A program made the translations under genes and the position numbers. 64,000 nucleotides of DNA, taken from assembly GCF_902497625.1 (NCBI RefSeq), contig NZ_CABVGX010000002.1:124001-188000 (forward strand). The letters are read 5' to 3'. This document shows, one piece after another, positions 1-64,000 of this stretch; within the stretch, counting starts at the first letter, position 1, and the number at the start of each line of letters is the position of its first letter. Source of the DNA: Pseudomonas fluorescens (GTDB lineage Bacteria > Pseudomonadota > Gammaproteobacteria > Pseudomonadales > Pseudomonadaceae). A model generated the notes under the pieces. The model did not search any database. It had not been told where the DNA came from and was given only the letters and a program-made list of their open reading frames with translations.

Positions 1-27
1 ACAGCTGGCTTCAGCTAAGGACGGACG

Positions 28-468
28 ATGACCTTTTTCATTTTTCTGATTGCCTGCGGTGCCGCGGCGAGCACCGGCATCATGTTCCAGCCCGGTCAAT
101 GGTACAACGAGCTGAAGAAGCCCGGCTTCACGCCACCCAATTGGCTTTTTCCGGTGGCCTGGACGATCATTTATCTGCTGCTCGCCTGGGTCGGGTATCG
201 CTTGACGCTGATGCCCGGGAGCCAATTGCTGTTGGCATTATGGGCAGCCCAGATAGCCCTCAACACACTATGGACTCCGGTGTTTTTCGGCGCGCACAGA
301 ATCTTCGCCGGTTTGGTGATCCTTGTGCTTCTCTGGTTGGTGGTCGCGTTCATGGTGGTCATGGCGTTGCGTTTCGATCTGGTGACCGGTCTGATCCTGT
401 TTCCGTACCTCGCGTGGCTGTCGGTGGCTGCCGCATTGAATTTTTCGATCCTGCGTAATAATCGCTGA
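28..468 (+). CDS. tspO: TspO/MBR family tryptophan-rich sensory protein
   Basis: The 146-residue product has five predicted membrane segments and the family signatures: a WYNELKKPGFTPPNWLFP stretch near the N terminus and ALNTLWTPVFFG in the middle. TspO proteins are outer- or cytoplasmic-membrane proteins that bind porphyrins and hydrophobic ligands. In bacteria they are linked to tetrapyrrole and stress signalling, but the role here is not known. An AAGGA ribosome site lies 6 bases before the ATG. Length is close to the family norm (about 150-160). The gene stands alone and faces the TRAP operon tail to tail. Confidence 0.93.
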   Translation: MTFFIFLIACGAAASTGIMFQPGQWYNELKKPGFTPPNWLFPVAWTIIYLLLAWVGYRLTLMPGSQLLLALWAAQIALNTLWTPVFFGAHRIFAGLVILVLLWLVVAFMVVMALRFDLVTGLILFPYLAWLSVAAALNFSILRNNR

Positions 469-475
469 GTCCTGT

Positions 476-500
476 GTCGCTCTGTTCAGCGCAGAGCGAC
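476..500. terminator. Stem-loop between convergent genes
   Basis: A 9-bp perfect stem (GTCGCTCTG at 476-484 with CAGAGCGAC at 492-500, 7-base loop) sits between tspO and the convergent TRAP operon and overlaps the last codons of the latter. Neither side has a good T-run, so termination is only a guess. Confidence 0.4.
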
Positions 501-881
501 AATCTCGCAGCCCCACAGCTGCACGGACGGCTGGTTGCCGTCCGGCGCGCCGATCCATTTGCTGAACGGATCACAGCTACCGTCGAAACACAGCTGGTAA
601 TCACCCGCTTCAGGCGTGCGCCCAAGATTCAACGCCGGCAACGGCGGCAATACGCGGCGGTAGTGCCAGCTGCCGTTGACCAGATAAGCATCGGCCGGGA
701 TTTCCATGCCGGCGCCACTTCCCCGCACTCGAGCTTCACCCAATACCAACCCTTGCGCCGTCACGCGGTAGTCTTCCTCCCAGCGGATTTTTTCAATGGT
801 GTGATTCCACGCGAGGGTGAAGGTGGCGACGGGGAGCTGAGCCCAGACCACACCCGCCAGCCCCAGGCACAATCCGATCAC
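486..881 (-). CDS. DUF1850 domain-containing protein, TRAP-associated
   Basis: This 131-residue protein has an N-terminal hydrophobic leader (MIGLCLGLAGVVWAQ) and the compact DUF1850 beta-rich domain. The domain's biochemical role is unknown, but it is repeatedly found next to TAXI-TRAP transporters. Its ATG overlaps the permease stop by 4 bases (878-881), so the two are translationally coupled. The leader suggests it is exported or membrane anchored. It could help assemble the importer; nothing in the sequence says how. Confidence 0.8.
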   Translation of the reverse strand: MIGLCLGLAGVVWAQLPVATFTLAWNHTIEKIRWEEDYRVTAQGLVLGEARVRGSGAGMEIPADAYLVNGSWHYRRVLPPLPALNLGRTPEAGDYQLCFDGSCDPFSKWIGAPDGNQPSVQLWGCEIVALR

Positions 882-2905
882 GCCTGCGCCACCCGGATCT
901 GACGCGAGCGCCAGAGATGCTGGGCGATGATCAACGCGCCGAGGGCGAAACCGATTTCATCGGTCAGCGGCAGCGCGACCACCAGCAACGCCCCCGCAGC
1001 GAAACTCCCCAGGCGTTCCCACAACGGCATTCTCTGTTGTAGAAAACCAGTGGAAGCCATACCCCACAAGCCGACTGCCAGAACAGTCTTGATGAACATG
1101 TAAGCGGTCATCCACAGGCTGCCGCCCTGCATCATCAGCGCCGGATTGTAGACCGCCATGAACGGGATGACGAAGCCGGCCAAGGCAATCCGTACCGCCC
1201 ACAGGCTGATCTTGAATCCTGATTCCCTGGCGATGGGTGCGGCGGCAAAGCAGGCCAGTGCAACCGGCGGCGTGAGGTCGGCGAGGATGCCGAAATAGAA
1301 CACGAACATGTGTGAAACGATCAGCGGCACGCCGAGTTCCAGCAGCGCGGGCGCAGCGATGGAGCTGGTGATGATGTAGTTGGGGATGGTTGGAATGCCC
1401 ATGCCCAGCACCAGGCAGGTGATCATCGTCAGGATCAGCGACAGCAGCAAATTGTCGCGCCCGATCGCCAATATGTAACCGGCGAACGTCGACGCCACGC
1501 CGGTCAGCGACACCACGCCGATGATGGTTCCGACCAGCACGCAGGCGATCCCGACGGGCACCGCGTGCCGCGCGCCGTCGACCAGCGCGAACAGGCAGAT
1601 TTCCAGTGTCTCGCGACCACCCTTGATGAACCAGCACACCAGCACCAGTGCGGCAATCACCGCGAAAATCACGCCAATGCCGAGCTGGAAGAAACCTACG
1701 CAGAGCACGCCGAGTGCTACCCAGAAGGCGCAGCGCAAAGCAAAACTGGAGACCCGTAGAATGATCGCCGAACCGAGGATCACGATGGACGTCAGCGCCA
1801 GCCCGACCATGCCCGAAAACAACGGCGTGCGCCCGGAAAACAGCAGGTAGACCAGAACCAGCAGCGGGATCAGCAGGTACCAGTTTTCCTTGATCGCCCC
1901 CAGTGCACTCGGGCATTGATCCTTGGGCAAACCCTTGAGGTTGGAGCGCTTGGCTTCGAGGTGAACCATCCAGAAGACCGAGCCGAAGTAGAGCATCGCA
2001 GGAATCAACGCCGCTTTGGCTACCTCCACGTACGGCACATTGATGGTCTCGGCCATGATGAACGCCACCGCGCCCATGACCGGCGGCATGATCTGGCTGC
2101 CCATGCTCGACGTTGCTTCGACGCCGCCGGCAAAGGCGGCGCGATAACCGAAGCGCTTCATCAGTGGAATGGTGAACTGCCCGGTGGTGACGACGTTGGC
2201 AATCCCCGAACCGGTGATCGTGCCCATCAGCGCCGATGAAACCACTGCGACCTTGGCCGGACCGCCGAGCTTGTGGCCGAAGATGCCCATGGCGAAATCG
2301 GTGAACAGCTTGATCATGCCGGCTTGCTCGAGAAATGAACCGAACAGGATGAACAGGAAAATATAGGTGGCTGACACGTAGGTCGGCGTGCCGTACAGAC
2401 CTTCCGTGCCGAAAGACAGCTGATTGATGATCTGGTCGAAGCCGTACCCCCGATGAGCCAGCTCGCCCGGCAGGTATTCACCGAGCAAACCGTAGGCGAG
2501 GAACAGCCCGCAAATGATCGGCAGCGCGATGCCCATCACCCGGCGTGCGGCTTCGAACACCAGGATGATCAGGACAAGCCCCACCACGATGTCGCTGGGC
2601 GTCAGGTCGCCCGAGCGCTGTATCAGGTCCGCCTCGAACACCCATTGATAAAGCGCGGTGCCGATAGCGGCCAGACTCAGCAGCCAGGCCAGCGGTTGCC
2701 ACGGCCGACTTCTGCCGTAGGCGGGGTAGCTCAAAAATACCACCCACAGCAGGAAGCCGACGTGCACGGCGCGCAACACCTGGCTGGACACCGGCGAAAA
2801 CGCAGCGGTGACGATCTGAAAGACTGAAAACGCCAGCGCCACGTAAAACAGGGTTTTTGGCCAGTCCCGCGGGTTCGCCGGAATACCGTGCTGATCTTCA
2901 CTCAT
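878..2905 (-). CDS. TRAP transporter fused permease (DctQM-type)
   Basis: The 675-residue polytopic membrane protein fuses the 4-TM small subunit and the 12-TM large subunit, as is usual in TAXI-type TRAP systems. The N-terminal third holds the DctQ-like helices. The rest shows DctM signatures such as GSFLEQAGMIKLF, TGSGIANVVTTG and GMGIPTIPNYI. It would import a small organic acid using a sodium or proton gradient, together with the periplasmic TAXI protein encoded upstream. A strong hairpin at 2951-2979 separates the two genes. The substrate cannot be read from the sequence. Confidence 0.93.
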   Translation of the reverse strand: MSEDQHGIPANPRDWPKTLFYVALAFSVFQIVTAAFSPVSSQVLRAVHVGFLLWVVFLSYPAYGRSRPWQPLAWLLSLAAIGTALYQWVFEADLIQRSGDLTPSDIVVGLVLIILVFEAARRVMGIALPIICGLFLAYGLLGEYLPGELAHRGYGFDQIINQLSFGTEGLYGTPTYVSATYIFLFILFGSFLEQAGMIKLFTDFAMGIFGHKLGGPAKVAVVSSALMGTITGSGIANVVTTGQFTIPLMKRFGYRAAFAGGVEATSSMGSQIMPPVMGAVAFIMAETINVPYVEVAKAALIPAMLYFGSVFWMVHLEAKRSNLKGLPKDQCPSALGAIKENWYLLIPLLVLVYLLFSGRTPLFSGMVGLALTSIVILGSAIILRVSSFALRCAFWVALGVLCVGFFQLGIGVIFAVIAALVLVCWFIKGGRETLEICLFALVDGARHAVPVGIACVLVGTIIGVVSLTGVASTFAGYILAIGRDNLLLSLILTMITCLVLGMGIPTIPNYIITSSIAAPALLELGVPLIVSHMFVFYFGILADLTPPVALACFAAAPIARESGFKISLWAVRIALAGFVIPFMAVYNPALMMQGGSLWMTAYMFIKTVLAVGLWGMASTGFLQQRMPLWERLGSFAAGALLVVALPLTDEIGFALGALIIAQHLWRSRQIRVAQA

Positions 2906-2950
2906 TGGCTGCCTGCCTCATGATCACATAGCAAAGGAGGGTGATGCACG

Positions 2951-2979
2951 GGCGCAGCGGCTGGGACTGCCGCTGCGCC
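2951..2979 (-). other. Intercistronic hairpin in the TRAP operon
   Basis: GGCGCAGCGG (2951-2960) pairs perfectly with CCGCTGCGCC (2970-2979) around a 9-base loop, in the gap between the binding-protein gene and the permease gene. There is no T-run after it on the minus strand. Such hairpins commonly protect the upstream message or partly attenuate, giving more binding protein than permease. That role is inferred. Confidence 0.55.
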
Positions 2980-2987
2980 GCATGTCA

Positions 2988-3941
2988 TCACAGCGCGGCT
3001 TTTTCCTTGTAGTAGCGTTCGGCGCCCGGGTGCAGCGGGATTGGCAGGTTTTTGCTGGCTGATTCCAGCTTGATATCTTTCGCCGCCGAGTGAGCGTTGC
3101 CCAGGCGCGTGAGGTTTTCGAACATAAGTCTGGTCATCTCATACGCCACGTCATCCGGCACATCGGCGCGGGTCACCAGAATATTGGTGATCGCCACGGT
3201 CGGCACGGCCTCGGGCTGGCCGTCGTAGGTATTGGCGGGAATCATCGCGCTCTGGTACGCCGGGTTACCGATTTTGCTGACGACGTCGGCAGGCACGGCC
3301 ACGTAGTTCAGCGGCATCACCGAGGACAGGTCACGGATGGCCGCCATGCCCAGACCGGACGACTGCAGAGTCGCATCGAGCTGGCGGTTCTTGATCAATT
3401 CGACCGACTCGGCGAACGGCAGATATTGCACCTTGCCCATGTCTTCATAGGTCAGGCCCGCTGCTTTGAAAATTGCCCGCGCATTCAGTTCGGTGCCGGA
3501 CTTCGGCGCGCCCACCGAGATCGTCTTACCCTTCAGGTCCGCGAGCGTCTTGATGCCTGACTCCTGACTGGCAACGATCTGGATGTAGTTGGGGTACGCG
3601 CCACCGATGGCGCGCAGTTTGGTCAGCGGCGCCTTGAAGCCGGCATCTTCCACTCCGTTTTTGGCATCCGCTACCGAATCGGCCAAGGCCAGCGCCAACT
3701 CTCCGCGACCGGCTTGCAGCAGGTTGAGGTTCTCCACCGAAGCCTTGGTGGCCTGCACTGAGGTCTTGACCCCGGGAATGCCGTCGCTGTAGATCTGCGA
3801 CAGGCCCACCCCGATCGGGTAATAAACCCCGCTGGTGCCGCCGGTGAGGATGTTGATAAATACCGGGGCGGCTTGTGCGGCGGTCGACACGGCGAATGCG
3901 GCGGCAGCGGTCAGAAGGGTTAAGCGGTTGATCACTCGCAT
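2988..3941 (-). CDS. TAXI family TRAP transporter solute-binding subunit
   Basis: The 317-residue protein starts with a signal peptide (cleavage after AAQA) and then the TAXI hallmark near residue 33, ILTGGTSGVYYPIGVGLSQI. The periplasmic bilobed domain captures the substrate and hands it to the fused permease encoded downstream. The set of TAXI protein, fused permease and DUF1850 protein is a standard three-gene operon. Known TAXI proteins bind glutamate, 2-oxoglutarate-like acids or other carboxylates. The ligand here is undetermined. Confidence 0.93.
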   Translation of the reverse strand: MRVINRLTLLTAAAAFAVSTAAQAAPVFINILTGGTSGVYYPIGVGLSQIYSDGIPGVKTSVQATKASVENLNLLQAGRGELALALADSVADAKNGVEDAGFKAPLTKLRAIGGAYPNYIQIVASQESGIKTLADLKGKTISVGAPKSGTELNARAIFKAAGLTYEDMGKVQYLPFAESVELIKNRQLDATLQSSGLGMAAIRDLSSVMPLNYVAVPADVVSKIGNPAYQSAMIPANTYDGQPEAVPTVAITNILVTRADVPDDVAYEMTRLMFENLTRLGNAHSAAKDIKLESASKNLPIPLHPGAERYYKEKAAL

Positions 3942-4096
3942 GGGAAAGGCTCCGTCTTTTATTGGCTTTGTGCAGAGTCATTCCACTGTAGTTGATGCAG
4001 GCGTAATGCGCGTCGGGGCGGGGCTATGTTCGCGCGCCACGGGCCTGCCCGTGGTGCCAACCGATCGCCTGGCAATGCACGTCTACGCACAATTGC

Positions 4097-4118
4097 GTAG
4101 GAGCAAGCTTGCTCCTAC
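4097..4118. repeat. REP-like perfect palindrome
   Basis: A 22-bp perfect palindrome, with half-site GTAGGAGCAAG, lies in the gap between the TAXI gene and the tetR gene. The same GTAGGAGC core recurs elsewhere in the window (for example 44779 and 44848), typical of Pseudomonas REP elements. Confidence 0.75.
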
Positions 4119-4188
4119 GGCGGATCTGCGGCGTATACAGAATTTGCGGTCGCACAAGATTCCGGGAGCAAGGCACAGTCATCGTGCC

Positions 4189-4791
4189 TCAGCTTTTCTT
4201 CCCGCTCTCCAGCAGCAACCCCGAAGCCAGTGTCACGAAACTCTCCACTGCCTTGCGCGACGCGGACTGAGGATCGTCGGCATTGGCAATCCACAGGGAA
4301 GCACCGAGCAATGAGCCCATAATCAGGCGCGACATCGCCTCTGCATCCACTGCGTGCACCGTGCCTTCCTCGATCAGTTTCTGAATGCTGCGCTGAGTGC
4401 TTTGCATGCACGCGTTCTGGCTCGACCAGCCGGCTGGGTCGCCCAGTACCGCGGGCCCGTCAAGCAGCACGATGCGCTGGAATTCCGGTTCGAGCGCCAT
4501 TTCGATATAGGCGATGGACTCGTCGATAAAACCTTCCCACGTCGAGCTGGCCTCATTGATGATCACGCTCAGGCGTTCAATCATTTCGCCGTCAATCTGC
4601 GCAATCACCGCTTCGAGCAAGCCTTTTTTGCCACCGAAGTGGTGGTAGAGCGCACCCCGCGTCAGACCTGCCTCAGCCGTCAGTTCGTCCATCGAACTGT
4701 CTGCATATCCCTTCTTCGCAAAGGCCTCTCGTGCAGCCTTTATCAGCTTGCCGCGAGTTTCCACAATCATGTCCGCGCGCTTCTGTGCCAT
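4189..4791 (-). CDS. TetR/AcrR family transcriptional regulator
   Basis: The 200-residue protein has a classic N-terminal TetR helix-turn-helix (residues about 12-58, ending ALYHHFGGKKGLLEAV) and a C-terminal all-helical ligand domain. It is transcribed away from the ATP-NAD-kinase-like gene at 4950. Two inverted repeats with CATAC/GTATG half-sites lie in the shared 158-bp gap. It most likely represses itself and the downstream PLP-enzyme cluster until a ligand, perhaps an acyl-CoA or an amine of that pathway, binds. The ligand is unknown. Confidence 0.9.
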   Translation of the reverse strand: MAQKRADMIVETRGKLIKAAREAFAKKGYADSSMDELTAEAGLTRGALYHHFGGKKGLLEAVIAQIDGEMIERLSVIINEASSTWEGFIDESIAYIEMALEPEFQRIVLLDGPAVLGDPAGWSSQNACMQSTQRSIQKLIEEGTVHAVDAEAMSRLIMGSLLGASLWIANADDPQSASRKAVESFVTLASGLLLESGKKS

Positions 4792-4828
4792 CAGAACTCC
4801 GTTCTCGAAAAATTACTTTTATACGCGA

Positions 4829-4848
4829 CGTATGCCAGTTGACATACG
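4829..4848. promoter_or_regulatory. Putative TetR operator 1
   Basis: CGTATG (4829-4834) and CATACG (4843-4848) form an inverted repeat with an 8-base spacer in the divergent tetR/NAD-kinase-like promoter region. The half-site recurs in the second repeat at 4873. Confidence 0.6.
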
Positions 4849-4872
4849 CCATGCATGTCCTAATATAGCCGA

Positions 4873-4887
4873 CATACACGGCGTATG
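4873..4887. promoter_or_regulatory. Putative TetR operator 2
   Basis: CATAC (4873-4877) and GTATG (4883-4887) form a second inverted repeat with a 5-base spacer, about 41 bp (four helical turns) from operator 1. Two related repeats in a tetR divergent region are the expected layout for autoregulation plus control of the 4950 cluster. Confidence 0.55.
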
Positions 4888-4949
4888 CAATTTGACGGCA
4901 TAGGCGTGATTCGATCCGCTAGGCCGCATTCGGCAGAGGAATTCAGCAC

Positions 4950-6167
4950 ATGCACACGCCCGCCGATCTTGATCTTCCAGACGTAAATACCCCTGTGGCA
5001 GCAGTTGCCGAACTCGCTTCAGCAGGCCAATCCACGACGGCCGATCGGCGCATAACCGTCGGGCTTATTGTCAATCCCATTGCCGGCATGGGCGGTCGGG
5101 TCGGCCTCAAAGGTACCGATGGTGCCGGGGTTCTCGAAGAAGCCAAAAGACGCGGTGCACGGCCGCTGTCCAGCGAGCGTGCGTTACAGGCGCTGATACG
5201 CCTGGCGGATTCGAATTCGCCGTTCCACCTTGTCACCGGCTCCGGCGAACTGGGCGAAGACGTGGCGCGTGCTGCCGGTCTTGAGCCGATCGTGGTGTAC
5301 CGCACACGCAGCGGCCGCAGCTTGCCGGAAGACACGCGAAATGCCGCCCGCGCCATGCTTCGCGCCTCGGTCGATCTGCTGCTGTTTGCCGGCGGCGATG
5401 GCACGGCACGTGATGTGCTCGGTATGGTCAACGACCGCGTGCCCATCCTCGGCATTCCCACCGGGGTCAAAATGTATTCGGCGGTGTTTGGCACCACCCC
5501 GGAAAGCGCCGGGCATCTGGCTTCGAGATTCATCGCCGATGCGGCTTCCCTGCGCTTGCGCGAAGCGGAAGTGATGGACATCGACGAGGCGGCAATTCGT
5601 AACGACCAGGTGTCGACACGCCTGTACGGCTATGCCCGCAGCCCGTATGAACGTCACCTGGTGCAAAACGCCAAGGCCGGTTCCGGGCCCGGCGAGAACG
5701 CCACGCTGGATGCCGCGAGTCGGCAGATCGTCCGCGAAATGCACGCAGGCTGTCTGTACATCATCGGGCCTGGCACCACGACGCGGCGGGTCATGTCAGC
5801 CCTCGGTCTTCCTTCGACGCTGCTGGGGGTCGATGCGGTGCTGAACGGCGTGCGCGTCGGCGCCGACCTCAACGAACGCGAAATCCTGCAACTGATGGAG
5901 GGGCGTGAGGCGCGAATCATTGTCGGCGTGCTCGGTGGCCATGGCAGCCTCTTCGGCCGCGGCAATCAACAGATCAGCGCCGAGATCCTACGCCGCACAG
6001 GCGCGGACAACATCATCGTGATCACCACCGTTGAAAAGCTTCTTTCCCTGGAAGCCGGTTGTTTGCGCGTCGACACCGGCGAGGCCGAAGTCGACGCCAT
6101 GCTCAGCGGCTACAGGCGCGTGCACACCGGACCTGACCGGTCGGTTTTCTTCAAGGTTACATCCTGA
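4950..6167 (+). CDS. ATP-NAD kinase-like protein (AcoX-type)
   Basis: This 405-residue protein has a Rossmann-like start (GLIVNPIAGMGG, residues about 34-45) and the diagnostic nucleotide-binding motif GGDGTARDV near residue 150. These place it in the ATP-NAD kinase/AcoX superfamily. It is longer than housekeeping NAD kinase (about 295) and is therefore a paralogue of unknown substrate. AcoX relatives accompany catabolic clusters such as acetoin use. It is the first gene of an apparent operon with two glycine-decarboxylase-like subunits and an acyl-CoA ligase, divergent from tetR. An AGAGGA ribosome site precedes the ATG. Confidence 0.8.
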   Translation: MHTPADLDLPDVNTPVAAVAELASAGQSTTADRRITVGLIVNPIAGMGGRVGLKGTDGAGVLEEAKRRGARPLSSERALQALIRLADSNSPFHLVTGSGELGEDVARAAGLEPIVVYRTRSGRSLPEDTRNAARAMLRASVDLLLFAGGDGTARDVLGMVNDRVPILGIPTGVKMYSAVFGTTPESAGHLASRFIADAASLRLREAEVMDIDEAAIRNDQVSTRLYGYARSPYERHLVQNAKAGSGPGENATLDAASRQIVREMHAGCLYIIGPGTTTRRVMSALGLPSTLLGVDAVLNGVRVGADLNEREILQLMEGREARIIVGVLGGHGSLFGRGNQQISAEILRRTGADNIIVITTVEKLLSLEAGCLRVDTGEAEVDAMLSGYRRVHTGPDRSVFFKVTS

Positions 6168-6222
6168 TCAGCCGTCCCACCTGATCAGCCTTCCTCCCTG
6201 AACAAAGAACGAGGTTAATCCC

Positions 6223-7626
6223 ATGAGTCTTCATGTCGCCCATCCCTACATGGCGAATTCCGTACCCGCACTCAAACAGGAAATGCTCGACTCGATCGGT
6301 GTAGACAGCATTGAGCAGTTGTTCCAGCAAATTCCTGCCGAGCATCGTCTCAAGCGGCCCATAAATTTGCCGCCGGCACTCAACGAGACTCAGCTTCGTC
6401 GGCACCTGCTGAGCATCCTGTCGAAGAACAAGACCACCGAGCAGTACCTCAATTTTCTCGGCGCCGGCAGCTGGCAACACCATGTGCCCGCCGCCTGCGA
6501 TGAGGTGGTGCGGCGCAATGAATGGCTGACGTCGGTGTTCGGCGAGCCGAGTTCTGACCACGGGCGCAATCAGGCCTGGTTCGAATTCTGCAGCCAGCTT
6601 GGCGAGCTGCTCAATATGGACCTGGTCGGCCTGCCCGTGCGCAGTTGGGGTTGCGCCGCCGGGCATGCGATCCGCATGGCCACGCGCATCAATGGGCGCA
6701 ATGAGGTTGCGATCGTGCGCGCCATCGATCCGGAGCGACTCTCGGTCATTCGCAATTACTGCGAACCCGTCGAAATGCCCAGCCACATCACCGTACGGCT
6801 GATCGATTACGACCCGGCCACCGGCTTGATCGATCTGGAGCATCTGCGCGCGACCGTCGGCGCAAACACCGCTGCGGTCTATTTCGAAACCCCGTCGTAC
6901 CTGGGTGTCATCGAACATCAGGGCGCTGAAATTGCCGCCATCGCTCACGCGGCGGGCGCCGAAGTGATTGTCGGGGTCGACCCGATTTCCCTTGGCGTGC
7001 TCGCGGCGCCCATCGATTTTGGCGCGGACATTGTGGTCGGCACCACGCAGCCACTGGGCGTGCACATGAACTGCGGAGGAGGCGTCAGTGGTTTCATCGC
7101 CTCACGGGATGAAGAGCGCTACGCCCATCAATACCCGACGCTGTTCATCAGCATCGCCCCCACCACCAAGCCCGGTGAATACGGATTTGGCCTGAGCCTG
7201 TTCGAACAATCGTCCTATGGCTTGCGTGACAAGGGCAACGACTGGACCGGCCACTCGGTGTACATGTGGGCCATCGCCAATGCGGTGTACATGGCCATGA
7301 TGGGGCCACAAGGCTTTGAAGATGTCGGCGGCGTGATCCTGCAACGGGCGCATTACGCGGCAAAACTGCTCGGGCAGATTCCCGGCGTACGGGTGACCTT
7401 CCCGTCGGGTTTCTTCAAGGAATTCGTGGTGAATTTCGACACCACCGGGCACAGCGTGGCAGACATCAACAAGCGTCTGCTCGACCTCGGGATCTTCGGC
7501 GGCAAAGACCTTACCCGGGACTTCCCGGAGCTTGGCGCCAGCGCACTTTACTGCGTCACCGAGGTTCACACCCAGGCCGATCTCGAGCGTCTGGCCGCCG
7601 CACTCAAAGAGGTAATCGCACAATGA
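6223..7626 (+). CDS. Divergent GcvPA-like PLP-fold subunit
   Basis: The 467-residue protein aligns by eye with the N-terminal half of glycine decarboxylase (GcvPA): the early SIGVDSIEQLF segment, KRPINLPPALNE and FLGAG are recognisable. However, two active-site segments of true GcvPA are rewritten. The usual YQPEISQG becomes GEPSSDHGRNQ, and the usual NASMYDGATA becomes LPVRSWGCAAGHA. This argues that the partner enzyme no longer handles glycine in the normal way. The stop codon overlaps the GcvPB-like start by 4 bases (7623-7626). No gcvT or gcvH is nearby. Confidence 0.8.
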   Translation: MSLHVAHPYMANSVPALKQEMLDSIGVDSIEQLFQQIPAEHRLKRPINLPPALNETQLRRHLLSILSKNKTTEQYLNFLGAGSWQHHVPAACDEVVRRNEWLTSVFGEPSSDHGRNQAWFEFCSQLGELLNMDLVGLPVRSWGCAAGHAIRMATRINGRNEVAIVRAIDPERLSVIRNYCEPVEMPSHITVRLIDYDPATGLIDLEHLRATVGANTAAVYFETPSYLGVIEHQGAEIAAIAHAAGAEVIVGVDPISLGVLAAPIDFGADIVVGTTQPLGVHMNCGGGVSGFIASRDEERYAHQYPTLFISIAPTTKPGEYGFGLSLFEQSSYGLRDKGNDWTGHSVYMWAIANAVYMAMMGPQGFEDVGGVILQRAHYAAKLLGQIPGVRVTFPSGFFKEFVVNFDTTGHSVADINKRLLDLGIFGGKDLTRDFPELGASALYCVTEVHTQADLERLAAALKEVIAQ

Positions 7627-9173
7627 GCACTACACTCAGGGAATACCATGCTCCGGTCTGGAGCGAGCCGGTCATCATGGAAATGGGCTATCCGGGCCGT
7701 CGCGGGGTGATTTTTTCCGAGGTCGAGGAAGACGTGAAAACGGCCGTCGGCAGCGTTGAAGCGTTGGTGCCGGTGACGATGCGTCGCGGCCGGAAACCGG
7801 CATTACCGGAAATGTCCGAACCCGAGGTGCTCTATCACTACCTGCGTCTGTCGCAGCAGACCTTGGGCATGATGGGCATCAGCCTGTTCGGCACCTGCAC
7901 GATGAAGTACAACGCGCAGATCAACGAAGCGATGGCCTGGCGTGCCGAAATTACCGAGGTCCACCCTTACCAGGACGAGGACACCCTGCAGGGCGCGCTT
8001 GAAATCGTTCATGGCATGGACACGATTCTGCGCGAATTGTCCGGCATGGATCAGTTCATCTTCCAGGCCGGCGGCGGTGCGGATGCGGCGTACACCAGTT
8101 GTGCGGTGACCCGCGCTTATCACGCTTCGCGCGGTGAACTGGAACAGCGCAACGAAATTATCACGACCATCCAGACTCACCCGAGCAGCGCAGCAACGGC
8201 AGCGGCGGCCGGCTTCAAGGTCATCACGCTGATGATCGAAGAGAACGGCTATCCATCGCTGGAATCGCTGAAGGCGGCCGTGTCCAGTCGCACCGCGGCG
8301 TTGATGGTGAACAACCCCGACGACATGGGCGTTTATAACCCCGAGATTCGCGAATGGGTGCGGCTGGTGCACGAGGCGGGCGGTTTGTGCTTTTACGATC
8401 ACGCCAACTTCAATGGTGCGATGACCAAAATCCGCGCCCGCGAACTCGGCTTTGACGCTTGCATGTTCATGCTGCACAAAACCTTCGGCGCGCCGAAAAG
8501 TGGCGTGGGCGGGCCTGCTGTCGGGGCTTATGGCTGCTCCGCCGAGCTGGCGCCTTTTCTGCCGGCACCGGTGGTGGCGTTCGATGGTGAGCGCTACAGT
8601 CTTGACCATGACCGGCCGCAGAGCTGCGGCAAGATCCGCGAGTTCTGGGGCAACGTGCCGGTGATCCTTAAAGCCTACGCGTGGTCCCGCGCGATGGGCG
8701 CAGAGGGCATGGCCGAAGCCTCGGACATCTCGGTGCTGGCCAACAACTACATGGAAAAAGGCCTGCTGGCCATCCGTGGCGTGACCCGCTCACATCCGGA
8801 TGCCACCAGCCCACGCCTGGAAATGACCCGCTACAGCCTGCAGCAAATGAAGGAAGAAACCGGCGTGGATGTGCACGACGTGCAGAATCGCATGAGCGAT
8901 TTCGGTATCGACCCGATGTGGAGCAGCCATCATCCGTGGCTGGTGGAAGAGCCGTTTACCCCGGAGCCTGGCGAGATGTACGGGAAAGAGGCGCTGGACA
9001 CCTGGATTGCGGTACTCGCGCAGATTTCCGCCGAGGCCTATTCCAATCCGCAGATCGTTAAAACATCCCCGCATAACCAGGCGATTCATCGGCTCAAAAG
9101 CGCCAACATGGATGATCCACAACATTGGGCAATGACATGGCGGGCGTTCCAGCGTAAACGTCAGAACACTTGA
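7623..9173 (+). CDS. Divergent GcvPB-like PLP enzyme subunit
   Basis: The 516-residue protein is related to the C-terminal, PLP-carrying half of glycine decarboxylase. The Schiff-base lysine is kept (K286 in MLHKTFGAP), as is LFGTCTMKYN. The surrounding motifs differ from GcvPB: HKTF is followed by GAPKSGVGGPA instead of the usual PHGGGGPG; the QPAAGAQGE region reads QAGGGADAAYT; and the AHGTNPASA region reads THPSSAATA. It should be an active PLP enzyme acting with the preceding subunit, on an amino acid other than glycine or with another acceptor. The reaction is not known. It is followed after 96 bp by an acyl-CoA ligase. Confidence 0.8.
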   Translation: MSTTLREYHAPVWSEPVIMEMGYPGRRGVIFSEVEEDVKTAVGSVEALVPVTMRRGRKPALPEMSEPEVLYHYLRLSQQTLGMMGISLFGTCTMKYNAQINEAMAWRAEITEVHPYQDEDTLQGALEIVHGMDTILRELSGMDQFIFQAGGGADAAYTSCAVTRAYHASRGELEQRNEIITTIQTHPSSAATAAAAGFKVITLMIEENGYPSLESLKAAVSSRTAALMVNNPDDMGVYNPEIREWVRLVHEAGGLCFYDHANFNGAMTKIRARELGFDACMFMLHKTFGAPKSGVGGPAVGAYGCSAELAPFLPAPVVAFDGERYSLDHDRPQSCGKIREFWGNVPVILKAYAWSRAMGAEGMAEASDISVLANNYMEKGLLAIRGVTRSHPDATSPRLEMTRYSLQQMKEETGVDVHDVQNRMSDFGIDPMWSSHHPWLVEEPFTPEPGEMYGKEALDTWIAVLAQISAEAYSNPQIVKTSPHNQAIHRLKSANMDDPQHWAMTWRAFQRKRQNT

Positions 9174-9269
9174 AAGAACATTAAGCGTGCCTGAACAGAG
9201 CTAACAATCAGCCACGGTATTTTGCCGGCCCGGAGTGCTTGGCCGGCAATTTGCCCACAGGGAAAACTC

Positions 9270-10892
9270 ATGTCTATTTTCGAACAGGACCTGGCCCCGT
9301 TGCCGGTCAATCACATGGCGCTCTCGCCGCTGAGTTTCATCGAGCGCACGGCCTCGGTCTACGGTGATTACCCAGCCGTCATTCACGGCTCGCTGCGCCG
9401 CAACTGGCGGGACACCTACGAGCGTTGTCGGCGCCTGGCCAGCGCCCTCGACAGCCGTGGCATCAAAAAAGGCGACACGGTGGCGGTGATGCTGCCGAAC
9501 ATCCCGGCGATGCTTGAAGCGCACTTCGGCGTGCCGATGATCGGTGCGGTGCTCAATACCCTCAATGTGCGTCTGGATGCGCAGGCGATTGCGTTCATGC
9601 TCGAACACGGCGAGGCCAAAGTGCTGATCGCCGATCGTGAATTTCACGACGTGGTTCGCGCAGCACTGGCGCTGCTGGAAAATCCGCCTTGGGTGATCGA
9701 CGTGGACGATCCGGAGTACGGCGAAGGCAGCGCGCTCAGCGATCTGGACTATGAAGCGTTACTGACCGAGGGCGATCCGCACTTCGCCTGGCAATGGCCC
9801 GATGACGAGTGGCAAGCCATCTCGCTCAACTACACCTCGGGCACCACCGGCAATCCGAAGGGCGTGATCTACCATCACCGCGGCGCTTACCTGAATGCGC
9901 TCGGCAACCAGATGACCTGGGCGATGGGCAATCATCCGGTGTACTTGTGGACGTTGCCGATGTTCCACTGCAACGGCTGGTGCTACCCGTGGACGGTCAC
10001 CGCGCTGGCCGGTACACACGTGTTTTTGCGCCGCGTCGAGCCGCTGCACATTCTGGCGTTGATTCGTGAGCACCGGGTCAGCCACCTGTGCGGCGCGCCC
10101 ATCGTGCTCAACGCGCTGGTCAATCTGCCGCAGACGGTCAAAACGCTGATCGAGCACCCAGTCGATGCCATGGTGGCCGGCGCAGCACCGCCGGCGAAAG
10201 TGATTGGCGCGGTGGAGGAAATGGGCATCAAGGTCACTCATGTGTACGGGCTCACCGAGGTCTACGGGCCGGTGACGGTATGCGCATGGCATGGCGAGTG
10301 GGATGAAAAGCCGCTCGACGAGCGCGCCAGGATCAAGTCGCGCCAGGGTGTGCGTTATCCGACGCTGGAAGGCTTGATGGTGGCCGATCCGCAAACCCTG
10401 CAACCGGTGCCGAGCAACGGGCTCACCATTGGCGAAATTTTCATGCGCGGCAACACGGTGATGAAGGGGTATCTGAAGAACCCGCAAGCGACTCGCGAGG
10501 CTTTTGCTGGCGGCTGGTTTCACACAGGCGACCTGGCGGTCAGGCATCCGGACGGCTATGTCGAAATCAAGGACCGCCTCAAAGACATCATCATTTCCGG
10601 TGGCGAGAATATTTCCACCATCGAGGTCGAAGATGTTCTCTATCGCCATCCGGCTGTGCTGGAAGCGGCAGTGGTCGCCCGCCCGGACGAGAAATGGGGA
10701 GAAACACCGTGTGCCTTCATCACCCTCAAGGTCGACAGCGCCGTCACTTGCGAGGCTGACATCATTCGGTTCTGTCGTGAGCATCTGGCCGGTTTCAAAT
10801 TGCCCAAAACCGTGGTGTTCCGCGAGTTGCCGAAAACCTCGACAGGCAAGATCCAGAAGTATTTGCTGCGCGATTGGGCCAAGGCGCTATGA
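9270..10892 (+). CDS. AMP-forming acyl-CoA synthetase
   Basis: The 540-residue adenylate-forming enzyme shows the P-loop YTSGTTGNPKGV (residues about 188-199), the A5 motif YGLTEVYGP, the A7/A8 segment WFHTGDLAVRHPDGYVEIKDRLKD and the C-terminal catalytic lysine motif KTSTGKIQK. It would activate a medium or branched carboxylic acid to its CoA thioester, as in the fadD/methylmercaptopropionate ligase branch. I chose ATG 9270 because an ACAGGGA ribosome site lies just upstream; an in-frame start at 9222 has none. It is the last gene of the TetR-controlled cluster. Confidence 0.9.
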   Translation: MSIFEQDLAPLPVNHMALSPLSFIERTASVYGDYPAVIHGSLRRNWRDTYERCRRLASALDSRGIKKGDTVAVMLPNIPAMLEAHFGVPMIGAVLNTLNVRLDAQAIAFMLEHGEAKVLIADREFHDVVRAALALLENPPWVIDVDDPEYGEGSALSDLDYEALLTEGDPHFAWQWPDDEWQAISLNYTSGTTGNPKGVIYHHRGAYLNALGNQMTWAMGNHPVYLWTLPMFHCNGWCYPWTVTALAGTHVFLRRVEPLHILALIREHRVSHLCGAPIVLNALVNLPQTVKTLIEHPVDAMVAGAAPPAKVIGAVEEMGIKVTHVYGLTEVYGPVTVCAWHGEWDEKPLDERARIKSRQGVRYPTLEGLMVADPQTLQPVPSNGLTIGEIFMRGNTVMKGYLKNPQATREAFAGGWFHTGDLAVRHPDGYVEIKDRLKDIIISGGENISTIEVEDVLYRHPAVLEAAVVARPDEKWGETPCAFITLKVDSAVTCEADIIRFCREHLAGFKLPKTVVFRELPKTSTGKIQKYLLRDWAKAL

Positions 10893-10958
10893 GGTTGTGG
10901 CGGCCCGTGCCTGGGCATTGTGCGCCGCGTCGGGCGATCCAGTGATGCGCCAGTGCCT

Positions 10959-11411
10959 TCAGACCGGCGCCTTCAGAAACCGCCGCTCATGATCGGGCTC
11001 AGGCAGGAGGCAGGTGTCGTACTTTCCGAAAATCCGATAACGATTCAGCGCGATGCGGTCGTAGCACCAGTCGCGTATTACGCGGGGAAAGCAGCGCAGA
11101 AGTTTCAGCGCCGACCAGGCAGCAGGCAGTTGGTCGATGATTTCAAAAAAGGCCTCCGAGCGCACCCAATAGTGCTGATCGCGAATCACCGCCATGGTGT
11201 CGAACTCATCCAGCGGCAACCCGGCCCAGGCCAGCAGTGCCTGCCCCTCAGGCGATTGCACTGTCGCCATTCGCACCCGCTGCTGGGGATCATGACGGAT
11301 CAGCAATCTCGCCCAGGCATTGCACAGCTTGCACACGCCGTCGAACAGGACCACGGTCTCGCCTGGCTTGAGCATTGGCGCGCGGAAGGGGCGGGTGAGG
11401 GATGTGGGCAT
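10959..11411 (-). CDS. DCC family thiol-disulfide oxidoreductase-like protein (DUF393)
   Basis: This 150-residue cytosolic protein carries the family signature DGVCKLCNAW near residues 24-33, a CxxC motif for which the DCC family is named, and the following RHDPQQRVRMATVQS strand-helix. The fold is thioredoxin-like and redox activity is presumed, but substrates are not established. An internal ATG at residue 13 could also be used. It is a single gene, convergent with the acyl-CoA ligase. Confidence 0.85.
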   Translation of the reverse strand: MPTSLTRPFRAPMLKPGETVVLFDGVCKLCNAWARLLIRHDPQQRVRMATVQSPEGQALLAWAGLPLDEFDTMAVIRDQHYWVRSEAFFEIIDQLPAAWSALKLLRCFPRVIRDWCYDRIALNRYRIFGKYDTCLLPEPDHERRFLKAPV

Positions 11412-11491
11412 GAACGTTGATCCACAATGAACGGGGTTCCCGGATCATACCCACTAACCCCCTGAACGTCTGTTCAGGATCGCATTGACTC

Positions 11492-11917
11492 CTAGGCCGC
11501 AGGCAGTGCGGCAATCGCCTCGACCTCCACCAGCATGCCGTCCAGCGCCAGCCGCGGGACCGCGATCAGTGTGCCGGTGGGCAGGTGCGATCCCCACGCC
11601 CGTTTTGCCTCAGTTGCCCATTCGGCGAGGCGGGATTCGGAGTGATCGACCACCAGTATGGTGAGTTTGTACACGTCGTTGAGCGTAGCGCCGGCCGCCG
11701 CGAGGCCGATCTCGACGTTGGCGAGCGTTTGCCGCACTTGCTCCGCGAAGCCTGGCGCGAGGTAGCCCTCGCGGTCCTGCCCGCCCTGGCCGGCGAGGTG
11801 CACGATGCGCGCATTGAGGGGGACTTGAGCGACATGCGAATAGGCGTTGTCCGTCGGGTCGTACAGGCCGGCAGGGTTGGACAGGGTTAACGCGGGCGAG
11901 GAAATTTGTGAAGGCAT
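11492..11917 (-). CDS. RidA family protein
   Basis: The 141-residue protein belongs to the YjgF/YER057c/RidA family of trimeric enamine/imine deaminases (RVHLAG-like core, ANVEIGLAAAGATLNDVYKL, final VEVEAIA). Family members hydrolyse reactive 2-aminoacrylate-type intermediates or act in degradation pathways. ATG 11917 is preferred to 11947 because GGAGAG sits 6 bases before it. Between it and the soxR gene is a SoxR-type operator with a 19-bp spacer promoter, so it is probably induced by redox-cycling compounds. Confidence 0.88.
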   Translation of the reverse strand: MPSQISSPALTLSNPAGLYDPTDNAYSHVAQVPLNARIVHLAGQGGQDREGYLAPGFAEQVRQTLANVEIGLAAAGATLNDVYKLTILVVDHSESRLAEWATEAKRAWGSHLPTGTLIAVPRLALDGMLVEVEAIAALPAA

Positions 11918-11945
11918 GAACGACTCTCCAAGTGATTGAAGTTGC

Positions 11946-11976
11946 ATCGTCAGACCTTAACTTTTGTTTAGGTCAA
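11946..11976 (-). promoter_or_regulatory. SoxR-type promoter with palindromic operator
   Basis: On the minus strand TTGACC (11976-11971) and GACGAT (11951-11946) are separated by exactly 19 bp, the long spacer typical of MerR/SoxR-activated promoters. The spacer overlaps a near-perfect palindrome at 11953-11974 (half-site GACCT-T-AAC, one mismatch between arms). soxR lies directly upstream and ridA downstream. This is a sequence reading; binding is untested. Confidence 0.65.
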
Positions 11977-12006
11977 GCCCGTCTTTGCCGAACGTGTGTT
12001 TGCCAC

Positions 12007-12456
12007 TTAATCACGCTCCAGCAGGCCGGCGCCCGGACCTTGCTCACCCCACTTATCCGCAGGATTTCGCAGAGGGCAGTCTTCCAGCGACAGACAACCG
12101 CAGCCGATGCAGCCATCCAGCTCATCGCGAAGACGCGTAAGCATGACGATGCGATTGTTGAGGTTGTCTCGCCACTGCGACGAGATATCGCGCCATTGCC
12201 CGGCCGACAGTTTACTGTCCGATGGGTACGCATCCAGCGCCTGCTTGATCTCCTTGAGCGGAATTCCGGCGCGCTGCGCGACCTTGATCACGGCGACGTA
12301 TCTGAGCACGTGCGCCGGAAACTGGCGCTGATTGCCGCTGGTGCGGACGCTGGCGATCAACCCTTTCCTCTCGTAGAAGTGCAGTGTAGAAACAGCCACC
12401 CCGGCGCGCCGTGCGACCTCACCGACCGACAGCATTCTCAAGTTGTTCACGGCCAT
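12007..12456 (-). CDS. soxR: Redox-sensitive transcriptional activator SoxR
   Basis: The 149-residue MerR-family regulator has the N-terminal winged helix ([20 protein letters not shown]), a dimerisation helix, and the SoxR cluster [12 protein letters not shown] (Cys-x2-Cys-x-Cys-x5-Cys) near residues 117-128, which ligates the [2Fe-2S] sensor. Oxidation or nitrosylation of the cluster untwists the target promoter. In Pseudomonas SoxR responds mainly to phenazines and other redox-cyclers. GGAG lies 7 bases before the ATG. The nearest recognisable target is ridA, downstream on the same strand. Confidence 0.95.
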
Positions 12457-12635
12457 ATTCGCTCCAGCCTCTATCCATCAAAGTCGTGTCAGGGCCGGTA
12501 GCCTACCAGCCGCGCACCGCAATCCACGATATCGCGCATGTTCTGCACTGAGTACTCACGATTCCAGTTGAACTAAAAACTGACCAGCAAGTCAGGATAT
12601 GGAACTGCACACATCCCATTCAGAGGAAACCCGAC

Positions 12636-12872
12636 ATGCATGATTACACCGTGGAATACCTGTTTAACGGCGAACCGCGCGAGCATACCTTCGAGCTTGA
12701 AGACACTGAGCTGCCTGTTCATGAGGCTGCGATGCATCTGCTGCAGCTGCATTTCGGCGACAGCGAAAACAGCCTGATCATGCCCAATGCAGACGCAACG
12801 CCGGAAGAGATCGTGGAGCAGGCCGAGTTGGTTGGTTTGACGCAGATTGAGGTTGTCGATCAAGTGATTTGA
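12636..12872 (+). CDS. Conserved small acidic protein of unknown function
   Basis: This 78-residue, strongly acidic soluble protein (MHDYTVEYLFNGEPREHTF start) is preceded by AGAGGA 8 bases before the ATG. It has a predicted beta-strand pair followed by helices, and no cysteine, membrane or signal segment. I do not recognise the family. Codon use matches neighbours, so it is likely a real gene. It lies between soxR and a sugar dehydrogenase but is separated from the latter by a long inverted repeat. Confidence 0.7.
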   Translation: MHDYTVEYLFNGEPREHTFELEDTELPVHEAAMHLLQLHFGDSENSLIMPNADATPEEIVEQAELVGLTQIEVVDQVI

Positions 12873-12902
12873 CGATGCGTAACTGACCACGCAACCAATG
12901 AC

Positions 12903-12952
12903 TTCTTGTCCAGAGAAACGTAATCTCGCCCATTCGTTTCTCTAGACAAGAA
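12903..12952. promoter_or_regulatory. 18-bp inverted repeat upstream of the sugar dehydrogenase
   Basis: TTCTTGTC-c-AGAGAAACG (12903-12920) and its mirror CGTTTCTCT-a-GACAAGAA (12935-12952) match at 17 of 18 positions with a 14-base loop. The right arm ends 18 bases before the ATG at 12971. No T-run follows on either strand, so an operator or a leader hairpin is more likely than a terminator. Confidence 0.6.
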
Positions 12953-12970
12953 AAACAACAGGAGTCATTG

Positions 12971-13897
12971 ATGCAACCGATCCGTCTCGGTCTGGTGGGT
13001 TACGGCAAGATTGCCCAAGATCAACACGTGCCCGCCATCAAGGCCAATCCCGCTTTTGACCTGGTGGCTGTCGCGACGCAAGGGCAGCCCTGCGCTGGCG
13101 TGGAAAATTTTCACTCGCTGACCGAGCTGCTTGCAAGCGGTCCGCACGTGGATGCAATTGCGTTCTGTACGCCGCCGCAAGGGCGATTTGCCTTGGTGCA
13201 ACAAGCGTTGGCGGCGGGCAAGCACGTGCTGGTCGAAAAACCACCGTGCGCCACGCTCGGTGAAGCGATGGCGTTGGTGGATCAGGTCGCGCAGCAGGGT
13301 GTCAGCGGGTTGTTCGCCTGGCATTCGCGCTATGCGCCGGGCATCGCTGCCGCCCGTGACTGGCTGGCCGGCCGCACATTGCAGAGCGTGCAGATCGACT
13401 GGAAGGAGGACGTGCGCAAGTGGCACCCTGGCCAGGCGTGGATCTGGCAGCCGGGTGGTCTGGGGGTTTTCGACCCGGGCATCAATGCGCTGTCGATTGT
13501 TACTCATTTGCTAGCGTTGCCGCTGTTTGTCGAGGCGGCAGAGTTGCGTGTCCCCGACAATTGTCAGTCGCCGATTGCTGCATCGATCAAAATGTCGGAT
13601 GCGCAGCACCTGGAAGTGCTCGCCGAGTTCGATTTTGATCATGGTCACGACGAGCTTTGGAGCATCGAGATCCGCTGCAGCGAAGGGGTTTTGCGACTGG
13701 ATAATGGTGGCGCGCTGTTGAGTATTGATGGGGTTCGTCAGGCTGTATCGGAGGAGGGCGAGTACGCGGCGGTGTATCGGCATTTTGAGCAGTTGATTGC
13801 CGATGGGGTCAGTGACCTGGATTTGCAGCCGTTGCGGTTGGTGGCGGACAGTTTTTTTGTGGGGAGTCGGGTTTTGGTTGCACCGTTTTTTGATTGA
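12971..13897 (+). CDS. D-galactose/L-arabinose 1-dehydrogenase (Gfo/Idh/MocA family)
   Basis: The 308-residue NAD(P)-dependent enzyme has the N-terminal Rossmann motif LGLVGYGKIAQDQH (residues 5-18), the EKPP catalytic-lysine motif and WKEDVRKWHPGQ/GGLGVFDPGINALS. These are shared with the characterised L-arabinose 1-dehydrogenase of Azospirillum and the galactose dehydrogenase of P. fluorescens. It oxidises the aldopyranose to the aldonolactone, the first step of the non-phosphorylative route. ATG 12971 has GGAG 6 bases upstream; the in-frame TTG at 12968 does not. No other pathway gene adjoins it. Confidence 0.88.
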   Translation: MQPIRLGLVGYGKIAQDQHVPAIKANPAFDLVAVATQGQPCAGVENFHSLTELLASGPHVDAIAFCTPPQGRFALVQQALAAGKHVLVEKPPCATLGEAMALVDQVAQQGVSGLFAWHSRYAPGIAAARDWLAGRTLQSVQIDWKEDVRKWHPGQAWIWQPGGLGVFDPGINALSIVTHLLALPLFVEAAELRVPDNCQSPIAASIKMSDAQHLEVLAEFDFDHGHDELWSIEIRCSEGVLRLDNGGALLSIDGVRQAVSEEGEYAAVYRHFEQLIADGVSDLDLQPLRLVADSFFVGSRVLVAPFFD

Positions 13898-13903
13898 TCG
13901 CAA

Positions 13904-14000
13904 CCCTGTAGCAGCTGGCGAAGCCTGCGTCCTGCAGTTAATGATCGTTCCCTAGCTCCGCGTGGGAACGTTTCCCGGGACGCTCCGCGTCGCTATCTGC
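13904..14000. repeat. REP-like elements in the intergenic region
   Basis: The 265-bp gap holds one copy of the TAGCAGCTGGCGAAGCCTGC unit that forms the large array at 59436. It is followed by an imperfect inverted repeat (GTTCCC...GGGAAC around 13947-13969). The rest up to 14162 is AT-rich and may hold the promoter of the next gene, but I see no clear consensus. Confidence 0.6.
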
Positions 14001-14162
14001 GACGCCGTAAATGACTAACACCCTCGAAACTTGTCACACTTACCCATAAATCAAAAAAAACCCATTGAAAAAAACTCCCATAAGCTTTAAACGGGATGTT
14101 CACTGGCACTCTGCTGGCAAATCATAAAATAGCATCGCCAGTCTCTGGCTCCGGGAGCGTTG

Positions 14163-17060
14163 ATGAGTGTTTGTCCATTGACGGACTCAGCGCCGCGATC
14201 GAACGATTGCGAGGTTGCTGCATCTCAAGCGAAAGGGAATCTGGGCAGGGTCGGCATGGCTTACGCTGGCAACGAAGAAACGGTTGAACTCCTGCTGGAC
14301 TCGGCACGAAACTGGGTCCACACCACCGCATGGGTGGTGTATCGCGCCGGTGAACAAATGCATTTGATGGGGCAGGGCGATCCGCGCATGCAGTGGCCGT
14401 CCAGCATCACCAATGAAGCGTTTGAAGGTTTTTGCCAGTCCCGCTCATTGCATCGCTGGCCGACTGGCACTGGCGAAACCGTGCTGGGCTGGCTACTCGC
14501 CCCCCTCGACGATGCAGCGGAACCGGCGCTCGCCGGGTTTGCCCAGCGCCTGGGCATTCAGGTGCAGACCAACACCCTGGCCCGCGCGCAAATCACCCAG
14601 CGTGTGCTTTATGAAATCACCTACCTGGCCAGTTCGACCCGCGATCGCTCTGTGTTTCTGGTCGGCGTTCATCGGCTGCTGGCCAGCCTGATCGATGCCG
14701 AGAACTTCTACCTCGCGCTGTACGACCCGCACACCGGCAAGATCGATTATCCGTATTACGTCGACATCATCGACGTTGACGCCGTGGAGTCCGAACATTA
14801 CGAATACCTTGACCCGACGCATCTGTCGCTGACCGCGCAAGTGCTGACTACCGGCCAGCCTTTGCTGATCGACGCGGCGGGCATCTGCGCGGCACAGGAC
14901 GAAGGACGTTTTCACTGCGTGGGTGACCGTCCCGAGTTCTGGATGGGCGCGCCGTTGAAGAATGCCTCGGACGATGTGTTCGGCATGCTGGCGATGCAGG
15001 TTTACGACGTTTCCCGCACCTACAGCGCCGAAGACCGCGCGCTTTTTCTGGTGGTGGCGCGCCACGTTGCCATGGCGCTCGACCGTATCCTGCACCGTGC
15101 CGACCTGGAAGCAACGGTGCTGCGCCGCACCCTCGAGTTGTCGGCACTCAACGACGCCCTGCGCCAGGAAGTCGCCGACCGCCAGCGCGCCGAACATTTG
15201 CAGAGCACGCTGTTTCAGATCGCCGAACTGTCCAGTCAGCCAGGCGACATGACCGAACTGTTTCGGACCCTGCATGGCATCGTCGGCGAGTTGTTGTTCG
15301 CGCAAAACTTCTACATCGCGCTGTTCGACGAAGCGACCGGGGAGGTGACCTTTCCTTATTACGTCGATGAGCGTCTGACCACTTGCCCGGCCGCGCGGCG
15401 TGGCCGTCGAGGCCTGACCGAGTACATCATCCGTCAGCGTCGGCCTTGCCTGATCGATGTTGCCGAGGCTGAGCGGTTGTCTGCACTCGGAGAAATCCAG
15501 CTGGCCGACGAGCACGTCCGATCCTATTCATGGCTGGGCATCCCGCTGTTCGAAGACGATGCCGTGCGTGGCGTTCTGGCGGTACAAAGCTATACCTCGC
15601 AGGTGCGCTACACGTTGCGTGACCAGGAATTGCTGACGTTCGTGTCGCGTCATATCGACACCGCGTTGTCCCGGCGCACGGCTGCCGAAGCGATTCACGC
15701 CGCCAACCTCAAGCTTGAGGCGCGAGTGCAGAGCCGAACCCGTGAACTCGATCACGTCAATGCACGGCTGCAGCACGAAAACTTTCACGATGCGCTGACC
15801 GGATTGCCCAATCGCACCTACTTGCAACAACGCCTTGATCTGGCCTGGGCGCAGTTCGGCAGCGACGGCGGGCATCTGGCAGTGATGTTCATCGACCTTG
15901 ACCGCTTCAAGATGGTTAATGACAGCCTTGGCCATCATTTTGGCGACCTGCTGTTGCGGCAGGCGGCACATCGTTTGCGCGGTTGTCTGCGCGAAACCGA
16001 CATGCTCGCACGCCTTGGCGGCGACGAGTTTGCCGTGCTCGCACCGGCGGCGCCACTGGAGTCGGTGGTCGAGATTGCCGAGCGGATTCTGGTCGCCTTC
16101 GATCTGCCGTTCCTTATCAATGGCCACGAAGTGTTTTCGTCCTGCAGCATCGGTATTGTGGGTGCCGATAGTCAATTCCATGACGAACCAGCCGATTTAC
16201 TGCGCGACGCCGATGCTGCCATGTATCGGGTCAAGAGTGCCGGGCGCGACAGTTACGCAGTGTTCAATCAGGAAGTGCGCCGCGAGGTGTCCGATCAGGT
16301 CGAGCGAGAGGGGGCGTTGCGCAACGCGCTGAAACGCACTGACGAACTGCTGCCGTATTTCCAGCCGATTGTCAGCGTAGACAGCGGTGAATTGCTCGCC
16401 CTGGAAGCGTTGATCCGTTGGCATCAACCGGGTGGCCGGGTAATCGCACCGGGTGAGTTTTTGCCGGATGTCGAGGGTTTGCGGCTGATCGGTCGGCTGG
16501 ATCTGTACATGCTCAACAGCATTGCCGAAATTCTGGCCCTGCCCGAACACGCCGACTGGCCGCCGGTGCACGTCAATTGCTCCAGCTACAGCATGACCCG
16601 TGCGGATTTCGCCAGTGACGTGCTGGCCCTGCTGGCCCGGCATGATGTCGCGCCAGCGCGGATCTGCCTGGAGTTGACTGAAGGCGCGCTGGTTGCCGAA
16701 CCGGCGATGGCCCGGCTGACCATGCAGCAATTGGCTGACAACGGCATGTCGGTGGTGCTCGATGATTTCGGCGCAGGTTTCTCTTCCCTCAGCTATGTGC
16801 ACCAATACCGCTTCAGCGGCTTGAAAATCGACAAGTCCTTCATCTTCGAACTGACCACCAGCGCCCGCAGCCGCGCAATCGTGCGGGCGATTGTGCGCAT
16901 GGCCGAATCGCTGGACCTGAGTGTGGTGGCCGAGGGCGTTGAAGACGAAGAGACGCTGATTTTGCTGCGCGAAATGGGCGCCGGGCAGGCTCAGGGTTAT
17001 TACTTCGCCAAGCCGATGGGGTTGCAGGCGCTCCTGGCGACGTCGTTGCTGACTCGCTGA
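14163..17060 (+). CDS. GAF-GAF-GGDEF-EAL bifunctional cyclic-di-GMP protein
   Basis: The 965-residue cytosolic signalling protein has two GAF domains (about residues 150-310 and 360-510) joined by a coiled coil. They are followed by a diguanylate cyclase domain with intact GGDEF (about 619-623) and a phosphodiesterase domain with intact EAL (748-750). Further catalytic features of the EAL domain, such as ELTE and DDFGAGFSS, are present, so both activities are possible. The GAF domains probably bind a small ligand that sets the balance. GGGAG precedes ATG 14163; the gene has no operon partner. Confidence 0.92.
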   Translation: MSVCPLTDSAPRSNDCEVAASQAKGNLGRVGMAYAGNEETVELLLDSARNWVHTTAWVVYRAGEQMHLMGQGDPRMQWPSSITNEAFEGFCQSRSLHRWPTGTGETVLGWLLAPLDDAAEPALAGFAQRLGIQVQTNTLARAQITQRVLYEITYLASSTRDRSVFLVGVHRLLASLIDAENFYLALYDPHTGKIDYPYYVDIIDVDAVESEHYEYLDPTHLSLTAQVLTTGQPLLIDAAGICAAQDEGRFHCVGDRPEFWMGAPLKNASDDVFGMLAMQVYDVSRTYSAEDRALFLVVARHVAMALDRILHRADLEATVLRRTLELSALNDALRQEVADRQRAEHLQSTLFQIAELSSQPGDMTELFRTLHGIVGELLFAQNFYIALFDEATGEVTFPYYVDERLTTCPAARRGRRGLTEYIIRQRRPCLIDVAEAERLSALGEIQLADEHVRSYSWLGIPLFEDDAVRGVLAVQSYTSQVRYTLRDQELLTFVSRHIDTALSRRTAAEAIHAANLKLEARVQSRTRELDHVNARLQHENFHDALTGLPNRTYLQQRLDLAWAQFGSDGGHLAVMFIDLDRFKMVNDSLGHHFGDLLLRQAAHRLRGCLRETDMLARLGGDEFAVLAPAAPLESVVEIAERILVAFDLPFLINGHEVFSSCSIGIVGADSQFHDEPADLLRDADAAMYRVKSAGRDSYAVFNQEVRREVSDQVEREGALRNALKRTDELLPYFQPIVSVDSGELLALEALIRWHQPGGRVIAPGEFLPDVEGLRLIGRLDLYMLNSIAEILALPEHADWPPVHVNCSSYSMTRADFASDVLALLARHDVAPARICLELTEGALVAEPAMARLTMQQLADNGMSVVLDDFGAGFSSLSYVHQYRFSGLKIDKSFIFELTTSARSRAIVRAIVRMAESLDLSVVAEGVEDEETLILLREMGAGQAQGYYFAKPMGLQALLATSLLTR

Positions 17061-17241
17061 GCCCAGAGGGTTCTGTGCAGGTACGCAGAAATCATGTCCG
17101 CCGTGAAATTGCAGGAGCTGGCTTGCCAGCGATGGCGTGGGTCAGTCGAAAAATCATTCACCAGTTGAATCCGGCTCAAGCTCCATGGACCATAGCCCGC
17201 CTGTGCTGTCGCCCTACGCACCACGTCAAAAGGACATACCG

Positions 17242-17970
17242 TTGAACCAACACACATTGTCATTGCGCCTGGAACGGGTGGCGGCGCATGTGCCTGCCGG
17301 TGCGCGGCTGGCCGATATCGGCTCGGATCATGGTTATTTGCCGGTGGCGTTAATGCGCCGGGGCGTCATCGCCGCGGCGGTGGCGGGGGAGGTGGCTTTG
17401 ACGCCTTTCCACGCGGCCGAACGCACGGTGCGCGACAACGGTCTCACCCAGCAAATCAGCGTTAGGCTGGCCGATGGTCTGGCGGCAATCGAGCCGGGCG
17501 ACGGGATTACCGCCATCACCGTTTGTGGCATGGGTGGCGAAACCATTCGCGACCTGCTGGAGAGCGGCAAGGCGCGCCTCAGCGGGCGCGAACGCCTGAT
17601 CCTGCAGCCCAACGGCGGCGAACCACCCTTGCGCCATTGGTTGATGGACAACGGTTACCGCATCCTCTGTGAGGAACTGTTGCGGGAAAATCGTTTCGAT
17701 TACGAGATCATCGTCGCTGAATACCTCGGGACCGTGGATTACAGCCCTGAGCAGTTGTACTTCGGACCCTTGCAGATGCAGGCACGCAGCGCAGTGTTCC
17801 TCGACAAGTGGCAACGCCGATTGCGCGAGAAACAGAAAACCCTGATCCATTTGGGCCGCGCGCGGCAGGCGATACCCGAAGAGAAGGTGCAGGAACTCTC
17901 TCAGGAAGTCCGGTGGATCAGTGAGCTGCTGGGCACCATCGACCATTCAGTCCTGCACGGGCATTGCTAG
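17242..17970 (+). CDS. TrmK-like tRNA (adenine22-N1)-methyltransferase
   Basis: The roughly 242-residue class I SAM-dependent methyltransferase has the family motif ADIGSDHGYLPVALMRRG near its N terminus, then VCGMGGETIRDLLESG and LILQPNGGEPPLRHWL, all typical of the TrmK/YqfN family. Gram-positive TrmK modifies A22 of tRNA-Ser; targets in Pseudomonas are not established to my knowledge. TTG 17242 is chosen because AAGGA sits 8 bases upstream and homology begins there. ATG 17185 or 17137 would give a non-conserved extension. Confidence 0.82.
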   Translation: MNQHTLSLRLERVAAHVPAGARLADIGSDHGYLPVALMRRGVIAAAVAGEVALTPFHAAERTVRDNGLTQQISVRLADGLAAIEPGDGITAITVCGMGGETIRDLLESGKARLSGRERLILQPNGGEPPLRHWLMDNGYRILCEELLRENRFDYEIIVAEYLGTVDYSPEQLYFGPLQMQARSAVFLDKWQRRLREKQKTLIHLGRARQAIPEEKVQELSQEVRWISELLGTIDHSVLHGHC

Positions 17971-18203
17971 AGCCACGTGTTCACCACACGCCGATCAAGT
18001 TCCTCCCAATCAGCCATGCCCAACACTCGCATGGTATTCAAACCACGCAGATAGCCACGCAACTGATTGGCGGTTGCTCGAGCCAGCTCAGGGTCAGGGC
18101 TGTGTTCGCTCAGCAACACGTCTTCGTATTGAGTCAGGTACTCGGCAACCCGCTCGCGAAATTCGGGCAGGACAGCGTCGCGGATCAGGTCAAACGTTCT
18201 CAA
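17967..18203 (-). CDS. Small helical protein of unknown function
   Basis: This 78-residue protein begins at TTG 18203, with GAGGA 7 bases upstream. The longer in-frame reading from 18338 lacks a ribosome site and would add residues with no pattern. The product is charged and predicted mostly helical (FDLIRDAVLPEFRERV; LARATANQLRGYLRGLN). Its last codons meet the trmK-like stop (overlap 4 bases, convergent). Family not recognised. Confidence 0.6.
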   Translation of the reverse strand: MRTFDLIRDAVLPEFRERVAEYLTQYEDVLLSEHSPDPELARATANQLRGYLRGLNTMRVLGMADWEELDRRVVNTWL

Positions 18204-18390
18204 GGAGGGATCCTCGTTTGTCTTTTGTGATGGAGTGCGCAGTCGCCGGTGCGCAGCGCAACTATCGTTAGAGATAATAGTGACCATTACCAAACACAAG
18301 TTCTGCTTTGTCGGTAATAACCGGAAAATCACCTCCATCGAACAGGCGACTCAAGCTTTGAGTCGAAACCTTCTTTGCAGGATGAAACCA

Positions 18391-18729
18391 ATGCGTTTGT
18401 TATGTGTGCCTGTATTGGCAGTTGTGACGCTGATTGCCGGCTGTGCTTCTGCGCCGAATGACCCGACCCTGACTCTGCAGACTCACAAGACACCCGCTCA
18501 ATACGCCGAATGCGTAGTGCCCAAGCTGCAGGACCGTGCGTTGAACCCGACCGTGTCGCAATCCCAGCGTAGCTATCGAATTGTAGTGCCGAGCAAAATC
18601 TCGGCGGACAATGTGCTGGAAGCCTACAAGTCTGGAAGCGGCGGCCATGTGTTTATTTACGAGCGGCATCTGCTGGCCTCGAATTTTCTTCCTTCCAGTT
18701 TTCAACGTGCCGCCGAGGAATGCATCTGA
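18391..18729 (+). CDS. Small lipoprotein
   Basis: The 112-residue protein starts MRLLCVPVLAVVTLIAGCAS: a signal peptide ending in the lipobox LIAG-C, so the mature protein is a lipid-anchored polypeptide of about 94 residues. The mature part includes ECVVPKLQDRALNPTVS and a C-terminal ERHLLASNFLPSSFQRAAEEC. Function unknown. ATG 18391 is preferred because AGG lies 9 bases upstream; ATG 18382 would also give a lipoprotein. A strong terminator follows at 18787. Confidence 0.8.
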   Translation: MRLLCVPVLAVVTLIAGCASAPNDPTLTLQTHKTPAQYAECVVPKLQDRALNPTVSQSQRSYRIVVPSKISADNVLEAYKSGSGGHVFIYERHLLASNFLPSSFQRAAEECI

Positions 18730-18786
18730 CCGGCCATTGATCATTTGACCGAGCTCCTTTGGTTGGCCGCAACCAGCCAAATTTCA

Positions 18787-18819
18787 CCCCGCCCCTGATT
18801 GGGTTGCGGGGTTTTTTTT
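18787..18819 (+). terminator. Rho-independent terminator
   Basis: CCCCGC (18787-18792) pairs with GCGGGG (18806-18811) and is followed at once by eight T residues (18812-18819). It closes the lipoprotein gene ending at 18729. Confidence 0.88.
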
Positions 18820-18939
18820 ACCTGTCGGCTTTGAGGCCGAAAGACGCGGATTTGCGTTTGGACACTTCCCTGCAGGCCGATTGAGATCTGAGCACCTGGA
18901 CGCTGCGCATTTAAGTAGGGATGGAACCGGTCGTCACCG

Positions 18940-19995
18940 TCACCGACTCAGAGCATGAATTCGCTCACTGACCCACTCCCGACTGTGCGCGAGCACCTTG
19001 TCGGCCGCCGCCGTCGGAAAGTGGATAAACCCGTGCGGGCACGCCGGTAGTAGATGCACATCCACCTGCGCAGACGACTTCCAGCGTTCGGCGAGGTCGA
19101 GTGTGTCGTCGCGCAACGGGTCAAGTTCGCCTGCATACAGCAGCGCTGGAGGCAGGCCGTCGAAGTCGCCATACAGCGGCGACAGCGGCGGTTGCCGACG
19201 TTGCTCGTCGCTCGAATCCGGGGTAAGCATGCGCAAGGCCTCGACCATGCCGGGGCCGTCCAGTACGAGGGTGTCGGCACCTGCGGCACGCACGCTGGGT
19301 GATCCGGTCAGGTCGTAGACGCCGTAATAGAGCACCGCGCCCTTCACCCGCTGAAGCAAGTCCGGCCACGCCCTGAGCGTCAGCAGGGTGGCAGCGGCCA
19401 GATGCCCGCCAGCGGATTCACCGACGACGATCACCGGCAGGCCGGCAAATTCTTCGCAGCCGTCACTTAAAAGCCATCGGGCGGCGACCAGGCAATCGCT
19501 CATCAGGCCCTCGATCGGCGTGGTCACTGCCAGCCGATAATCCACCGATACCGTTGCCACATTGCACGCGTTGACCATGCCCGCGTTGAAGGCATCATTC
19601 ATCTGTGCGTTGCCGATCACCCATCCGCCCCCGTGGAAGTCCAGCACGACGCCTTCGGGCGGTCCTTTCGGCCTTATGATGCGCAAACGAACAGCCACCC
19701 CATCAATGTCGACCAGCCGTGTTTCAGCTTCAAGGCCCACCCGGGCCAATTTGCCTGCGCCGCCGATCTGGCCCAGGCGCAACAGCCCTTGAATGAACCG
19801 GGGAGTGAAGCGGTTGCGGATGCGGAACCGCGGCAACCAGGCGAGCGTTTTGTTGAATCGTCGCACCTGCGCTAACTCATGCGCATCAAATGTCACTGAG
19901 GTTTTGCTATCCAATTCGGCACGCTCTGGTTGGGCTGAGGGGCACTCAGGCGCGTCGCGATCTGTCTCGCGCTCATGCGCCGGCCCCGACGCCAA
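18940..19995 (-). CDS. Alpha/beta hydrolase (HSL-type esterase)
   Basis: The protein, up to 351 residues, belongs to the hormone-sensitive-lipase branch: oxyanion motif HGGGW (in LDFHGGGWVIG), nucleophile elbow GESAGG, catalytic Asp in GELDPLRDD and His in CPHGFIHF. It likely hydrolyses short acyl esters in the cytosol. The true start is uncertain. The first 27 residues are low-similarity and a TTG at 19914 is an alternative, but neither start has a good ribosome site. It is the last ordinary gene before the manganese island. Confidence 0.87.
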   Translation of the reverse strand: MASGPAHERETDRDAPECPSAQPERAELDSKTSVTFDAHELAQVRRFNKTLAWLPRFRIRNRFTPRFIQGLLRLGQIGGAGKLARVGLEAETRLVDIDGVAVRLRIIRPKGPPEGVVLDFHGGGWVIGNAQMNDAFNAGMVNACNVATVSVDYRLAVTTPIEGLMSDCLVAARWLLSDGCEEFAGLPVIVVGESAGGHLAAATLLTLRAWPDLLQRVKGAVLYYGVYDLTGSPSVRAAGADTLVLDGPGMVEALRMLTPDSSDEQRRQPPLSPLYGDFDGLPPALLYAGELDPLRDDTLDLAERWKSSAQVDVHLLPACPHGFIHFPTAAADKVLAHSREWVSERIHALSR

Positions 19996-20127
19996 CCTAT
20001 CACCGAGACGCCCGGAGAACCCACCCTATTGGAAAGTATTATGCCTGTTTGACGGGTGTTGGGGTTCAAAGCGTCTGCTACCGGCACGCTGTCTTCGCGG
20101 GCGAGTCTCGCCGTACAGCGTCGGCCT

Positions 20128-21315
20128 TCACTGAATGCTCGACGCCAGCTCAAAGATCGGGATGTACATCAAAATCACGATCACCCCAATCAACAAACCG
20201 ATAAACGTCATCAGCAACGGCTCGAACAGGCGCACAAACCATTCGATCCAGCGGCTGATTTCTTCGTCGTAGAAGTCGGCGCTGCGTTCCATCATTTGCC
20301 CAAGGTTGCCCGACTGTTCGCCGGCGCGCAGCAGGCGCAGGGAGACGGGGGTGACGAGGTGGTTGAGTTCGAGGGCGGCCGACAGGGATTGTCCTTCGCG
20401 CACACGTTCACAAGCCTGATCGAGGCGCACGCGCGAGCCGACGGTGAGCAGATTGCGGACCATACCCATGGCGGTGACGAGCGGGATACCGCCTTGCAGC
20501 AGGATCCCCAGTGAGCGGTAGAAGCGGGCGAGCTCGTACATGAAAATGCGTTGGTGCACCGCCGGGAGTTTTTCGATGAGACGGTCGACGCCACGGCGGA
20601 AGGCCGGTTGGCGCTGGAGGAAGGCGAGGCCGACGATGATCGTCACCAGTGTGGCGAAAAATTCACCCTGATGCGCATGCAGGAACATGCCGCAACTCAT
20701 CAGGATCTGTGACAACCACGGCAGGTTCGAACCCAGCCCTTCAAACACCAGACTGAAACGCGGCACCACGTAACCCATCAAGAACAGCACCACACCACCG
20801 CCAACCACGAGTAACAGCAACGGATAAATCGAGGCGCTGACGATGCGCTGCCGTACCTCGTCCATGCGCTGGCGGTAACTGACGTAACGGCCCAGCGCGT
20901 CGCCGATAGCGCCGGTTTTTTCGCTGGATTGCACCAGTGCGACGTACAGCGGCGGGAACACCGCGGACAACTGCCCAAGCGCTTGGGAGAATGACTTGCC
21001 TTCATAAAGCAGTCGTACCAATTCGCTCAGCGTCTTGCGCGCCTGAGGCGCGCTTTCCTTTTCCGCCAGGCTCTCCAACGCGTCAATCAGTGGCAGGCCG
21101 GCGTTGAGCAACGTAGTCAGTTCCTGGCTGAACAGCACGAGGTTGAAGGTTTCCTTCTTGCGCAACCGCAGCGCCCGCCAGTGCCGCTCGACGTGCAGGC
21201 TGACCACGCGCAAACCCTGATCCTCGACGATGCGCCGGGCCTCACTGTGCCCGGGTGCATCGACCGTCAGCGAAACCACGCCGGCTTTGCCCACGGCTTT
21301 GAGATGAAAGCGCAT
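20128..21315 (-). CDS. gspF: Type II secretion inner-membrane platform protein GspF
   Basis: The 395-residue GspF/PilC family protein has two repeated cytosolic domains separated by transmembrane helices (around residues 165-190, 215-235 and 365-390). Family motifs include LFSQELTTLLNAGLPLIDAL and YPLLLLVVGGGVVLFLMGYVVPRF. It is the platform that couples the GspE ATPase to pseudopilus assembly. No other gspF-like gene is in the window, so it should serve the machine encoded at 35080-42976. ATG 21315 has GGGAG 8 bases upstream. It lies 14 bases after gspG. Confidence 0.93.
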   Translation of the reverse strand: MRFHLKAVGKAGVVSLTVDAPGHSEARRIVEDQGLRVVSLHVERHWRALRLRKKETFNLVLFSQELTTLLNAGLPLIDALESLAEKESAPQARKTLSELVRLLYEGKSFSQALGQLSAVFPPLYVALVQSSEKTGAIGDALGRYVSYRQRMDEVRQRIVSASIYPLLLLVVGGGVVLFLMGYVVPRFSLVFEGLGSNLPWLSQILMSCGMFLHAHQGEFFATLVTIIVGLAFLQRQPAFRRGVDRLIEKLPAVHQRIFMYELARFYRSLGILLQGGIPLVTAMGMVRNLLTVGSRVRLDQACERVREGQSLSAALELNHLVTPVSLRLLRAGEQSGNLGQMMERSADFYDEEISRWIEWFVRLFEPLLMTFIGLLIGVIVILMYIPIFELASSIQ

Positions 21316-21329
21316 GCTCGACACTCCCG

Positions 21330-21764
21330 TTATTGCCAGCTGGTCACTTCAGCGTTCTCGCCTTCACCGCCGGGCTGGCCGTCCTTGCCCATCGACAACA
21401 GGTCGTACTCGCCGTTTTCGCCGGGGTGGCGGTAGGCGTAGTCACGACCCCAAGGATCTTGCGGGAGTTTTTTCTGCAAGTACGGGCCCGTCCAGCGGGT
21501 TTCATCGCTGGGGGCGGTGACCAGCGCCTGCAAACCCTGTTCGGTCGAGGGGTAATGGCCGACTTCCAGGCGATACAGATCCAGCGCTTTGCTCAAGCCT
21601 TCGATTTGCGCCTTGGCCACCTTCACTTCCGAGCGGCCGAGTTGAGCGAAATACTTCGGCGCGACGATGCCGGCCAACAGCCCCAGCACCACCAGCACCA
21701 CCAACAGTTCGAGCAAGGTAAACCCGCGTTGCCGACGCGCAGCACAACTCAGACGCTGATTCAT
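21330..21764 (-). CDS. gspG: Type II secretion major pseudopilin GspG
   Basis: The 144-residue pseudopilin has a short basic leader, the prepilin peptidase site RG-FTLLELLVVLVVLGLLAG with Glu5, and the GspG C-terminal signature (GHYPSTEQGLQALV, WTGPYLQKKLPQDPWG, calcium-site region YDLLSMGKDGQPGG). It would polymerise into the periplasmic pseudopilus that pushes substrate through the secretin. It is transcribed with gspF and divergent from the lytic transglycosylase. No prepilin peptidase gene is present here, so the genomic PilD must process it. Confidence 0.95.
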   Translation of the reverse strand: MNQRLSCAARRQRGFTLLELLVVLVVLGLLAGIVAPKYFAQLGRSEVKVAKAQIEGLSKALDLYRLEVGHYPSTEQGLQALVTAPSDETRWTGPYLQKKLPQDPWGRDYAYRHPGENGEYDLLSMGKDGQPGGEGENAEVTSWQ

Positions 21765-21872
21765 GATGACCTCACACAGTTAGGCAGAAGGGTCGCTGAG
21801 AGGGCCTATGCAATTGCCATGCTCAGGTTTCGACATCTTCCTCAAGCCCCTGAGTTACGGGCTTTGCGGATG

Positions 21873-21888
21873 CGGCACAGTGCTTGCG
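21873..21888 (+). promoter_or_regulatory. Sigma-54 promoter upstream of the lytic transglycosylase
   Basis: CGGCACAGTGCTTGCG has the -24 GG (21874-21875) and -12 GC (21886-21887) at the obligatory 10-base spacing, and reads close to TGGCAC-N5-TTGC. The start would fall near 21899, 61 bases before the ATG. No CCCC-N6-GGGG palindrome is seen upstream. Confidence 0.65.
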
Positions 21889-21959
21889 TATGGCTGATCC
21901 ACGACCGTCCATTGGGGCATAAGCCCCATTTTTCGGGGGCGGTCAGGGGAGGCACAACA

Positions 21960-22568
21960 ATGAAAACACTCACCACCGGACTGCTTGGTTGTCTGCTGCT
22001 GACCGGCATCGCTCAGGCCGATGTGTTCGTTTCCGTGGACGCCAAGGGCAGCTACGTGCTGTCCAATGTCCACCGTCCCGGCCGCACCTATGAACGGGTG
22101 ATCCGCGAGCCCGAATCAGCGCTGGTCGGGCTCGATCGGCAACCGCAGATGATTGCCGCGCAGCCCTATGCCGAACTGGTGTCAGCGGCCGCCACGGCCA
22201 ATCAATTACCTGCCGCGTTATTGCACGCGGTGATCCAGACCGAGTCCAGTTACGACACTGGCGCGACCTCACCCAAAGGCGCCGGCGGCTTGATGCAATT
22301 GATGCCCGACACCGCCCGCGAGCTGGGGGTCAAAGATGTCTACGACCCCAAGGCGAACATACAGGGTGGGGCGCGTTATCTGAAGCGCCTGATGACCCTG
22401 TTCGACAACGATATCAGCCTCGCCGTGGCCGCCTACAACGCCGGGCCGCAAGCGGTGCTGAGCCGCGGCGGCGTCATCCCGCCGTTCGCCGAAACACAGC
22501 GTTATGTGCCGAATGTGCTGCGCCAATACCGGCGTTTGCAAGGCCTGGCGGTGGATGCGCCGCTGTGA
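21960..22568 (+). CDS. Periplasmic lytic transglycosylase (SLT domain)
   Basis: The 202-residue exported protein has a signal peptide (cleavage after IAQA) and a C-terminal SLT goose-lysozyme-like domain: catalytic Glu in QTESSYDTGATS, GLMQLMPDTARELGV and AVAAYNAGPQAV. Such enzymes open peptidoglycan so that trans-envelope machines can be installed. It sits between gspG-gspF and mnxG under its own sigma-54-type promoter, so a role in building the secretion system is likely. GGGGAGG lies 7 bases before the ATG. A longer in-frame reading upstream is antisense to gspG and is discarded. Confidence 0.92.
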   Translation: MKTLTTGLLGCLLLTGIAQADVFVSVDAKGSYVLSNVHRPGRTYERVIREPESALVGLDRQPQMIAAQPYAELVSAAATANQLPAALLHAVIQTESSYDTGATSPKGAGGLMQLMPDTARELGVKDVYDPKANIQGGARYLKRLMTLFDNDISLAVAAYNAGPQAVLSRGGVIPPFAETQRYVPNVLRQYRRLQGLAVDAPL

Positions 22569-22578
22569 TCGGGGGGTG

Positions 22579-22592
22579 CCCCGAATGTGGGG
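22579..22592. promoter_or_regulatory. Putative MnxR enhancer site (mnxG)
   Basis: CCCCGAATGTGGGG, a CCCC-N6-GGGG palindrome, lies about 412 bp upstream of the mnxG -24/-12 promoter. The same 14-bp form recurs at 34867, 34909, 51551 and 53127. The distance suits a DNA-looping sigma-54 activator. Confidence 0.55.
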
Positions 22593-22657
22593 AACGCACG
22601 CCTGCATTCCCGCCCGGCGCTTGGCTCAATGCAAATGTTGCACGCGGCCCGAGCCGG

Positions 22658-22870
22658 ACGCAGCCTCGCAAGCTCGACAACTGCTACGGGAATGGACGCA
22701 GCCTCGCAAGCTCGACAGCTGCTACGGAGGTGGGCGCAGCCTCGCAAGCTCGACAGCTGCTACGGAGGTGGGCGCAGCCTCGCAAGCTCGACAGCTGCTA
22801 CGGAGATGGGCGAGCTGCTACGGGAATGGACGCAGCCTCGCAAGCTCGACAGCTGCTACGGGGATGGGGG
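22658..22870. repeat. Tandem array of ~38-bp REP-like units
   Basis: Five near-identical units built on CGCAGCCTCGCAAGCTCGAC plus AGCTGCTACGG, and one truncated unit, are repeated head to tail between the transglycosylase gene and mnxG. The array lies between the distal enhancer-like site and the sigma-54 promoter. Reading frames crossing it are artefacts of the repeat. Confidence 0.88.
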
Positions 22871-22910
22871 CAGCGTTCACCAGCGTTACAGAGCACGTTG
22901 GACAGGATGC

Positions 22911-22946
22911 GCCCGGAATGGGGGGATTGGGTGGGGAATATTCCCC
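22911..22946. promoter_or_regulatory. Proximal enhancer-like palindromes upstream of mnxG
   Basis: GCCCGGAATGGGGG (22911-22924) is a 7-of-8 match to the CCCC-N6-GGGG form. GGGGAATATTCCCC (22933-22946) is a perfect 14-bp palindrome of inverted polarity. Both lie 50-90 bp upstream of the -24 element and could bind MnxR or another regulator. Confidence 0.45.
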
Positions 22947-22996
22947 GGGTCATCAAAATCGGTTCGCAACTTGCTGAGTAACCACACTTTTTTTTA

Positions 22997-23012
22997 TGGC
23001 ATGCCGATTGCT
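22997..23012 (+). promoter_or_regulatory. Sigma-54 promoter of mnxG
   Basis: TGGCATGCCGATTGCT has GG at 22998-22999 and GC at 23010-23011 with exactly 10 bases between, and matches TGGCAC-N5-TTGC well. Transcription should start near 23023, 45 bases before the mnxG ATG. Confidence 0.8.
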
Positions 23013-23067
23013 CCAGCGACATTGTCGTGAACCATTCCCATGAGCACCCACTGCGAGGTCCGTCATC

Positions 23068-26000
23068 ATGACCGGCAAATCCAACGCTCAGTCTTTGTTC
23101 CACCTGCTGCTGTTGGTGACCTCGATGCTCGGCATCAGTCAGGCCGAAGCAGCCCTGCGCTGTGAGCGCAACCTGGTCGCCAACGTCGTGGCGCTGGACC
23201 AGCCACTGATGTTCAACCGCTTGGGGGCGCAGAACGCCAACGGCATGATGTTTGCCCTGCGCCGCGACGTGGTCGACGACCACGACAAGTCGCTGGCCCA
23301 GGGCGGCGCGGCGGTGCCGGGTAAAGTGTCATTGCGGCCGGACAAGCGTCCGCGCCCGCTGGTGTTACGGGTTGCTGCTGGTGACTGTCTGACGGTCAAT
23401 CTGCAAAACCTGCTGGCCTATCAGGCCAATCCCAACTCATCGGACGAGGGGGGTGAGGAAGAAGAGGAAGGAGAAATCGAAGGTGAAGTGGAAGTCGGCG
23501 CGGTTGACGAGTTCAAGGTCGATGAGCAGGTCCGGGACCGCCATGTCGGCTTCCAGGTCAACGGCATGCAAGCGGTCAACAGCATTGACGATATCGCGTC
23601 ATTCACCGGACGCAACGCCAATACCCTGATCGCCCCCGGTGCCAGCCGCTCGTACACCTTGTACGCCGAGCGCGAAGGCGCGTTCGCCGCCAGCAGCCGT
23701 GGCGCAACCTTCGGCGGCGAAGGTGATGCCGGGAACGTGGCCAATGGATTGTTCGCCGAAGTGGTGGTCGTGCCCAAAGGCGGCCGCACCTATCGCAACA
23801 CCGTCACGGAAGAGGAAATGCGCCTGGCCAGCAGTGGCCGCACACCTGCGGGTCATCCGATCGTCGATTATCAGGCGCGCTATCCTCAGCGCGAACCGTG
23901 GGTTCGTGAGGGCAAGGCCGGCACACCAATCATCAATATGGTCGACGGCAATGAAATCATCTCCAGCGAGAGCGATGCGATCGTGATGGGCAGCAACGCC
24001 GACGGCAGTTTCCCGGCGTCGACCTATCCGCTGGAATCGGTCGGCAAGCGCAACCCTGCGTTACCTAATCGGCTGGAACCGTTCCGCGATTTCGCTTCGC
24101 AGTTCCAGGATGAAACTGCCGCGACCCAGGCGTTCCCCGCGTATTGGGCAGACCCGGTCATGGCCCACGTGCTGGAGCCGACCCGCGACTCGTTCATGAT
24201 CAACTATGGGTCCGGTGGCATGGGCGCCGAGGTGATCGCGAACCGCTTGGGCGTCGGGCCGATGCACGACTGCCTGTCGTGTGCCTACGAGGAATTCTTC
24301 CTCAGCTCCCACACCGTCGGTGACGTGGCAATGCTGGTGGATGTACCGGCCAACAGCGGCCTGGAGAACATTCGCCCGGGCGAAACGCCGAGTGCCGACC
24401 AGATTGGCGTCAAGGCAACCATGGCGCTTTACCCGTCCGAGCCCTCCAACGTCAACCACAGTTACATTGGGGATTTCGTCAAATTCCGCAACACCCACAA
24501 CGGCCACGAACAACATATCTTCCACCTGCATGGTCACCAGTGGTTGTTCAACCCCAATGACGACAACTCGGACTATGTCGACGCACAAGGCATCGGGCCG
24601 GGTGCCGGCTACACCTATGAAATCGCCAACGGTGGGTCAGGCAATCGCAACCGGGTGGCGGGTGATGCAATCTATCACTGCCATTTCTACCCGCATTTTG
24701 CCCAAGGCATGTGGTCCATGTGGCGCGTTCACGACGTGTTTGAGGAAGGGACAAAACTGGAAGTGTCGCAACAAGGCAGCGATGGTTTCCACAGCGAGCC
24801 GTTCGCCCTGCGCAGCGGCAAACCGGCTGCTGGCGCCCGGGCCTTGCCGGACGGCGAAATCGTCGCGGGCACGCCCATTCCTGCCGTCGTGCCTCTGCCG
24901 GGCAAAGCGATGGCACCCATGCCTGGCAAAGTCGCCATCGTGCCGAAAATTGGCGAGACCCTGGTGGCCGGTGATGACGGCGACGACGATGACGGTGAGG
25001 ACGGCGAACATCAGGCTGGCGTTGCGCAGGCCATCGGGTCTCTGGCGCTGGTGGATCGCAGCGAAGCCAACCGTAGTGCCGATGGCACCCTGAAAAACCC
25101 TGGCTATCCATTCTGGATTGGCGGCATGGAAAGTTCGGTCGGCCAGCGCCCACCAACGCCGCCTCTGGACATGCTCGATGCCGCTACCGCGCAGGCCTTG
25201 AAGGCCAGCGGTAAAGCGCTGTGGGCCAACCTTGACCCGGCGCAGTCCGGTGGTTGGGATGGCGGCCTGGGGCGTCATACCCTGGACGGTTATTCCGCCG
25301 GTGGCGAGGCTCTCACCGTCACCACGTCGCTGGATTTCTCCAAGGAAGTGACCCGCGCCAAACCCATTTACATGCCTGAGGAAGGCACTGAGGTCGAACA
25401 GGCGGCCATGGCGTTCCATGCCAAAAAAGACCATCCGAGCTTTGCGGTATTGCCCGGCAATCAAATCGTGGCGCGCAACTTCCGCACCAACGGCGCACTG
25501 CCGATGGCCGGTGCTCCGTACTACGAACCGTGCATGGATGACCGTCAAAAACGCCTGACCAGCAGCGCCGGCACCGGTGAGTTTGCCAGTGGCGAGCGCG
25601 CCGACGGCATGTCGTTCGTGGGCAGCTCGACGTTCACTGCGGATCGTCCACGGGTCTACAAGGCGGCCAATATCCAGTTTGACGCCGTGTACAACAAAGT
25701 CGGTTACCACTTCCCGCAAGCGCGCATTCTCGCCCTGTGGGAAGACGCCTGGCCGGTGATCACCAAGCAGCGTCCGCCAGAGCCGCTGGTGATGCGCATG
25801 AACACCTTCGACTGCGTGCAATACCAGCAAACCAACCTGGTGCCCGCCATCTATGAGATGGATGACTATCAGGTGCGCACACCGACTGATGTGATCGGTC
25901 AGCACATTCACTTGCCGAAATGGGACCTGACCGCTGCCGATGGCTCGGCCAACGGCTGGAACTATGAAGACGGCGTGCTTTCACCCGGCGCAGTGCAGGA

Positions 26001-28899
26001 ACGCATCCACGCCATTCGCGAGTTCAACCAGTGCCAAGGCGCCGACCCGCGTGACGGCACTCCAGCCTGTCCGAAAGCGAAAAACCATCCGTACTTCGGT
26101 CAGTTCGGCCGCGCCGACTGGGTAGGGGCGCGGACGGCCATGCAACGTTGGTTCGTCGATCCGGTGATAAACATCAAAGGCGTCGACCGTGGCCTGGGCA
26201 CCATCTTCACCCACGACCACCTCGGCCCATCGACGCACCAGCAGATTGGCCTGTACGCCACCGTATTGGCTGAACCCGCCGGTTCCAGCTGGTTCCACGC
26301 CGAAACCGGCGAGCAGTTGTACAGCGGTGGGCGGCAGGATGGCGGGCCGACGTCATGGCAAGCAGTCATCACTACCGGTGATTTGGACGGTGACGGCAAG
26401 AACGACAGCTTCCGTGAGTTCTTCCTCGAATACAGCGATTTCCAGCACGCCTATGAAGCCGGTGTGTACGTCGGCGCCGGGCCGAATGGTGTGCCCAATC
26501 CGCAAGCATTCCCGGCCACTGCGGATACCTTCCGCTACGCCATCAACCCACCGGTGCGCAATAACGCGAGCACTCTGTTGGACGGCATCATTGAAGTGCA
26601 GGGCGGTATGGTGCCGGGTTGCCCGACCCGACCATGCCCACAAGCGATTTCGGTCGATGACCCTGGCATGTTCGTCGTCAACTACCGCAACGAACCGCTG
26701 GCACTGCGGGTGTACGACCCGAACAAGGTGGGCCCGGATGGCAAGCGCGGCATGCAGGCCGACGGCCTCGGCGGCGACCTCGCGTACGCCATGCAAAGCC
26801 GTACCGACCGTGCGATCCCGGCGATGAACCTGGCACCTAACCTGGTCACTGCAGCGACCGGGCCGACCGGCGGCACGACCCTGTTCCCGCCTCACATCAA
26901 CCGTGGTGGCGCGGAACCGGGAGATCCGTTCACTCCGATGTTGCGTACCTATACCGGTGACAATGTGCGCCTGAGGGTGCATGCGGGCGGGCACGAAGAA
27001 GAGCACAACGTGACCCTGCATGGCGTGAAATGGCTGCAAAGCGGTTCGGGGTTCGGCAACAGTTCCAACTCTGGCTGGCGGGCCTCGCAAATGGTCGGCA
27101 TCTCTGAACAGATGGGCTTCAACGCGCCCGTTTCGATGCTCTCCAGCTCGGCCGCGACCACCGGGGACTACCTATACTCCATGGACGCTTCCATCGAAGG
27201 TTACTGGAACGGTATCTGGGGCGTGATGCGCAACTACACGGCCCAACGCAACGACCTTTTCCCGGTGCCGAACAATCCGAAACCAACGGGGATGCGCAAC
27301 ACAGTGGCGTTCGATGGTTCCTGCCCGCGAATCAGCGCCAATCCCAACGGCATTGGCACCCGTCCGACCGTGCAACGTAACTATGAAGTGGTTGCGGCGC
27401 TGGCCAACGACATCCTGCGCAACCCGTTGAACCTGACCATCGGCGATCCCGCCGGGCTTGGGCAACATGTGGGTGGACCGTTGAATCCGGCGGGCGGCAC
27501 CCTGGTGTTCAACTCGCGACCGGTGAACATCCCACAGGTCACCGTGACCGATCCTGAAGATGGCGAAACCATCACCATCGGCGGGCAGAGCGGCCCACTG
27601 CATGACCCGACCGCGATCCTGTACGTGCGTAAATCGGACCTCGATCCGGCCACCGGCAAACTGAAACCGGGCGTTCCGGTAGAGCCGCTGGTCCTGCGCG
27701 CGGCAGCCGGCGACTGCATCAACGTCACGCTGGAGAACCGTCTGCCGCTGATCATGCCCGACCTGACCCAGACAGCAGTGATGCAAGGCCTGGTCAAGCG
27801 TGATCGCAACAGTGGACAGGGTTCTACCATCTTCAGCAACAACCTGCTGCGGCCATCCAGCCATGTCGGCCTGCACGCGCAACTGCTGGCGTATGACATC
27901 ACCAAATCCGACGGCGTCAACGTCGGCGCCAACCCGACCCAGACCGTGCCGCCACGTGCCGGCAGCAGCGGTGCGTACCCGACCCGTACTTACCAGTACT
28001 ACGCCGGGCACCTGGAGCGCGAAGGCAAACCGGTGACCCAGCTGGGGCGCAGTGTCGACAACATCAATGCCACGGCGGTGGAGTTCGGCGGACTCAATAT
28101 CACCCCGGCGGATGTCATTAAACAACCGCAGAAAGGCCTGGGTGGCGCGATGAGCATTCTGCCGAGTGGCGCGACATGGGTGGAAGATGCGCGCAAGACC
28201 AACGCCACCGTCACGGCTCCAGGACAGACCTCTTACCGCGACTTTGCGATGGTCTGGCAGAAAGCGTTGAACATTCGCTGGGCCAATGGGCGGCCGGTGG
28301 AAGGCATTGCTGCGGAGGGCTTCGGTGTTCCGACCGATCCACAGGACAACTCGAGCATGGCCATCAACTACAAGGCCGAACCCATGTGGTTCCGCTTTGG
28401 CCTGGCGCCGGATGCGCCGTTCGGCCGAGCCGATGGCGCCGGTTACGGTGACATGCCCAACGCGCATATGGCTTACAGCAATGCGCTGATCGGCGGCGAT
28501 CCGCAGACTCCGGTGCTGTATGTGAAACCGGGGCAACCGTTCCGCACGCACATCCTGTTGCCAACCGGTGGCAGCCGCGGCTCGACCTTCCAGCTCGATG
28601 GTCACGTTTGGTCGGTCAACCCGTTCCAGTCGGAGAAGAGCGATACCGGTGGCTACCCGATGAGTACGCCAGGCGTGGGTTCGGTGCGCTTTGGGTATAA
28701 CCCGATGTCGATGTACATCGGCGCGCGGGAAAGCATTCTACCGGCGGCGCACTTCAGCTTCATTCACCCCAGCGCCGGGGGCAGCAATGCGATACCGGGC
28801 GACTACCTGTTCCGTGATTACGGGGCCTATGGCAACACCGCCGGGTTGTGGGGCTTGCTGCGGGTGACCAATGAACCGGAGCCGGCCCCGGCTCCGTAG
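23068..28899 (+). CDS. mnxG: Giant multicopper oxidase, MnxG-type manganese oxidase
   Basis: The 1943-residue protein has a signal peptide (cleavage near SQAEA) and several cupredoxin domains. Copper-ligand motifs visible are HLHGHQW (about 487), HCHFYPH with a downstream Met ligand (about 536), QHIHLPKWD (about 945), HDHLGPSTH (about 1049) and HEEEHNVTLHG (about 1309). Its size and layout match MnxG of P. putida GB-1, which oxidises Mn(II) and Mn(III); McoA is the alternative. Two very acidic stretches (about 125-150 and 635-650) could bind Mn. It is driven by a sigma-54 promoter and followed by maturation genes. The signal peptide delivers it to the periplasm; the neighbouring secretion genes could export it. 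Confidence 0.85.
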   Translation: MTGKSNAQSLFHLLLLVTSMLGISQAEAALRCERNLVANVVALDQPLMFNRLGAQNANGMMFALRRDVVDDHDKSLAQGGAAVPGKVSLRPDKRPRPLVLRVAAGDCLTVNLQNLLAYQANPNSSDEGGEEEEEGEIEGEVEVGAVDEFKVDEQVRDRHVGFQVNGMQAVNSIDDIASFTGRNANTLIAPGASRSYTLYAEREGAFAASSRGATFGGEGDAGNVANGLFAEVVVVPKGGRTYRNTVTEEEMRLASSGRTPAGHPIVDYQARYPQREPWVREGKAGTPIINMVDGNEIISSESDAIVMGSNADGSFPASTYPLESVGKRNPALPNRLEPFRDFASQFQDETAATQAFPAYWADPVMAHVLEPTRDSFMINYGSGGMGAEVIANRLGVGPMHDCLSCAYEEFFLSSHTVGDVAMLVDVPANSGLENIRPGETPSADQIGVKATMALYPSEPSNVNHSYIGDFVKFRNTHNGHEQHIFHLHGHQWLFNPNDDNSDYVDAQGIGPGAGYTYEIANGGSGNRNRVAGDAIYHCHFYPHFAQGMWSMWRVHDVFEEGTKLEVSQQGSDGFHSEPFALRSGKPAAGARALPDGEIVAGTPIPAVVPLPGKAMAPMPGKVAIVPKIGETLVAGDDGDDDDGEDGEHQAGVAQAIGSLALVDRSEANRSADGTLKNPGYPFWIGGMESSVGQRPPTPPLDMLDAATAQALKASGKALWANLDPAQSGGWDGGLGRHTLDGYSAGGEALTVTTSLDFSKEVTRAKPIYMPEEGTEVEQAAMAFHAKKDHPSFAVLPGNQIVARNFRTNGALPMAGAPYYEPCMDDRQKRLTSSAGTGEFASGERADGMSFVGSSTFTADRPRVYKAANIQFDAVYNKVGYHFPQARILALWEDAWPVITKQRPPEPLVMRMNTFDCVQYQQTNLVPAIYEMDDYQVRTPTDVIGQHIHLPKWDLTAADGSANGWNYEDGVLSPGAVQERIHAIREFNQCQGADPRDGTPACPKAKNHPYFGQFGRADWVGARTAMQRWFVDPVINIKGVDRGLGTIFTHDHLGPSTHQQIGLYATVLAEPAGSSWFHAETGEQLYSGGRQDGGPTSWQAVITTGDLDGDGKNDSFREFFLEYSDFQHAYEAGVYVGAGPNGVPNPQAFPATADTFRYAINPPVRNNASTLLDGIIEVQGGMVPGCPTRPCPQAISVDDPGMFVVNYRNEPLALRVYDPNKVGPDGKRGMQADGLGGDLAYAMQSRTDRAIPAMNLAPNLVTAATGPTGGTTLFPPHINRGGAEPGDPFTPMLRTYTGDNVRLRVHAGGHEEEHNVTLHGVKWLQSGSGFGNSSNSGWRASQMVGISEQMGFNAPVSMLSSSAATTGDYLYSMDASIEGYWNGIWGVMRNYTAQRNDLFPVPNNPKPTGMRNTVAFDGSCPRISANPNGIGTRPTVQRNYEVVAALANDILRNPLNLTIGDPAGLGQHVGGPLNPAGGTLVFNSRPVNIPQVTVTDPEDGETITIGGQSGPLHDPTAILYVRKSDLDPATGKLKPGVPVEPLVLRAAAGDCINVTLENRLPLIMPDLTQTAVMQGLVKRDRNSGQGSTIFSNNLLRPSSHVGLHAQLLAYDITKSDGVNVGANPTQTVPPRAGSSGAYPTRTYQYYAGHLEREGKPVTQLGRSVDNINATAVEFGGLNITPADVIKQPQKGLGGAMSILPSGATWVEDARKTNATVTAPGQTSYRDFAMVWQKALNIRWANGRPVEGIAAEGFGVPTDPQDNSSMAINYKAEPMWFRFGLAPDAPFGRADGAGYGDMPNAHMAYSNALIGGDPQTPVLYVKPGQPFRTHILLPTGGSRGSTFQLDGHVWSVNPFQSEKSDTGGYPMSTPGVGSVRFGYNPMSMYIGARESILPAAHFSFIHPSAGGSNAIPGDYLFRDYGAYGNTAGLWGLLRVTNEPEPAPAP

Positions 28900-28940
28900 A
28901 AAGGAAGCTTGAGTGTGTGGCGGGAGACGCCGCACACCTT

Positions 28941-29022
28941 GTGGGAGCGAGCCTGCTCGCGAAAGCGTAATTCGCCTCACTGCAAACCGAGGTGATTTCT
29001 TCGCGAGCAGGCTCGCTCCCAC
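28941..29022. repeat. REPIN: two inverted REP copies
   Basis: A 23-bp sequence beginning GTGGGAGCGAGCCTGC (28941-28963) and its perfect inverse (29000-29022) flank a 36-base loop in the gap between mnxG and the next gene. The transcript would form a very stable hairpin that may stabilise the mnxG message or damp downstream expression. Confidence 0.85.
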
Positions 29023-29061
29023 AGAGGCGCGCCATGGCAGATTGATGAGGGGAGAAACATC

Positions 29062-31026
29062 ATGAACAGGACCATCAAATTCACCACTGGCGCGTTGCTG
29101 GCCGGGCTTGGACTGATATGGCTGACGGTGGGGCAGACGACTACCGCGCCGGCCAGGCTCGCACCTACTGCACCCGCCGCAATGCCGGTCACCGCCAACG
29201 ACCAGACTTTGGTCCGCGACGGGGTCTCCATCGCGCTCGAAATGCATTCCCTGGCGAAGGACGGCGTGCTGCGCGAAGGCGAATTCGCCGACGTGCGTTT
29301 CCGCATTAAAGACAGCACCTCCGGCCAGCCACTCTCCGGCGTCGCTCCCGGCGCTTGGCTCGACCCGGAAACCGTCGCCGCCGACAAGGCCCAGGGCCGC
29401 GAGCAAAGCTGCAAATCGCGTATCGGGGTGTTCCTCAAATCGAACATCGGCGCACGGCCACTGCTGGACCTCAACAGCTACTTTGTGATGGTGATGGACC
29501 GCGACGCCAGCGTCTCGATAGTGGACCCGACCGTCTCGGTGGGCGGCGTCACCAGCACCATGGCGCGCATCGCGATCAAGCAACCACCGATGGACTGGGT
29601 CACGCCGCGCGACAACAAACGCGTGTTCATCTCGATGCCCACCGCCGGCGAGGTCGCGGTGATCGACAGTCAGCAATTCAAATTGATCGACTCGGTCAGC
29701 GCCGGCAGCAACCCGGTCCGCGTCGCGCTGCAACCGGACGAACGCCTGCTGTGGGTTGGCAACAATGCCGCGAAGGCCGAAGAATCTGGCGTCACCGTGA
29801 TCGACGCACAGAGTCTCAAACCCCTGAAAACCCTCGCCACCGGCCCCGGCCACCACGAAATCGCCTTCAGCAAGGACAGCCGACATGCCTTCGTCACCAA
29901 CCGCGACGACGGCACCCTGAGCATTATCGACATTGCGACCCTCACCATCAGCAAACAACTCAAGACCGGTTCGCACCCGCTGTCAGTCGCCTATTCGCCG
30001 CTCTCCCAGGCGGTGTACGTGGCGGATGGCAAGGACGGCACCGTGACCGTCGTCGATACTGCCAGCCATGCCGTGCGCAAGGTCATCAACGTCAATCAGG
30101 GCCTCGGCCCGATGGCCTTCAGCGCGGATGGACGTTTCGGCATCGTCCTCAATACCCTGGAGAACCAGGCGTCGGTGATCGACGCCGCCACCGACTCGTT
30201 GATCCATCAACTGGACGTCTCTGCCGAACCCTATCAAGTGGTGTTCACCAAGGCCTATGCCTACGTACGCGGTCTGGCTTCGGCCAAGGTCACCATGATC
30301 AATCTGTCGTCGCTGGGCGAGGGCCGTACGCCGATCAGCCAGGGTTTTGAAGCCGGACCCCAGGCGCCACGCCTGGCCGGTGACTTGCCGCTGGCGTCGA
30401 GCCTGGCGGTGTCGCGCGATGACAACGCGGTGTTCGTGGTCAATCCGGTGGACAACACCACGTACTTCTACGCCGAAGGCATGAACGCACCGATGTCCGG
30501 CTACCCCAATCGCGGGCAAGTGGCGCGGGCGGCGCTGGTCATCGATCGCAGCTTGCGCGAGGTGGAACCGGGGGTCTACAGCGCGCGGGTGAAACTGCCG
30601 GCAGGCGGGCGTTTCGACGTGGCGTTTCTGCTCAATCAACCGAACATCATCCATTGCTTTAGCGCCTCGGTGGAGGCAGACAAAAACCTCAGCCCACTGG
30701 CCGGTCTGCCGAAGGTCGAGTTCATGCTCGACAAATACACTGCGTCCACAGGCAACCCGTACGTAGTGCGTTTTCGCATCGTCCAGGGCCAGCAGAAAGC
30801 CCGCCGCAGCGGGGTCAAGGACGTGCAGGTGCGGTACTTCCGCGCGCCGACTTCTCGGGCTCAGGAAGTCGCCGCAATTGAAGTCGGCAACGGCATCTAC
30901 GAAGCCCCGGTGACCCTTGACCAGAACGGCGCCTGGTACCTGCACGTGCGAGCGGAGTCGCTCGGCGCGAGTTTCGATGACAAGAACTTTGCCAGCGTTC
31001 GGGTCCTGCCCGGCGACGTTCACTGA
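29062..31026 (+). CDS. Exported YncE-type beta-propeller protein
   Basis: The 654-residue protein has an N-terminal signal/anchor helix (residues about 5-30) and a seven-bladed YncE/cytochrome-D1-like propeller from about residue 180 to 480 (blades such as GVTVIDAQSLKPLKTLATG and GTLSIIDIATLTIS). The C-terminal beta domain, about 150 residues, resembles FixH/YtkA-type folds. No CxxCH haem motif is present. It follows mnxG after 162 bp and precedes two SCO genes, so a role in copper loading or folding of the oxidase is reasonable but unproven. GGGGAG precedes the ATG. Confidence 0.75.
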   Translation: MNRTIKFTTGALLAGLGLIWLTVGQTTTAPARLAPTAPAAMPVTANDQTLVRDGVSIALEMHSLAKDGVLREGEFADVRFRIKDSTSGQPLSGVAPGAWLDPETVAADKAQGREQSCKSRIGVFLKSNIGARPLLDLNSYFVMVMDRDASVSIVDPTVSVGGVTSTMARIAIKQPPMDWVTPRDNKRVFISMPTAGEVAVIDSQQFKLIDSVSAGSNPVRVALQPDERLLWVGNNAAKAEESGVTVIDAQSLKPLKTLATGPGHHEIAFSKDSRHAFVTNRDDGTLSIIDIATLTISKQLKTGSHPLSVAYSPLSQAVYVADGKDGTVTVVDTASHAVRKVINVNQGLGPMAFSADGRFGIVLNTLENQASVIDAATDSLIHQLDVSAEPYQVVFTKAYAYVRGLASAKVTMINLSSLGEGRTPISQGFEAGPQAPRLAGDLPLASSLAVSRDDNAVFVVNPVDNTTYFYAEGMNAPMSGYPNRGQVARAALVIDRSLREVEPGVYSARVKLPAGGRFDVAFLLNQPNIIHCFSASVEADKNLSPLAGLPKVEFMLDKYTASTGNPYVVRFRIVQGQQKARRSGVKDVQVRYFRAPTSRAQEVAAIEVGNGIYEAPVTLDQNGAWYLHVRAESLGASFDDKNFASVRVLPGDVH

Positions 31027-31039
31027 AGAGGAAATCGAC

Positions 31040-31696
31040 ATGAACCGATCCGCACACCGTGGACTGCTCACCTTCTGCCTCCTGGCCGCTGGCATCGGTC
31101 AAGCCCTGGCGCACTCGGCGGACGAACACGCCGGGCACGACATGCCCGCCAAAAGCGCGAGTTCCGAAAGCGCCGAGGTGAAATTCGCCGATGTCGCACT
31201 GCTCGATCAGAGCGGCAAAGCGGTGCGTCTGGAGAAGGATCTGGTGAGCGGTAAAATCGTCGTGATGAGCTTCATTTACACCAGTTGCACCACGGTCTGC
31301 CCGGTGGTGTCGTCGATCATGGGCAAGGTGCAGAAACAGCTCGGCGCCCGGGTCGGCAACGAGGTGCAGCTGGTGTCGATCAGCATCGATCCGCAGCGCG
31401 ATGACCCCGGCCGTTTGAATGACTACGCCTCTGCATTTCAGAACGGTCCGGGCTGGAGCTGGCTGACCGGTACCACGCAATCGGTCAACGAAACCCTCAA
31501 GGGTCTGGGCAGTTTCAGTGGCGACTTCAAAAGTCATCAGCCGCTGATCCTGGTCGGCGACGGCAACAGCCGCAACTGGACGCGCTATTACGGTTTTACC
31601 GACCCGGCGGTTTTGAGCCGTGAAGTGGAAAAGCTCAGCAACCTGCGCAACAGCCACGCCGCGCACACCGCCATTGCCATGGAGCATCACCCATGA
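31040..31696 (+). CDS. SCO family protein (copper chaperone), first copy
   Basis: The 218-residue exported SCO1/SenC/PrrC thioredoxin-fold protein has a signal peptide (cleavage after GQALA), a His-rich segment (HSADEHAGHDM) and the metal/redox pair C83-x3-C87 in TSCTTVCPV. The distal His is in the SHQPLILVG strand. SCO proteins insert copper into or reduce copper sites; here the client is probably MnxG rather than a cytochrome oxidase, as none is nearby. AGAGGAAA precedes ATG 31040. The stop overlaps the next SCO start. Confidence 0.9.
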   Translation: MNRSAHRGLLTFCLLAAGIGQALAHSADEHAGHDMPAKSASSESAEVKFADVALLDQSGKAVRLEKDLVSGKIVVMSFIYTSCTTVCPVVSSIMGKVQKQLGARVGNEVQLVSISIDPQRDDPGRLNDYASAFQNGPGWSWLTGTTQSVNETLKGLGSFSGDFKSHQPLILVGDGNSRNWTRYYGFTDPAVLSREVEKLSNLRNSHAAHTAIAMEHHP

Positions 31697-32331
31697 AAGC
31701 GCTCGCGTTGATCTTCCTCACCATGTGTTTTTGCGTGATGAGCTTTCTGGCGTTTTCCCACGAAGGGCATCAGCCAGCCGCGTCTACAGAGCCACCGGCA
31801 GAAGCCGCGACGGCGGCGCAACCGGCCGCCGGCACCCGTGACGCAAAAACCTGGTTCACTGACACGCCGCTACAGGATCAGAACGGCGAGACCTTGCGCT
31901 TCTACAGCGATGCCTTGCAGAACCGTATCGTGCTGTTGAACGTGATCTTCACCAGTTGCACGGATGCCTGCCCGCTGATCACTCAAAAGCTCAAGCAAGT
32001 GCGTGAAGTCCTGGGCGACAAGGCGGACGGCATTACTTTTATTTCCCTTACCAGTGATCCGCTGCGGGACACCCCGGCGGTGCTCAAGGCTTACACCTTG
32101 AAGCAGGGCGTCGATGGCCCCCACTGGCTTTTTCTGACCGGTGACAAGGCACACATGGACCTTGTATTGAGCCGCATCGGCCAGATCATACCGAGCCCCG
32201 AACAGCACTCCACACAGCTGATCGTCGGTGACGTGGCCAACAAACGCTGGAGCAAGATTCGCCCCGACGCCCCGGCCGCTGCCATTGCCCAGCGCTTGCA
32301 GCTGCTGGCAATGCCCGTGGCTGGCCGTTGA
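31693..32331 (+). CDS. SCO family protein (copper chaperone), second copy
   Basis: The 212-residue exported protein has an N-terminal hydrophobic segment with SHEGHQ after it, an Ala/Pro linker and a SCO domain with C89-x3-C93 (FTSCTDACP). The third ligand may be His in EQHSTQLIVGD. It overlaps the first SCO gene by 4 bases (ATGA). Two different SCO proteins in tandem may divide the work, for example one as thiol reductase and one as copper carrier, as known for SCO/PCuAC systems. This division is an inference. Confidence 0.9.
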   Translation: MKALALIFLTMCFCVMSFLAFSHEGHQPAASTEPPAEAATAAQPAAGTRDAKTWFTDTPLQDQNGETLRFYSDALQNRIVLLNVIFTSCTDACPLITQKLKQVREVLGDKADGITFISLTSDPLRDTPAVLKAYTLKQGVDGPHWLFLTGDKAHMDLVLSRIGQIIPSPEQHSTQLIVGDVANKRWSKIRPDAPAAAIAQRLQLLAMPVAGR

Positions 32332-32340
32332 GCCGGGGCC

Positions 32341-33891
32341 ATGAAAACTTCCCTCGTCCTTTGCCTGTTAATGCTCGGCGGCCTCAGTTTGACCGTGCAC
32401 GCGCTGCCCCTCAGCCCCAGCGAAAGCGCGGGCAAGCGGCTGTACCGGGAGGGCGTGTCAGCCAGCGGTGAACCGATCATGGCGCGGGTCGGTGCGGCAG
32501 ACATGCTGCTGCCCGCCACCAGTCTGCCCTGCGCCAACTGCCACGGCGCCGATGGCCTCGGGCGGCCCGAAGGAGGCGTGCGTCCGCCTGACATCAGTTG
32601 GTCGCGACTCAGCAGCACCTACGGTCAGCAGCAAATCAACGGCCGAGATTACCCGGCGTATTCTGAAAGCAGCCTGGTGCGGGCGATTCAGGAGGGACGG
32701 GATCCGGGTGATCATCGGCTCGACCCGGCGATGCCACGGTTCGTCCTGTCGATGAACGACCAGCGCAACCTCAGCGCCTACCTGAAACGGATCGCTGATG
32801 ATCGTGATCCCGGGTTGACCGCGGACAGTCTGCACCTGGGTACTTTGCTGCCGAGCCGGGGGCCGTTGGCAGAGGAGGGTGCCACCGTCGCAGCGGTGCT
32901 CAAGGGTAGCGTCGCGCGCATCAACGAGGCCGGTGGCCTTCATGGCCGGCAAGTGCTTTTGACGATTGTCGATCCGGGCCCGGACCGCGCCAGCGCCGAA
33001 CAGGCCTTACAACGCTTGATCGAACAGGAACAGGTGTTTGCCCTGATCGCACCGCTGGCACCGGCACTCAACGCGGACCTGGCACAGCGACTGGAGAGCG
33101 CTGGCATTCCACTGATCGGCCCGCTGTCGCTGCTAGGCAACGCGCAAAGCAACCGGCAGATCTTCGAACTGCTGCCAGGCCTGCGCGAACAGATGATCGC
33201 GCTCGCTGATTACGCCGCCGAGCGCTTGCGCGTACTGCAAGGGCCAACCTTGATCATCCATCCCAATGTTGCGACCCAGCGCCTGGCCGCACAGAACCTC
33301 GCTCAGTACTTGCAGGATCGCGCCTGGCAAAACGTCAGCGTGCAAACCTATGACTCGGCGCAGGACGAGTTGCCACTGGGCTCGCGCTCGGTGTTTTACC
33401 TGGGCAGCAGCGGCGGCTTCAGCAAGCTTGCCGAACGCTTGCAAAGCGCCGGGCAGGTGCCGTATTTGTTTGCCGCCTCGAACCAGGTGGCGGGCGACCT
33501 GATGCAGGTGCCCAGTGGATTTTCCCGACGGGTGTTTCTCGCTTACCCGTTTGTACCCAGCGACTGGACCCTGGCCGGGCGCACGGCCCTGAACCGTTTG
33601 CGCGAACATCAAGGTTTGGGCGGCGAGCACGCCGTGCTGCAAGTCGGCGCCTACACCTCGATGCTGCTGTTGAGCGAGGGCATGAAACAGGCCGGGCGCG
33701 ACGCCAGCCGCGAGAAGCTGGTCAACGCCCTGGAAGGGCTGCATGACTTCGAGACCGGCCTGACCCCGCTGATCAGCTTCGGCCCGGGTCGACGCCTCGG
33801 CCTCAGTGGCGCGCACATCGTCACCGTGGACCTGCCCGACCAGCGCTTCTACCGCGTCGCCCCTTATAAACCCATTGCCGCGATGCCTTGA
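32341..33891 (+). CDS. Cytochrome c fused to a periplasmic binding protein-like domain
   Basis: The 516-residue exported protein has a signal peptide (cleavage after VHA), a class I cytochrome c domain with haem motif CANCH (residues 64-68), and a C-terminal type 1 periplasmic-binding fold (about 165-510) like ABC branched-chain amino-acid receptors. The haem suggests electron transfer, possibly taking electrons from the oxidase or feeding the respiratory chain. The binding domain could sense or capture a ligand. This fusion is uncommon and its role is unknown. It is 9 bases after the second SCO gene. Confidence 0.85.
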   Translation: MKTSLVLCLLMLGGLSLTVHALPLSPSESAGKRLYREGVSASGEPIMARVGAADMLLPATSLPCANCHGADGLGRPEGGVRPPDISWSRLSSTYGQQQINGRDYPAYSESSLVRAIQEGRDPGDHRLDPAMPRFVLSMNDQRNLSAYLKRIADDRDPGLTADSLHLGTLLPSRGPLAEEGATVAAVLKGSVARINEAGGLHGRQVLLTIVDPGPDRASAEQALQRLIEQEQVFALIAPLAPALNADLAQRLESAGIPLIGPLSLLGNAQSNRQIFELLPGLREQMIALADYAAERLRVLQGPTLIIHPNVATQRLAAQNLAQYLQDRAWQNVSVQTYDSAQDELPLGSRSVFYLGSSGGFSKLAERLQSAGQVPYLFAASNQVAGDLMQVPSGFSRRVFLAYPFVPSDWTLAGRTALNRLREHQGLGGEHAVLQVGAYTSMLLLSEGMKQAGRDASREKLVNALEGLHDFETGLTPLISFGPGRRLGLSGAHIVTVDLPDQRFYRVAPYKPIAAMP

Positions 33892-33904
33892 GCGGAGGTC
33901 GATC

Positions 33905-34858
33905 ATGAAAATCACCCGCGTGTTGATCCTGTTTGCGATGTGGCTGCCGGCCGCGTTCGCCAGCAATGGCCCAGTGGCTGCGCGGGTCAATGGCGAGGAA
34001 ATCTCCGAAATGCGCCTCGAGCGCTACTTTGCTGAATTCCTCGAGGATCAGGGTCGGGCCGTCGCGAGCATCCGCAATCCCAAGGCGTATAAGCAATTGC
34101 GCCGGGCCGCGCTCGACACTTTGATCGACCGCGAATTGCTGTGGCAGGAAGCCGTCAAGCGCGGGGTGGTGATTAGCGATGCCACGGTGCAGGCCCAGGT
34201 TGAGCAAACCCGTCAGGCCATCGGCGGCGCGGACAAATTTGCCCAACGCCTGAGCGATGCCGGTTTTGACGAGCCGGGATTTGTCGAGTACACCCGCCGC
34301 GAACTCGCCGCGCAGCAAGTGTTCGCCGAGTTGACCAAGGGCAGCGCACCGGATGAGCAGCAGGTGCGTGCGTTCTTCGCCGAACATCGCGCCGAGATGA
34401 GCCGGCCCGAGCAGATTCAAGCCCGCCACATCCTCGTCAAAGTGCCGGCCGGTGCCGATGCCGCGACAGTTGAAGCAGCGCGGCTGCGCCTGGTAGAAAT
34501 GCAGGAAAAAATCCGCCAGGGTGCGGACTTTGCGAGCGTGGCTCGCAGCGGTTCCGAAGACAGCTCGGCCAGCAATGGCGGTGATCTCGGCTACTTCGCG
34601 CGCGGCCGCATGCTGCCGGAGTTCGACGCCGCCGCGTTTGCGCTCACCCCCGGTGCCGTCAGTGAGCCCGTGCGCACGGCAGTGGGCTGGCATCTGATTA
34701 TTCTTGAGAACCACTTGCGGGCTGCCGATGTCCCAGAAGAACAGGGGCTGGAAACAGTCAGGGCGTTTCTTGCCCGGCAGCAACAGTCTCAAGTGCGGCA
34801 ACAGGTCTTGGCCCGATTGCGCTCAAGCAATCGAATCGAACGGATTGACGATCAATGA
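33905..34858 (+). CDS. Exported PpiC-type peptidyl-prolyl isomerase
   Basis: The 317-residue protein has a signal peptide (MKITRVLILFAMWLPAAFA), a SurA-like N-terminal helical chaperone region and a parvulin domain around residues 170-275 (ARHILVKVPAG, GGDLGYFARGRMLPEFDAAAF, VRTAVGWHLIILE). Such foldases help outer-membrane or exported proteins to fold. As the last gene of the mnxG run it probably assists MnxG or the secreted amyloid and secretin. ATG 33905 is chosen for its signal peptide and GGAGG upstream. Confidence 0.9.
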   Translation: MKITRVLILFAMWLPAAFASNGPVAARVNGEEISEMRLERYFAEFLEDQGRAVASIRNPKAYKQLRRAALDTLIDRELLWQEAVKRGVVISDATVQAQVEQTRQAIGGADKFAQRLSDAGFDEPGFVEYTRRELAAQQVFAELTKGSAPDEQQVRAFFAEHRAEMSRPEQIQARHILVKVPAGADAATVEAARLRLVEMQEKIRQGADFASVARSGSEDSSASNGGDLGYFARGRMLPEFDAAAFALTPGAVSEPVRTAVGWHLIILENHLRAADVPEEQGLETVRAFLARQQQSQVRQQVLARLRSSNRIERIDDQ

Positions 34859-34866
34859 AGTTTCCC

Positions 34867-34880
34867 CCCCAATAGTGGGG
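34867..34880. promoter_or_regulatory. Putative MnxR enhancer site 1 (secretion operon)
   Basis: CCCCAATAGTGGGG, a CCCC-N6-GGGG palindrome, lies about 118 bp upstream of the sigma-54 promoter at 34998. It is centred 42 bp (four helical turns) from a second copy at 34909. Confidence 0.65.
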
Positions 34881-34908
34881 GAAAGCATTCGACCCCCTCC
34901 GTGCGCTT

Positions 34909-34922
34909 CCCCGATGTTGGGG
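34909..34922. promoter_or_regulatory. Putative MnxR enhancer site 2 (secretion operon)
   Basis: CCCCGATGTTGGGG is the second palindrome of the pair upstream of the secretion operon, about 76 bp upstream of the -24 element. Pairing on one DNA face fits cooperative binding by a sigma-54 activator. Confidence 0.65.
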
Positions 34923-34997
34923 GGCGGAATGCCAGCACCTAATGGCTTTCCCATGAATTTCAACGATATGCAGCGGTAATCGATCCGGTGCTCAGCC

Positions 34998-35013
34998 TGG
35001 CATGAAGTGTGCG
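34998..35013 (+). promoter_or_regulatory. Sigma-54 promoter of the secretion/csg operon
   Basis: TGGCATGAAGTGTGCG has GG at 34999-35000 and GC at 35011-35012, exactly 10 bases apart. The start would be near 35024, 56 bases before the TTG of the receiver gene at 35080. Confidence 0.78.
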
Positions 35014-35079
35014 TTAGCCTCATTAAGGCGCGCACTCCGCCAGGTTCGTTTCTCGGACCTGCGGTTCAAGGAGTCCACC

Positions 35080-35613
35080 TTGGTAAACAAAGTACTGGTT
35101 GTTGAAGACGAACAACTCCTTGCCCAAAACCTCAAGGATTACCTTGAAGCGCAAGGTCTGGACGTCCGGATGGCACATGACGGTGCGACGGGAATCGGGT
35201 TAGCCGAACGTTTTGCACCTGATGTGATGGTGTTCGATTACCGCTTGCCTGATAGGGAAGGTTTCGAGGTGCTCGATGCCGTCCGCCAGAACGGGAAGTG
35301 TCATTTTGTGCTGATCACCGGGCACCCGACCGCAGAAGTTTGCGAACGGGCGCGCCAGAAGGGTGTCAGCCATATCCTGTTCAAACCCTTTCCATTGGCG
35401 GAATTGGCCCGTGCAGTTTGTGATCTTCTGGGAATCAGGCGCGAACCCAGAGCTGGCATGAGCTCATCCGCAGGTTTCGTCGAACGACGCCAGAGCAGGA
35501 CCGAGAGTTTCCCGCTGCAGTTGTACGACGGCAGTTGGGTGCTGGCAGATCGTCGACGCACTCCATCGACTTCCATGGCACCAGACGACGAACAATTGCT
35601 CACCGGGGATTAG
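35080..35613 (+). CDS. Receiver-domain response regulator heading the secretion operon
   Basis: The 177-residue protein has a complete CheY-like receiver (acidic pair in VVEDEQ, phospho-acceptor Asp in MVFDYRLPD, Thr in LITGHPT, Lys in LFKPFP) and a C-terminal tail of about 55 residues without a DNA-binding domain. TTG 35080 is the start: AAGGAG lies 6 bases upstream. It is the first gene after the sigma-54 promoter and enhancer pair, and could be phosphorylated by MnxS1 or MnxS2 to tune the secretion ATPase or compete with MnxR. Those partners are inferred. Confidence 0.85.
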   Translation: MVNKVLVVEDEQLLAQNLKDYLEAQGLDVRMAHDGATGIGLAERFAPDVMVFDYRLPDREGFEVLDAVRQNGKCHFVLITGHPTAEVCERARQKGVSHILFKPFPLAELARAVCDLLGIRREPRAGMSSSAGFVERRQSRTESFPLQLYDGSWVLADRRRTPSTSMAPDDEQLLTGD

Positions 35614-35695
35614 TGACGCGACAAGCGGTTCGGCTCACGCCGTAATTGCTCGCCGCGTCGACAGGGCATCAAGCCCCGGCGTTGGAGAGCAAGCC

Positions 35696-37402
35696 ATGGA
35701 CCGTCTATCCCTTGCCGTAGAACCGGCGCTGCTGGACTGCACACCGTCCCGTTTTACCAGCGAACAATTGGCCCAGGCCCGTGCCCGTGCCGCCACGTCC
35801 GGCGAGCGCATGCTCGAAGCCCTCGGGGTGCTTTGCGAACTGGCGCCTATGCCGTTCATCCAGTGCCTGGGCGCAACCCTGCATTACCCGGTGCTCGACA
35901 CCGACACCCTGTTCAGCGCCACCCCGGTGTTCGACCGGGTCACCCTGGCCCAATGCCTCAAACGCGAATTCATCCTGCTGCGCCACGACGACGCGGTCAT
36001 CGGCGTATTTGCCGACCCGTTTGATAGCGGGCGTCTCGCCTGGATCGATGACTGCCTGCACGGCGCGCCGTTGTACCTGGTGCATGCCGATGACCTCAAA
36101 GCCTATCTGGCACGTCACGAAGAAAGCTTCCACGCGGTGGAATCGCTCAACACCCAGGCCGGCGCCCATATCGAAATCGACAACCTGCAAAGCCTGTCCC
36201 TGACCAGCATCAGTGAGGACGCCAGCGTCGTCGTCAAGCTGGTCAACTCGACCCTGTACGACGCGCTGAAAATGCACGCCAGCGATATCCACCTCGGCAC
36301 CACCGGCAGCGGTCTGGTGATCAAATACCGGATCGATGGCGTGCTCAATAACATCAGCAAGATTCAGGGCAGCGAGTTCGCCGAACAGGTGCTGTCGCGG
36401 GTCAAGGTCATGGCCGAGCTGGACATCGGTGAAAAGCGCGTGCCCCAGGACGGTCGCTTCAAGATCGGCATCAGCGGGCGGCAGATCGACTTTCGGGTGT
36501 CGATCATGCCCAGCATTTTTGGTGAAGACGCAGTGCTGCGGGTGCTCGACAAACAGGACCTGGCGGACAAGGTCTGCGGCGTGCAGCTGCAGGCGCTGGG
36601 CTTTGAAGACGAAACTTTGCGCCAACTGCGCCGCCTCGCCGCCGAACCCTACGGCATGGTGCTGGTGACCGGCCCGACCGGCAGCGGCAAGACCACCACG
36701 CTGTACGCGATGATCACCGAGATCAACCACGGTGTGGACAAGATCATCACCATCGAAGACCCGGTCGAATACCAGTTGCCGGGCGTGCTGCAGATTCCGG
36801 TCAACGAGAAAAAAGGCCTGACGTTCGCTCGCGGCCTGCGCTCGATCCTGCGCCATGACCCGGACAAGATCATGGTCGGCGAGATTCGCGATCCAGACAC
36901 CGCGCAGATCGCCGTGCAATCGGCGCTCACCGGCCACCTGGTGTTCACCACGATTCACGCCAACAACGTGTTCGACGTGATCGGCCGTTTCACCCAGATG
37001 GAAATCGACCCGTACAGCCTGGTCTCGGCGCTCAATGCGGTGCTGGCGCAACGGCTTATCCGCCTGGTCTGCGCCACCTGCAGTACGCCAGGTAACCCCA
37101 GCGATGAAGAATTGCAGGCGTCGGGGCTCGATCCACGCCAGGTCGATCACTACCAGTTCGTGCATGGCAAGGGTTGCGGCCATTGCCGTGGCACCGGCTA
37201 TCGCGGTCGTACGGCGATTGCCGAATTGCTGCACCTGGACGATGAACTGCGGCAGATGATTGTCGAGCGCCAACCGATTTCGAAGATCAAGGCCCACGCG
37301 TGCAAACGAGGCTTGCGCTTGTTGCGCGAGTCGGCGCTGGAACTGGTGCAGGCAGGGCGGACTACGCTCGAGGAGATCAATCGTGTCACTTTTGTCTCGT
37401 GA
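35696..37402 (+). CDS. gspE: GspE/PilB family secretion ATPase
   Basis: The 568-residue hexameric traffic ATPase has an N-terminal GspE/MshE-N domain, Walker A GPTGSGKTTTLY (about residues 325-336), Asp box (IITIEDPVEYQ), Walker B KIMVGEIRD, His box (HLVFTTIHANN) and a four-cysteine zinc module (CATC ... CGHC). It powers assembly of the pseudopilus with GspF, which is encoded far upstream at 20128. GGAGAG precedes the ATG. Its 3' end overlaps the next gene by 20 bases. Confidence 0.94.
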   Translation: MDRLSLAVEPALLDCTPSRFTSEQLAQARARAATSGERMLEALGVLCELAPMPFIQCLGATLHYPVLDTDTLFSATPVFDRVTLAQCLKREFILLRHDDAVIGVFADPFDSGRLAWIDDCLHGAPLYLVHADDLKAYLARHEESFHAVESLNTQAGAHIEIDNLQSLSLTSISEDASVVVKLVNSTLYDALKMHASDIHLGTTGSGLVIKYRIDGVLNNISKIQGSEFAEQVLSRVKVMAELDIGEKRVPQDGRFKIGISGRQIDFRVSIMPSIFGEDAVLRVLDKQDLADKVCGVQLQALGFEDETLRQLRRLAAEPYGMVLVTGPTGSGKTTTLYAMITEINHGVDKIITIEDPVEYQLPGVLQIPVNEKKGLTFARGLRSILRHDPDKIMVGEIRDPDTAQIAVQSALTGHLVFTTIHANNVFDVIGRFTQMEIDPYSLVSALNAVLAQRLIRLVCATCSTPGNPSDEELQASGLDPRQVDHYQFVHGKGCGHCRGTGYRGRTAIAELLHLDDELRQMIVERQPISKIKAHACKRGLRLLRESALELVQAGRTTLEEINRVTFVS

Positions 37403-38186
37403 TCGTTTTATCGCCGTGCTCGGCGCCAGCGGCGTCGGTCTCGGCCAGCGCAAGGGCAGCGAAACCCTGTGGCTGGGCAGCGTCGGTTTCATCGACGAAG
37501 GTTTCCATGCCTGGTCAGTGGCGCTGGAAACCCTCGACCGCCTGCTCGCCGAGCACACGTGTCCCGGGGCGGAGTTGAGCGTGGTGGTTTCCGGGCATTT
37601 CGGGCGTTTTTGCCTGGTGCCCTGGAGCGACCAGATCAGCAGCCCGGCCGAGTTGCTCGGTTTCGCCACGCTGTGTTTCGAAGACCTGTATGGCGTACCC
37701 ACCCAGCCCTGGAGCGTGGTGCTGTCGCCCGAGCCTGCGGGATTTGACCGCATCGCCACCGCGCTGCCGCAGGAGTTGCTGGAGCGTCTGCGCAGCCTCG
37801 CCAGCGCGCGCAAGGTCCGTCTGGGCTCGGTGCAACCCTACCTGATGGCGGCCTTCAATCACTTTGACAAGAGTTTCGACACTGGCGACTTTCTGTTCGT
37901 AGTCGCCGAGCCGGTGCGCAGCGTGCTGCTGGTCGCTCGCGAAGGGCGCTGGGCCTCGGTACGTTCGGTGGGCACGGGTGACAGCGACGTGGCCCTGAGC
38001 GCGCTGATCGGCCGCGAAAGTCAGTTGCAGGCCTCGACCAGCGAGCGGCCGCTGAACCTTTACCTGCATGCGCCGGCACGTGTCGACGTGCAGCCCGACG
38101 TGCCCGGTGTGCAGTTGCGCACCCTCGAAGAAGACCGCACCCACGTGCGCGATTGCCTGTACGTGATGTCCCGGGCGGTGGCCTGA
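37383..38186 (+). CDS. Secretion-system protein in PilM position
   Basis: The 267-residue soluble protein starts at GTG 37383 (GAGGAG 7 bases upstream, inside the end of gspE). I do not see clear actin-fold motifs, but it occupies the place of pilM/gspL-cytosolic domain in a pilM-N-O-P-Q order. It has strand-rich segments such as FLFVVAEPVRSVLLVAREG that fit a degenerate ASKHA fold. It is best described as a PilM-like candidate of unknown biochemical role. Confidence 0.65.
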   Translation: MSLLSRDRFIAVLGASGVGLGQRKGSETLWLGSVGFIDEGFHAWSVALETLDRLLAEHTCPGAELSVVVSGHFGRFCLVPWSDQISSPAELLGFATLCFEDLYGVPTQPWSVVLSPEPAGFDRIATALPQELLERLRSLASARKVRLGSVQPYLMAAFNHFDKSFDTGDFLFVVAEPVRSVLLVAREGRWASVRSVGTGDSDVALSALIGRESQLQASTSERPLNLYLHAPARVDVQPDVPGVQLRTLEEDRTHVRDCLYVMSRAVA

Positions 38187-38187
38187 C

Positions 38188-38733
38188 ATGCGCCCGCTGA
38201 TGCTCGATTTCCAGCCACGTCGCCGCTCCGGTCCCTTGGGCTGGAGCCTGCTCGCCGTCGGCGCCGTTTTGACCCTCGGTTGCCTGTTCGTTCAGCACCA
38301 CCTCAGTGAGCAGGCGGCACAACAGCAAGGCCACTTGCAAACCGCGCAGCGTGTGCTGACCGGTGACAGTGGCAGCAAGACCAGCCTGACCCCGGCGCAA
38401 ATCCGTGAGCAGGCACAGAACCTCGCGGAAATGCGCAAGGTCTCGCAGCAGCTGCGGCGGCCGTGGGAGCATCTGTTCGCCATGCTTGAGAGCCTGCCAC
38501 GGGACAACATCGCGCTGCTGGCGCTGACCCCGGATGCGCGCAAGGGTCAGGTGCGAATCAGCGCCGAGGCGAAAGACCTGGAAGCGATGCTCGGCTTTCA
38601 CCGCAATCTCGAGGCCAGCGACGAGCTCTCCGATGTCTCGCTGCTGAGCCACGAAATTGTCGTCAACGTGGCGGAACGCCCGGTGCAATTCAACCTGTCG
38701 GCTACTTGGGAGATTGGCGATGCGAATCCCTGA
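38188..38733 (+). CDS. PilN/GspL-like inner-membrane assembly protein
   Basis: The 181-residue bitopic protein has a short basic cytosolic start, one transmembrane helix (residues about 17-36), a coiled-coil segment (about 40-95) and a ferredoxin-like periplasmic domain (LLALTPDARKGQVRISAEAKDLEAM). This is the layout of PilN and the GspL periplasmic part. Its start is one base after the previous stop, and its end overlaps the PilO-like gene by 14 bases. It likely dimerises with that protein to form the inner-membrane alignment complex. Confidence 0.75.
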   Translation: MRPLMLDFQPRRRSGPLGWSLLAVGAVLTLGCLFVQHHLSEQAAQQQGHLQTAQRVLTGDSGSKTSLTPAQIREQAQNLAEMRKVSQQLRRPWEHLFAMLESLPRDNIALLALTPDARKGQVRISAEAKDLEAMLGFHRNLEASDELSDVSLLSHEIVVNVAERPVQFNLSATWEIGDANP

Positions 38734-39268
38734 ATTGATCGTCCACGAATACCTGCAAGGGCTCGGCGTGCCCGGGCTGGCGGGGCTGGCGATGGTGCTG
38801 GTGGCGTTGGTGTATGGCCTGACGGGGCTGATGCCGGACTGGCAGTCGCTGCAACAGCTCAGCCAGCAGACCCGTGAAGCCGGTGAATACCTGGCCCGGG
38901 TCGAGGACGGCAGTGTCGCCGCGCCGGTGGTGCCGCAGCGCCAGCTCGATGACTTCCGCAGCAAGCTGCCGTCCCAACCGCAGGCCACCGTCGCCATCGA
39001 CAAGATTTATGCGTTGGCGGCGCAGGAACACATCAACCTGGCCCGTGGTGAATACGCCTTGGGCATCGACCCGAAGACCCATCTGGCGCGCTATCAGATT
39101 CTCCTGCCCGTGCGCGGCAGCTACCCGCAACTGCGGCGCTTCCTGCATGCCTTGCTGTTGCAACTGCCGGCCGTGGTGGTGGAAGACGTCGAGTTCCAGC
39201 GCAAGAAGATCGCCGACACCGACCTGACCGGCCGGATCCGCATGACCCTTTACCTGTCGAGGTCATGA
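38720..39268 (+). CDS. PilO/GspM-like inner-membrane assembly protein
   Basis: The 182-residue bitopic protein has one transmembrane helix (residues about 15-38), a coiled coil (about 40-65) and a C-terminal ferredoxin-like domain (ARYQILLPVRGSYPQLRRFL). This is the PilO/GspM plan. ATG 38720 lies inside the end of the PilN-like gene, and its stop overlaps the next start by 4 bases. It should partner the PilN-like protein. Confidence 0.75.
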   Translation: MRIPELIVHEYLQGLGVPGLAGLAMVLVALVYGLTGLMPDWQSLQQLSQQTREAGEYLARVEDGSVAAPVVPQRQLDDFRSKLPSQPQATVAIDKIYALAAQEHINLARGEYALGIDPKTHLARYQILLPVRGSYPQLRRFLHALLLQLPAVVVEDVEFQRKKIADTDLTGRIRMTLYLSRS

Positions 39269-39783
39269 TGAATAACAAGCGCGTAGCAGCATGGCTCGGT
39301 TTTTTTGCTATCGCGGCAGCGCTGGCCTGGTTGCCCGACTACCTGATGCCGACGGACGACCTCGATGTGGTCGCCGTGATGGCGAACCCCGCCAAAGGCA
39401 AAAACGTCGGCACGCTGCCGGCGGCTTCTGCCAGCACGAAAGCCGCCGTGGTCAAGGATCTCAGTCCGGCCGGCGACCTGTTCGCGGCGCGCAGCTGGAA
39501 GGCCGCGCCGAAGATCGCCACCGTCACTGAACAACCCGTCAGCGTCGCCCCGGTGGTGCAAGTCCCCACTGCACCGCCGATGCCGTTCCAGTTTGTTGGC
39601 CGCATGGATGACCGTTCCGACTTGCAGGTTTTTCTGCAGAACGGCGAAAAAATATACGTCGTACGCAAAGGGGATGTGATCGACGACACCTGGCGGATCG
39701 AGGGCATTTCCGATGTGGAATTGAGTCTGGTCTACCTGCCTCTGCATTTATCCCAGACGTTGTCTGTGGGGAGCGCGCAATGA
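39265..39783 (+). CDS. PilP/GspC-like clamp protein
   Basis: The 172-residue protein has an N-terminal transmembrane helix (residues about 8-26), an Ala/Pro/Val-rich periplasmic linker and a small beta domain (FQFVGRMDDRSDLQVFLQNGEKIYVVRKGDVI) characteristic of PilP/GspC homology regions. It links the inner-membrane complex to the secretin encoded next, with which it overlaps by 4 bases. I recall homologues in databases being labelled as part of a 'secretion system X', but cannot verify that here. Confidence 0.75.
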   Translation: MMNNKRVAAWLGFFAIAAALAWLPDYLMPTDDLDVVAVMANPAKGKNVGTLPAASASTKAAVVKDLSPAGDLFAARSWKAAPKIATVTEQPVSVAPVVQVPTAPPMPFQFVGRMDDRSDLQVFLQNGEKIYVVRKGDVIDDTWRIEGISDVELSLVYLPLHLSQTLSVGSAQ

Positions 39784-41612
39784 ACAGATCCCGGTTGTTT
39801 ACTAGCTTGTGCCTGTGTACCGCGCTGGCGGCGTGCAGTTCGGCCCAGGTCGCCAATAAGGAAGCGTCTGACCTGATCGAACAGGGCCAGTACGAAGCCG
39901 GGCTGGCGCGGATCGACGATGGACTGCGTGAGAACCCCCGCGACACGGAGTTGCATCTGGCCTTGAACAGTGGCCGCGCAAAGGCGATTACCGCACTGCT
40001 GACCCAAGCCGATGCCGACCGTGCGCACCGTGATTTTCCCCAGGCGCGCATGGGTTACAGCCGGGTGCTGACCATCGAGCCGAACAACCGGCGCGCCCAG
40101 GATGCCCTGCGCCAGCTTGACTACCTGCGCAGCATGGATGAAAAGCTCGAACTGGCCCGTGGCGACCTGCGTCGCGGCGACATTTACGGCGCCGATCGCC
40201 AGGTCAAACAGATCCTCGAACTGGACCCGAAAAACGACGGTGCGCTGGAACTGCAAGGCAATATTCGCCTGGTGCAGAGCCGCAACGTCATCCCTTACCC
40301 GCAGCTGCGCACACGCCTGGACCGGCCGGTGACCCTGGAGTTTCGCGACGCCAATCTGAAGACCATTTTCGAGGTGCTGTCGCAGGTCGCCGGGCTGAAT
40401 TTCATTTTCGACAAAGACCTGCGCCCGGACATGAAGGCCACCATCTTTGTGCGTGATGTACGCATCGAAGACGCCGTGGAACTGCTGCTGCAACAGAACC
40501 AGCTGCATCAGAAAGTGGTGAACGAAAATACCTTGCTGATCTACCCGGACTCGCCGCAGAAGCTCAAGGATTATCAAGAGCTGGTGATGCGCACGTTCTA
40601 CCTGACGAGCATCGACGCCAATACGGCCCTGAACATGATCAAAACCATGCTCAAGACCCGCGACGTGTTCGTCGATGAACGCCTCAACACCCTGACCATG
40701 CGCGACAGCGAAGACGCGATTCGCATGGCGGAAAAGCTCCTCCAGTCGCAAGACCAGTCCAACCCCGAAGTGGTGCTGGAAGTGGAAGTGATGGAGGTCG
40801 CCACCCAGCGCATTCTCGACCTGGGTCTGCAATGGCCGAATACCTTTGGCGTAGTCAATGGTGACGGTTCGGCGGTGACCATCCTGGATCAACTCAAGGG
40901 CATCAACTCCAGCCGGATCAGTATTTCGCCGTCGCCACAGGCCAAGATCAACGCGCAGGACAACGACATCAACACGCTGGCCAGCCCGGTGATTCGCGTC
41001 AGCAACCGTGAACAGGCGCGTATCCACATTGGTCAGCGTGTGCCGATCATCAGCGCCACGTCGGTGCCTTCTACCCAAGGGCCGGTGATCACCGAGAGCG
41101 TGACTTACCTGGATGTCGGTCTGAAGCTGGAAGTGCAGCCAACCGTGCACCTCAACGGCGAAGTCGCCATCAAGATCGCGCTGGAGGTCAGCAATGCAAC
41201 GCCGCTGGAGCCGACCCGCCAAGGCACGATTCCGGTGCAGGTCGACACCCGTAATGCGCAGACCACCTTGCGTCTGCATGACGGCGAAACGCAGATCCTC
41301 GCCGGGCTGATGCGCAACGATCACGGCGCCACCGGCAACAAGATTCCTGGCCTTGGCGACATCCCCGGGCTTGGCCGCCTGTTCGGCAGCAACAAGGACA
41401 CCGTCGGCAAATCCGAGCTGGTGCTGTCGATCACGCCGCGCATCGTACGCAACCTGCCGTACCAGAGCCCGTCGGACATGGAATTCCCCACCGGCACCGA
41501 AACCAGTCTGCACATTCAGGCCCCGGACCGGCGCATGCAGACCTCGACTCAGCCTGCTGGCCTCGACCATCCGGTTGCGGTCAACACTCCAGTCGTTATC
41601 GGGAAGCCTTGA
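39780..41612 (+). CDS. Lipoprotein secretin with TPR-like N terminus (GspD/PilQ family)
   Basis: The 610-residue outer-membrane channel has a lipobox (LAAC at residues 16-19), a TPR-like helical region (about 25-165), secretin N0/N1-type domains (TLEFRDANLKTIFEVLSQVAGLNFIFDKD; FYLTSIDANTALNMIKTML) and a C-terminal beta-barrel secretin domain (LEVEVMEV, VYLDVG-like strand, IPGLGDIPGLGRLFG). Secretins of tight-adherence or general secretion type form 12-15-mer gates. Being lipidated, it may reach the outer membrane without a separate pilotin. It lies between the PilP-like gene and the pseudopilins. Confidence 0.92.
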   Translation: MNRSRLFTSLCLCTALAACSSAQVANKEASDLIEQGQYEAGLARIDDGLRENPRDTELHLALNSGRAKAITALLTQADADRAHRDFPQARMGYSRVLTIEPNNRRAQDALRQLDYLRSMDEKLELARGDLRRGDIYGADRQVKQILELDPKNDGALELQGNIRLVQSRNVIPYPQLRTRLDRPVTLEFRDANLKTIFEVLSQVAGLNFIFDKDLRPDMKATIFVRDVRIEDAVELLLQQNQLHQKVVNENTLLIYPDSPQKLKDYQELVMRTFYLTSIDANTALNMIKTMLKTRDVFVDERLNTLTMRDSEDAIRMAEKLLQSQDQSNPEVVLEVEVMEVATQRILDLGLQWPNTFGVVNGDGSAVTILDQLKGINSSRISISPSPQAKINAQDNDINTLASPVIRVSNREQARIHIGQRVPIISATSVPSTQGPVITESVTYLDVGLKLEVQPTVHLNGEVAIKIALEVSNATPLEPTRQGTIPVQVDTRNAQTTLRLHDGETQILAGLMRNDHGATGNKIPGLGDIPGLGRLFGSNKDTVGKSELVLSITPRIVRNLPYQSPSDMEFPTGTETSLHIQAPDRRMQTSTQPAGLDHPVAVNTPVVIGKP

Positions 41613-41614
41613 TC

Positions 41615-42088
41615 ATGAACGCCTCCCAGCGCGGTTTTACCTTGATCGAAGTCGTGGTGACGCTGGCCCTGATCGGCCTGCTGGCCGGCATGGCCGCGCC
41701 GCTGACCGAGACCGTGGTGCGCCGGGGCAAAGAGCAGCAATTGCGCACCGCGCTGTACCAGATTCGCGACGCCATCGACGCCTACAAACGTGCGTTCGAC
41801 GCCGGTTACATCGAGAAGTCGCTGAACAGCAGCGGTTACCCGCCGAACCTGCAGGTGCTGGTCGAAGGCGTGCGTGATGTGCGCAGCGCCAAGGGAGCGA
41901 AGTTCTATTTCCTGCGCCGGGTGCCGCGCGATCCGCTGGCGCCGGTCAAGCGTGACGACGAAGGCGGCTGGGGCGTGCGCTCTTATGACAGCACGGCGCT
42001 GAACCCTCGCGAGGGCGAGGACGTCTTCGACGTTTACTCGCAAGCGCGTGGCAAAGGGCTCAACGGCATTGCGTATCGGGAGTGGTGA
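41615..42088 (+). CDS. Pseudopilin 1 of the secretion operon
   Basis: The 157-residue protein has a 6-residue leader, the prepilin site RG-FTLIEVVVTLALIGLLAG with Glu5, and a GspG/H-like C-terminal domain (PPNLQVLVEGV, RRVPRDPLAP). ATG 41615 follows the secretin stop by 2 bases. Together with the pseudopilins at 42091 and 21330 it would build the pseudopilus. The order suggests a minor or alternative major subunit. Confidence 0.9.
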   Translation: MNASQRGFTLIEVVVTLALIGLLAGMAAPLTETVVRRGKEQQLRTALYQIRDAIDAYKRAFDAGYIEKSLNSSGYPPNLQVLVEGVRDVRSAKGAKFYFLRRVPRDPLAPVKRDDEGGWGVRSYDSTALNPREGEDVFDVYSQARGKGLNGIAYREW

Positions 42089-42090
42089 TC

Positions 42091-42465
42091 ATGACTCGGC
42101 AAAAGGGTTTTACCTTGCTCGAACTGATGGTGGTCATGGCAATCATCGCCACCCTGATGACCATCGCCTTGCCGCGCTATTTCAACAGCCTCGAGGCGTC
42201 CAAAGAAACCACATTGCGTCAGAGCCTGTCAGCCATGCGTGAGGCGCTCGATCACTATTACGGCGACACCGGGCGCTATCCCGATTCCATCGAACAACTG
42301 GTCGAGCAGCGCTACCTGCGCAACCCGCCAACCGACCCGATTTCCGAGCGCAAGGATCTATGGGTGCTGGTCGCGCCGCCGGACGGCGTGGCAGGCGGCG
42401 TGGCCGATATCAAAAGCGGTGCCACCGGGAGGGCGCGTGATGGCAGCCTTTATTCCGAGTGGTAA
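42091..42465 (+). CDS. Pseudopilin 2 of the secretion operon
   Basis: The 124-residue pseudopilin has leader MTRQKG-FTLLELMVVMAII with Glu5 and a compact GspG-like domain (GDTGRYPDSIEQLVEQRYLRNPPTDP). GGGAG precedes the ATG. It is short compared with GspG (about 140). Its end overlaps the third pseudopilin-like gene by 26 bases. Confidence 0.9.
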   Translation: MTRQKGFTLLELMVVMAIIATLMTIALPRYFNSLEASKETTLRQSLSAMREALDHYYGDTGRYPDSIEQLVEQRYLRNPPTDPISERKDLWVLVAPPDGVAGGVADIKSGATGRARDGSLYSEW

Positions 42466-42976
42466 GCCGGCGGGTGAGGAGGGTTTCACCTACCTCGGCG
42501 TGCTGTTCCTGATCGTGCTGATGGGCATGGGCCTGGCCAGTGCCGGCCAATTGTGGTCGACCGCCTCCAAGCGTGATCGCGAGCGCCAGTTGCTCTGGGT
42601 TGGCACGCAATACGCCCAGGCGTTGCGCAGCTATTACCGCAGTTCGCCAGGGCTGGCACAGTACCCCAGAGAGCTGGCGGACCTGTTGCAGGACGAGCGT
42701 TTTCCCAATGCCAAACACCATATTCGGCAGCTGTACCCGGACCCGGTTGGCGGCGGTGAATGGACCTTGATGCGCGGGTTTGACGGGCGCATCACCGGCC
42801 TCAACAGCCCGTCCACGGATAAGCCGATGAAGCAGGCGGACTTCCCCGCGCAATGGTCGGATTTCACCGGGATGGCCAGTTACGCGGACTGGCAGTTCGT
42901 TGCCGAGAAGGCCTTCCTCGAAGGTGCGCCCGGACCGAATGCCCAGCCTGGTGCAGCGCCGGGAGTGCAGCCATGA
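42440..42976 (+). CDS. Pseudopilin-like protein 3, lacking Glu5
   Basis: The 178-residue protein has a 15-residue leader, GEEG-FTYLGVLFLIVLMGMGLASAG, then a soluble domain with WVGTQYAQALRSYYR and a Gly/Pro/Ala-rich tail. Position 5 after the expected cleavage site is Gly, not the Glu found in almost all pilins, a feature otherwise typical of the tip pseudopilin GspK. The 178 residues are fewer than in GspK (about 310), so it may be a minimal tip or an anchor. It overlaps the csgE start by 4 bases. Confidence 0.8.
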   Translation: MAAFIPSGKPAGEEGFTYLGVLFLIVLMGMGLASAGQLWSTASKRDRERQLLWVGTQYAQALRSYYRSSPGLAQYPRELADLLQDERFPNAKHHIRQLYPDPVGGGEWTLMRGFDGRITGLNSPSTDKPMKQADFPAQWSDFTGMASYADWQFVAEKAFLEGAPGPNAQPGAAPGVQP

Positions 42977-43362
42977 ACAGATTCTGTCTGGCCTTGATCC
43001 TGATCTTGAGCGCCTGGTCCGCCTCGGCCGCGGAAGAGGACGAACTGCTGGGCTTCGTCGTCGATGACACGATTTCGCACATCGGCCACGACTTTTATTA
43101 CGCGTTCACCGAACGCCTGCGCGCCACCAGCCCGATGGATTTCAACCTGGTGGTGCGCGAACGGCCTTCAGCGCGCTGGGGCAGCCTGGTGACTGTGGAA
43201 TATCAGCAGCGATTGGTTTACCGGCGCTTTCTGCCGCCCAACACCGTCGAGCTCAAGGAGGAGGCTTCCGACGCCGCCGACTGGGTTCGCGGACAGATTG
43301 TTCAGCGCAAGCTGGAAGCCTTGTTGCAGGACACCACGGACCTTGAGAGGGACGAATTATGA
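42973..43362 (+). CDS. csgE: Curli export specificity factor CsgE
   Basis: The 129-residue periplasmic protein has a signal peptide (cleavage after ASA) and clear CsgE motifs: FVVDDTISHIGHDFYYAF, ERPSARWGS and the final DLERDE. In E. coli a CsgE nonamer caps CsgG and selects curlin substrates. Here it is translated directly after a pseudopilin (ATGA overlap), joining curli export to the secretion operon. Confidence 0.93.
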   Translation: MNRFCLALILILSAWSASAAEEDELLGFVVDDTISHIGHDFYYAFTERLRATSPMDFNLVVRERPSARWGSLVTVEYQQRLVYRRFLPPNTVELKEEASDAADWVRGQIVQRKLEALLQDTTDLERDEL

Positions 43363-43778
43363 AAGCGAAAACGCTCTCGCAGTGCACCGGATTATGGTTG
43401 CTCGGCCTCGCCAGTGGCGGCCTGGTCCAGGCCACGGAGCTGGTCTACACGCCGATCAACCCCTCGTTTGGCGGCAACCCGTTGAACGGCACCTGGCTAC
43501 TCAATAACGCGCAGTCGCAAAACGATTACGACGATCCCGATTTGCGCAGCCGCTCATCGCTGGCCGGCACCTCGGCCCTCGAACGCTTCAGCAATCAACT
43601 GGAATCACGTTTGCTCGGGCAATTGCTGGACAACATCTCCACCGGCAACACCGGCAGCCTGTCCACCGATGCATTCATCGTCGACGTGCTCGACGATTCG
43701 GGGGCGCTGACGATTGTAGTAACCGATCGGGTGACGGGTGAAATTTCGGAAATCCAGGTGAATGGACTGGCCCCTTGA
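43359..43778 (+). CDS. csgF: Curli assembly factor CsgF
   Basis: The 139-residue exported protein has a signal peptide (cleavage near VQA) and the CsgF N-terminal signature LVYTPINPSFGGNPLNG that inserts into the CsgG pore, followed by the helical middle and a C-terminal beta region (FIVDVLDDSGALTIVVTD). It links the CsgG pore to the CsgB nucleator at the cell surface. Its ATG overlaps the csgE stop by 4 bases. Confidence 0.94.
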   Translation: MKAKTLSQCTGLWLLGLASGGLVQATELVYTPINPSFGGNPLNGTWLLNNAQSQNDYDDPDLRSRSSLAGTSALERFSNQLESRLLGQLLDNISTGNTGSLSTDAFIVDVLDDSGALTIVVTDRVTGEISEIQVNGLAP

Positions 43779-43809
43779 AGGGGACACGGGTCGATGGGGA
43801 GTGACGGAC

Positions 43810-44676
43810 ATGAAAAAAATAATACTGGTTGGGATGCTGCTGGCGACGTTGCAGGGTTGCAGTCTGCGTGAGCCGATGCCCGCCGAGCAGGACACCGAAT
43901 CACCGACGCTGACACCGCGCGCGTCGACCTATTACGACCTGATCAACATGCCGCGGCCCAAGGGGCGACTGATGGCAGTGGTCTACGGTTTCCGCGATCA
44001 GACCGGGCAATACAAGCCGACCCCGGCCAGTTCCTTTTCCACCAGCGTGACCCAGGGCGCGGCGAGCATGTTGATGGATGCGTTGCAGGCCAGTGGCTGG
44101 TTTGTGGTGCTGGAGCGCGAGGGGCTGCAGAACCTGCTGACCGAGCGCAAGATCATTCGCGCCTCGCAAAAGAAGGCTAATACGCCGGTGAATATCCAGG
44201 GTGAGTTGCCGCCGTTGCAGGCGGCGAATCTGATGCTCGAGGGTGGGATCATTGCGTATGACACCAACGTGCGCAGTGGCGGCGAGGGGGCGCGGTATCT
44301 GGGGATCGATATTTCCCGGGAGTACCGGGTGGACCAGGTTTCGGTGAACCTTCGCGCGGTGGATGTGCGCAGTGGCCAGGTGTTGGCGAATGTGATGACC
44401 AGCAAGACGATTTATTCGGTCGGGCGCAGTGCCGGGGTGTTCAAGTTTATCGAGTTCAAGAAGTTGCTCGAGGCTGAGGTGGGCTATACCACTAACGAGC
44501 CGGCGCAGCTATGTGTGCTGTCGGCGATCGAGTCGGCGGTGGGGCATCTGCTGGCGCAGGGGATTGAGCGGCGGTTGTGGGCGGTGGCGGGGGATAATTC
44601 GGCTGCGGCGCAGAATGAGACGCTGGATCGGTATCTGGCGCAGAGTAAGATTGTGCCTGAGGAAGCAGGTGAGTGA
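43810..44676 (+). CDS. csgG: Curli outer-membrane secretion channel CsgG
   Basis: The 288-residue lipoprotein has a lipobox (LQGC) and CsgG motifs: YDLINMPRPKGRLMAVVYGFRDQTGQYK, LEREGLQNLLTERKIIR, LEGGIIAYDTNVRSGG and RAVDVRSGQVLANV. E. coli CsgG (277 residues) forms a nonameric 36-strand barrel that exports unfolded curlin subunits. ATG 43810 is preferred to 43762 because of the lipoprotein signal. It is the last gene of the long secretion run; its subunit clients are encoded on the other strand at 45754-47695. Confidence 0.95.
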   Translation: MKKIILVGMLLATLQGCSLREPMPAEQDTESPTLTPRASTYYDLINMPRPKGRLMAVVYGFRDQTGQYKPTPASSFSTSVTQGAASMLMDALQASGWFVVLEREGLQNLLTERKIIRASQKKANTPVNIQGELPPLQAANLMLEGGIIAYDTNVRSGGEGARYLGIDISREYRVDQVSVNLRAVDVRSGQVLANVMTSKTIYSVGRSAGVFKFIEFKKLLEAEVGYTTNEPAQLCVLSAIESAVGHLLAQGIERRLWAVAGDNSAAAQNETLDRYLAQSKIVPEEAGE

Positions 44677-44705
44677 TCGGCGAGGTCGGCGGAAGTCTTG
44701 CAAAC

Positions 44706-44886
44706 CCCTGTGGGAGCGAGCCTGCTCGCGAAAGCGGCCCTCATTCCAGCCCGATTTCCGCGGTGTACCTAAATCCCTGTAGGAGCGAGCCTGCTCGCGA
44801 AGGCGGCCCTCATTCCAGCCCGATTTCCGCGGTGTACCCAAATCCCTGTAGGAGCGAGCCTGCTCGCGAAGGCGGCCTTCGGGCCG
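44706..44886. repeat. Tandem 69-bp REP-containing repeat
   Basis: Two full copies and a partial third of a 69-bp unit, each starting at CCTGT-AGGAGCGAGCCTGC, follow csgG. The REP core is the same as in the REPIN at 28941. Confidence 0.88.
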
Positions 44887-44929
44887 ACCTGGCTCTTGCT
44901 GCCTGAATACATATCCATTTCTGCGGTAA

Positions 44930-45175
44930 CGGCGGCTGGCGGTTTCGCCCTTACGGCGACTCACTTTTTTTTCAAACGCCAAAAAAAAGTAAGCAAAAAA
45001 AGGCTCGCCCCGAGCGTCCGGCCCCTCGCTGGGGCTCGGCGTTCCTTCGCTCCGGCATCCATCCGGGGACACTGCCCTCCGGTCTGCTTCGCTACGACCT
45101 ACATGCAGCGTGTTCGACTGCGTCGAACGGCGCTACGCGCCACTCCCCGGATGCACACCTCCACTCAGCCTCCCG
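44930..45175. repeat. Common Pseudomonas intergenic repeat element
   Basis: This stretch (ACTCACTTTTTTTTC, CAAAAAAAAGTAAGC, then a GC-rich part with GAGCGTCCGGCCCCTCGCTG and CATCCATCCGGGGACACTG) is a dispersed non-coding repeat that I recognise from Pseudomonas genomes. The reading frames across it are not convincing genes. Confidence 0.6.
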
Positions 45176-45189
45176 AAGGGGCGGGTGGG

Positions 45190-45438
45190 TCAAGATCAAA
45201 AGCAGGCGAGCTAACGCTCGGCCTTGAGTGGTGGAAAGCACAGGATCAAAAGCAGGCGAGCTAACGCTCGACCTTGGGTGGTGGAAAGCACAGGATCAAA
45301 AGCAGGCGAGCTAACGCTCGACCTTGGGTGGTGGAGGCACAGGATCAACCGCAGGCGAGCTCGCGCTCGGCCTTGGGTGGTGCAAGCACAGGATCAACCG
45401 CAGGTGAGCCAGCGCTCGGCCTTGGGTGGTGGAAGCGA
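45190..45438. repeat. Tandem 49-50-bp repeat array
   Basis: Five copies of a 49-50-bp unit, each beginning GATCAA followed by the GCAGGCGAGCTAACGCTCG inverted-repeat core, run from 45194, 45244, 45294, 45343 and 45392. The region from 45439 to 45702 holds further scattered REP fragments and a GGGGGCTTGCCCCC palindrome, with no gene that I can support. Confidence 0.88.
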
Positions 45439-45702
45439 ACGGTGAGCGCCGGTTTTTTTGTAGCAGCGAAGCTTGCTCGCAAGCAGCACCTGCTGAAAGC
45501 TTGTCCGGCAACAGAGTATCAACAGGCGGATTGAGTCCGAGCTGCGTGCGCTGACCAGAAACGATGATTAAAAGTTGATACCCACACATTTGTGGTGAGG
45601 GGGCTTGCCCCCGTTCGGCTGCGAAGCAGTCGCAGATCAGCGAATGCGGTGTAGCCGAACAGGCCCGCTTCGCAGTCCAACGGGAAGAGCCCCTCTCTCA
45701 GG

Positions 45703-45744
45703 AAAAAAAACCGCGACCCCCAAAAGGGCCGCGGTCGTTTTTTT
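45703..45744. terminator. Bidirectional terminator after the amyloid operon
   Basis: CCGCG (45711-45715) pairs with CGCGG (45730-45734), with an inner CCC/GGG pair around an AAAA loop. The stem is flanked by eight A (45703-45710) and seven T (45738-45744), so it can end transcription from either side. It lies 10 bases beyond the csgA-like stop. Confidence 0.82.
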
Positions 45745-45753
45745 ACCCCGTAA

Positions 45754-47205
45754 TCACTGCTGCAAAACAGTCGCCCGGTTATCCGCGCCAAACTGCTGCA
45801 CGGTCGCCATTTGCGTCATGCCACTCTGATCGACACTGGCCGTATTCCCCGTCCCGCCCTGGGTCACATAAGCCACGTTCATGCTGTCGGTCTGCTTGAC
45901 AGTGATCTGGTTGTCACTGCCATACACCTGGTTGGTGAACGCCTGGTTCCCGGTGCCAGACTGGTCGAACTCGGTGCTGTTACCCGACCCGGTGGAGGAG
46001 CCTTGCGCCAGGTTGGTGGTGCCGCGTTGCGAGGCGATGAGGATGTTGTCGCTGCCGTTCTGGTCGAAGTACAGCTCGTTGTAGGAGTCGGCCTGGGTGA
46101 CCGTGGTTTTGTTGCCGGTGCCGGTCTGGTTGGTGGTCATGACATGGCCGACGCCATCCTGGGTGAAGTTGGCGATGTTGTTGTTGCCAGCCTGGTTGAC
46201 GGTCGCACGTTGATTGCTGCCGAACTGGCCGCCGGAGTCCGGGCCCTTCCAGTTGCTGGCGTGGACTTTGTTGCCGTTGCCCACCGAAGTGGCGTTGAGC
46301 ACGTGGCTGTCGCCCGTCTGGTAGGTGAAGTGCACGTTATTGGTCCCTTGCTGGTACAGCGCAAGGGTCGAGCCGACCGACTCGAACTGGTCGGCGTAAA
46401 TTGCGTTGAGGTCGCCCACTTGCAGCACCTGGGCAACGTTGTTACTGCCGAAGCTCTGATCGACCACGGTTTCGTTGGTTTGCCCGTTCTGGGTGACAGT
46501 GGCCTGGCTGGCGGCTTGGGAATCCTGCCAGACTTCGGTGCCGTTGAAACCGCCGAGCTGGTTGATGGTGATGGTGCCGCCATCGCCGAAGCTCTGGTCA
46601 CCGTAGGCGTAGTTGCTTTCGCCGGCCTGGTTGATGTTGATCTGGCCGGCCATGTGGCCGATCTGTTCGGCGGTGCCGTAGTTGGCGGTGCCGAACTGGA
46701 TGACCGTCGCGTTGTTGCCGGCACCGAAAATGAACTGTTCGATGTTGGCTTCGTTGCCTTCACCGACCTGATACGTGGTACCCGAGCTGGCGTCCTGGGA
46801 TTCCTGATAAACGAAGGAGAAGTTGCCGGTGCCTTGCTGCTGTTGCAGGGCCTGGTTGCTCCCCACTGCGCCGATCGACTGGCTGGCATGGCTGGTGTTG
46901 AAGCTGCCGGCCTGCTGCTGGGTGATGGTGCTGCCGTTTTCGAACAACTGCTCGGCATAGCCGGCGTTGAATTCGCCGGCCTGATCCTGGGTGATGACGC
47001 TGGTGGCGGTGTCCTGGACCGCCGCCGCGTCGTTACCGCCGCCCAGTTGCTGCTGGGTGGCGCTGGCGAAGCTGGCCTGGCTTTGCTTCACATCGGCGAT
47101 GTTGGCGGTGCCGAGCTGGCTCTGGCTTGAAACGCTGTCGTCCGCCATGGCCTGGGCACTGACAATGACCAGGATGGCGGCGGTGAGGGGCGTCAGTTTG
47201 AACAT
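45754..47205 (-). CDS. csgA: Very long CsgA-like curlin amyloid subunit
   Basis: The 483-residue exported protein (signal peptide to AQAMA) is almost entirely curlin repeats: roughly 20 units of about 22 residues with the Q-x-G-x2-N-x-A/T-x3-Q pattern, for example NQAGNNNIANFTQDG and VKQTDSMNVAYVTQGG. E. coli CsgA has five repeats and 151 residues, so this is about three times longer. It should be exported by CsgG/E/F and polymerise into surface amyloid. Gln, Asn and Gly dominate; there are no cysteines. It is the last gene of a minus-strand operon with a sigma-54 promoter at 51460. Confidence 0.92.
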   Translation of the reverse strand: MFKLTPLTAAILVIVSAQAMADDSVSSQSQLGTANIADVKQSQASFASATQQQLGGGNDAAAVQDTATSVITQDQAGEFNAGYAEQLFENGSTITQQQAGSFNTSHASQSIGAVGSNQALQQQQGTGNFSFVYQESQDASSGTTYQVGEGNEANIEQFIFGAGNNATVIQFGTANYGTAEQIGHMAGQININQAGESNYAYGDQSFGDGGTITINQLGGFNGTEVWQDSQAASQATVTQNGQTNETVVDQSFGSNNVAQVLQVGDLNAIYADQFESVGSTLALYQQGTNNVHFTYQTGDSHVLNATSVGNGNKVHASNWKGPDSGGQFGSNQRATVNQAGNNNIANFTQDGVGHVMTTNQTGTGNKTTVTQADSYNELYFDQNGSDNILIASQRGTTNLAQGSSTGSGNSTEFDQSGTGNQAFTNQVYGSDNQITVKQTDSMNVAYVTQGGTGNTASVDQSGMTQMATVQQFGADNRATVLQQ

Positions 47206-47233
47206 GATGGAACCTCCGGGCTGTTGCAGTGCT

Positions 47234-47695
47234 TTAGCGATACTGTTTGACCGAAACGCTCATGCCGTTCCCAGCCTGGTTGACGGCGCTGGAAAGCCCC
47301 GTACCCGCCTGGTCGATGCTGGCGTCGTTGTTGTTGCCGTTCTGCGAAATCTGCGCGCGGTTGTGGTCGCCGTTCTGGGTGATCGATGCGGCGTTGCCGG
47401 AACCTTGCTGAGTGATCATTGCCATCAGGTCGCTGCCTTGTTGCAGGATGAATGCCTCTTGATTGCTGCCGGCCTGGACGATGCTGCCAAGCAGCGACTG
47501 GCCGTTTTGCTGCAGCAACGCGTAGTTGGCCTGGCCGATCTGTTCGATCAGGGCTTGCTGGCCGATCGGCGCTGGCAACTCGCCGAGGTCGGCGCCGGGA
47601 GCGATGTCTTCGTTTTCCATCAAATCGTCGGCACGCAGGCCGGCGCTGCTGCACGACAGGAGCAGGCAGAGCAGGGCGGCGGTCGACGTTTTCAT
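47234..47695 (-). CDS. csgB: CsgB-like curlin nucleator/minor subunit
   Basis: The 153-residue exported protein (MKTSTAALLCLLLSC signal, start at ATG 47695 with GGAGG upstream) has five curlin repeats (IEQIGQANYALLQQNG, IVQAGSNQEAFILQQGS, ITQNGDHNRAQISQNG). The short basic end SVKQYR resembles the C-terminal anchoring repeat of CsgB. Its size matches CsgB (151). It would nucleate the longer subunit encoded 28 bases downstream. Confidence 0.9.
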   Translation of the reverse strand: MKTSTAALLCLLLSCSSAGLRADDLMENEDIAPGADLGELPAPIGQQALIEQIGQANYALLQQNGQSLLGSIVQAGSNQEAFILQQGSDLMAMITQQGSGNAASITQNGDHNRAQISQNGNNNDASIDQAGTGLSSAVNQAGNGMSVSVKQYR

Positions 47696-47754
47696 GGCGA
47701 TATCCTCCGGCAAGCGCTCGCCCCCTCAACCGATGCGATTGAGGGGGCGATGGC

Positions 47755-50004
47755 TCAGTTGGCGATGACTGTGACCGAGCGCACCGTGCCCTGTGACGAG
47801 CGGATGGTTGCAGTCGGATTGGCCGATGGAACCACCGTGGTGCTGTTGGGCACCGTCAGCCTCCAGCGTCCGGTCAATGGCACGGTGGTGGTGCCCAGCG
47901 TCACCGGTCCGGTCGGGGTCGAAACCTCGACAGTGATGGTGTTGCCGGTGGTCACCGATGAGGTACCGCTGAAGTCCCAGTTGAAGCGATTGTTGGAGCG
48001 CGCCGTCACCGTAGCCGCTGTCACCGTGAAGGTCTCGGCGGCTGGCCGTGGCGAGACTTGCACCGTGACCGTTCCCGGGGTCGACAAGGCACCCACGCTG
48101 TCCCTGGCGATGTAGGTGAAGGTGGTGGTGAACGCCGTCGTGACGGTGGCCGGTGGTGTATAGGTGATCACCGTGCCGTTGGAGCTGACGGTGCCGCGAC
48201 CTGCCGCAGGCTGGGTCACACTGGCGATGGTCAGCGGTACGTTGCCTTCCGGATCGGTGTCGTTGGCGAGCACATTGATCGGGATTGCCACTCCCAGCGT
48301 CGCGATGCTGTCGTTGACCGCCACAGGCACCTGGTTAGGCGCCACGGTGATGGTCACGGTCGCCGGGGTGGCCGAGGCCAGTCCTTTGATGTCTTGCGCC
48401 TTGTAGGTGAAGGTGGTGGTCAGCGGTGCATTGACCACGGCAGGTGGCGTGTAGACCACAGCGGTGCTGCCGCTCAACGCCACCGTACCTTGGCCCGCGG
48501 CCGGTTGGGTCAGTGCGGTGATGCTCAGCGGCGTGTCGCCATCGGGATCGTCATCGTTGGTCAGCAGGTTGAGGGTCAGCGGAATGCCGAAGCTGGTGCT
48601 GCCGCTGTCGGCCACTGCCACTGGCGCCTGATTTTCACCGCTGTTCGGTGCTGTTCCCACCACTACAACAGGCTCGGTGTCGCTGCCGCCGGCGGCAGAT
48701 TTCACCGTGACGGAGGCTGGCGGTTGCGCCAGGTCGGAGATGGTCAGGCGTTGCAGTGTGCCGGATTTCGACAGCCGTCCGTAACCTTGAGCAACCATGT
48801 CCGGCACGGCCACTTCATCCGTCGACGTGGCCTCGATCAGCAAACTGTTGTTGCTCCAGTTGTAGCGAGCGGTCTGGATTTTCACCAGGTCGGTGAGCTT
48901 GCTCGACACGGCGGTAGGCCGGGTCGTGCCGGTGGCATTGCTGGCGGTGATCACGACCACAGGAGGCACGGCACCGGTAATCTGCCGTTGTCCGAAGAAC
49001 AGACCATTGTTATCACCCGTCATGTTGATCAGGCAGGGCGACAGCGGTGGTCCGGGGACCAGGGCGACGCTTTCACGGAAGCACAGGCTCGAACTGTTGC
49101 TCGAGCTACCAAAGACCTCCACCCGGGTGTTGCTGGTGCCCGGGCCGGAGGAGGTGCGACGGTAGGTGGCGCGGCCGATTTCCACCGGGGTCTGGGCACG
49201 GTTGTCGAGGACTTTGCCAGACACGGTGAACAGGTTGGTTTGAATCGTGCCGGCCGGCCCTTGAATCCGTACGAAGTTGGTGTTGTTGGGGCTGCCGGTC
49301 ACCTGTTCGGTGAGATTCGGGTCGCCGACGAAGGTTTCCACCGCGCCGGTGTCCGGGTTCACTTCGGTGTACGGGCCGTTGACGCTGCGCAGGAACGGCC
49401 CGATGTTGCCGCCCAATACACCGCTGAAATTGCCCGGAGCGCCGATGCCGATGTCACGAGTGATGTTGATCGCACGACGCCCGGGCGCAGTGACGTTGAC
49501 CGTTTCCACGCCGTACGGGTGAGTGATGGTGTAGATCCCGGCGGTGGGTACTGAAACCCGCAGACGAATCCGTGCGAAGGCGACCTGATCGCCCTCGACC
49601 GGCACCTCGGAAGCAAACGCCGCTTCGATCGCCGCGACATAGACTTCCATCTCGTAACCGCTGTTGCCGACTTGCGGGATCGAAGTTTCCGCGGCATACC
49701 AGAACGCTTCAGGCGGCCAGTTGTCCGGGAAAATCATCGGCTGGGCATCGTCGTAGATGCCCGGTTCCGCCAGCAAAATGCACATGTAGGACGGTGGCAC
49801 CGTGGCTGGCACGCGCGAACTTGCGGCGCGCGACTGGCACAGTTCCATCGACAGATTGTTGTTGTCCTGAAACCACATCGGGAATTTCCCGGTGGCGAAG
49901 GTGTAGGGACCGGGGTCGACGGCGGCAAGCTGCGCGAACGCGCTGCCGGAGAGCGATAGCGTCAGTCCCAGGGCGTTGAGCGCCAGGCGTGGCCAATTGT
50001 TCAT
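47755..50004 (-). CDS. Secreted modular protein with tandem Ig/cadherin-like domains
   Basis: The 749-residue protein has a signal peptide (cleavage after SAFA) and an N-terminal domain of about 250 residues that it shares with the next protein upstream (AVDPGPY near the mature start, SYMC, INITRDIGIG, GPFLRSVNGPYTE). It then has two cadherin-like/Ig domains of the ANQ-APVA-D type (about 475-650) and a final beta domain. ATG 50004 is used with AGGAGG 4 bases before it. It is probably a surface or fibre-associated adhesin-like partner of the curlin subunits; function unknown. Confidence 0.78.
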   Translation of the reverse strand: MNNWPRLALNALGLTLSLSGSAFAQLAAVDPGPYTFATGKFPMWFQDNNNLSMELCQSRAASSRVPATVPPSYMCILLAEPGIYDDAQPMIFPDNWPPEAFWYAAETSIPQVGNSGYEMEVYVAAIEAAFASEVPVEGDQVAFARIRLRVSVPTAGIYTITHPYGVETVNVTAPGRRAINITRDIGIGAPGNFSGVLGGNIGPFLRSVNGPYTEVNPDTGAVETFVGDPNLTEQVTGSPNNTNFVRIQGPAGTIQTNLFTVSGKVLDNRAQTPVEIGRATYRRTSSGPGTSNTRVEVFGSSSNSSSLCFRESVALVPGPPLSPCLINMTGDNNGLFFGQRQITGAVPPVVVITASNATGTTRPTAVSSKLTDLVKIQTARYNWSNNSLLIEATSTDEVAVPDMVAQGYGRLSKSGTLQRLTISDLAQPPASVTVKSAAGGSDTEPVVVVGTAPNSGENQAPVAVADSGSTSFGIPLTLNLLTNDDDPDGDTPLSITALTQPAAGQGTVALSGSTAVVYTPPAVVNAPLTTTFTYKAQDIKGLASATPATVTITVAPNQVPVAVNDSIATLGVAIPINVLANDTDPEGNVPLTIASVTQPAAGRGTVSSNGTVITYTPPATVTTAFTTTFTYIARDSVGALSTPGTVTVQVSPRPAAETFTVTAATVTARSNNRFNWDFSGTSSVTTGNTITVEVSTPTGPVTLGTTTVPLTGRWRLTVPNSTTVVPSANPTATIRSSQGTVRSVTVIAN

Positions 50005-50039
50005 GATGCCTCCTGATACGAATCTGGGCATGTGAGTGT

Positions 50040-51386
50040 TCATTGCACGATGACCACTTCTTCGGTATCGCTGCCGCCATTGGATGACGTCACCCGAACC
50101 TTGGCCGGTGGGATCGGCGAGATCCCGGTGGCCAGGCTTTTCACCGCACCTTCACCACTGAGGGCGCCAATCGCGGCGCCACTGCCGGATGTGGCGGTGA
50201 GCACGGGTGGTGAGGTTTCGTCGCTGGTGGAAGCCACGAGCGTCAGTTGCCCGGAGCTGAGGCTGTATTCGGCACGCTGGATCACCACCAGGTCGGTCAG
50301 GGCCATCGACAGGGTGGTCGGAGTGCTGGTCGGGATGGCCACGTGGTTATCCGCAGTCAGTTGCAAGCTGCTCGGCAGACTCGGATTGACCGAGGACTGC
50401 GCGTACCAATTGCCGGTGGTGTCGGCCTCGGTCAGGTTCAGCACCGGGTCGTTGCTGGTGAGGGCGACGGTAGCCGGTGGCGGCGGGGCTTTCACGAACA
50501 CGTCTTGCTGAGCCACCGGCGCGCTGTCGCCGGCCTTGCGTGAATACGTGCTGCGCTCGGTGATCATGGGTGTAGGCCGCACCACCGTCGACAACTTGCC
50601 TGAGATCCCGAACAACGTGGTCCGCAAGTCGAGGCCGTTGGGGCCTTCGATGCGCACGAAGTTGGTGTTGAATGGGCTGCCGGTCACAGCTTCCACGAGA
50701 TTCGGGTCGCCGATGTATTGCTCGGCCGCACCAGTCAACGGATTGGTCTCGGTGTAAGGACCGTTGACGCTGCGCAGGAACGGCCCGACATCACCGCGCA
50801 AGGCGCCGTCGTAGGTTTTCGGTGTGCCGATGCCGATGTCGCGGGTCATGTTGATCGCGCGGCGCCCACCTGCGGGTACGTCGAAGACATCGACGCCGTA
50901 GGGGTGAGTGACCACGTAGGTGCCGGCGGTGGGCACGTCGGCCCGAATGCGCACACGGGCAAAGCTGACCTGATCGCCTTCTATCGGCTCTTCAGCGGCA
51001 AACGCCGCTTCGATGGCGGTGCCGAATTCAAGGTCGATGCCTCGGCCGGCGTCGATAATCGTCGCGTCGGCAGTAAACCAAAAGGCTTCATCGGGGAAGT
51101 TGGTCGGGAAAGCTATCGGCTGTGTGTCGTCAAACACGCCTGGCGTCGGCAGCAGCGTGCACATGTAGGACGGGGCGCCTGGCACACCGGGTGCCCGGGA
51201 GCTGACGGCTTTGGACAGGCACAAATCGAGGGTCCGGCCGTGGGTGTCCTGATACCAGGCGGCGAAAGAACCATTGGCGGGCAAATAAGGTCCGGGATCG
51301 ACAGCAAACAAAGCGGCCTGGGCCACCCCGTGGGTCAGCGCGGTCACGGCAACAGCGAGCGCAGTTTTGGACAGTAAAGGGTGCAT
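50040..51386 (-). CDS. Secreted protein paralogous to the preceding N-terminal domain
   Basis: The 448-residue exported protein (signal MHPLLSKTALAVAVTALTHG, cleavage near AQA) matches the first two thirds of its operon neighbour: AVDPGPYLPANGSF, YMCTLLPTPGVFDDTQP, INMTRDIGIG, GPFLRSVNGPYTE and GSDTEEVVIVQ at the end. It lacks the Ig-like extension. It is the first gene of the minus-strand amyloid operon, 49-63 bp downstream of a sigma-54 promoter. The family is unknown to me; co-expression suggests a component of the extracellular matrix. Confidence 0.78.
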   Translation of the reverse strand: MHPLLSKTALAVAVTALTHGVAQAALFAVDPGPYLPANGSFAAWYQDTHGRTLDLCLSKAVSSRAPGVPGAPSYMCTLLPTPGVFDDTQPIAFPTNFPDEAFWFTADATIIDAGRGIDLEFGTAIEAAFAAEEPIEGDQVSFARVRIRADVPTAGTYVVTHPYGVDVFDVPAGGRRAINMTRDIGIGTPKTYDGALRGDVGPFLRSVNGPYTETNPLTGAAEQYIGDPNLVEAVTGSPFNTNFVRIEGPNGLDLRTTLFGISGKLSTVVRPTPMITERSTYSRKAGDSAPVAQQDVFVKAPPPPATVALTSNDPVLNLTEADTTGNWYAQSSVNPSLPSSLQLTADNHVAIPTSTPTTLSMALTDLVVIQRAEYSLSSGQLTLVASTSDETSPPVLTATSGSGAAIGALSGEGAVKSLATGISPIPPAKVRVTSSNGGSDTEEVVIVQ

Positions 51387-51445
51387 GTGTATTCCCTCTA
51401 TCGGAATGCCTGTCCCGTGGGGATGGGCCAGTTGCGAGGGTATCG

Positions 51446-51460
51446 GCAACTTCCATACCA
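51446..51460 (-). promoter_or_regulatory. Sigma-54 promoter of the amyloid operon
   Basis: Read on the minus strand, TGGTATGGAAGTTGC has GG at 51459-51458 and GC at 51447-51446, 10 bases apart. Transcription would start near 51435, about 49 bases before ATG 51386. Confidence 0.68.
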
Positions 51461-51550
51461 ACCGCGCGAAACGGCTGTTCAAGGCGCGGAACAGAGGCGT
51501 GCGCGGCTGATGTGGGTCCAGTTTTACGCTTGGTCCGAACGGGCCATTGG

Positions 51551-51564
51551 CCCCAGGGTTGGGG
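51551..51564. promoter_or_regulatory. Putative MnxR enhancer site between amyloid operon and mnxS1
   Basis: CCCCAGGGTTGGGG fits CCCC-N6-GGGG and lies about 91 bp upstream of the minus-strand -24 element, and 99 bp before the mnxS1 start on the other strand. It could serve the amyloid operon, mnxS1, or both. Confidence 0.5.
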
Positions 51565-51662
51565 TCAGGTGGGGAGGGTGGGGAATGTCGGCGATCCCAT
51601 AACCGGGCAAAAACCCGGCTCTGGGCTATAACCCTATTGGGGAATCGTCGGGAACATCGACC

Positions 51663-53135
51663 ATGAATACGTCGACGCAAGCGCTGCCTTCCGGTGAGCG
51701 TGACCATCAGCTGAGCCCGAGCAAGCAGCCGTTCAATCTGTTGCGCTGGTTTTCGCTGATCAGCATGGCGGTGATCGGTACGGTGGCCGTGGCGTTGGGC
51801 GCCGTGTCCACGCGGTTCGTAATCACCGAGAGTGTGCAGCGTGATGCGTTGCTCACTTCACAGTTCATCGGCGCCATCGCGTCGGCGGAAGTGCGCCATG
51901 TGTCGATTCCCAACGTCCGCACGATGGGTGAATTGCTTGATCCGCGCAAAGATCGCGATTATGCCGATGTCGACCCGTTGGCCCGCGCCAGTGCGCGCGG
52001 TGAATTTCTCGACCATATCGAACACCTGCCGGACGTAATCCTGGCCAATATTTACGCGCCTGATCGCATGGTGATCTGGTCGACCAATCCGGCGCTGATG
52101 GGCACCACGATTCATACCGATGAAGACCTCGACCATGCGTTTGCTTCGAAAACCGCCGTGTCGGCCAGTTACCACAGCATCGACAAAACCCGCATGGAGC
52201 AGAAGTTTGTCACCCCGCCGGACTACATCTTTATCGAGAACTACATTCCGCTGTTCGATGCCGACGGCAACACGGTCACGGCGATGGTCGAGATCTACAA
52301 GGAGCCCAAGGACCTGATTGATCGCATGGAGCGCGGCCTGGTGCTGATCTGGCTCGCCACCGCGCTGGGCGGCGGGCTGATTTACCTGGGGCTGTACTGG
52401 ATAGTGCGGCGCGCGGCGATGTTGTTGGCGGCGCAACAAAAGCAGCTGATCACCAATGAAACCTTTGTCGCGCTCGGCGAGATGTCCTCCGCGGTCGCGC
52501 ACAGTTTGCGCAACCCGCTGGCGACCATTCGCTCCAGCGCCGAGCTGGCCCTTGAATTCGACAGCGGCCCGGCACAGAAAAACATCAACGACATCATCGG
52601 CCAGGTTGATCGCATGTCGAAGTGGGTCCGGGAGTTGTTGCAGTCGCTGCGACCGATGCATGACGAGGCTGAACCGGTCAATCTGGTGGCGGCGCTGCAC
52701 GACAGCCTGATGGCCTTCGAACTGCAGATCGCCAAGGCCGGGGTGCGGGTGGTCTTTGAGCCTGAACAGACGCCGATGGTCCTCAGTCAGCAGGTGCAAC
52801 TGACACAGATTCTCAACAGCTTGCTGGCCAACGCAGTGGAGGCCATGGACAAGGACGGCACGCTGACCATCACCTTGGAATCGAGCGATGCCCAGCACGT
52901 GAGCGTGATAGTGAGCGACACCGGCAAAGGCATGAACGAAGAGCAACGCCGCATGGCTTTCCGACCGTTTTTCACCACCAAACAGGGCGGTCTCGGCGTC
53001 GGTCTGGTGCTGGTCAAGCGGATCATGGAACGCTGCGGCGGCACGGTCAGCCTGCAAAGCAGTGAAGGTGAGGGAACCCGTGTGCAACTGACGTTCAAAC
53101 GCCTCCCTGAAAACGGGTCAGGTTTGCCCCGATAG
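51663..53135 (+). CDS. mnxS1: Sensor histidine kinase MnxS1
   Basis: The 490-residue membrane kinase has two transmembrane helices (about 28-50 and 220-245) bracketing a periplasmic sensor of about 170 residues. Next come a HisKA domain with H280 in AHSLRNPL, and an ATPase domain with N-box (QILNSLLANAVEAM), G1 (SDTGKGM) and G2 (GGLGVGL). In P. putida GB-1 the kinases MnxS1 and MnxS2 together with MnxR are required for Mn(II) oxidation; this trio has the same composition and order. The signal sensed is not known. Confidence 0.82.
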   Translation: MNTSTQALPSGERDHQLSPSKQPFNLLRWFSLISMAVIGTVAVALGAVSTRFVITESVQRDALLTSQFIGAIASAEVRHVSIPNVRTMGELLDPRKDRDYADVDPLARASARGEFLDHIEHLPDVILANIYAPDRMVIWSTNPALMGTTIHTDEDLDHAFASKTAVSASYHSIDKTRMEQKFVTPPDYIFIENYIPLFDADGNTVTAMVEIYKEPKDLIDRMERGLVLIWLATALGGGLIYLGLYWIVRRAAMLLAAQQKQLITNETFVALGEMSSAVAHSLRNPLATIRSSAELALEFDSGPAQKNINDIIGQVDRMSKWVRELLQSLRPMHDEAEPVNLVAALHDSLMAFELQIAKAGVRVVFEPEQTPMVLSQQVQLTQILNSLLANAVEAMDKDGTLTITLESSDAQHVSVIVSDTGKGMNEEQRRMAFRPFFTTKQGGLGVGLVLVKRIMERCGGTVSLQSSEGEGTRVQLTFKRLPENGSGLPR

Positions 53136-53140
53136 TGGGG
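53127..53140. promoter_or_regulatory. Putative MnxR enhancer site 1 (mnxS2-mnxR)
   Basis: CCCCGATAGTGGGG overlaps the last codons of mnxS1 and lies about 97 bp upstream of the sigma-54 promoter at 53236. It is the best match to the proposed consensus. Confidence 0.6.
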
Positions 53141-53147
53141 AATCCAG

Positions 53148-53163
53148 CCCCGATCATGCGGGG
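53148..53163. promoter_or_regulatory. Putative MnxR enhancer site 2 (mnxS2-mnxR)
   Basis: CCCCGATCATGCGGGG is a related palindrome with an 8-base instead of a 6-base spacer, centred about 22 bp (two turns) from site 1. Confidence 0.45.
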
Positions 53164-53235
53164 CCACGCGATCGTTGATTCCATAACCCACTGTTTGCCT
53201 TGAAATTAATTCATTTCAAAAGCGCGTCTGCCGCT

Positions 53236-53251
53236 TGGCGAGGGAATTGCA
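53236..53251 (+). promoter_or_regulatory. Sigma-54 promoter of mnxS2-mnxR
   Basis: TGGCGAGGGAATTGCA has GG at 53237-53238 and GC at 53249-53250 with a 10-base gap and the TTGCA box. It implies that mnxS2 begins downstream, at 53421, and that MnxR may drive its own synthesis. Confidence 0.75.
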
Positions 53252-53420
53252 AGCGTCTCAGCAAGCCAGCGCTCTCCAATCGATTGTTTCGACTGGTGCC
53301 TACCGGGTGAGCGATAGCGGCGAAATACCATCATTTGAACCGTCCGTCACGTTAAATGCCACCTACACTGAACCGAAACAAGGCTGCAAGGGTTTGGATA
53401 GCGCATTCAGGACACACCTC

Positions 53421-54911
53421 ATGCAGAGACTGGAACGACGATTTCCTGCGTTTGCCAGGCTGATGGCCCAAGGCCCGGGCTGGTGTGGACGGTTCAATCT
53501 GCTGCGCTGGTTTTCCTTCGGCAGCTTTTTCATCATCGCCGCCGTGGCGCTGGGCCTCGGCTACATTTCCACGCGTTTCGTGGTGACCGAAAGCGTCGAG
53601 CGCGACTCCATGTTGACCGCGCAATTCATCCAGGCCATGGGCGATGCCGAAATCCGGCATGCCGCGATCAGCCCCGACAGAACCATGGGCGAAATGCTCG
53701 ACCCTCGCAACGACCATGATTATCCCGACGTCGAACCGGCCAACCGCGCGTCCGCCCGCATCGAGTTTCTCGATCATGTGGAACACCTGCCGGACATTTT
53801 GTTGGCGACGGTTTATGCACAAGATCGCACCATTGTCTGGTCCACCAACCCTGAGTTGATTGGCCTGCATATCAAGGACGATGAAGAGCTGGAGGAGTCC
53901 TTCGCCATGAAAGAATCGGTCTCCACCAGCTACCATGAAATCGTCGATGACCGCCCCGAACAGCGGCTGTTGCGCGAACCGGATTATCTGTTCATCGAAA
54001 ACTACATTCCGATGTTCAACGCCGACAAAAGCAAAGTGATGGCGATGGTCGAAATCTACAAGGAGCCCAAAGACCTGGTCGCGCGCATCCAGCGTGGGTT
54101 CAAGGCGATCTGGTTCGCGACCGTGCTCGGCGGTGCGGCGATCTACCTGGCGCTGTTCTGGATTGTCCGGCGCGCCGCCAAACTGCTGGAAAGCCAGCAG
54201 AATCAGCTGATCACCAATGAGACGTTTGTAGCGCTGGGCGAGATGTCCTCGGCGGTGGCGCACAGTTTGCGTAATCCGCTGGCGAACATTCGTTCGAGCG
54301 CCGAACTCGCTCAGGAGATCGCCAGCCAGAGCTCACAGAAGAATATCGGCGACATCATCCAGCAGGTCGATCGCATGTCGCGCTGGGTTCGCGAGCTGCT
54401 GGTGTCGCTGCGACCGATGAACGACGACCACGAAGCGGTCAATCTGGTGCTGGCCATCGAAGACACCCTGAGTGCCTTCACGGCGCTGATTCAACGCTCG
54501 AACGTCGAAGTGCGCTTCACGCCGCAGGCCTGTCCGCCGGTGGTCAGCCAGCGCGTGCTGCTCACGCAAATTCTCAACAGCCTGTTTGCCAACGCGCTGG
54601 AAGCCATGCCCGACGGTGGGGTGCTGACCATCACGGTCCATGCTGCGCATTCGGGGCAGGTGAGCATGACCCTGAGCGACACCGGCAAAGGCATGAGCAA
54701 ACAGCATCAGCAGATGGTCTTCAAACCGTTTTTCACGACCAAGCAGGGCGGGTTGGGCGTTGGCCTGGCCCTGGTCAAACGCATCATGGAGCGGTTCGAA
54801 GGCTCGGTCGCATTGACCAGCCAGGAGCAGGAAGGAACCCGCGTCAGTCTCAATTTTATGGTGGCAACGGGAGGGGAATATGGAGCGCAGCATATTGCTG
54901 GTCGAGGATGA
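53421..54911 (+). CDS. mnxS2: Sensor histidine kinase MnxS2
   Basis: The 496-residue kinase is a close paralogue of MnxS1: two transmembrane helices around a periplasmic sensor (about 30-52 and 222-246), H281 in AHSLRNPLANIRSS, N-box (QILNSLFANALEAMP), G1 (SDTGKGM) and G2 (GGLGVGL). ATG 53421 has AGGA 8 bases upstream and gives the same length as MnxS1. The in-frame TTG at 53235 would lie inside the sigma-54 promoter and is rejected. It overlaps mnxR by 32 bases. Confidence 0.82.
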   Translation: MQRLERRFPAFARLMAQGPGWCGRFNLLRWFSFGSFFIIAAVALGLGYISTRFVVTESVERDSMLTAQFIQAMGDAEIRHAAISPDRTMGEMLDPRNDHDYPDVEPANRASARIEFLDHVEHLPDILLATVYAQDRTIVWSTNPELIGLHIKDDEELEESFAMKESVSTSYHEIVDDRPEQRLLREPDYLFIENYIPMFNADKSKVMAMVEIYKEPKDLVARIQRGFKAIWFATVLGGAAIYLALFWIVRRAAKLLESQQNQLITNETFVALGEMSSAVAHSLRNPLANIRSSAELAQEIASQSSQKNIGDIIQQVDRMSRWVRELLVSLRPMNDDHEAVNLVLAIEDTLSAFTALIQRSNVEVRFTPQACPPVVSQRVLLTQILNSLFANALEAMPDGGVLTITVHAAHSGQVSMTLSDTGKGMSKQHQQMVFKPFFTTKQGGLGVGLALVKRIMERFEGSVALTSQEQEGTRVSLNFMVATGGEYGAQHIAGRG

Positions 54912-56307
54912 CGAACTGCTCGCCGAGAACATTCAGACCTACCTGGAGCGCAAAGACTTCGAGGTCACGGTTTGCCACTCGGCTGAGGATGCATTGGAGC
55001 AATTGAACACCTTCGCGCCCGACGTGGTGCTGACTGACAATTCGCTGCCAGGCATGAGCGGCCACGACCTGATCCAGAAGCTGCGCATCAGCGCGCCGGA
55101 TCTGAAAGTGATCATGATGACCGGTTACGGCAATGTCGAAGACGCCGTGGTGGCGATGAAAGAAGGCGCGTTCCATTACGTCACCAAACCGGTGGCGCTG
55201 CCGGAGCTCAAGCTGTTGCTGGACAAGGCCCTGGCCACCGAGCGTATGGAACGCACGCTGTCGTTTTATCAGGAGCGCGAGGCGCAGAAGTCGGGCATCC
55301 AGGCGTTGATCGGCGACTCGGCGCCCATGCAATACCTGAAAAGCACCATTGGCCAATTGCTCGACGCAGAGCGGCGGATGGCCAACACCGATTTGCCGCC
55401 CGTGCTGGTGGAAGGCGAGACGGGCACCGGCAAGGAACTGGTCGCCCGCGCTTTGCACTTTGACGGTCCGCGCAGCAAAGGCCCGTTCATTGAGTTCAAC
55501 TGCGCGTCGATCCCTTCCAATCTGGTGGAGTCGGAGCTGTTCGGCCACGAGAAAGGTGCATTCACCGATGCCAAGGACCGTCGCGTGGGACTGGTCGAAG
55601 CGGCGGATGGCGGCACGCTGTTTCTCGATGAAGTGGGCGAGATGGACCTGCTCCTGCAGGCCAAACTGCTGAAGCTGCTGGAAGACCGGACCATCCGCCG
55701 GGTCGGTTCGGTGAAGGAGCGCAAGGTCGATTTGCGGGTGATCAGCGCCACCAACTGTAATCTTGAGCAAATGGTCCAGCAGGGCAAATTCCGTCGTGAC
55801 CTGTTCTTCCGCCTGCGCATCATCTCGATCAAAGTGCCGCGGCTATACGCGCGGGGTGAAGACATTCTGGTGCTGGCCCGGCATTTCCTGGCGATCCACG
55901 GCAAACGGTATGGCAAACCGCACCTGCATTTCAGCGATCAGGCCGAATCGCTGCTGCTCAGCTACACCTGGCCGGGCAACGTCCGCGAATTGCGCAACAT
56001 GCTTGAGCAAACCGTGCTGCTGGCGCAGAGCGATACCATCGCCGCGCACCAGTTGAACGTCTGCCTGAGCCTGGTGGACGATCCGCCCGTGATGCAGGAA
56101 GCCCAGCACCACGAGCCACGTCCGGTGTACACCGGCAACGAATCGACGAACCTGCCGGAAGTCGAGCGCGACATGGTGCGCAAGATGCTCGACAAGACCG
56201 ACTGGAACGTCACCAAATCCGCACGGCTGCTGGGCCTGAGTCGCGACATGCTGCGTTATCGCATCGAAAAACTCGGCCTCGCGCGCCCGGACAAACGTCA
56301 GTGGTAA
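54880..56307 (+). CDS. mnxR: Sigma-54-dependent response regulator MnxR
   Basis: The 475-residue NtrC-family activator has a receiver domain (acidic pair at 10-11, phospho-Asp 53, TKP lysine), an AAA+ domain with Walker A GETGTGKEL (about 179-187), a GAFTDA loop (about 226-231, variant of GAFTGA), Walker B GGTLFLDEVGEMD, and a Fis-type helix-turn-helix (KSARLLGLSRDMLRYRI). MnxR is the known master activator of Mn(II) oxidation in P. putida GB-1. The sigma-54 promoters in this window are its natural targets. AGGGG precedes the ATG, inside the mnxS2 end. Confidence 0.88.
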   Translation: MERSILLVEDDELLAENIQTYLERKDFEVTVCHSAEDALEQLNTFAPDVVLTDNSLPGMSGHDLIQKLRISAPDLKVIMMTGYGNVEDAVVAMKEGAFHYVTKPVALPELKLLLDKALATERMERTLSFYQEREAQKSGIQALIGDSAPMQYLKSTIGQLLDAERRMANTDLPPVLVEGETGTGKELVARALHFDGPRSKGPFIEFNCASIPSNLVESELFGHEKGAFTDAKDRRVGLVEAADGGTLFLDEVGEMDLLLQAKLLKLLEDRTIRRVGSVKERKVDLRVISATNCNLEQMVQQGKFRRDLFFRLRIISIKVPRLYARGEDILVLARHFLAIHGKRYGKPHLHFSDQAESLLLSYTWPGNVRELRNMLEQTVLLAQSDTIAAHQLNVCLSLVDDPPVMQEAQHHEPRPVYTGNESTNLPEVERDMVRKMLDKTDWNVTKSARLLGLSRDMLRYRIEKLGLARPDKRQW

Positions 56308-56693
56308 ACCGGATCCACCGGGCCCTGGCGGCTGAGGCACGCCAGCAGGCATGCCGGCTCGACGACCTCTTCGTTGACGTACACGCCGCGCTCCACGTCG
56401 TAGGAACGAATGAACACGCGAACGCTGGTGTCGGCCACCGTCGGCAGACGTGAATCGGTGAATACGTGCTCACTGGCAATCGGGGTGAAATCCTGCGGCG
56501 CCGTCGGAATGTACGTGCGCGGCGGCACAGTACTCAGGCTCGGCGGAGCGGGGTGAGCGAAGGGTTGGTTGTCGCCGTAATAAAGGAAGTCACTGCTGTA
56601 GTCAGTCGTCGGTGTCAGGCTTTCACCAGCGTATGCGGTGGCCGTTGTGCTCAAGGTGAAAGCAAGCAGCAACGTCAGTTCAGTGGGTTTCAT
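56298..56693 (-). CDS. Small exported protein of unknown function
   Basis: The 131-residue protein starts MKPTELTLLLAFTLSTTATA, a signal peptide with cleavage after YAG or AYA. The mature part of about 110 residues is Pro/Thr-rich, then shows SVRVFIRSYDVERGVYVNEEVVEPACLLACL. It has two cysteines that may form a disulfide. It converges on mnxR with a 10-base overlap of coding ends. I do not recognise the family; its place at the edge of the island hints at, but does not show, a link to Mn oxidation. Confidence 0.7.
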   Translation of the reverse strand: MKPTELTLLLAFTLSTTATAYAGESLTPTTDYSSDFLYYGDNQPFAHPAPPSLSTVPPRTYIPTAPQDFTPIASEHVFTDSRLPTVADTSVRVFIRSYDVERGVYVNEEVVEPACLLACLSRQGPVDPVYH

Positions 56694-56798
56694 GGCAGCA
56701 CCTGCGGCATCGGATTTTGCGCGTTTCCCCAAGGCCATTAACTATAGACCGCCGCCGCCGGCGATGCCTGCAATGGCCGCCCATTCCACAATGGCCCC

Positions 56799-57360
56799 TT
56801 GCAGAAGCGAAGCTTGCTCGCGATGCAGGCGCCGCGGTGCATCAACCGGACCGCGTCGATGCCATCGCGGGCAAGCCACGCTCCCACAGGAAATCTGGGT
56901 CGGAGCATAGTTGAGTGATCGGCATCAAATTCTTGCAGGAGCGAAGCTTGCTCGCGATGCAGGCGCCGCGGTGCATCAACCAGATGGCGTCGATGCCATC
57001 GCGGGCAAGCCACGCTCCCACAGGAGATCTGGGTCGGAGCATAGTTGAGTGATCGGCATCAAATTCTTGCAGGAGCGAAGCTTGGTCGCGATGCAGGCGC
57101 CGCGGTGCATCAACCGGACCGCGTCGATGCCATCGCGGGCAAGCCTCGCTCCCACAGGAGATCTGGATCGGAGCATAGTTGAGTGATCGGCATCAAATTC
57201 TTGCAGGAGCGAAGCTTGCTCGCGATGCAGGCGCCGCGGTGCATCAACCGGACCGCGTCGATGCCATCGCGGGCAAGCCACGCTCCCACAGGAGATTTGG
57301 GTCGGAGCATGGAGTGGTCGGCATAAAATTCTTGTGGGAGCGCGGCTTGCCCGCGATGAC
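56799..57360. repeat. Tandem 134-bp repeat array with REP cores
   Basis: Four copies of a 134-bp unit begin at 56799, 56933, 57067 and 57201, and a degenerate fifth begins at 57332. Each holds two REP-like parts, GGAGCGAAGCTTGCTCGCGA and the inverse CATCGCGGGCAAGCCACGCT, so each unit is itself a small REPIN. Copies differ at few bases. Overlapping reading frames on both strands are artefacts. Confidence 0.9.
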
Positions 57361-57409
57361 TGACTGCCAGGCACCCACAAAGCTGAATCCCCAATCGCAT
57401 TCGCAAGAA

Positions 57410-57438
57410 AGCCCGCCTCCAAAATCTGGAGGCGGGCT
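57410..57438 (-). terminator. Terminator downstream of rof
   Basis: AGCCCGCCTCCA (57410-57421) pairs perfectly with TGGAGGCGGGCT (57427-57438) around a 5-base loop. On the minus strand the stem is followed by TTTCTTG. It closes the operon ending with the rof-like gene. Confidence 0.8.
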
Positions 57439-57460
57439 GGAGTCCGTTGCATGGCAAACG

Positions 57461-57739
57461 CTAGATAGAACAGCTGGCACCCGCAAGTTCCACACGCTTG
57501 AACTGTGCGTTGTCATTCAACGGTGTGATGGCCAATAGTTGATCCAGGCGGATCTCCGCCGGGCCATCCACCGTCTCCAGGCACAGGAATTCCTCTTTCG
57601 TACTGGAAGTCCGCGTAGTCAGCGCTTTGGCGACCAGACGAGCGCCGTCGATCAACTCGATGTCCAGTCGATAGCCGCGCAGGCACGCGATTTCCAGGTA
57701 ATCGTGGAGGTCGCAATTCAAAGGCTGATACGCGTTCAT
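57461..57739 (-). CDS. rof: Rho-binding antiterminator (Rof/YaeO family)
   Basis: The 92-residue protein aligns with E. coli Rof: MNAYQPLNCDLHDYLEIAC at the start, LIDGARLVAKA in the middle and EIRLDQLLAITPL near the end. Rof binds Rho and inhibits its loading on RNA. ATG 57739 has GGAG 7 bases upstream; the longer in-frame reading runs into the preceding DUF2024 gene. It lies 4 bases after that gene. Confidence 0.85.
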   Translation of the reverse strand: MNAYQPLNCDLHDYLEIACLRGYRLDIELIDGARLVAKALTTRTSSTKEEFLCLETVDGPAEIRLDQLLAITPLNDNAQFKRVELAGASCSI

Positions 57740-57743
57740 GACG

Positions 57744-58004
57744 TTACTCCCGGCAACCCTGCAGCTTGATGATGAAGTGACCGTGCTTGCTGATCGCCTC
57801 GGCCACCAGCGGATTGGTCGGTTCGACGTGGCAGAACCGGCACTCATTCAGCGCAATATCTTCTTCCTGTACGCCTTGTTCATCAAGGAACCTGCGCGCG
57901 TAGGATTTGGCCAGTTCGGTGTCATTGCTGGCGATCAGGACATCGAAATGCAGATAGCGGCCTTCCTTGGTGCGCACGTGAGTGTCGAATACTTTAACGG
58001 TCAT
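57744..58004 (-). CDS. DUF2024 family protein
   Basis: The 86-residue protein begins MTVKVFDTHVRTKEGRYLHF and contains ECRFCHVEPTNP, both typical of DUF2024, a small family of unknown function with a conserved Cys-x2-Cys-His motif that could bind a metal. Its start overlaps the end of the preceding exported protein gene by 1 base, so the three genes to rof form one transcript. Confidence 0.85.
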   Translation of the reverse strand: MTVKVFDTHVRTKEGRYLHFDVLIASNDTELAKSYARRFLDEQGVQEEDIALNECRFCHVEPTNPLVAEAISKHGHFIIKLQGCRE

Positions 58005-58744
58005 TATTTGCTCTCCTTCAGTTTCCAGGTGCCCGGCAGGGACAGGTCACCCGAGGCGACGTCGTAGACGCTGCTGACGCAGAGCAGCGGGTTGTGCAGG
58101 TCGGCGTTGACCTTGAGTGCGGCAGTAACGCCGTCATAGTTGAAGCTTTCCGGGAAACCCACGGCGGCCAGCGGTACGCGGATCTGCGCGGCGTCTTTCG
58201 CCACGCTCAGGTCGTAGCCCGGAGAGTCGATGTAGATCGGCGCGCCCGGCCAGGTCGCCGGCAGTTTCGGTTTGGCGTCTTTGGCAATGTCGCGCACCTT
58301 GAGACCCCCGGGGCCGCAGCTTTCGTCCTTGGTCAGCACCACCCAGTGCGAGTGCCAGAGACCGCCGTCGTTGTCTTTCTTGCCGTCCTTGTTTTCGTCC
58401 AGCTGCGGCGTGTCATCGAAGTCCGGGTGCGAGGTCAGGGCCAACGCGAGAATGCCCGACTTGGCCTCGAAGCCGACTGCGGAGCTGTCCAGGCTGGTGG
58501 GCCAGACATAGCTGTAAACTTCGGCACCGGCAAAAGCGCCCTTGGCAGCCGGCACCCGACTCCCGGCCTTGCCGTCGACCAACTGCTCAAACACCAGATT
58601 GTTCCCTTCCGTGAAGACCCGCGTATGCACCAGGTCGAACGCGGCGTCTGCCTTGCCCTTTTCACTGTGGATGCCGCCTGAGTCGTGGGCCCATGCCTGC
58701 GAAGCCAGCAGGGAGGCGAGGGTCACTGCGAGTGTGGTTTTCAT
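58004..58744 (-). CDS. Exported protein of unknown function
   Basis: The 246-residue protein has a signal peptide (MKTTLAVTLASLLASQAWA) and a beta-rich mature part with HDSGGIHSEKGKADAAFDLV, an Asp-rich loop (DENKDGKKDNDGG) like a calcium site, and GLWHSHWVVLTKDESCGPGG. His, Asp and Cys residues could bind metal. GGAG lies 5 bases before ATG 58744. It is divergent from a MarR-type regulator that has its own Cys/His cluster, which probably controls it. Confidence 0.75.
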   Translation of the reverse strand: MKTTLAVTLASLLASQAWAHDSGGIHSEKGKADAAFDLVHTRVFTEGNNLVFEQLVDGKAGSRVPAAKGAFAGAEVYSYVWPTSLDSSAVGFEAKSGILALALTSHPDFDDTPQLDENKDGKKDNDGGLWHSHWVVLTKDESCGPGGLKVRDIAKDAKPKLPATWPGAPIYIDSPGYDLSVAKDAAQIRVPLAAVGFPESFNYDGVTAALKVNADLHNPLLCVSSVYDVASGDLSLPGTWKLKESK

Positions 58745-58806
58745 GATTGCTCCGTCTCGGATTAAGTTTCGAATCGACACAATAAATCCTACGGAATCGC
58801 CGGATT

Positions 58807-58835
58807 TTGTCAATATGGTTTTTATCCGATACTAT
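58807..58835 (+). promoter_or_regulatory. Sigma-70 type promoter of the marR gene
   Basis: TTGTCA (58807-58812) and TACTAT (58830-58835) are separated by 17 bp. Transcription would start near 58842, 23 bases before the GTG start at 58865. The AT-rich gap also serves the divergent exported-protein gene. Confidence 0.6.
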
Positions 58836-58864
58836 TAATCAATGTTTTTGATTGGGGCGTCACC

Positions 58865-59425
58865 GTGCTATTCGATTTGCTGGAAAGGCTCTCAAGCCTG
58901 ACGCGTGTGTGGTTCCGCGAGCATCCGCAGTTGTCTGAATTGCAGCCGATTCAGCTGAGTGCGCTGATGTACCTCGGGCGCTGCAATCGCTATTCGAACA
59001 CTCCGTTGGCGGTCACCGAGTACCTCGGTCTGACCAAAGGCACGGTGTCGCAATCGCTGAAAGCACTGGAAGCCAAAGGACTGCTGACCAAAACCCAGGA
59101 TGCCCGGGACAAACGCAGTGTGCATCTGGTCCTGACGCCGCCCGCCCGGGCGTTGCTGGACGCGGTGATACCGCCCGATTTCCTGGTCGCTGCAGCCCGG
59201 CGGATGGGCACGCATTCGGAGGAGCTGGAGGGCTTGCTGCTGGACCTGTTGAGGAACATCCAGCGCGGCGAAAATGTGCCCAGCTTCGGGCTCTGCCGCA
59301 GTTGCCGCTTTCATCGCACGGTGGCCGGCGGATCTTTTTGCGGGCTGACCGAGGAGCCCCTGGAAATGATCGAAGTCGACCTGATCTGTCGCGAACACCG
59401 GTTGCCGGAAACGAGCGAAGAATAA
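58865..59425 (+). CDS. MarR-like regulator with C-terminal Cys/His cluster
   Basis: The 186-residue protein has a MarR winged helix (TEYLGLTKGTVSQSLKALEAKGLL, DARDKRSVHLVLTP beta-wing) followed by an unusual C-terminal tail with C144-x2-C147-x2-H150, C159, C175-x2-H178. This could hold zinc or an iron-sulphur cluster. It begins at GTG 58865. It is divergent from the exported protein/DUF2024/rof operon and is likely to sense metal or redox state there. That target is inferred from position. Confidence 0.82.
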   Translation: MLFDLLERLSSLTRVWFREHPQLSELQPIQLSALMYLGRCNRYSNTPLAVTEYLGLTKGTVSQSLKALEAKGLLTKTQDARDKRSVHLVLTPPARALLDAVIPPDFLVAAARRMGTHSEELEGLLLDLLRNIQRGENVPSFGLCRSCRFHRTVAGGSFCGLTEEPLEMIEVDLICREHRLPETSEE

Positions 59426-59435
59426 AACTACACCC

Positions 59436-59876
59436 TGTAGCAGCTGGCGAAGCCTGCGTCCGCTCAGACGCAGGCTTCGCCAGCTGCTACAGGAATTTGG
59501 CTGGCTCAGACGCAGGCTTCGCCAGCTGCTACGGGAATTTGGCTGGCTCAGACGCAGGCTTCGCCAGCTGCTACAGGAATTTGGCTGGCTCAGACGCAGG
59601 CTTCGCCAGCTGCTACAGGAAATTGGCTGGCTCAGACGCAGGCTTCGCCAGCTGCTACAGGAATTTGGCTGGCTCAGACGCAGGCTTCGCCAGCTGCTAC
59701 AGGAATGTGGCCGGCTCAGACGCAGGCTTCGCCAGCTGCTACGGGAATGTGGCTGGCTCAGACGCAGGCTTCGCCAGCTGCTACAGGAATTCGGCTGGCT
59801 CAGACGCAGGCTTCGCCAGCTGCTACAGGAAATTGGCTGGCTCAGACGCAGGCTTCGCCACCTGCTACGGGAATGC
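59436..59876. repeat. Tandem 42-bp repeat array (10 copies)
   Basis: A leading inverted unit (TAGCAGCTGGCGAAGCCTGC) is followed by ten head-to-tail copies of a 42-bp unit containing CAGACGCAGGCTTCGCCAGC and TGCTACAGGAATTTGGCTGG, from 59465 to about 59876. The remaining bases to 60036 hold a GGGGGCTTGCCCCC palindrome and no gene. Confidence 0.92.
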
Positions 59877-60036
59877 GTCCCCGCCAGAATGCTTGAGAGC
59901 TTTTGTGGCGAGGGGGCTTGCCCCCGTAAATCGTCGAGAGAAACCGAGAAACCGCGCTCATCCCCGTCCAGCGTTCCTGTTTTGAAATCGTCGATTAGAC
60001 TCAACAAGAGCTAGCGGGAGTGACAAGCGTGGCGAG

Positions 60037-61263
60037 ATGGCAATGGACTCGTTGATTACAGCGGCGGCGCGGGACTTGGCGAAGGGCGACCCGCTTGCAG
60101 CCCTGGACCGGATCGCACTGCGCGACGATGCGCCCGCGCTGGCTTTGCGCGGTATCGCCATGGCACAACTGGGCGACCTGCTGCGCGCCAAAACGCTGCT
60201 CAAGCGTGCTGCCCAGGCTTTCTCGCCCAGAGAAATCGTGGCGCGGGCGAGGTGTGTTGTGGCTGAAGCTGAAATCGCCCTCGCAGCACGGGATCTGACC
60301 TGGCCGATCAAAACACTGGAAGCCGCACGGGTCGCGCTTGAAGCCCACGGAGACTGCGTCAACGCTGCCCAGGCACGGTATTTACAGATCCGTCGATTGC
60401 TGTTGATCGGTCGGCTTGATGAAGCGGAGATGTTGCTGGCCGCCCAATACCCCGCATTTCTGCCTCCGGTACTGCGAGCCGCACACGAATTGGTTCTGGT
60501 TGGTATCGCCATCCGACGTCTGCATGCGCATTCGGCTCACGCCGCCCTGGCACGCGCTGCGCAGGCCGCCGCTCAGGCGGGGATTCCGGCGCTGGCGGCC
60601 GAGGTCGAAAACGCGGCAAGCATTTTAGCCAGCCCGGCTGCGCGACTGATCTGCAAGGGGCAGGAGCGGTCGCTGCTGCTGGAGGAGGTCGAAGGCGTGC
60701 TGGGCTCGAGCGCGCTGGTGGTCGATGCGTGTCGTTACGCGGTGCGTGGGGTGGGTATGTCGGTTTCCCTGGCGCAACGTCCGGTCCTGTTCACCTTGCT
60801 GCGAACGTTGGCAACAGCCTGGCCCGGCGAGGTGTCAAGAGAGATTCTTGTTGCTCAAGCCTTTCGTTTGAAGCTAACGGATGATTCCCATCGTGCGCGA
60901 TTGCGGGTAGAGATCGGTCGACTGCGGGCGCTGCTCAAACCTTTGGCGGGTGTGCATGCGACCCCGCGCGGTTTTGCACTCGTGGCGCTGGTCTCGACAG
61001 AGGTGATTGTGTTGGCGCAGCCGGTGGAAGAGAAATTCGCCGGGGTGTTCGCGCTGCTGTGTGACGGTCAAGCGTGGGCCAGTTCGGCCTTGGCGCTGGC
61101 GCTAGGCATCAGCCAACGCAGCGTGCAGCGTGCACTTGAGGCAATGGCGCAGACAGGTCGGGTACAGTCGATGGGACGCGGGCGAGGGCGGCGCTGGCTG
61201 ATCCCGCCGATACCTGGTTTCGCGACGACCTTGTTACTCCCGGCACCTCTGCCGAGTGACTAG
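60037..61263 (+). CDS. Helix-turn-helix regulator with TPR-like N terminus
   Basis: The 408-residue protein has an all-helical N-terminal half (TPR-like, about residues 1-190), a winged segment related to C-terminal OmpR-type regulators (LTDDSHRARLRVEIGRLRALL, about 285-310), and a C-terminal helix-turn-helix (ALALGISQRSVQRALEAMAQTGRVQ, about 350-385). There is no receiver domain. It is 35 bases upstream of a Vgb-like propeller gene, with which it is probably co-transcribed. Ligand and targets unknown. ATG 60037 or 60043 are both possible. Confidence 0.72.
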   Translation: MAMDSLITAAARDLAKGDPLAALDRIALRDDAPALALRGIAMAQLGDLLRAKTLLKRAAQAFSPREIVARARCVVAEAEIALAARDLTWPIKTLEAARVALEAHGDCVNAAQARYLQIRRLLLIGRLDEAEMLLAAQYPAFLPPVLRAAHELVLVGIAIRRLHAHSAHAALARAAQAAAQAGIPALAAEVENAASILASPAARLICKGQERSLLLEEVEGVLGSSALVVDACRYAVRGVGMSVSLAQRPVLFTLLRTLATAWPGEVSREILVAQAFRLKLTDDSHRARLRVEIGRLRALLKPLAGVHATPRGFALVALVSTEVIVLAQPVEEKFAGVFALLCDGQAWASSALALALGISQRSVQRALEAMAQTGRVQSMGRGRGRRWLIPPIPGFATTLLLPAPLPSD

Positions 61264-61298
61264 GATGAGCGCCTCGAACCCTGAGAGAGGAAGTCGTC

Positions 61299-61943
61299 AT
61301 GAAACATTCCAGCGCAGAGATCACCCGCGAGTACGGGCCCTTTGCCGGCGTCGACGCCGTGCACGGTGTGACGTGGGACGGGCAGTACGTATGGTTTGCC
61401 AATGGAGAGAAGCTCATCGCACTCAACCCGGCCAACGGCGAGACAGTGCGTTTCATTGACGTCGTGGCCGATGCAGGTACGGCGTTCGATGGACGCTTTC
61501 TGTACCAGATCGCCGCCGACCGCATTCAAAAAATAGACCCGCAGTCGGGCGAGGTGCTCAATACGATTGCGGCGCCGGGCGGTGGCAATGATTCGGGGCT
61601 GACGTGGGCTGAGGGAACGCTGTGGGTCGGCGGCTTTCGCGATCGCACGATTCATCAGATCGACCCGCACACCGGCGTCATTTTGCGCACCCTGCAAAGC
61701 AATCGCTTTGTCACCGGCGTGACGTGGGTCGACGGGCACTTGTGGCACGGCACGTGGGAAGGCGAAGAGAGTGAGTTGCGCCAGCTTGATAGCAAGACTG
61801 GCGATGTGCTGCAAAGCCTGGTGATGCCGGCAGGAATCGGTGTGTCAGGCCTTGAATCCGACGGCGCAGAGCTGTTTTTTTGCGGTGGCGGCAGCAGTGG
61901 AAAAGTAAGAGCGGTTCGCAGGCCCAGGTCTACGCAGGACTGA
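61299..61943 (+). CDS. Vgb-like beta-propeller protein
   Basis: The 214-residue protein consists of about five repeats of the type VTWDGQYVWFAN / LTWAEGTLWVGG / VTWVDGHLWHG followed by LDSKTGDV. These are blades related to virginiamycin B lyase and glutamine cyclotransferase-type propellers. There is no signal peptide. AGAGGAAG lies 6 bases before the ATG. The family's catalytic residues cannot be confirmed, so enzymatic function is open. It follows the HTH regulator. Confidence 0.8.
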   Translation: MKHSSAEITREYGPFAGVDAVHGVTWDGQYVWFANGEKLIALNPANGETVRFIDVVADAGTAFDGRFLYQIAADRIQKIDPQSGEVLNTIAAPGGGNDSGLTWAEGTLWVGGFRDRTIHQIDPHTGVILRTLQSNRFVTGVTWVDGHLWHGTWEGEESELRQLDSKTGDVLQSLVMPAGIGVSGLESDGAELFFCGGGSSGKVRAVRRPRSTQD

Positions 61944-62029
61944 CATCGCGTTGCTGCAAGGTGGCTGCGCCCGGTCAAGATCCGAGCCGGACGCAGCCTT
62001 CGGCAGTTGCCTCCGGGATGTCGCTCGGA

Positions 62030-62548
62030 TCAGGCAACGATCGCGGGGAAATCAATGTCAGTCAATGCGACGTTGTTGAGGTAATTGGTCAGTGTCTGCG
62101 AGGCCACATGCGCGATCACTTCGATCAGCTTCGCATCAGTGATGCCCGCTGCTCGCGCGGCTTCAATCTGTTCAGCGCTCAAATGGCCGCGGCTCTCGGT
62201 AATCTGCCGGGCGAGGGTGGCGTAAGCGTTCAAATGACCTTGGCGCGCAGCGAGGATGTCCTGGGTGGACAACCCGGCTTTACCGGCAAACATCGTGTGC
62301 GCCGCCAGACAGTAATCACAGCCGTTAACCTGAGAAGTGGCGAGAAAAATCGCCTCTTTCTCAGTGGCGCTCAGCGATGTTTTACCCAGCGTTGCCGACT
62401 GCTGCATATAAGACGAGAGCACGGCCGGCGCATGGGCCAGTGTCTGGAAAACATTGGGTAAAAAACCGATTTTCTTCTGCACGCCTTCCAGCAAGGGGCG
62501 TGTGATCTCGGTGGCGTGTTCAAGGTTCAGGGTAGGGATGCGGCTCAT
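62030..62548 (-). CDS. Carboxymuconolactone decarboxylase/AhpD family protein
   Basis: The 172-residue protein has the alkylhydroperoxidase-like motif CDYCLAAH, with its Cys-x2-Cys redox pair and proton-relay His, within an all-helical fold. Members reduce peroxides or act on lactones. ATG 62548 has GGAG 8 bases upstream; the longer reading to 62680 runs into the divergent regulator's start. It is divergent from an AraC regulator with 131 bp between starts. Confidence 0.88.
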   Translation of the reverse strand: MSRIPTLNLEHATEITRPLLEGVQKKIGFLPNVFQTLAHAPAVLSSYMQQSATLGKTSLSATEKEAIFLATSQVNGCDYCLAAHTMFAGKAGLSTQDILAARQGHLNAYATLARQITESRGHLSAEQIEAARAAGITDAKLIEVIAHVASQTLTNYLNNVALTDIDFPAIVA

Positions 62549-62679
62549 GGGGATTCTCCGGAATGAAGGCGCGGGATGCGCTGGATACGGCTTCATCCTA
62601 ATGACGGGTGCTGGCCTGTTGGCTGCAAATCGTCGAAGATATGCCACAGATCGTCCAGAAAGCTCTCGGGGTTGTATCA

Positions 62680-63507
62680 ATGGATCGCTTGTCCACTTTG
62701 CTCAGCCATTTCGGCGTCAGCGCCGGGACCTTTCATAGCGGCGATTTCTGCGGCGTCACGGCGTTTGACGGCAGTCAATCAGGCGGGCATCTGCACCTGT
62801 TGCGCAGCGGTGAGCTCAACGTCAAACTGGCCGATGAGCGTGAAATTGCCCTCACTACCCCCACACTTATTTTTTTCCCCCGGCCTTATCGGCATCGGCT
62901 GTCTGCATCAGAGCACACTGATACTCAACTGGTCTGCGCCTCGCTGACGTTCGACGGCGGCGCCGGCAACGCGCTGGCGGCGGCGTTGCCCGATTATCTG
63001 ATTCTGAACCTGCAAGACGTGCCGACACTCGCCGGCACACTGGAGTGGTTATTCAAAGAAGCCTTCGACGGCATTTGCGGGCGTGAAGCAATGATGGATC
63101 GCTTGTTCGAAGTGCTGGTGATCCAGCTGTTGCGGCACCTGCTCACCCACCGCGTGCAATCGGCCGGCATGTTGGCCGGACTGGCGGATCCGCGGGTGGC
63201 GCGAGCCCTGAACGCCATACACGATTCTCCTGCCAAGCCCTGGACGGTGGCGGAATTATCGGCCACCGCGAACATGTCTCGCGCCAGTTTTGCCGATTAC
63301 TTTCGCCAGGTCGTCGGGCAGACTCCGGCCGATTACCTGCTGAGCTGGCGCGTCAGTCTGGCGCAGAAACGCCTGCGCGAAGGGCGATCGATAGCGCTCA
63401 TCGCAGGCGAGGTCGGCTACGAGAGCCCCTCTGCACTCGCCCGCGCATTTCGCCGCAAAACCGGAGTAAGTCCGCGAGAATGGGCGCAGGATGCGAGGAA
63501 CCGCTAA
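62680..63507 (+). CDS. AraC family transcriptional regulator
   Basis: The 275-residue protein has an N-terminal cupin-like domain (about 20-110, GVTAFDGSQSGGHLHLLRSG) and a C-terminal double helix-turn-helix (WTVAELSATANMSRASFADYFRQVVGQTPADYLLSWRV; YESPSALARAFRRKTGVSPREW). It likely controls the divergent AhpD-like gene. ATG 62680 is used; only a weak GGGG precedes it. Confidence 0.9.
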   Translation: MDRLSTLLSHFGVSAGTFHSGDFCGVTAFDGSQSGGHLHLLRSGELNVKLADEREIALTTPTLIFFPRPYRHRLSASEHTDTQLVCASLTFDGGAGNALAAALPDYLILNLQDVPTLAGTLEWLFKEAFDGICGREAMMDRLFEVLVIQLLRHLLTHRVQSAGMLAGLADPRVARALNAIHDSPAKPWTVAELSATANMSRASFADYFRQVVGQTPADYLLSWRVSLAQKRLREGRSIALIAGEVGYESPSALARAFRRKTGVSPREWAQDARNR

Positions 63508-63607
63508 CGTTCACACGCAACCTGGCAGTTCGTCCGGCGAACGCGCCAACGTCTTCTATACTGGTGTTCCGCAGTTTTCCCAACCGTAGAGAGCGAGGAG
63601 CGCGAGC

Positions 63608-64000
63608 ATGACGGTACGTATTGGCGACGAGGCACCGGATTTCACCGTTGAAAGCACTGAAGGGCCGCTGCATTTCCACCAGTGGATCGGCGACTCCTGG
63701 GCCATCCTGTTTTCCCATCCGAAGGATTTCACTCCGGTCTGCACCACGGAACTGGGCTACATGGCCGGGCTGAAACCGGAGTTCGACAAACGCAACACCA
63801 AGATCGTCGGCCTCAGTATCGACCCGGTCAGCAATCACTCCCGCTGGGCCAAGGACATCGAAGAAACCCAGGGCCATGCGGTCAACTATCCAATGATCGG
63901 CGACGAAAATCTGGTGGTGGCCAAGCTCTACGACATGATCCACCCCAATGCCAGCGGTGGCGCGCGGACCGCCGTGGACAACGCGACTGTTCGCTCGGTG
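63608..64000 (+). CDS. 1-Cys peroxiredoxin (Prx6 type), truncated by window end
   Basis: The open frame runs from ATG 63608 (GAGGAG 8-9 bases upstream) past the end of the window, giving 131 residues of an expected total of about 212. It shows the peroxidatic site FSHPKDFTPVCTTELG with C45, and GLSIDPVSNHSRWAKDIEE, both typical of the Prx6 subfamily. The enzyme reduces hydrogen and lipid peroxides in the cytosol. Confidence 0.93.
   Translation, partial: MTVRIGDEAPDFTVESTEGPLHFHQWIGDSWAILFSHPKDFTPVCTTELGYMAGLKPEFDKRNTKIVGLSIDPVSNHSRWAKDIEETQGHAVNYPMIGDENLVVAKLYDMIHPNASGGARTAVDNATVRSV

Follow-up and report, generated by a model that had tools for sequence, protein, structure and literature searches.

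A 2003 study of Pseudomonas putida GB-1 reportedly found that the Mn-oxidizing factor requires a Gsp-related pathway (de Vrind et al. 2003, Mol Microbiol 47:993). Studies of Mn-oxidizing Pseudomonas reported a six-gene mnxG operon, sigma54 sites at mnxG and a requirement for rpoN (PMC11409713, PMC11930936), and their main texts contain none of the words "secretion", "curli" and "csg". A 2012 curli survey noted Pseudomonas csg genes without csgD nearby, P. stutzeri excepted, and suspected unknown regulators (PMC3521004); its main text has no "type II secretion", "gsp", "secretin" or "manganese". The curli system of Escherichia coli (type VIII, csgDEFG/csgBAC) has the CsgE, CsgF, CsgG, and curlin families in common with the locus described below. 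The GB-1 genes of the 2003 study reportedly comprise an xcmT1-xcmS pair and, next to csmEFG, xcmX together with two xcpT-like genes. This pairing was published two decades ago in P. putida, and it has had little follow-up in the literature that we searched.

We analyzed a 64,000-nucleotide stretch of Pseudomonas fluorescens DNA (contig NZ_CABVGX010000002.1, positions 124,001 to 188,000), hereafter the window. It carries a manganese-oxidation island of about 36 kb with the complete Mnx/Xcm/Csm set (Table 1): GspF and GspG, the MnxG operon, Xcm-CsgEFG, curlins, two paralogous secreted proteins (47% identity), two sensor kinases (64% identical), and a sigma54 activator. The original prediction, made from the sequence alone, knew of no described system of this kind; in fact, the pairing of an Mn-oxidase exporter with curli genes is not new and matches the Xcm/"Csm" pathway reported for P. 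putida GB-1. As is reported for that pathway, the window has xcpT-like and XcmX-like pseudopilin genes immediately followed by csgEFG, and also the separate xcmT1-xcmS (GspG-GspF) pair (20128-21764, minus strand), which the original prediction had overlooked. Unlike GB-1, the window joins all these parts, MnxG, the curlins, and the MnxS/R-like regulators within about 36 kb; in more distant Pseudomonas genomes (GspF ≈66-68%), GspF lies elsewhere, as do the curlins in several fetched loci. An annotated lytic transglycosylase adjoins gspG in Burkholderia ambifaria (L086). The mnxG operon has the same six genes as in PMC11409713 and PMC11930936; in DSV-1 and MS-1, the distance from mnxG to mnxS1 is 23 IMG identifiers, equal to the gene number in the window if identifiers follow the chromosome. 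Judged by Pfam families, the two kinases and the response regulator would constitute an MnxS1/S2/R-type set. The curli set is full, with CsgG, CsgE, CsgF, and curlin subunits, but in contrast to E. coli, csgEFG are fused to a secretin-machine operon with sigma54-type sites, and no CsgD was found among the island genes scanned by Pfam, in agreement with PMC3521004 on Pseudomonas. A fold search with the 447-residue secreted protein gave Ig-like/adhesin matches at TM ≈0.1-0.2 only, which is uninformative.

Table 1. Features of the manganese-oxidation island, with positions in the window.
Feature	Position	Strand	Evidence
GspF-type platform protein (XcmS-like)	20128..21324	-	PF00482 twice; TIGR02120 282.6 bits, under 424 cut-off
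GspG-type major pseudopilin (XcmT1-like)	21330..21764	-	PF08334, PF07963
Lytic transglycosylase	21960..22568	+	PF01464
Sigma54-type site TGGCATGCCGATTGCT, mnxG operon	22997..23012	+	strict site in 21/21 loci
MnxG manganese-oxidizing multicopper oxidase	23068..28899	+	NF041487 equivalog, 3921 bits, above cut-off 3100
YncE-type beta-propeller, mnxG operon	29062..31026	+	PF21783
SCO1/SenC copper chaperone	31040..31696	+	PF02630
Second SCO1/SenC	31693..32331	+	PF02630
Periplasmic binding protein, weak cytochrome c match	32341..33891	+	PF13458 above cut-off; PF00034 20.7 bits, cut-off 21.3
SurA/PpiC-type peptidyl-prolyl isomerase	33905..34858	+	PF00639, PF13624; ORF listed from 33806
Palindrome CCCCA-N4-TGGGG, putative activator site	34867..34880	.	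perfect, one of 2 in window
Second palindrome, 42 bp downstream of first	34909..34922	.	1 mismatch
Sigma54-type (GG-N10-GC) site, Xcm-CsgEFG operon	34998..35013	+	88/90 distinct loci, variant in other 2
Stand-alone receiver protein	35080..35613	+	PF00072
GspE-type ATPase (XcmE)	35696..37402	+	PF00437
Conserved protein, PilM/GspL position	37392..38186	+	no family match; position kept across fetched loci
PilN-type	38188..38733	+	PF05137
PilO/GspM-type	38720..39268	+	PF10741
PilP/GspC-like by position	39265..39783	+	weak; best PDB profile match PilP, E=0.42
Lipoprotein secretin (XcmD), N-terminal TPR-like region	39780..41612	+	PF00263, PF03958, PF07660, PF13428
Pseudopilin 1	41615..42088	+	PF07963
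Pseudopilin 2	42091..42465	+	PF07963, PF08334
Pseudopilin 3 (XcmX-like)	42440..42976	+	without Glu5; model resembles PulG/EpsG
csgE	42973..43362	+	PF10627; NF007701 above cut-off
csgF	43359..43778	+	PF10614
csgG lipoprotein	43810..44676	+	PF03783
Long curlin	45754..47205	-	PF07012, 7 stretches
Second, shorter curlin	47234..47713	-	PF07012, 3 stretches
Secreted protein, cadherin/Ig-like repeats	47755..50043	-	PF17963, PF17803
Probably secreted beta-rich protein	50040..51386	-	no family
Sigma54-type site, curlin-side operon	51445..51461	-	19/24 distinct loci
Palindrome CCCCA-N4-TGGGG, curlin-side operon	51551..51564	.	second perfect match in window
Sensor kinase (MnxS1-like)	51663..53135	+	PF02518, PF00512
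Sensor kinase (MnxS2-like)	53235..54911	+	PF02518
Sigma54-dependent response regulator (MnxR-like)	54880..56307	+	PF00158, PF00072, PF02954

The uninterrupted plus-strand run that had been predicted comprises 13 tightly spaced genes (35080-44676), the last four being pseudopilin 3 (psp3), csgE, csgF, and csgG. Its receiver, GspE-type ATPase, lipobox secretin, and terminal csgE, csgF, and csgG were all correctly named (cf. Table 1), and the secretin XcmD also has STN and N domains. Among the four proteins likened to PilM, PilN, PilO, and PilP, the second and third were recognized by Pfam and the fourth only weakly by a profile, while the PilM identity is unsupported: neither Pfam nor NCBIfam nor a PDB profile built from 13 sequences gave a match. 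Two of the three proposed pseudopilins contain N_methyl motifs; pseudopilin 3 matched nothing in Pfam or NCBIfam, lacks Glu5 in all 14 aligned rows shown (window copy included), and is placed here by the similarity of its predicted model, of modest confidence, to PulG/EpsG (E=0.06). From the receiver to csgG, the 12 gaps are 82, -11, 1, -14, -4, -4, 2, 2, -26, -4, -4, and 31 bp, sizes that depend on the start codons chosen in our analysis. Overlaps thus occur at seven of the 12 junctions, by 4 to 26 bases and not by up to 32 as first noted, and csgF and csgG do not overlap, since the csgG lipoprotein starts 31 bp past csgF. Of the features named beforehand as counting against the original prediction, simple scans of the psp3-csgE interval found neither a plus-strand terminator nor a sigma70-like promoter. 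Pfam finds a secretin, an ATPase, a platform protein, and a major pseudopilin, as in type II secretion, and the canonical NCBIfam cut-offs are missed by GspE (493 vs 630 bits), GspD (157 vs 351), and GspF (283 vs 424), from which the Xcm machine is judged to be a relative rather than a standard Gsp set.

The close secretin and GspF co-occur in the same 61 of 199 Pseudomonas genomes (lists matched by eye). MnxG is present in 59 of these 61 and in none of the 138 others, and csgF accompanies it in 58/59 cases; Fisher tests on such co-occurrence overstate independence, the genomes being related. The proposed synteny check came out positive: among the 61 genomes, 58 have csgF at 1.8-2.4 kb downstream of the secretin, and since the adjacency also recurs in 72 of the best 80 named loci, chance is implausible. 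Curlin repeats were found in 66 genomes, namely the 65 with csgF and G505 with a remnant (listings compared); in G505/L097, MnxG is kept and csgF is gone. Six machine-bearing genomes (G389, seen to its contig end only, G531, L103, L108, L112, and L113) lack both MnxG and csgF. They may mean that MnxG is not the sole cargo of the machine, or the loss may be recent, and no clear candidate for a replacement cargo was seen downstream of psp3 in MnxG-less loci. In G455, a second MnxG copy adjoins csgEFG without an adjacent machine. The count of csgF in the order of G172 (0/31) is little informative, and a csgG match in L016 was excluded as a wrong-frame artefact.

What our analysis suggests as new is that sigma54-type sites and a palindrome are common to the Xcm-CsgEFG and curlin-side promoters. 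The only two perfect palindromes in the window lie at these promoters, a number reached in 0/100 shuffles. Allowing at most one mismatch, the palindrome is found at 90/90 distinct Xcm-CsgEFG loci, with at least two matches (overlapping ones counted) at 83 of them, and at 19/24 distinct curlin-side loci; three of the five loci without it were matched at 46-48% and may represent a paralogue. Both sets (90 and 24) were recounted after removal of five same-genome duplicates. At the mnxG promoter the palindrome is weak, with two mismatches in the window copy and 13/21 loci within one mismatch, in a set mixing several loci per genome. It is absent from all 11 stand-alone csgE loci and from the 500 bp around the second MnxG of G455 or the relocated MnxG of G470. 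Against a background rate of 0.023 per 420 bp, the sigma54-type site stands at 88/90 distinct Xcm-CsgEFG loci, with a variant at the other two; ahead of csgE, such sites are scattered and occur in only 4/89 loci. Palindrome and sigma54 control of gspG-gspF was rejected (a weak conserved half-match in near relatives and no conserved sigma54 site), and gspG promoter rows, mostly psp1 cross-matches, were left out of the counts. RsmA control of the operon leader was dropped too, the full motif standing ahead of the receiver in 0/95 loci. The common control sequences suggest one switch for oxidase, exporter, and amyloid fibres, and they offer a concrete, testable answer to the question of who regulates Pseudomonas csg genes.

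We favor, with a probability of about 0.7, a pair of exporters that work in parallel and are controlled by a single switch, probably MnxR, rather than one fused machine. MnxG would be co-produced with its copper chaperones, fold in the periplasm, and pass the outer membrane via a dedicated type-II-secretion-like machine made of ATPase E, platform F, M-N-O-P, liposecretin D and, besides the major pseudopilin G, three other pseudopilins. CsgE-F-G, encoded at the 3' end of the Xcm operon, would form a separate channel for the convergently encoded curlins, because curlin repeats co-occur in 65/65 csgF genomes. One activator, most likely the MnxR-like protein, would act at three sigma54-type promoters, one each for the mnxG, Xcm-CsgEFG, and curlin-side operons, with the palindrome, strongly conserved at two of them, as its putative site; oxidase, exporter, amyloid channel, and amyloid would be switched on together, and the likely product would be a curli matrix round MnxG-secreting cells. 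The predicted export of an oxidase through the secretin and an amyloid through CsgG in step fits both the co-occurrence and the common promoters. The shared control sequences link a metal oxidation of environmental importance with an amyloid and an exporter that can both be named. More tentatively, and with the odds leaning against it, the island might be an MnxR (sigma54) biomineralization programme, in which a single type of activator site serves oxidase, private exporter, curli channel, curlins, and the two paired secreted proteins, MnxG is set on an amyloid scaffold that both templates and holds Mn oxide, and the csgEFG-xcm fusion is a capture of curli from their usual control. Compared with the mnxG work in PMC11409713 and PMC11930936, this wider regulon is a proposal of the present analysis.

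The original prediction had instead seen one composite machine. A physically integrated apparatus, with Xcm and CsgEFG sharing parts and a joint exit for amyloid and oxidase, would agree with the 4-bp psp3/csgE overlap in 17/23 loci measured and with an adjacency that persists in 58/61 genomes although mnxG, the curlins, and XcmST1 have been relocated in some. We nevertheless consider it very unlikely, and equally so its example of a pseudopilus or PilP-like protein docked on CsgG. No csg genes stand beside the machine relatives in ten sampled non-Pseudomonas genomes, which makes csgEFG look like an addition to the machine; in three genomes of Aromatoleum, MnxG and the Xcm machine occur without csgF, and therefore curli are not needed for MnxG export; csgEFG also occur alone in other loci; and common promoters account for the adjacency more simply. 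The same Aromatoleum genomes, together with the curlin repeats in every csgF genome, leave hardly any room for CsgEFG exporting MnxG or another non-curlin cargo, even though nearly all MnxG genomes of the Pseudomonas sample have csgF; besides, MnxG, with its 1943 residues, is big for a CsgG channel when measured against a curli subunit.

Adjacency could also have been inherited passively, csgEFG having arrived behind xcm once without functional coupling, and a single event may suffice, as the CsgG sequences linked to Xcm fall into a single group (82/89 support). Such hitch-hiking appears improbable to us, since the adjacency survives sequence divergence (secretin 72% identity) where other island parts relocated, the separate curlin-side operon carries the same palindrome, and csgF and MnxG are jointly missing from the six machine-bearing genomes mentioned above. 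An Xcm-specific change of the CsgG constriction was discarded: in the alignment, stand-alone Pseudomonas CsgG also differs there from E. coli.

Ten of the 199 genomes have a distant relative of the machine (33-36% secretin, 40-43% GspF), here called Txc-like. These loci differ from the window in gene order, the three fetched have no csgEFG, and none of the ten genomes is among those with csgF (lists compared by eye). Related machines also lie near other secreted copper enzymes: an LPMO gene is found inside the Txc-like cluster in two of the three fetched (L032 and L033), and in Cupriavidus (L085) a multicopper oxidase stands beside a related machine.

The uninterrupted plus-strand run at 35080-44676 claimed in the original prediction is real and holds 13 consecutive genes, with intergenic gaps of 82, -11, 1, -14, -4, -4, 2, 2, -26, -4, -4 and 31 bp. 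Pfam matches upheld the labels receiver, GspE ATPase, PilN, PilO/GspM, secretin, two pseudopilins, CsgE, CsgF and CsgG, whereas "PilM" (37392-38186) gave no family match in our searches and family support for "PilP" (39265-39783) was weak. Pseudopilin 3, for which no family was matched, lacks Glu5 (GFTYLG), as do 14/14 aligned rows shown, window included; modelled with AlphaFold (mean pLDDT 64.6), it shows a single long N-terminal helix and most closely resembles PulG and EpsG (E=0.06). Simple scans of the pseudopilin 3-csgE interval found neither a plus-strand terminator nor a sigma70-like promoter. The receiver-gene leader (35010-35085) is predicted to form stable hairpins (-32.9 kcal/mol, z -3.69), one of which takes in the TTG start and the ribosome-binding region; a complete RsmA motif was present at this leader in none of 95 loci.

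The locus is of a known kind, here unusually complete. The surprise first expressed at this arrangement was deserved only in part. A 2003 study of P. putida GB-1 (de Vrind) reportedly covered xcmT1-xcmS, and xcmX with csmEFG. Such machines require a platform protein and, as a rule, a major pseudopilin; GspF and GspG, both overlooked initially, are encoded about 13 kb before the run, in an island spanning about 20.1-56.3 kb of the window (see table). Passages of PMC11409713 describe a mnxG operon of six genes, the MnxS1/S2/R regulators and a dependence on rpoN; mnxG and mnxS1 lie 23 IMG ids apart in two of its strains, the same spacing as here if ids run along the chromosome.

Features of the island and its surroundings outside the 13-gene run
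Feature	Position	Strand	Remark
GAF-GAF-GGDEF-EAL protein	14160-17060		upstream of island
GspF platform protein	20128-21324	-	
GspG major pseudopilin	21330-21764	-	
Lytic transglycosylase	between gspG and run		
MnxG	between gspG and run		NF041487, 3921 bits vs cut-off 3100
Beta-propeller	between gspG and run		
Two SCO1 proteins	between gspG and run		
Binding protein	between gspG and run		weak cytochrome match
PpiC-type isomerase	between gspG and run		
Two curlins	beyond csgG	-	
Cadherin-repeat protein	beyond csgG	-	
Paralogue of cadherin-repeat protein	beyond csgG	-	47% identical
Two sensor kinases	beyond cadherin-type/paralogue genes	+	
Sigma54 response regulator	after sensor kinases	+	
Tandem array	22659-22868		38/58-bp units, 91-95% matches
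Tandem array	44701-44877		69-bp units, 91-95% matches
Tandem array	45194-45436		~50-bp units, 91-95% matches
Tandem array	56798-57358		134-bp units, 91-95% matches
Tandem array	59462-59874		42-bp units, 91-95% matches

Among 199 Pseudomonas genomes drawn by the search tool, 61 encode a close secretin (identity >=72%) and the same 61, matched by eye, a close GspF (>=66%); distant homologues of the two proteins occur together in ten more. MnxG occurs in 59 genomes, every one among the 61, and csgF in 65, including 58 of the 61, where it lies 1784-2404 bp behind the secretin gene on the same strand; co-occurrence tests on these genomes ignore relatedness. MnxG is found 10.4-12.3 kb upstream of secretin in 53/61, on another contig or distant in six, and is absent from two. 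Genomes of the 61 without csgF are G389, whose contig ends within the secretin gene and which lacks MnxG; G531, also without MnxG, where csgE fragments persist; and G505, which retains MnxG; csgG was not found in 20 kb in the latter two. Curlin repeats are present in 66 genomes, namely all 65 with csgF and G505. Second MnxG copies (about 75%) with retained sigma54-type sites exist at L018 (G455), L019-L020 (G519) and L021 (G535); that of G455 adjoins csgEFG and curlins, that of G535 a cadherin-type protein and its paralogue.

A secretin-alignment scan extended the comparison to named loci, the best 80 of at least 553 relatives being kept. In 72 of these best 80, Oceanisphaera and Halopseudomonas included, csgE, csgF and csgG follow the secretin gene on the same strand; the order of machine then csgEFG is conserved in other genomes. 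The exceptions to this order are L097, L103, L108, L112, L113 and three Aromatoleum loci. Whole-genome searches in 14 of the best 80 revealed neither MnxG nor csgF for L103, L108, L112 and L113, MnxG without csgF for the Aromatoleum genomes (MnxG at 63-67%) and for L097, identical in sequence to G505 and with a csgE remnant, and both for the remaining six.

In a class sample of 369 genomes, secretin relatives (E up to 1e-50) were present in ten non-Pseudomonas genomes and csgF in six others, with zero overlap. None of 12 secretin loci fetched outside Pseudomonas had a csg match; seven (L068-L073, L077) have the order gspG-gspF-E-M-N-O-P-D-psp1-psp2-psp3, fewer genes were matched in L074-L076, L083 and L084, and a B. 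ambifaria plasmid reads SLT-gspG-gspF-E-four small genes-secretin-three pseudopilin genes. In the ATPase tree, in which csgE remnants were scored as csg and many long branches lie outside the csg-bearing group, csg-bearing Pseudomonas rows form one group (branch support 100/100) with G389 as sole csg-less member. Xcm-locus copies likewise form one group in the CsgG tree (82/89), next to the stand-alone CsgG of G410 and G428 and separate from the CsgG typical of Pseudomonas curli loci. On this evidence, csgEFG most likely joined a pre-existing machine in a single event, GspG-GspF being relocated. In P. putida, csgEFG and csgAB are in separate clusters, according to excerpts of PMC3056050.

The proposed composite, in which one machine exports an oxidase through the secretin and builds an amyloid through CsgG, is unlikely for Xcm and CsgEFG. 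Relatives of the machine adjoin other secreted oxidoreductases, i.e. an LPMO gene in 2/3 fetched Txc-like loci (L032, L033), a multicopper oxidase in Cupriavidus metallidurans and a di-haem peroxidase at the B. ambifaria set. Such neighbours fit a dedicated exporter encoded beside its cargo, as passages of PMC12369383 describe for Txc and CbpE, but the pattern is a lead only, because most of the 12 loci inspected for neighbours are without such an enzyme. Counter to a single cargo, the machine is retained in six MnxG-less genomes.

The idea that oxidase and amyloid are deployed in step gains a concrete regulatory basis from putative control sites in the sequence. With five duplicate loci removed, a GG-N10-GC site (TGGCA-N7-TGC) precedes the receiver gene in 88/90 loci (TGGCG in the other two; 0.023 expected per stretch). 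A strict sigma54-type site precedes mnxG in 21/21 loci examined, a single such match in the window alone being not rare, and a similar one the paralogue-cadherin-curlin operon in 19/24. Before csgE, TGGCA-N7-TGC occurred in 4/89 loci at scattered positions; its broader form was found in 0/6 stand-alone csgE and 4/4 second or relocated mnxG copies. Where MnxG is absent in L103 and L112, a site of the mnxG type is now found 65 bp upstream of the SCO1 match. Sigma54 and IHF sites are predicted at mnxG and mcoA in the consulted part of PMC11930936.

When the mnxG, Xcm and curlin-side promoters were searched blind for shared palindromes, CCCCA-N4-TGGGG, a putative activator site, was the top result. 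The window has two perfect copies, one at Xcm and one at the curlin-side promoter (shuffled window: mean 0.09; two or more in 0/100 shuffles). Within one mismatch, it is present at 90/90 Xcm promoters (82 perfect), 19/24 curlin-side promoters (in most, with a constant spacing of ~102 bp to the sigma54 site), 13/21 mnxG promoters, within 500 bp of 2/4 second or relocated mnxG genes, and at 0/11 stand-alone csgE. Since the loci are related, these palindrome and sigma54 counts should not be read as numbers of independent occurrences; that two separate promoters within a single genome share the motif carries more weight. Our literature search found no paper connecting curli with the Mnx regulon; according to an excerpt of PMC3521004, only in P. 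stutzeri is csgD close to the csg operons of Pseudomonas, and other regulators are suspected. A one-mismatch palindrome also lies between the two sensor-kinase genes (53127-53140), the interval where DSV-1 and MS-1 carry mcoA (PMC11409713, in part). A weak form, CCCCATTTTTCGGG (21924-21937), lies in the interval from which gspG and the transglycosylase gene diverge and is conserved in near relatives.
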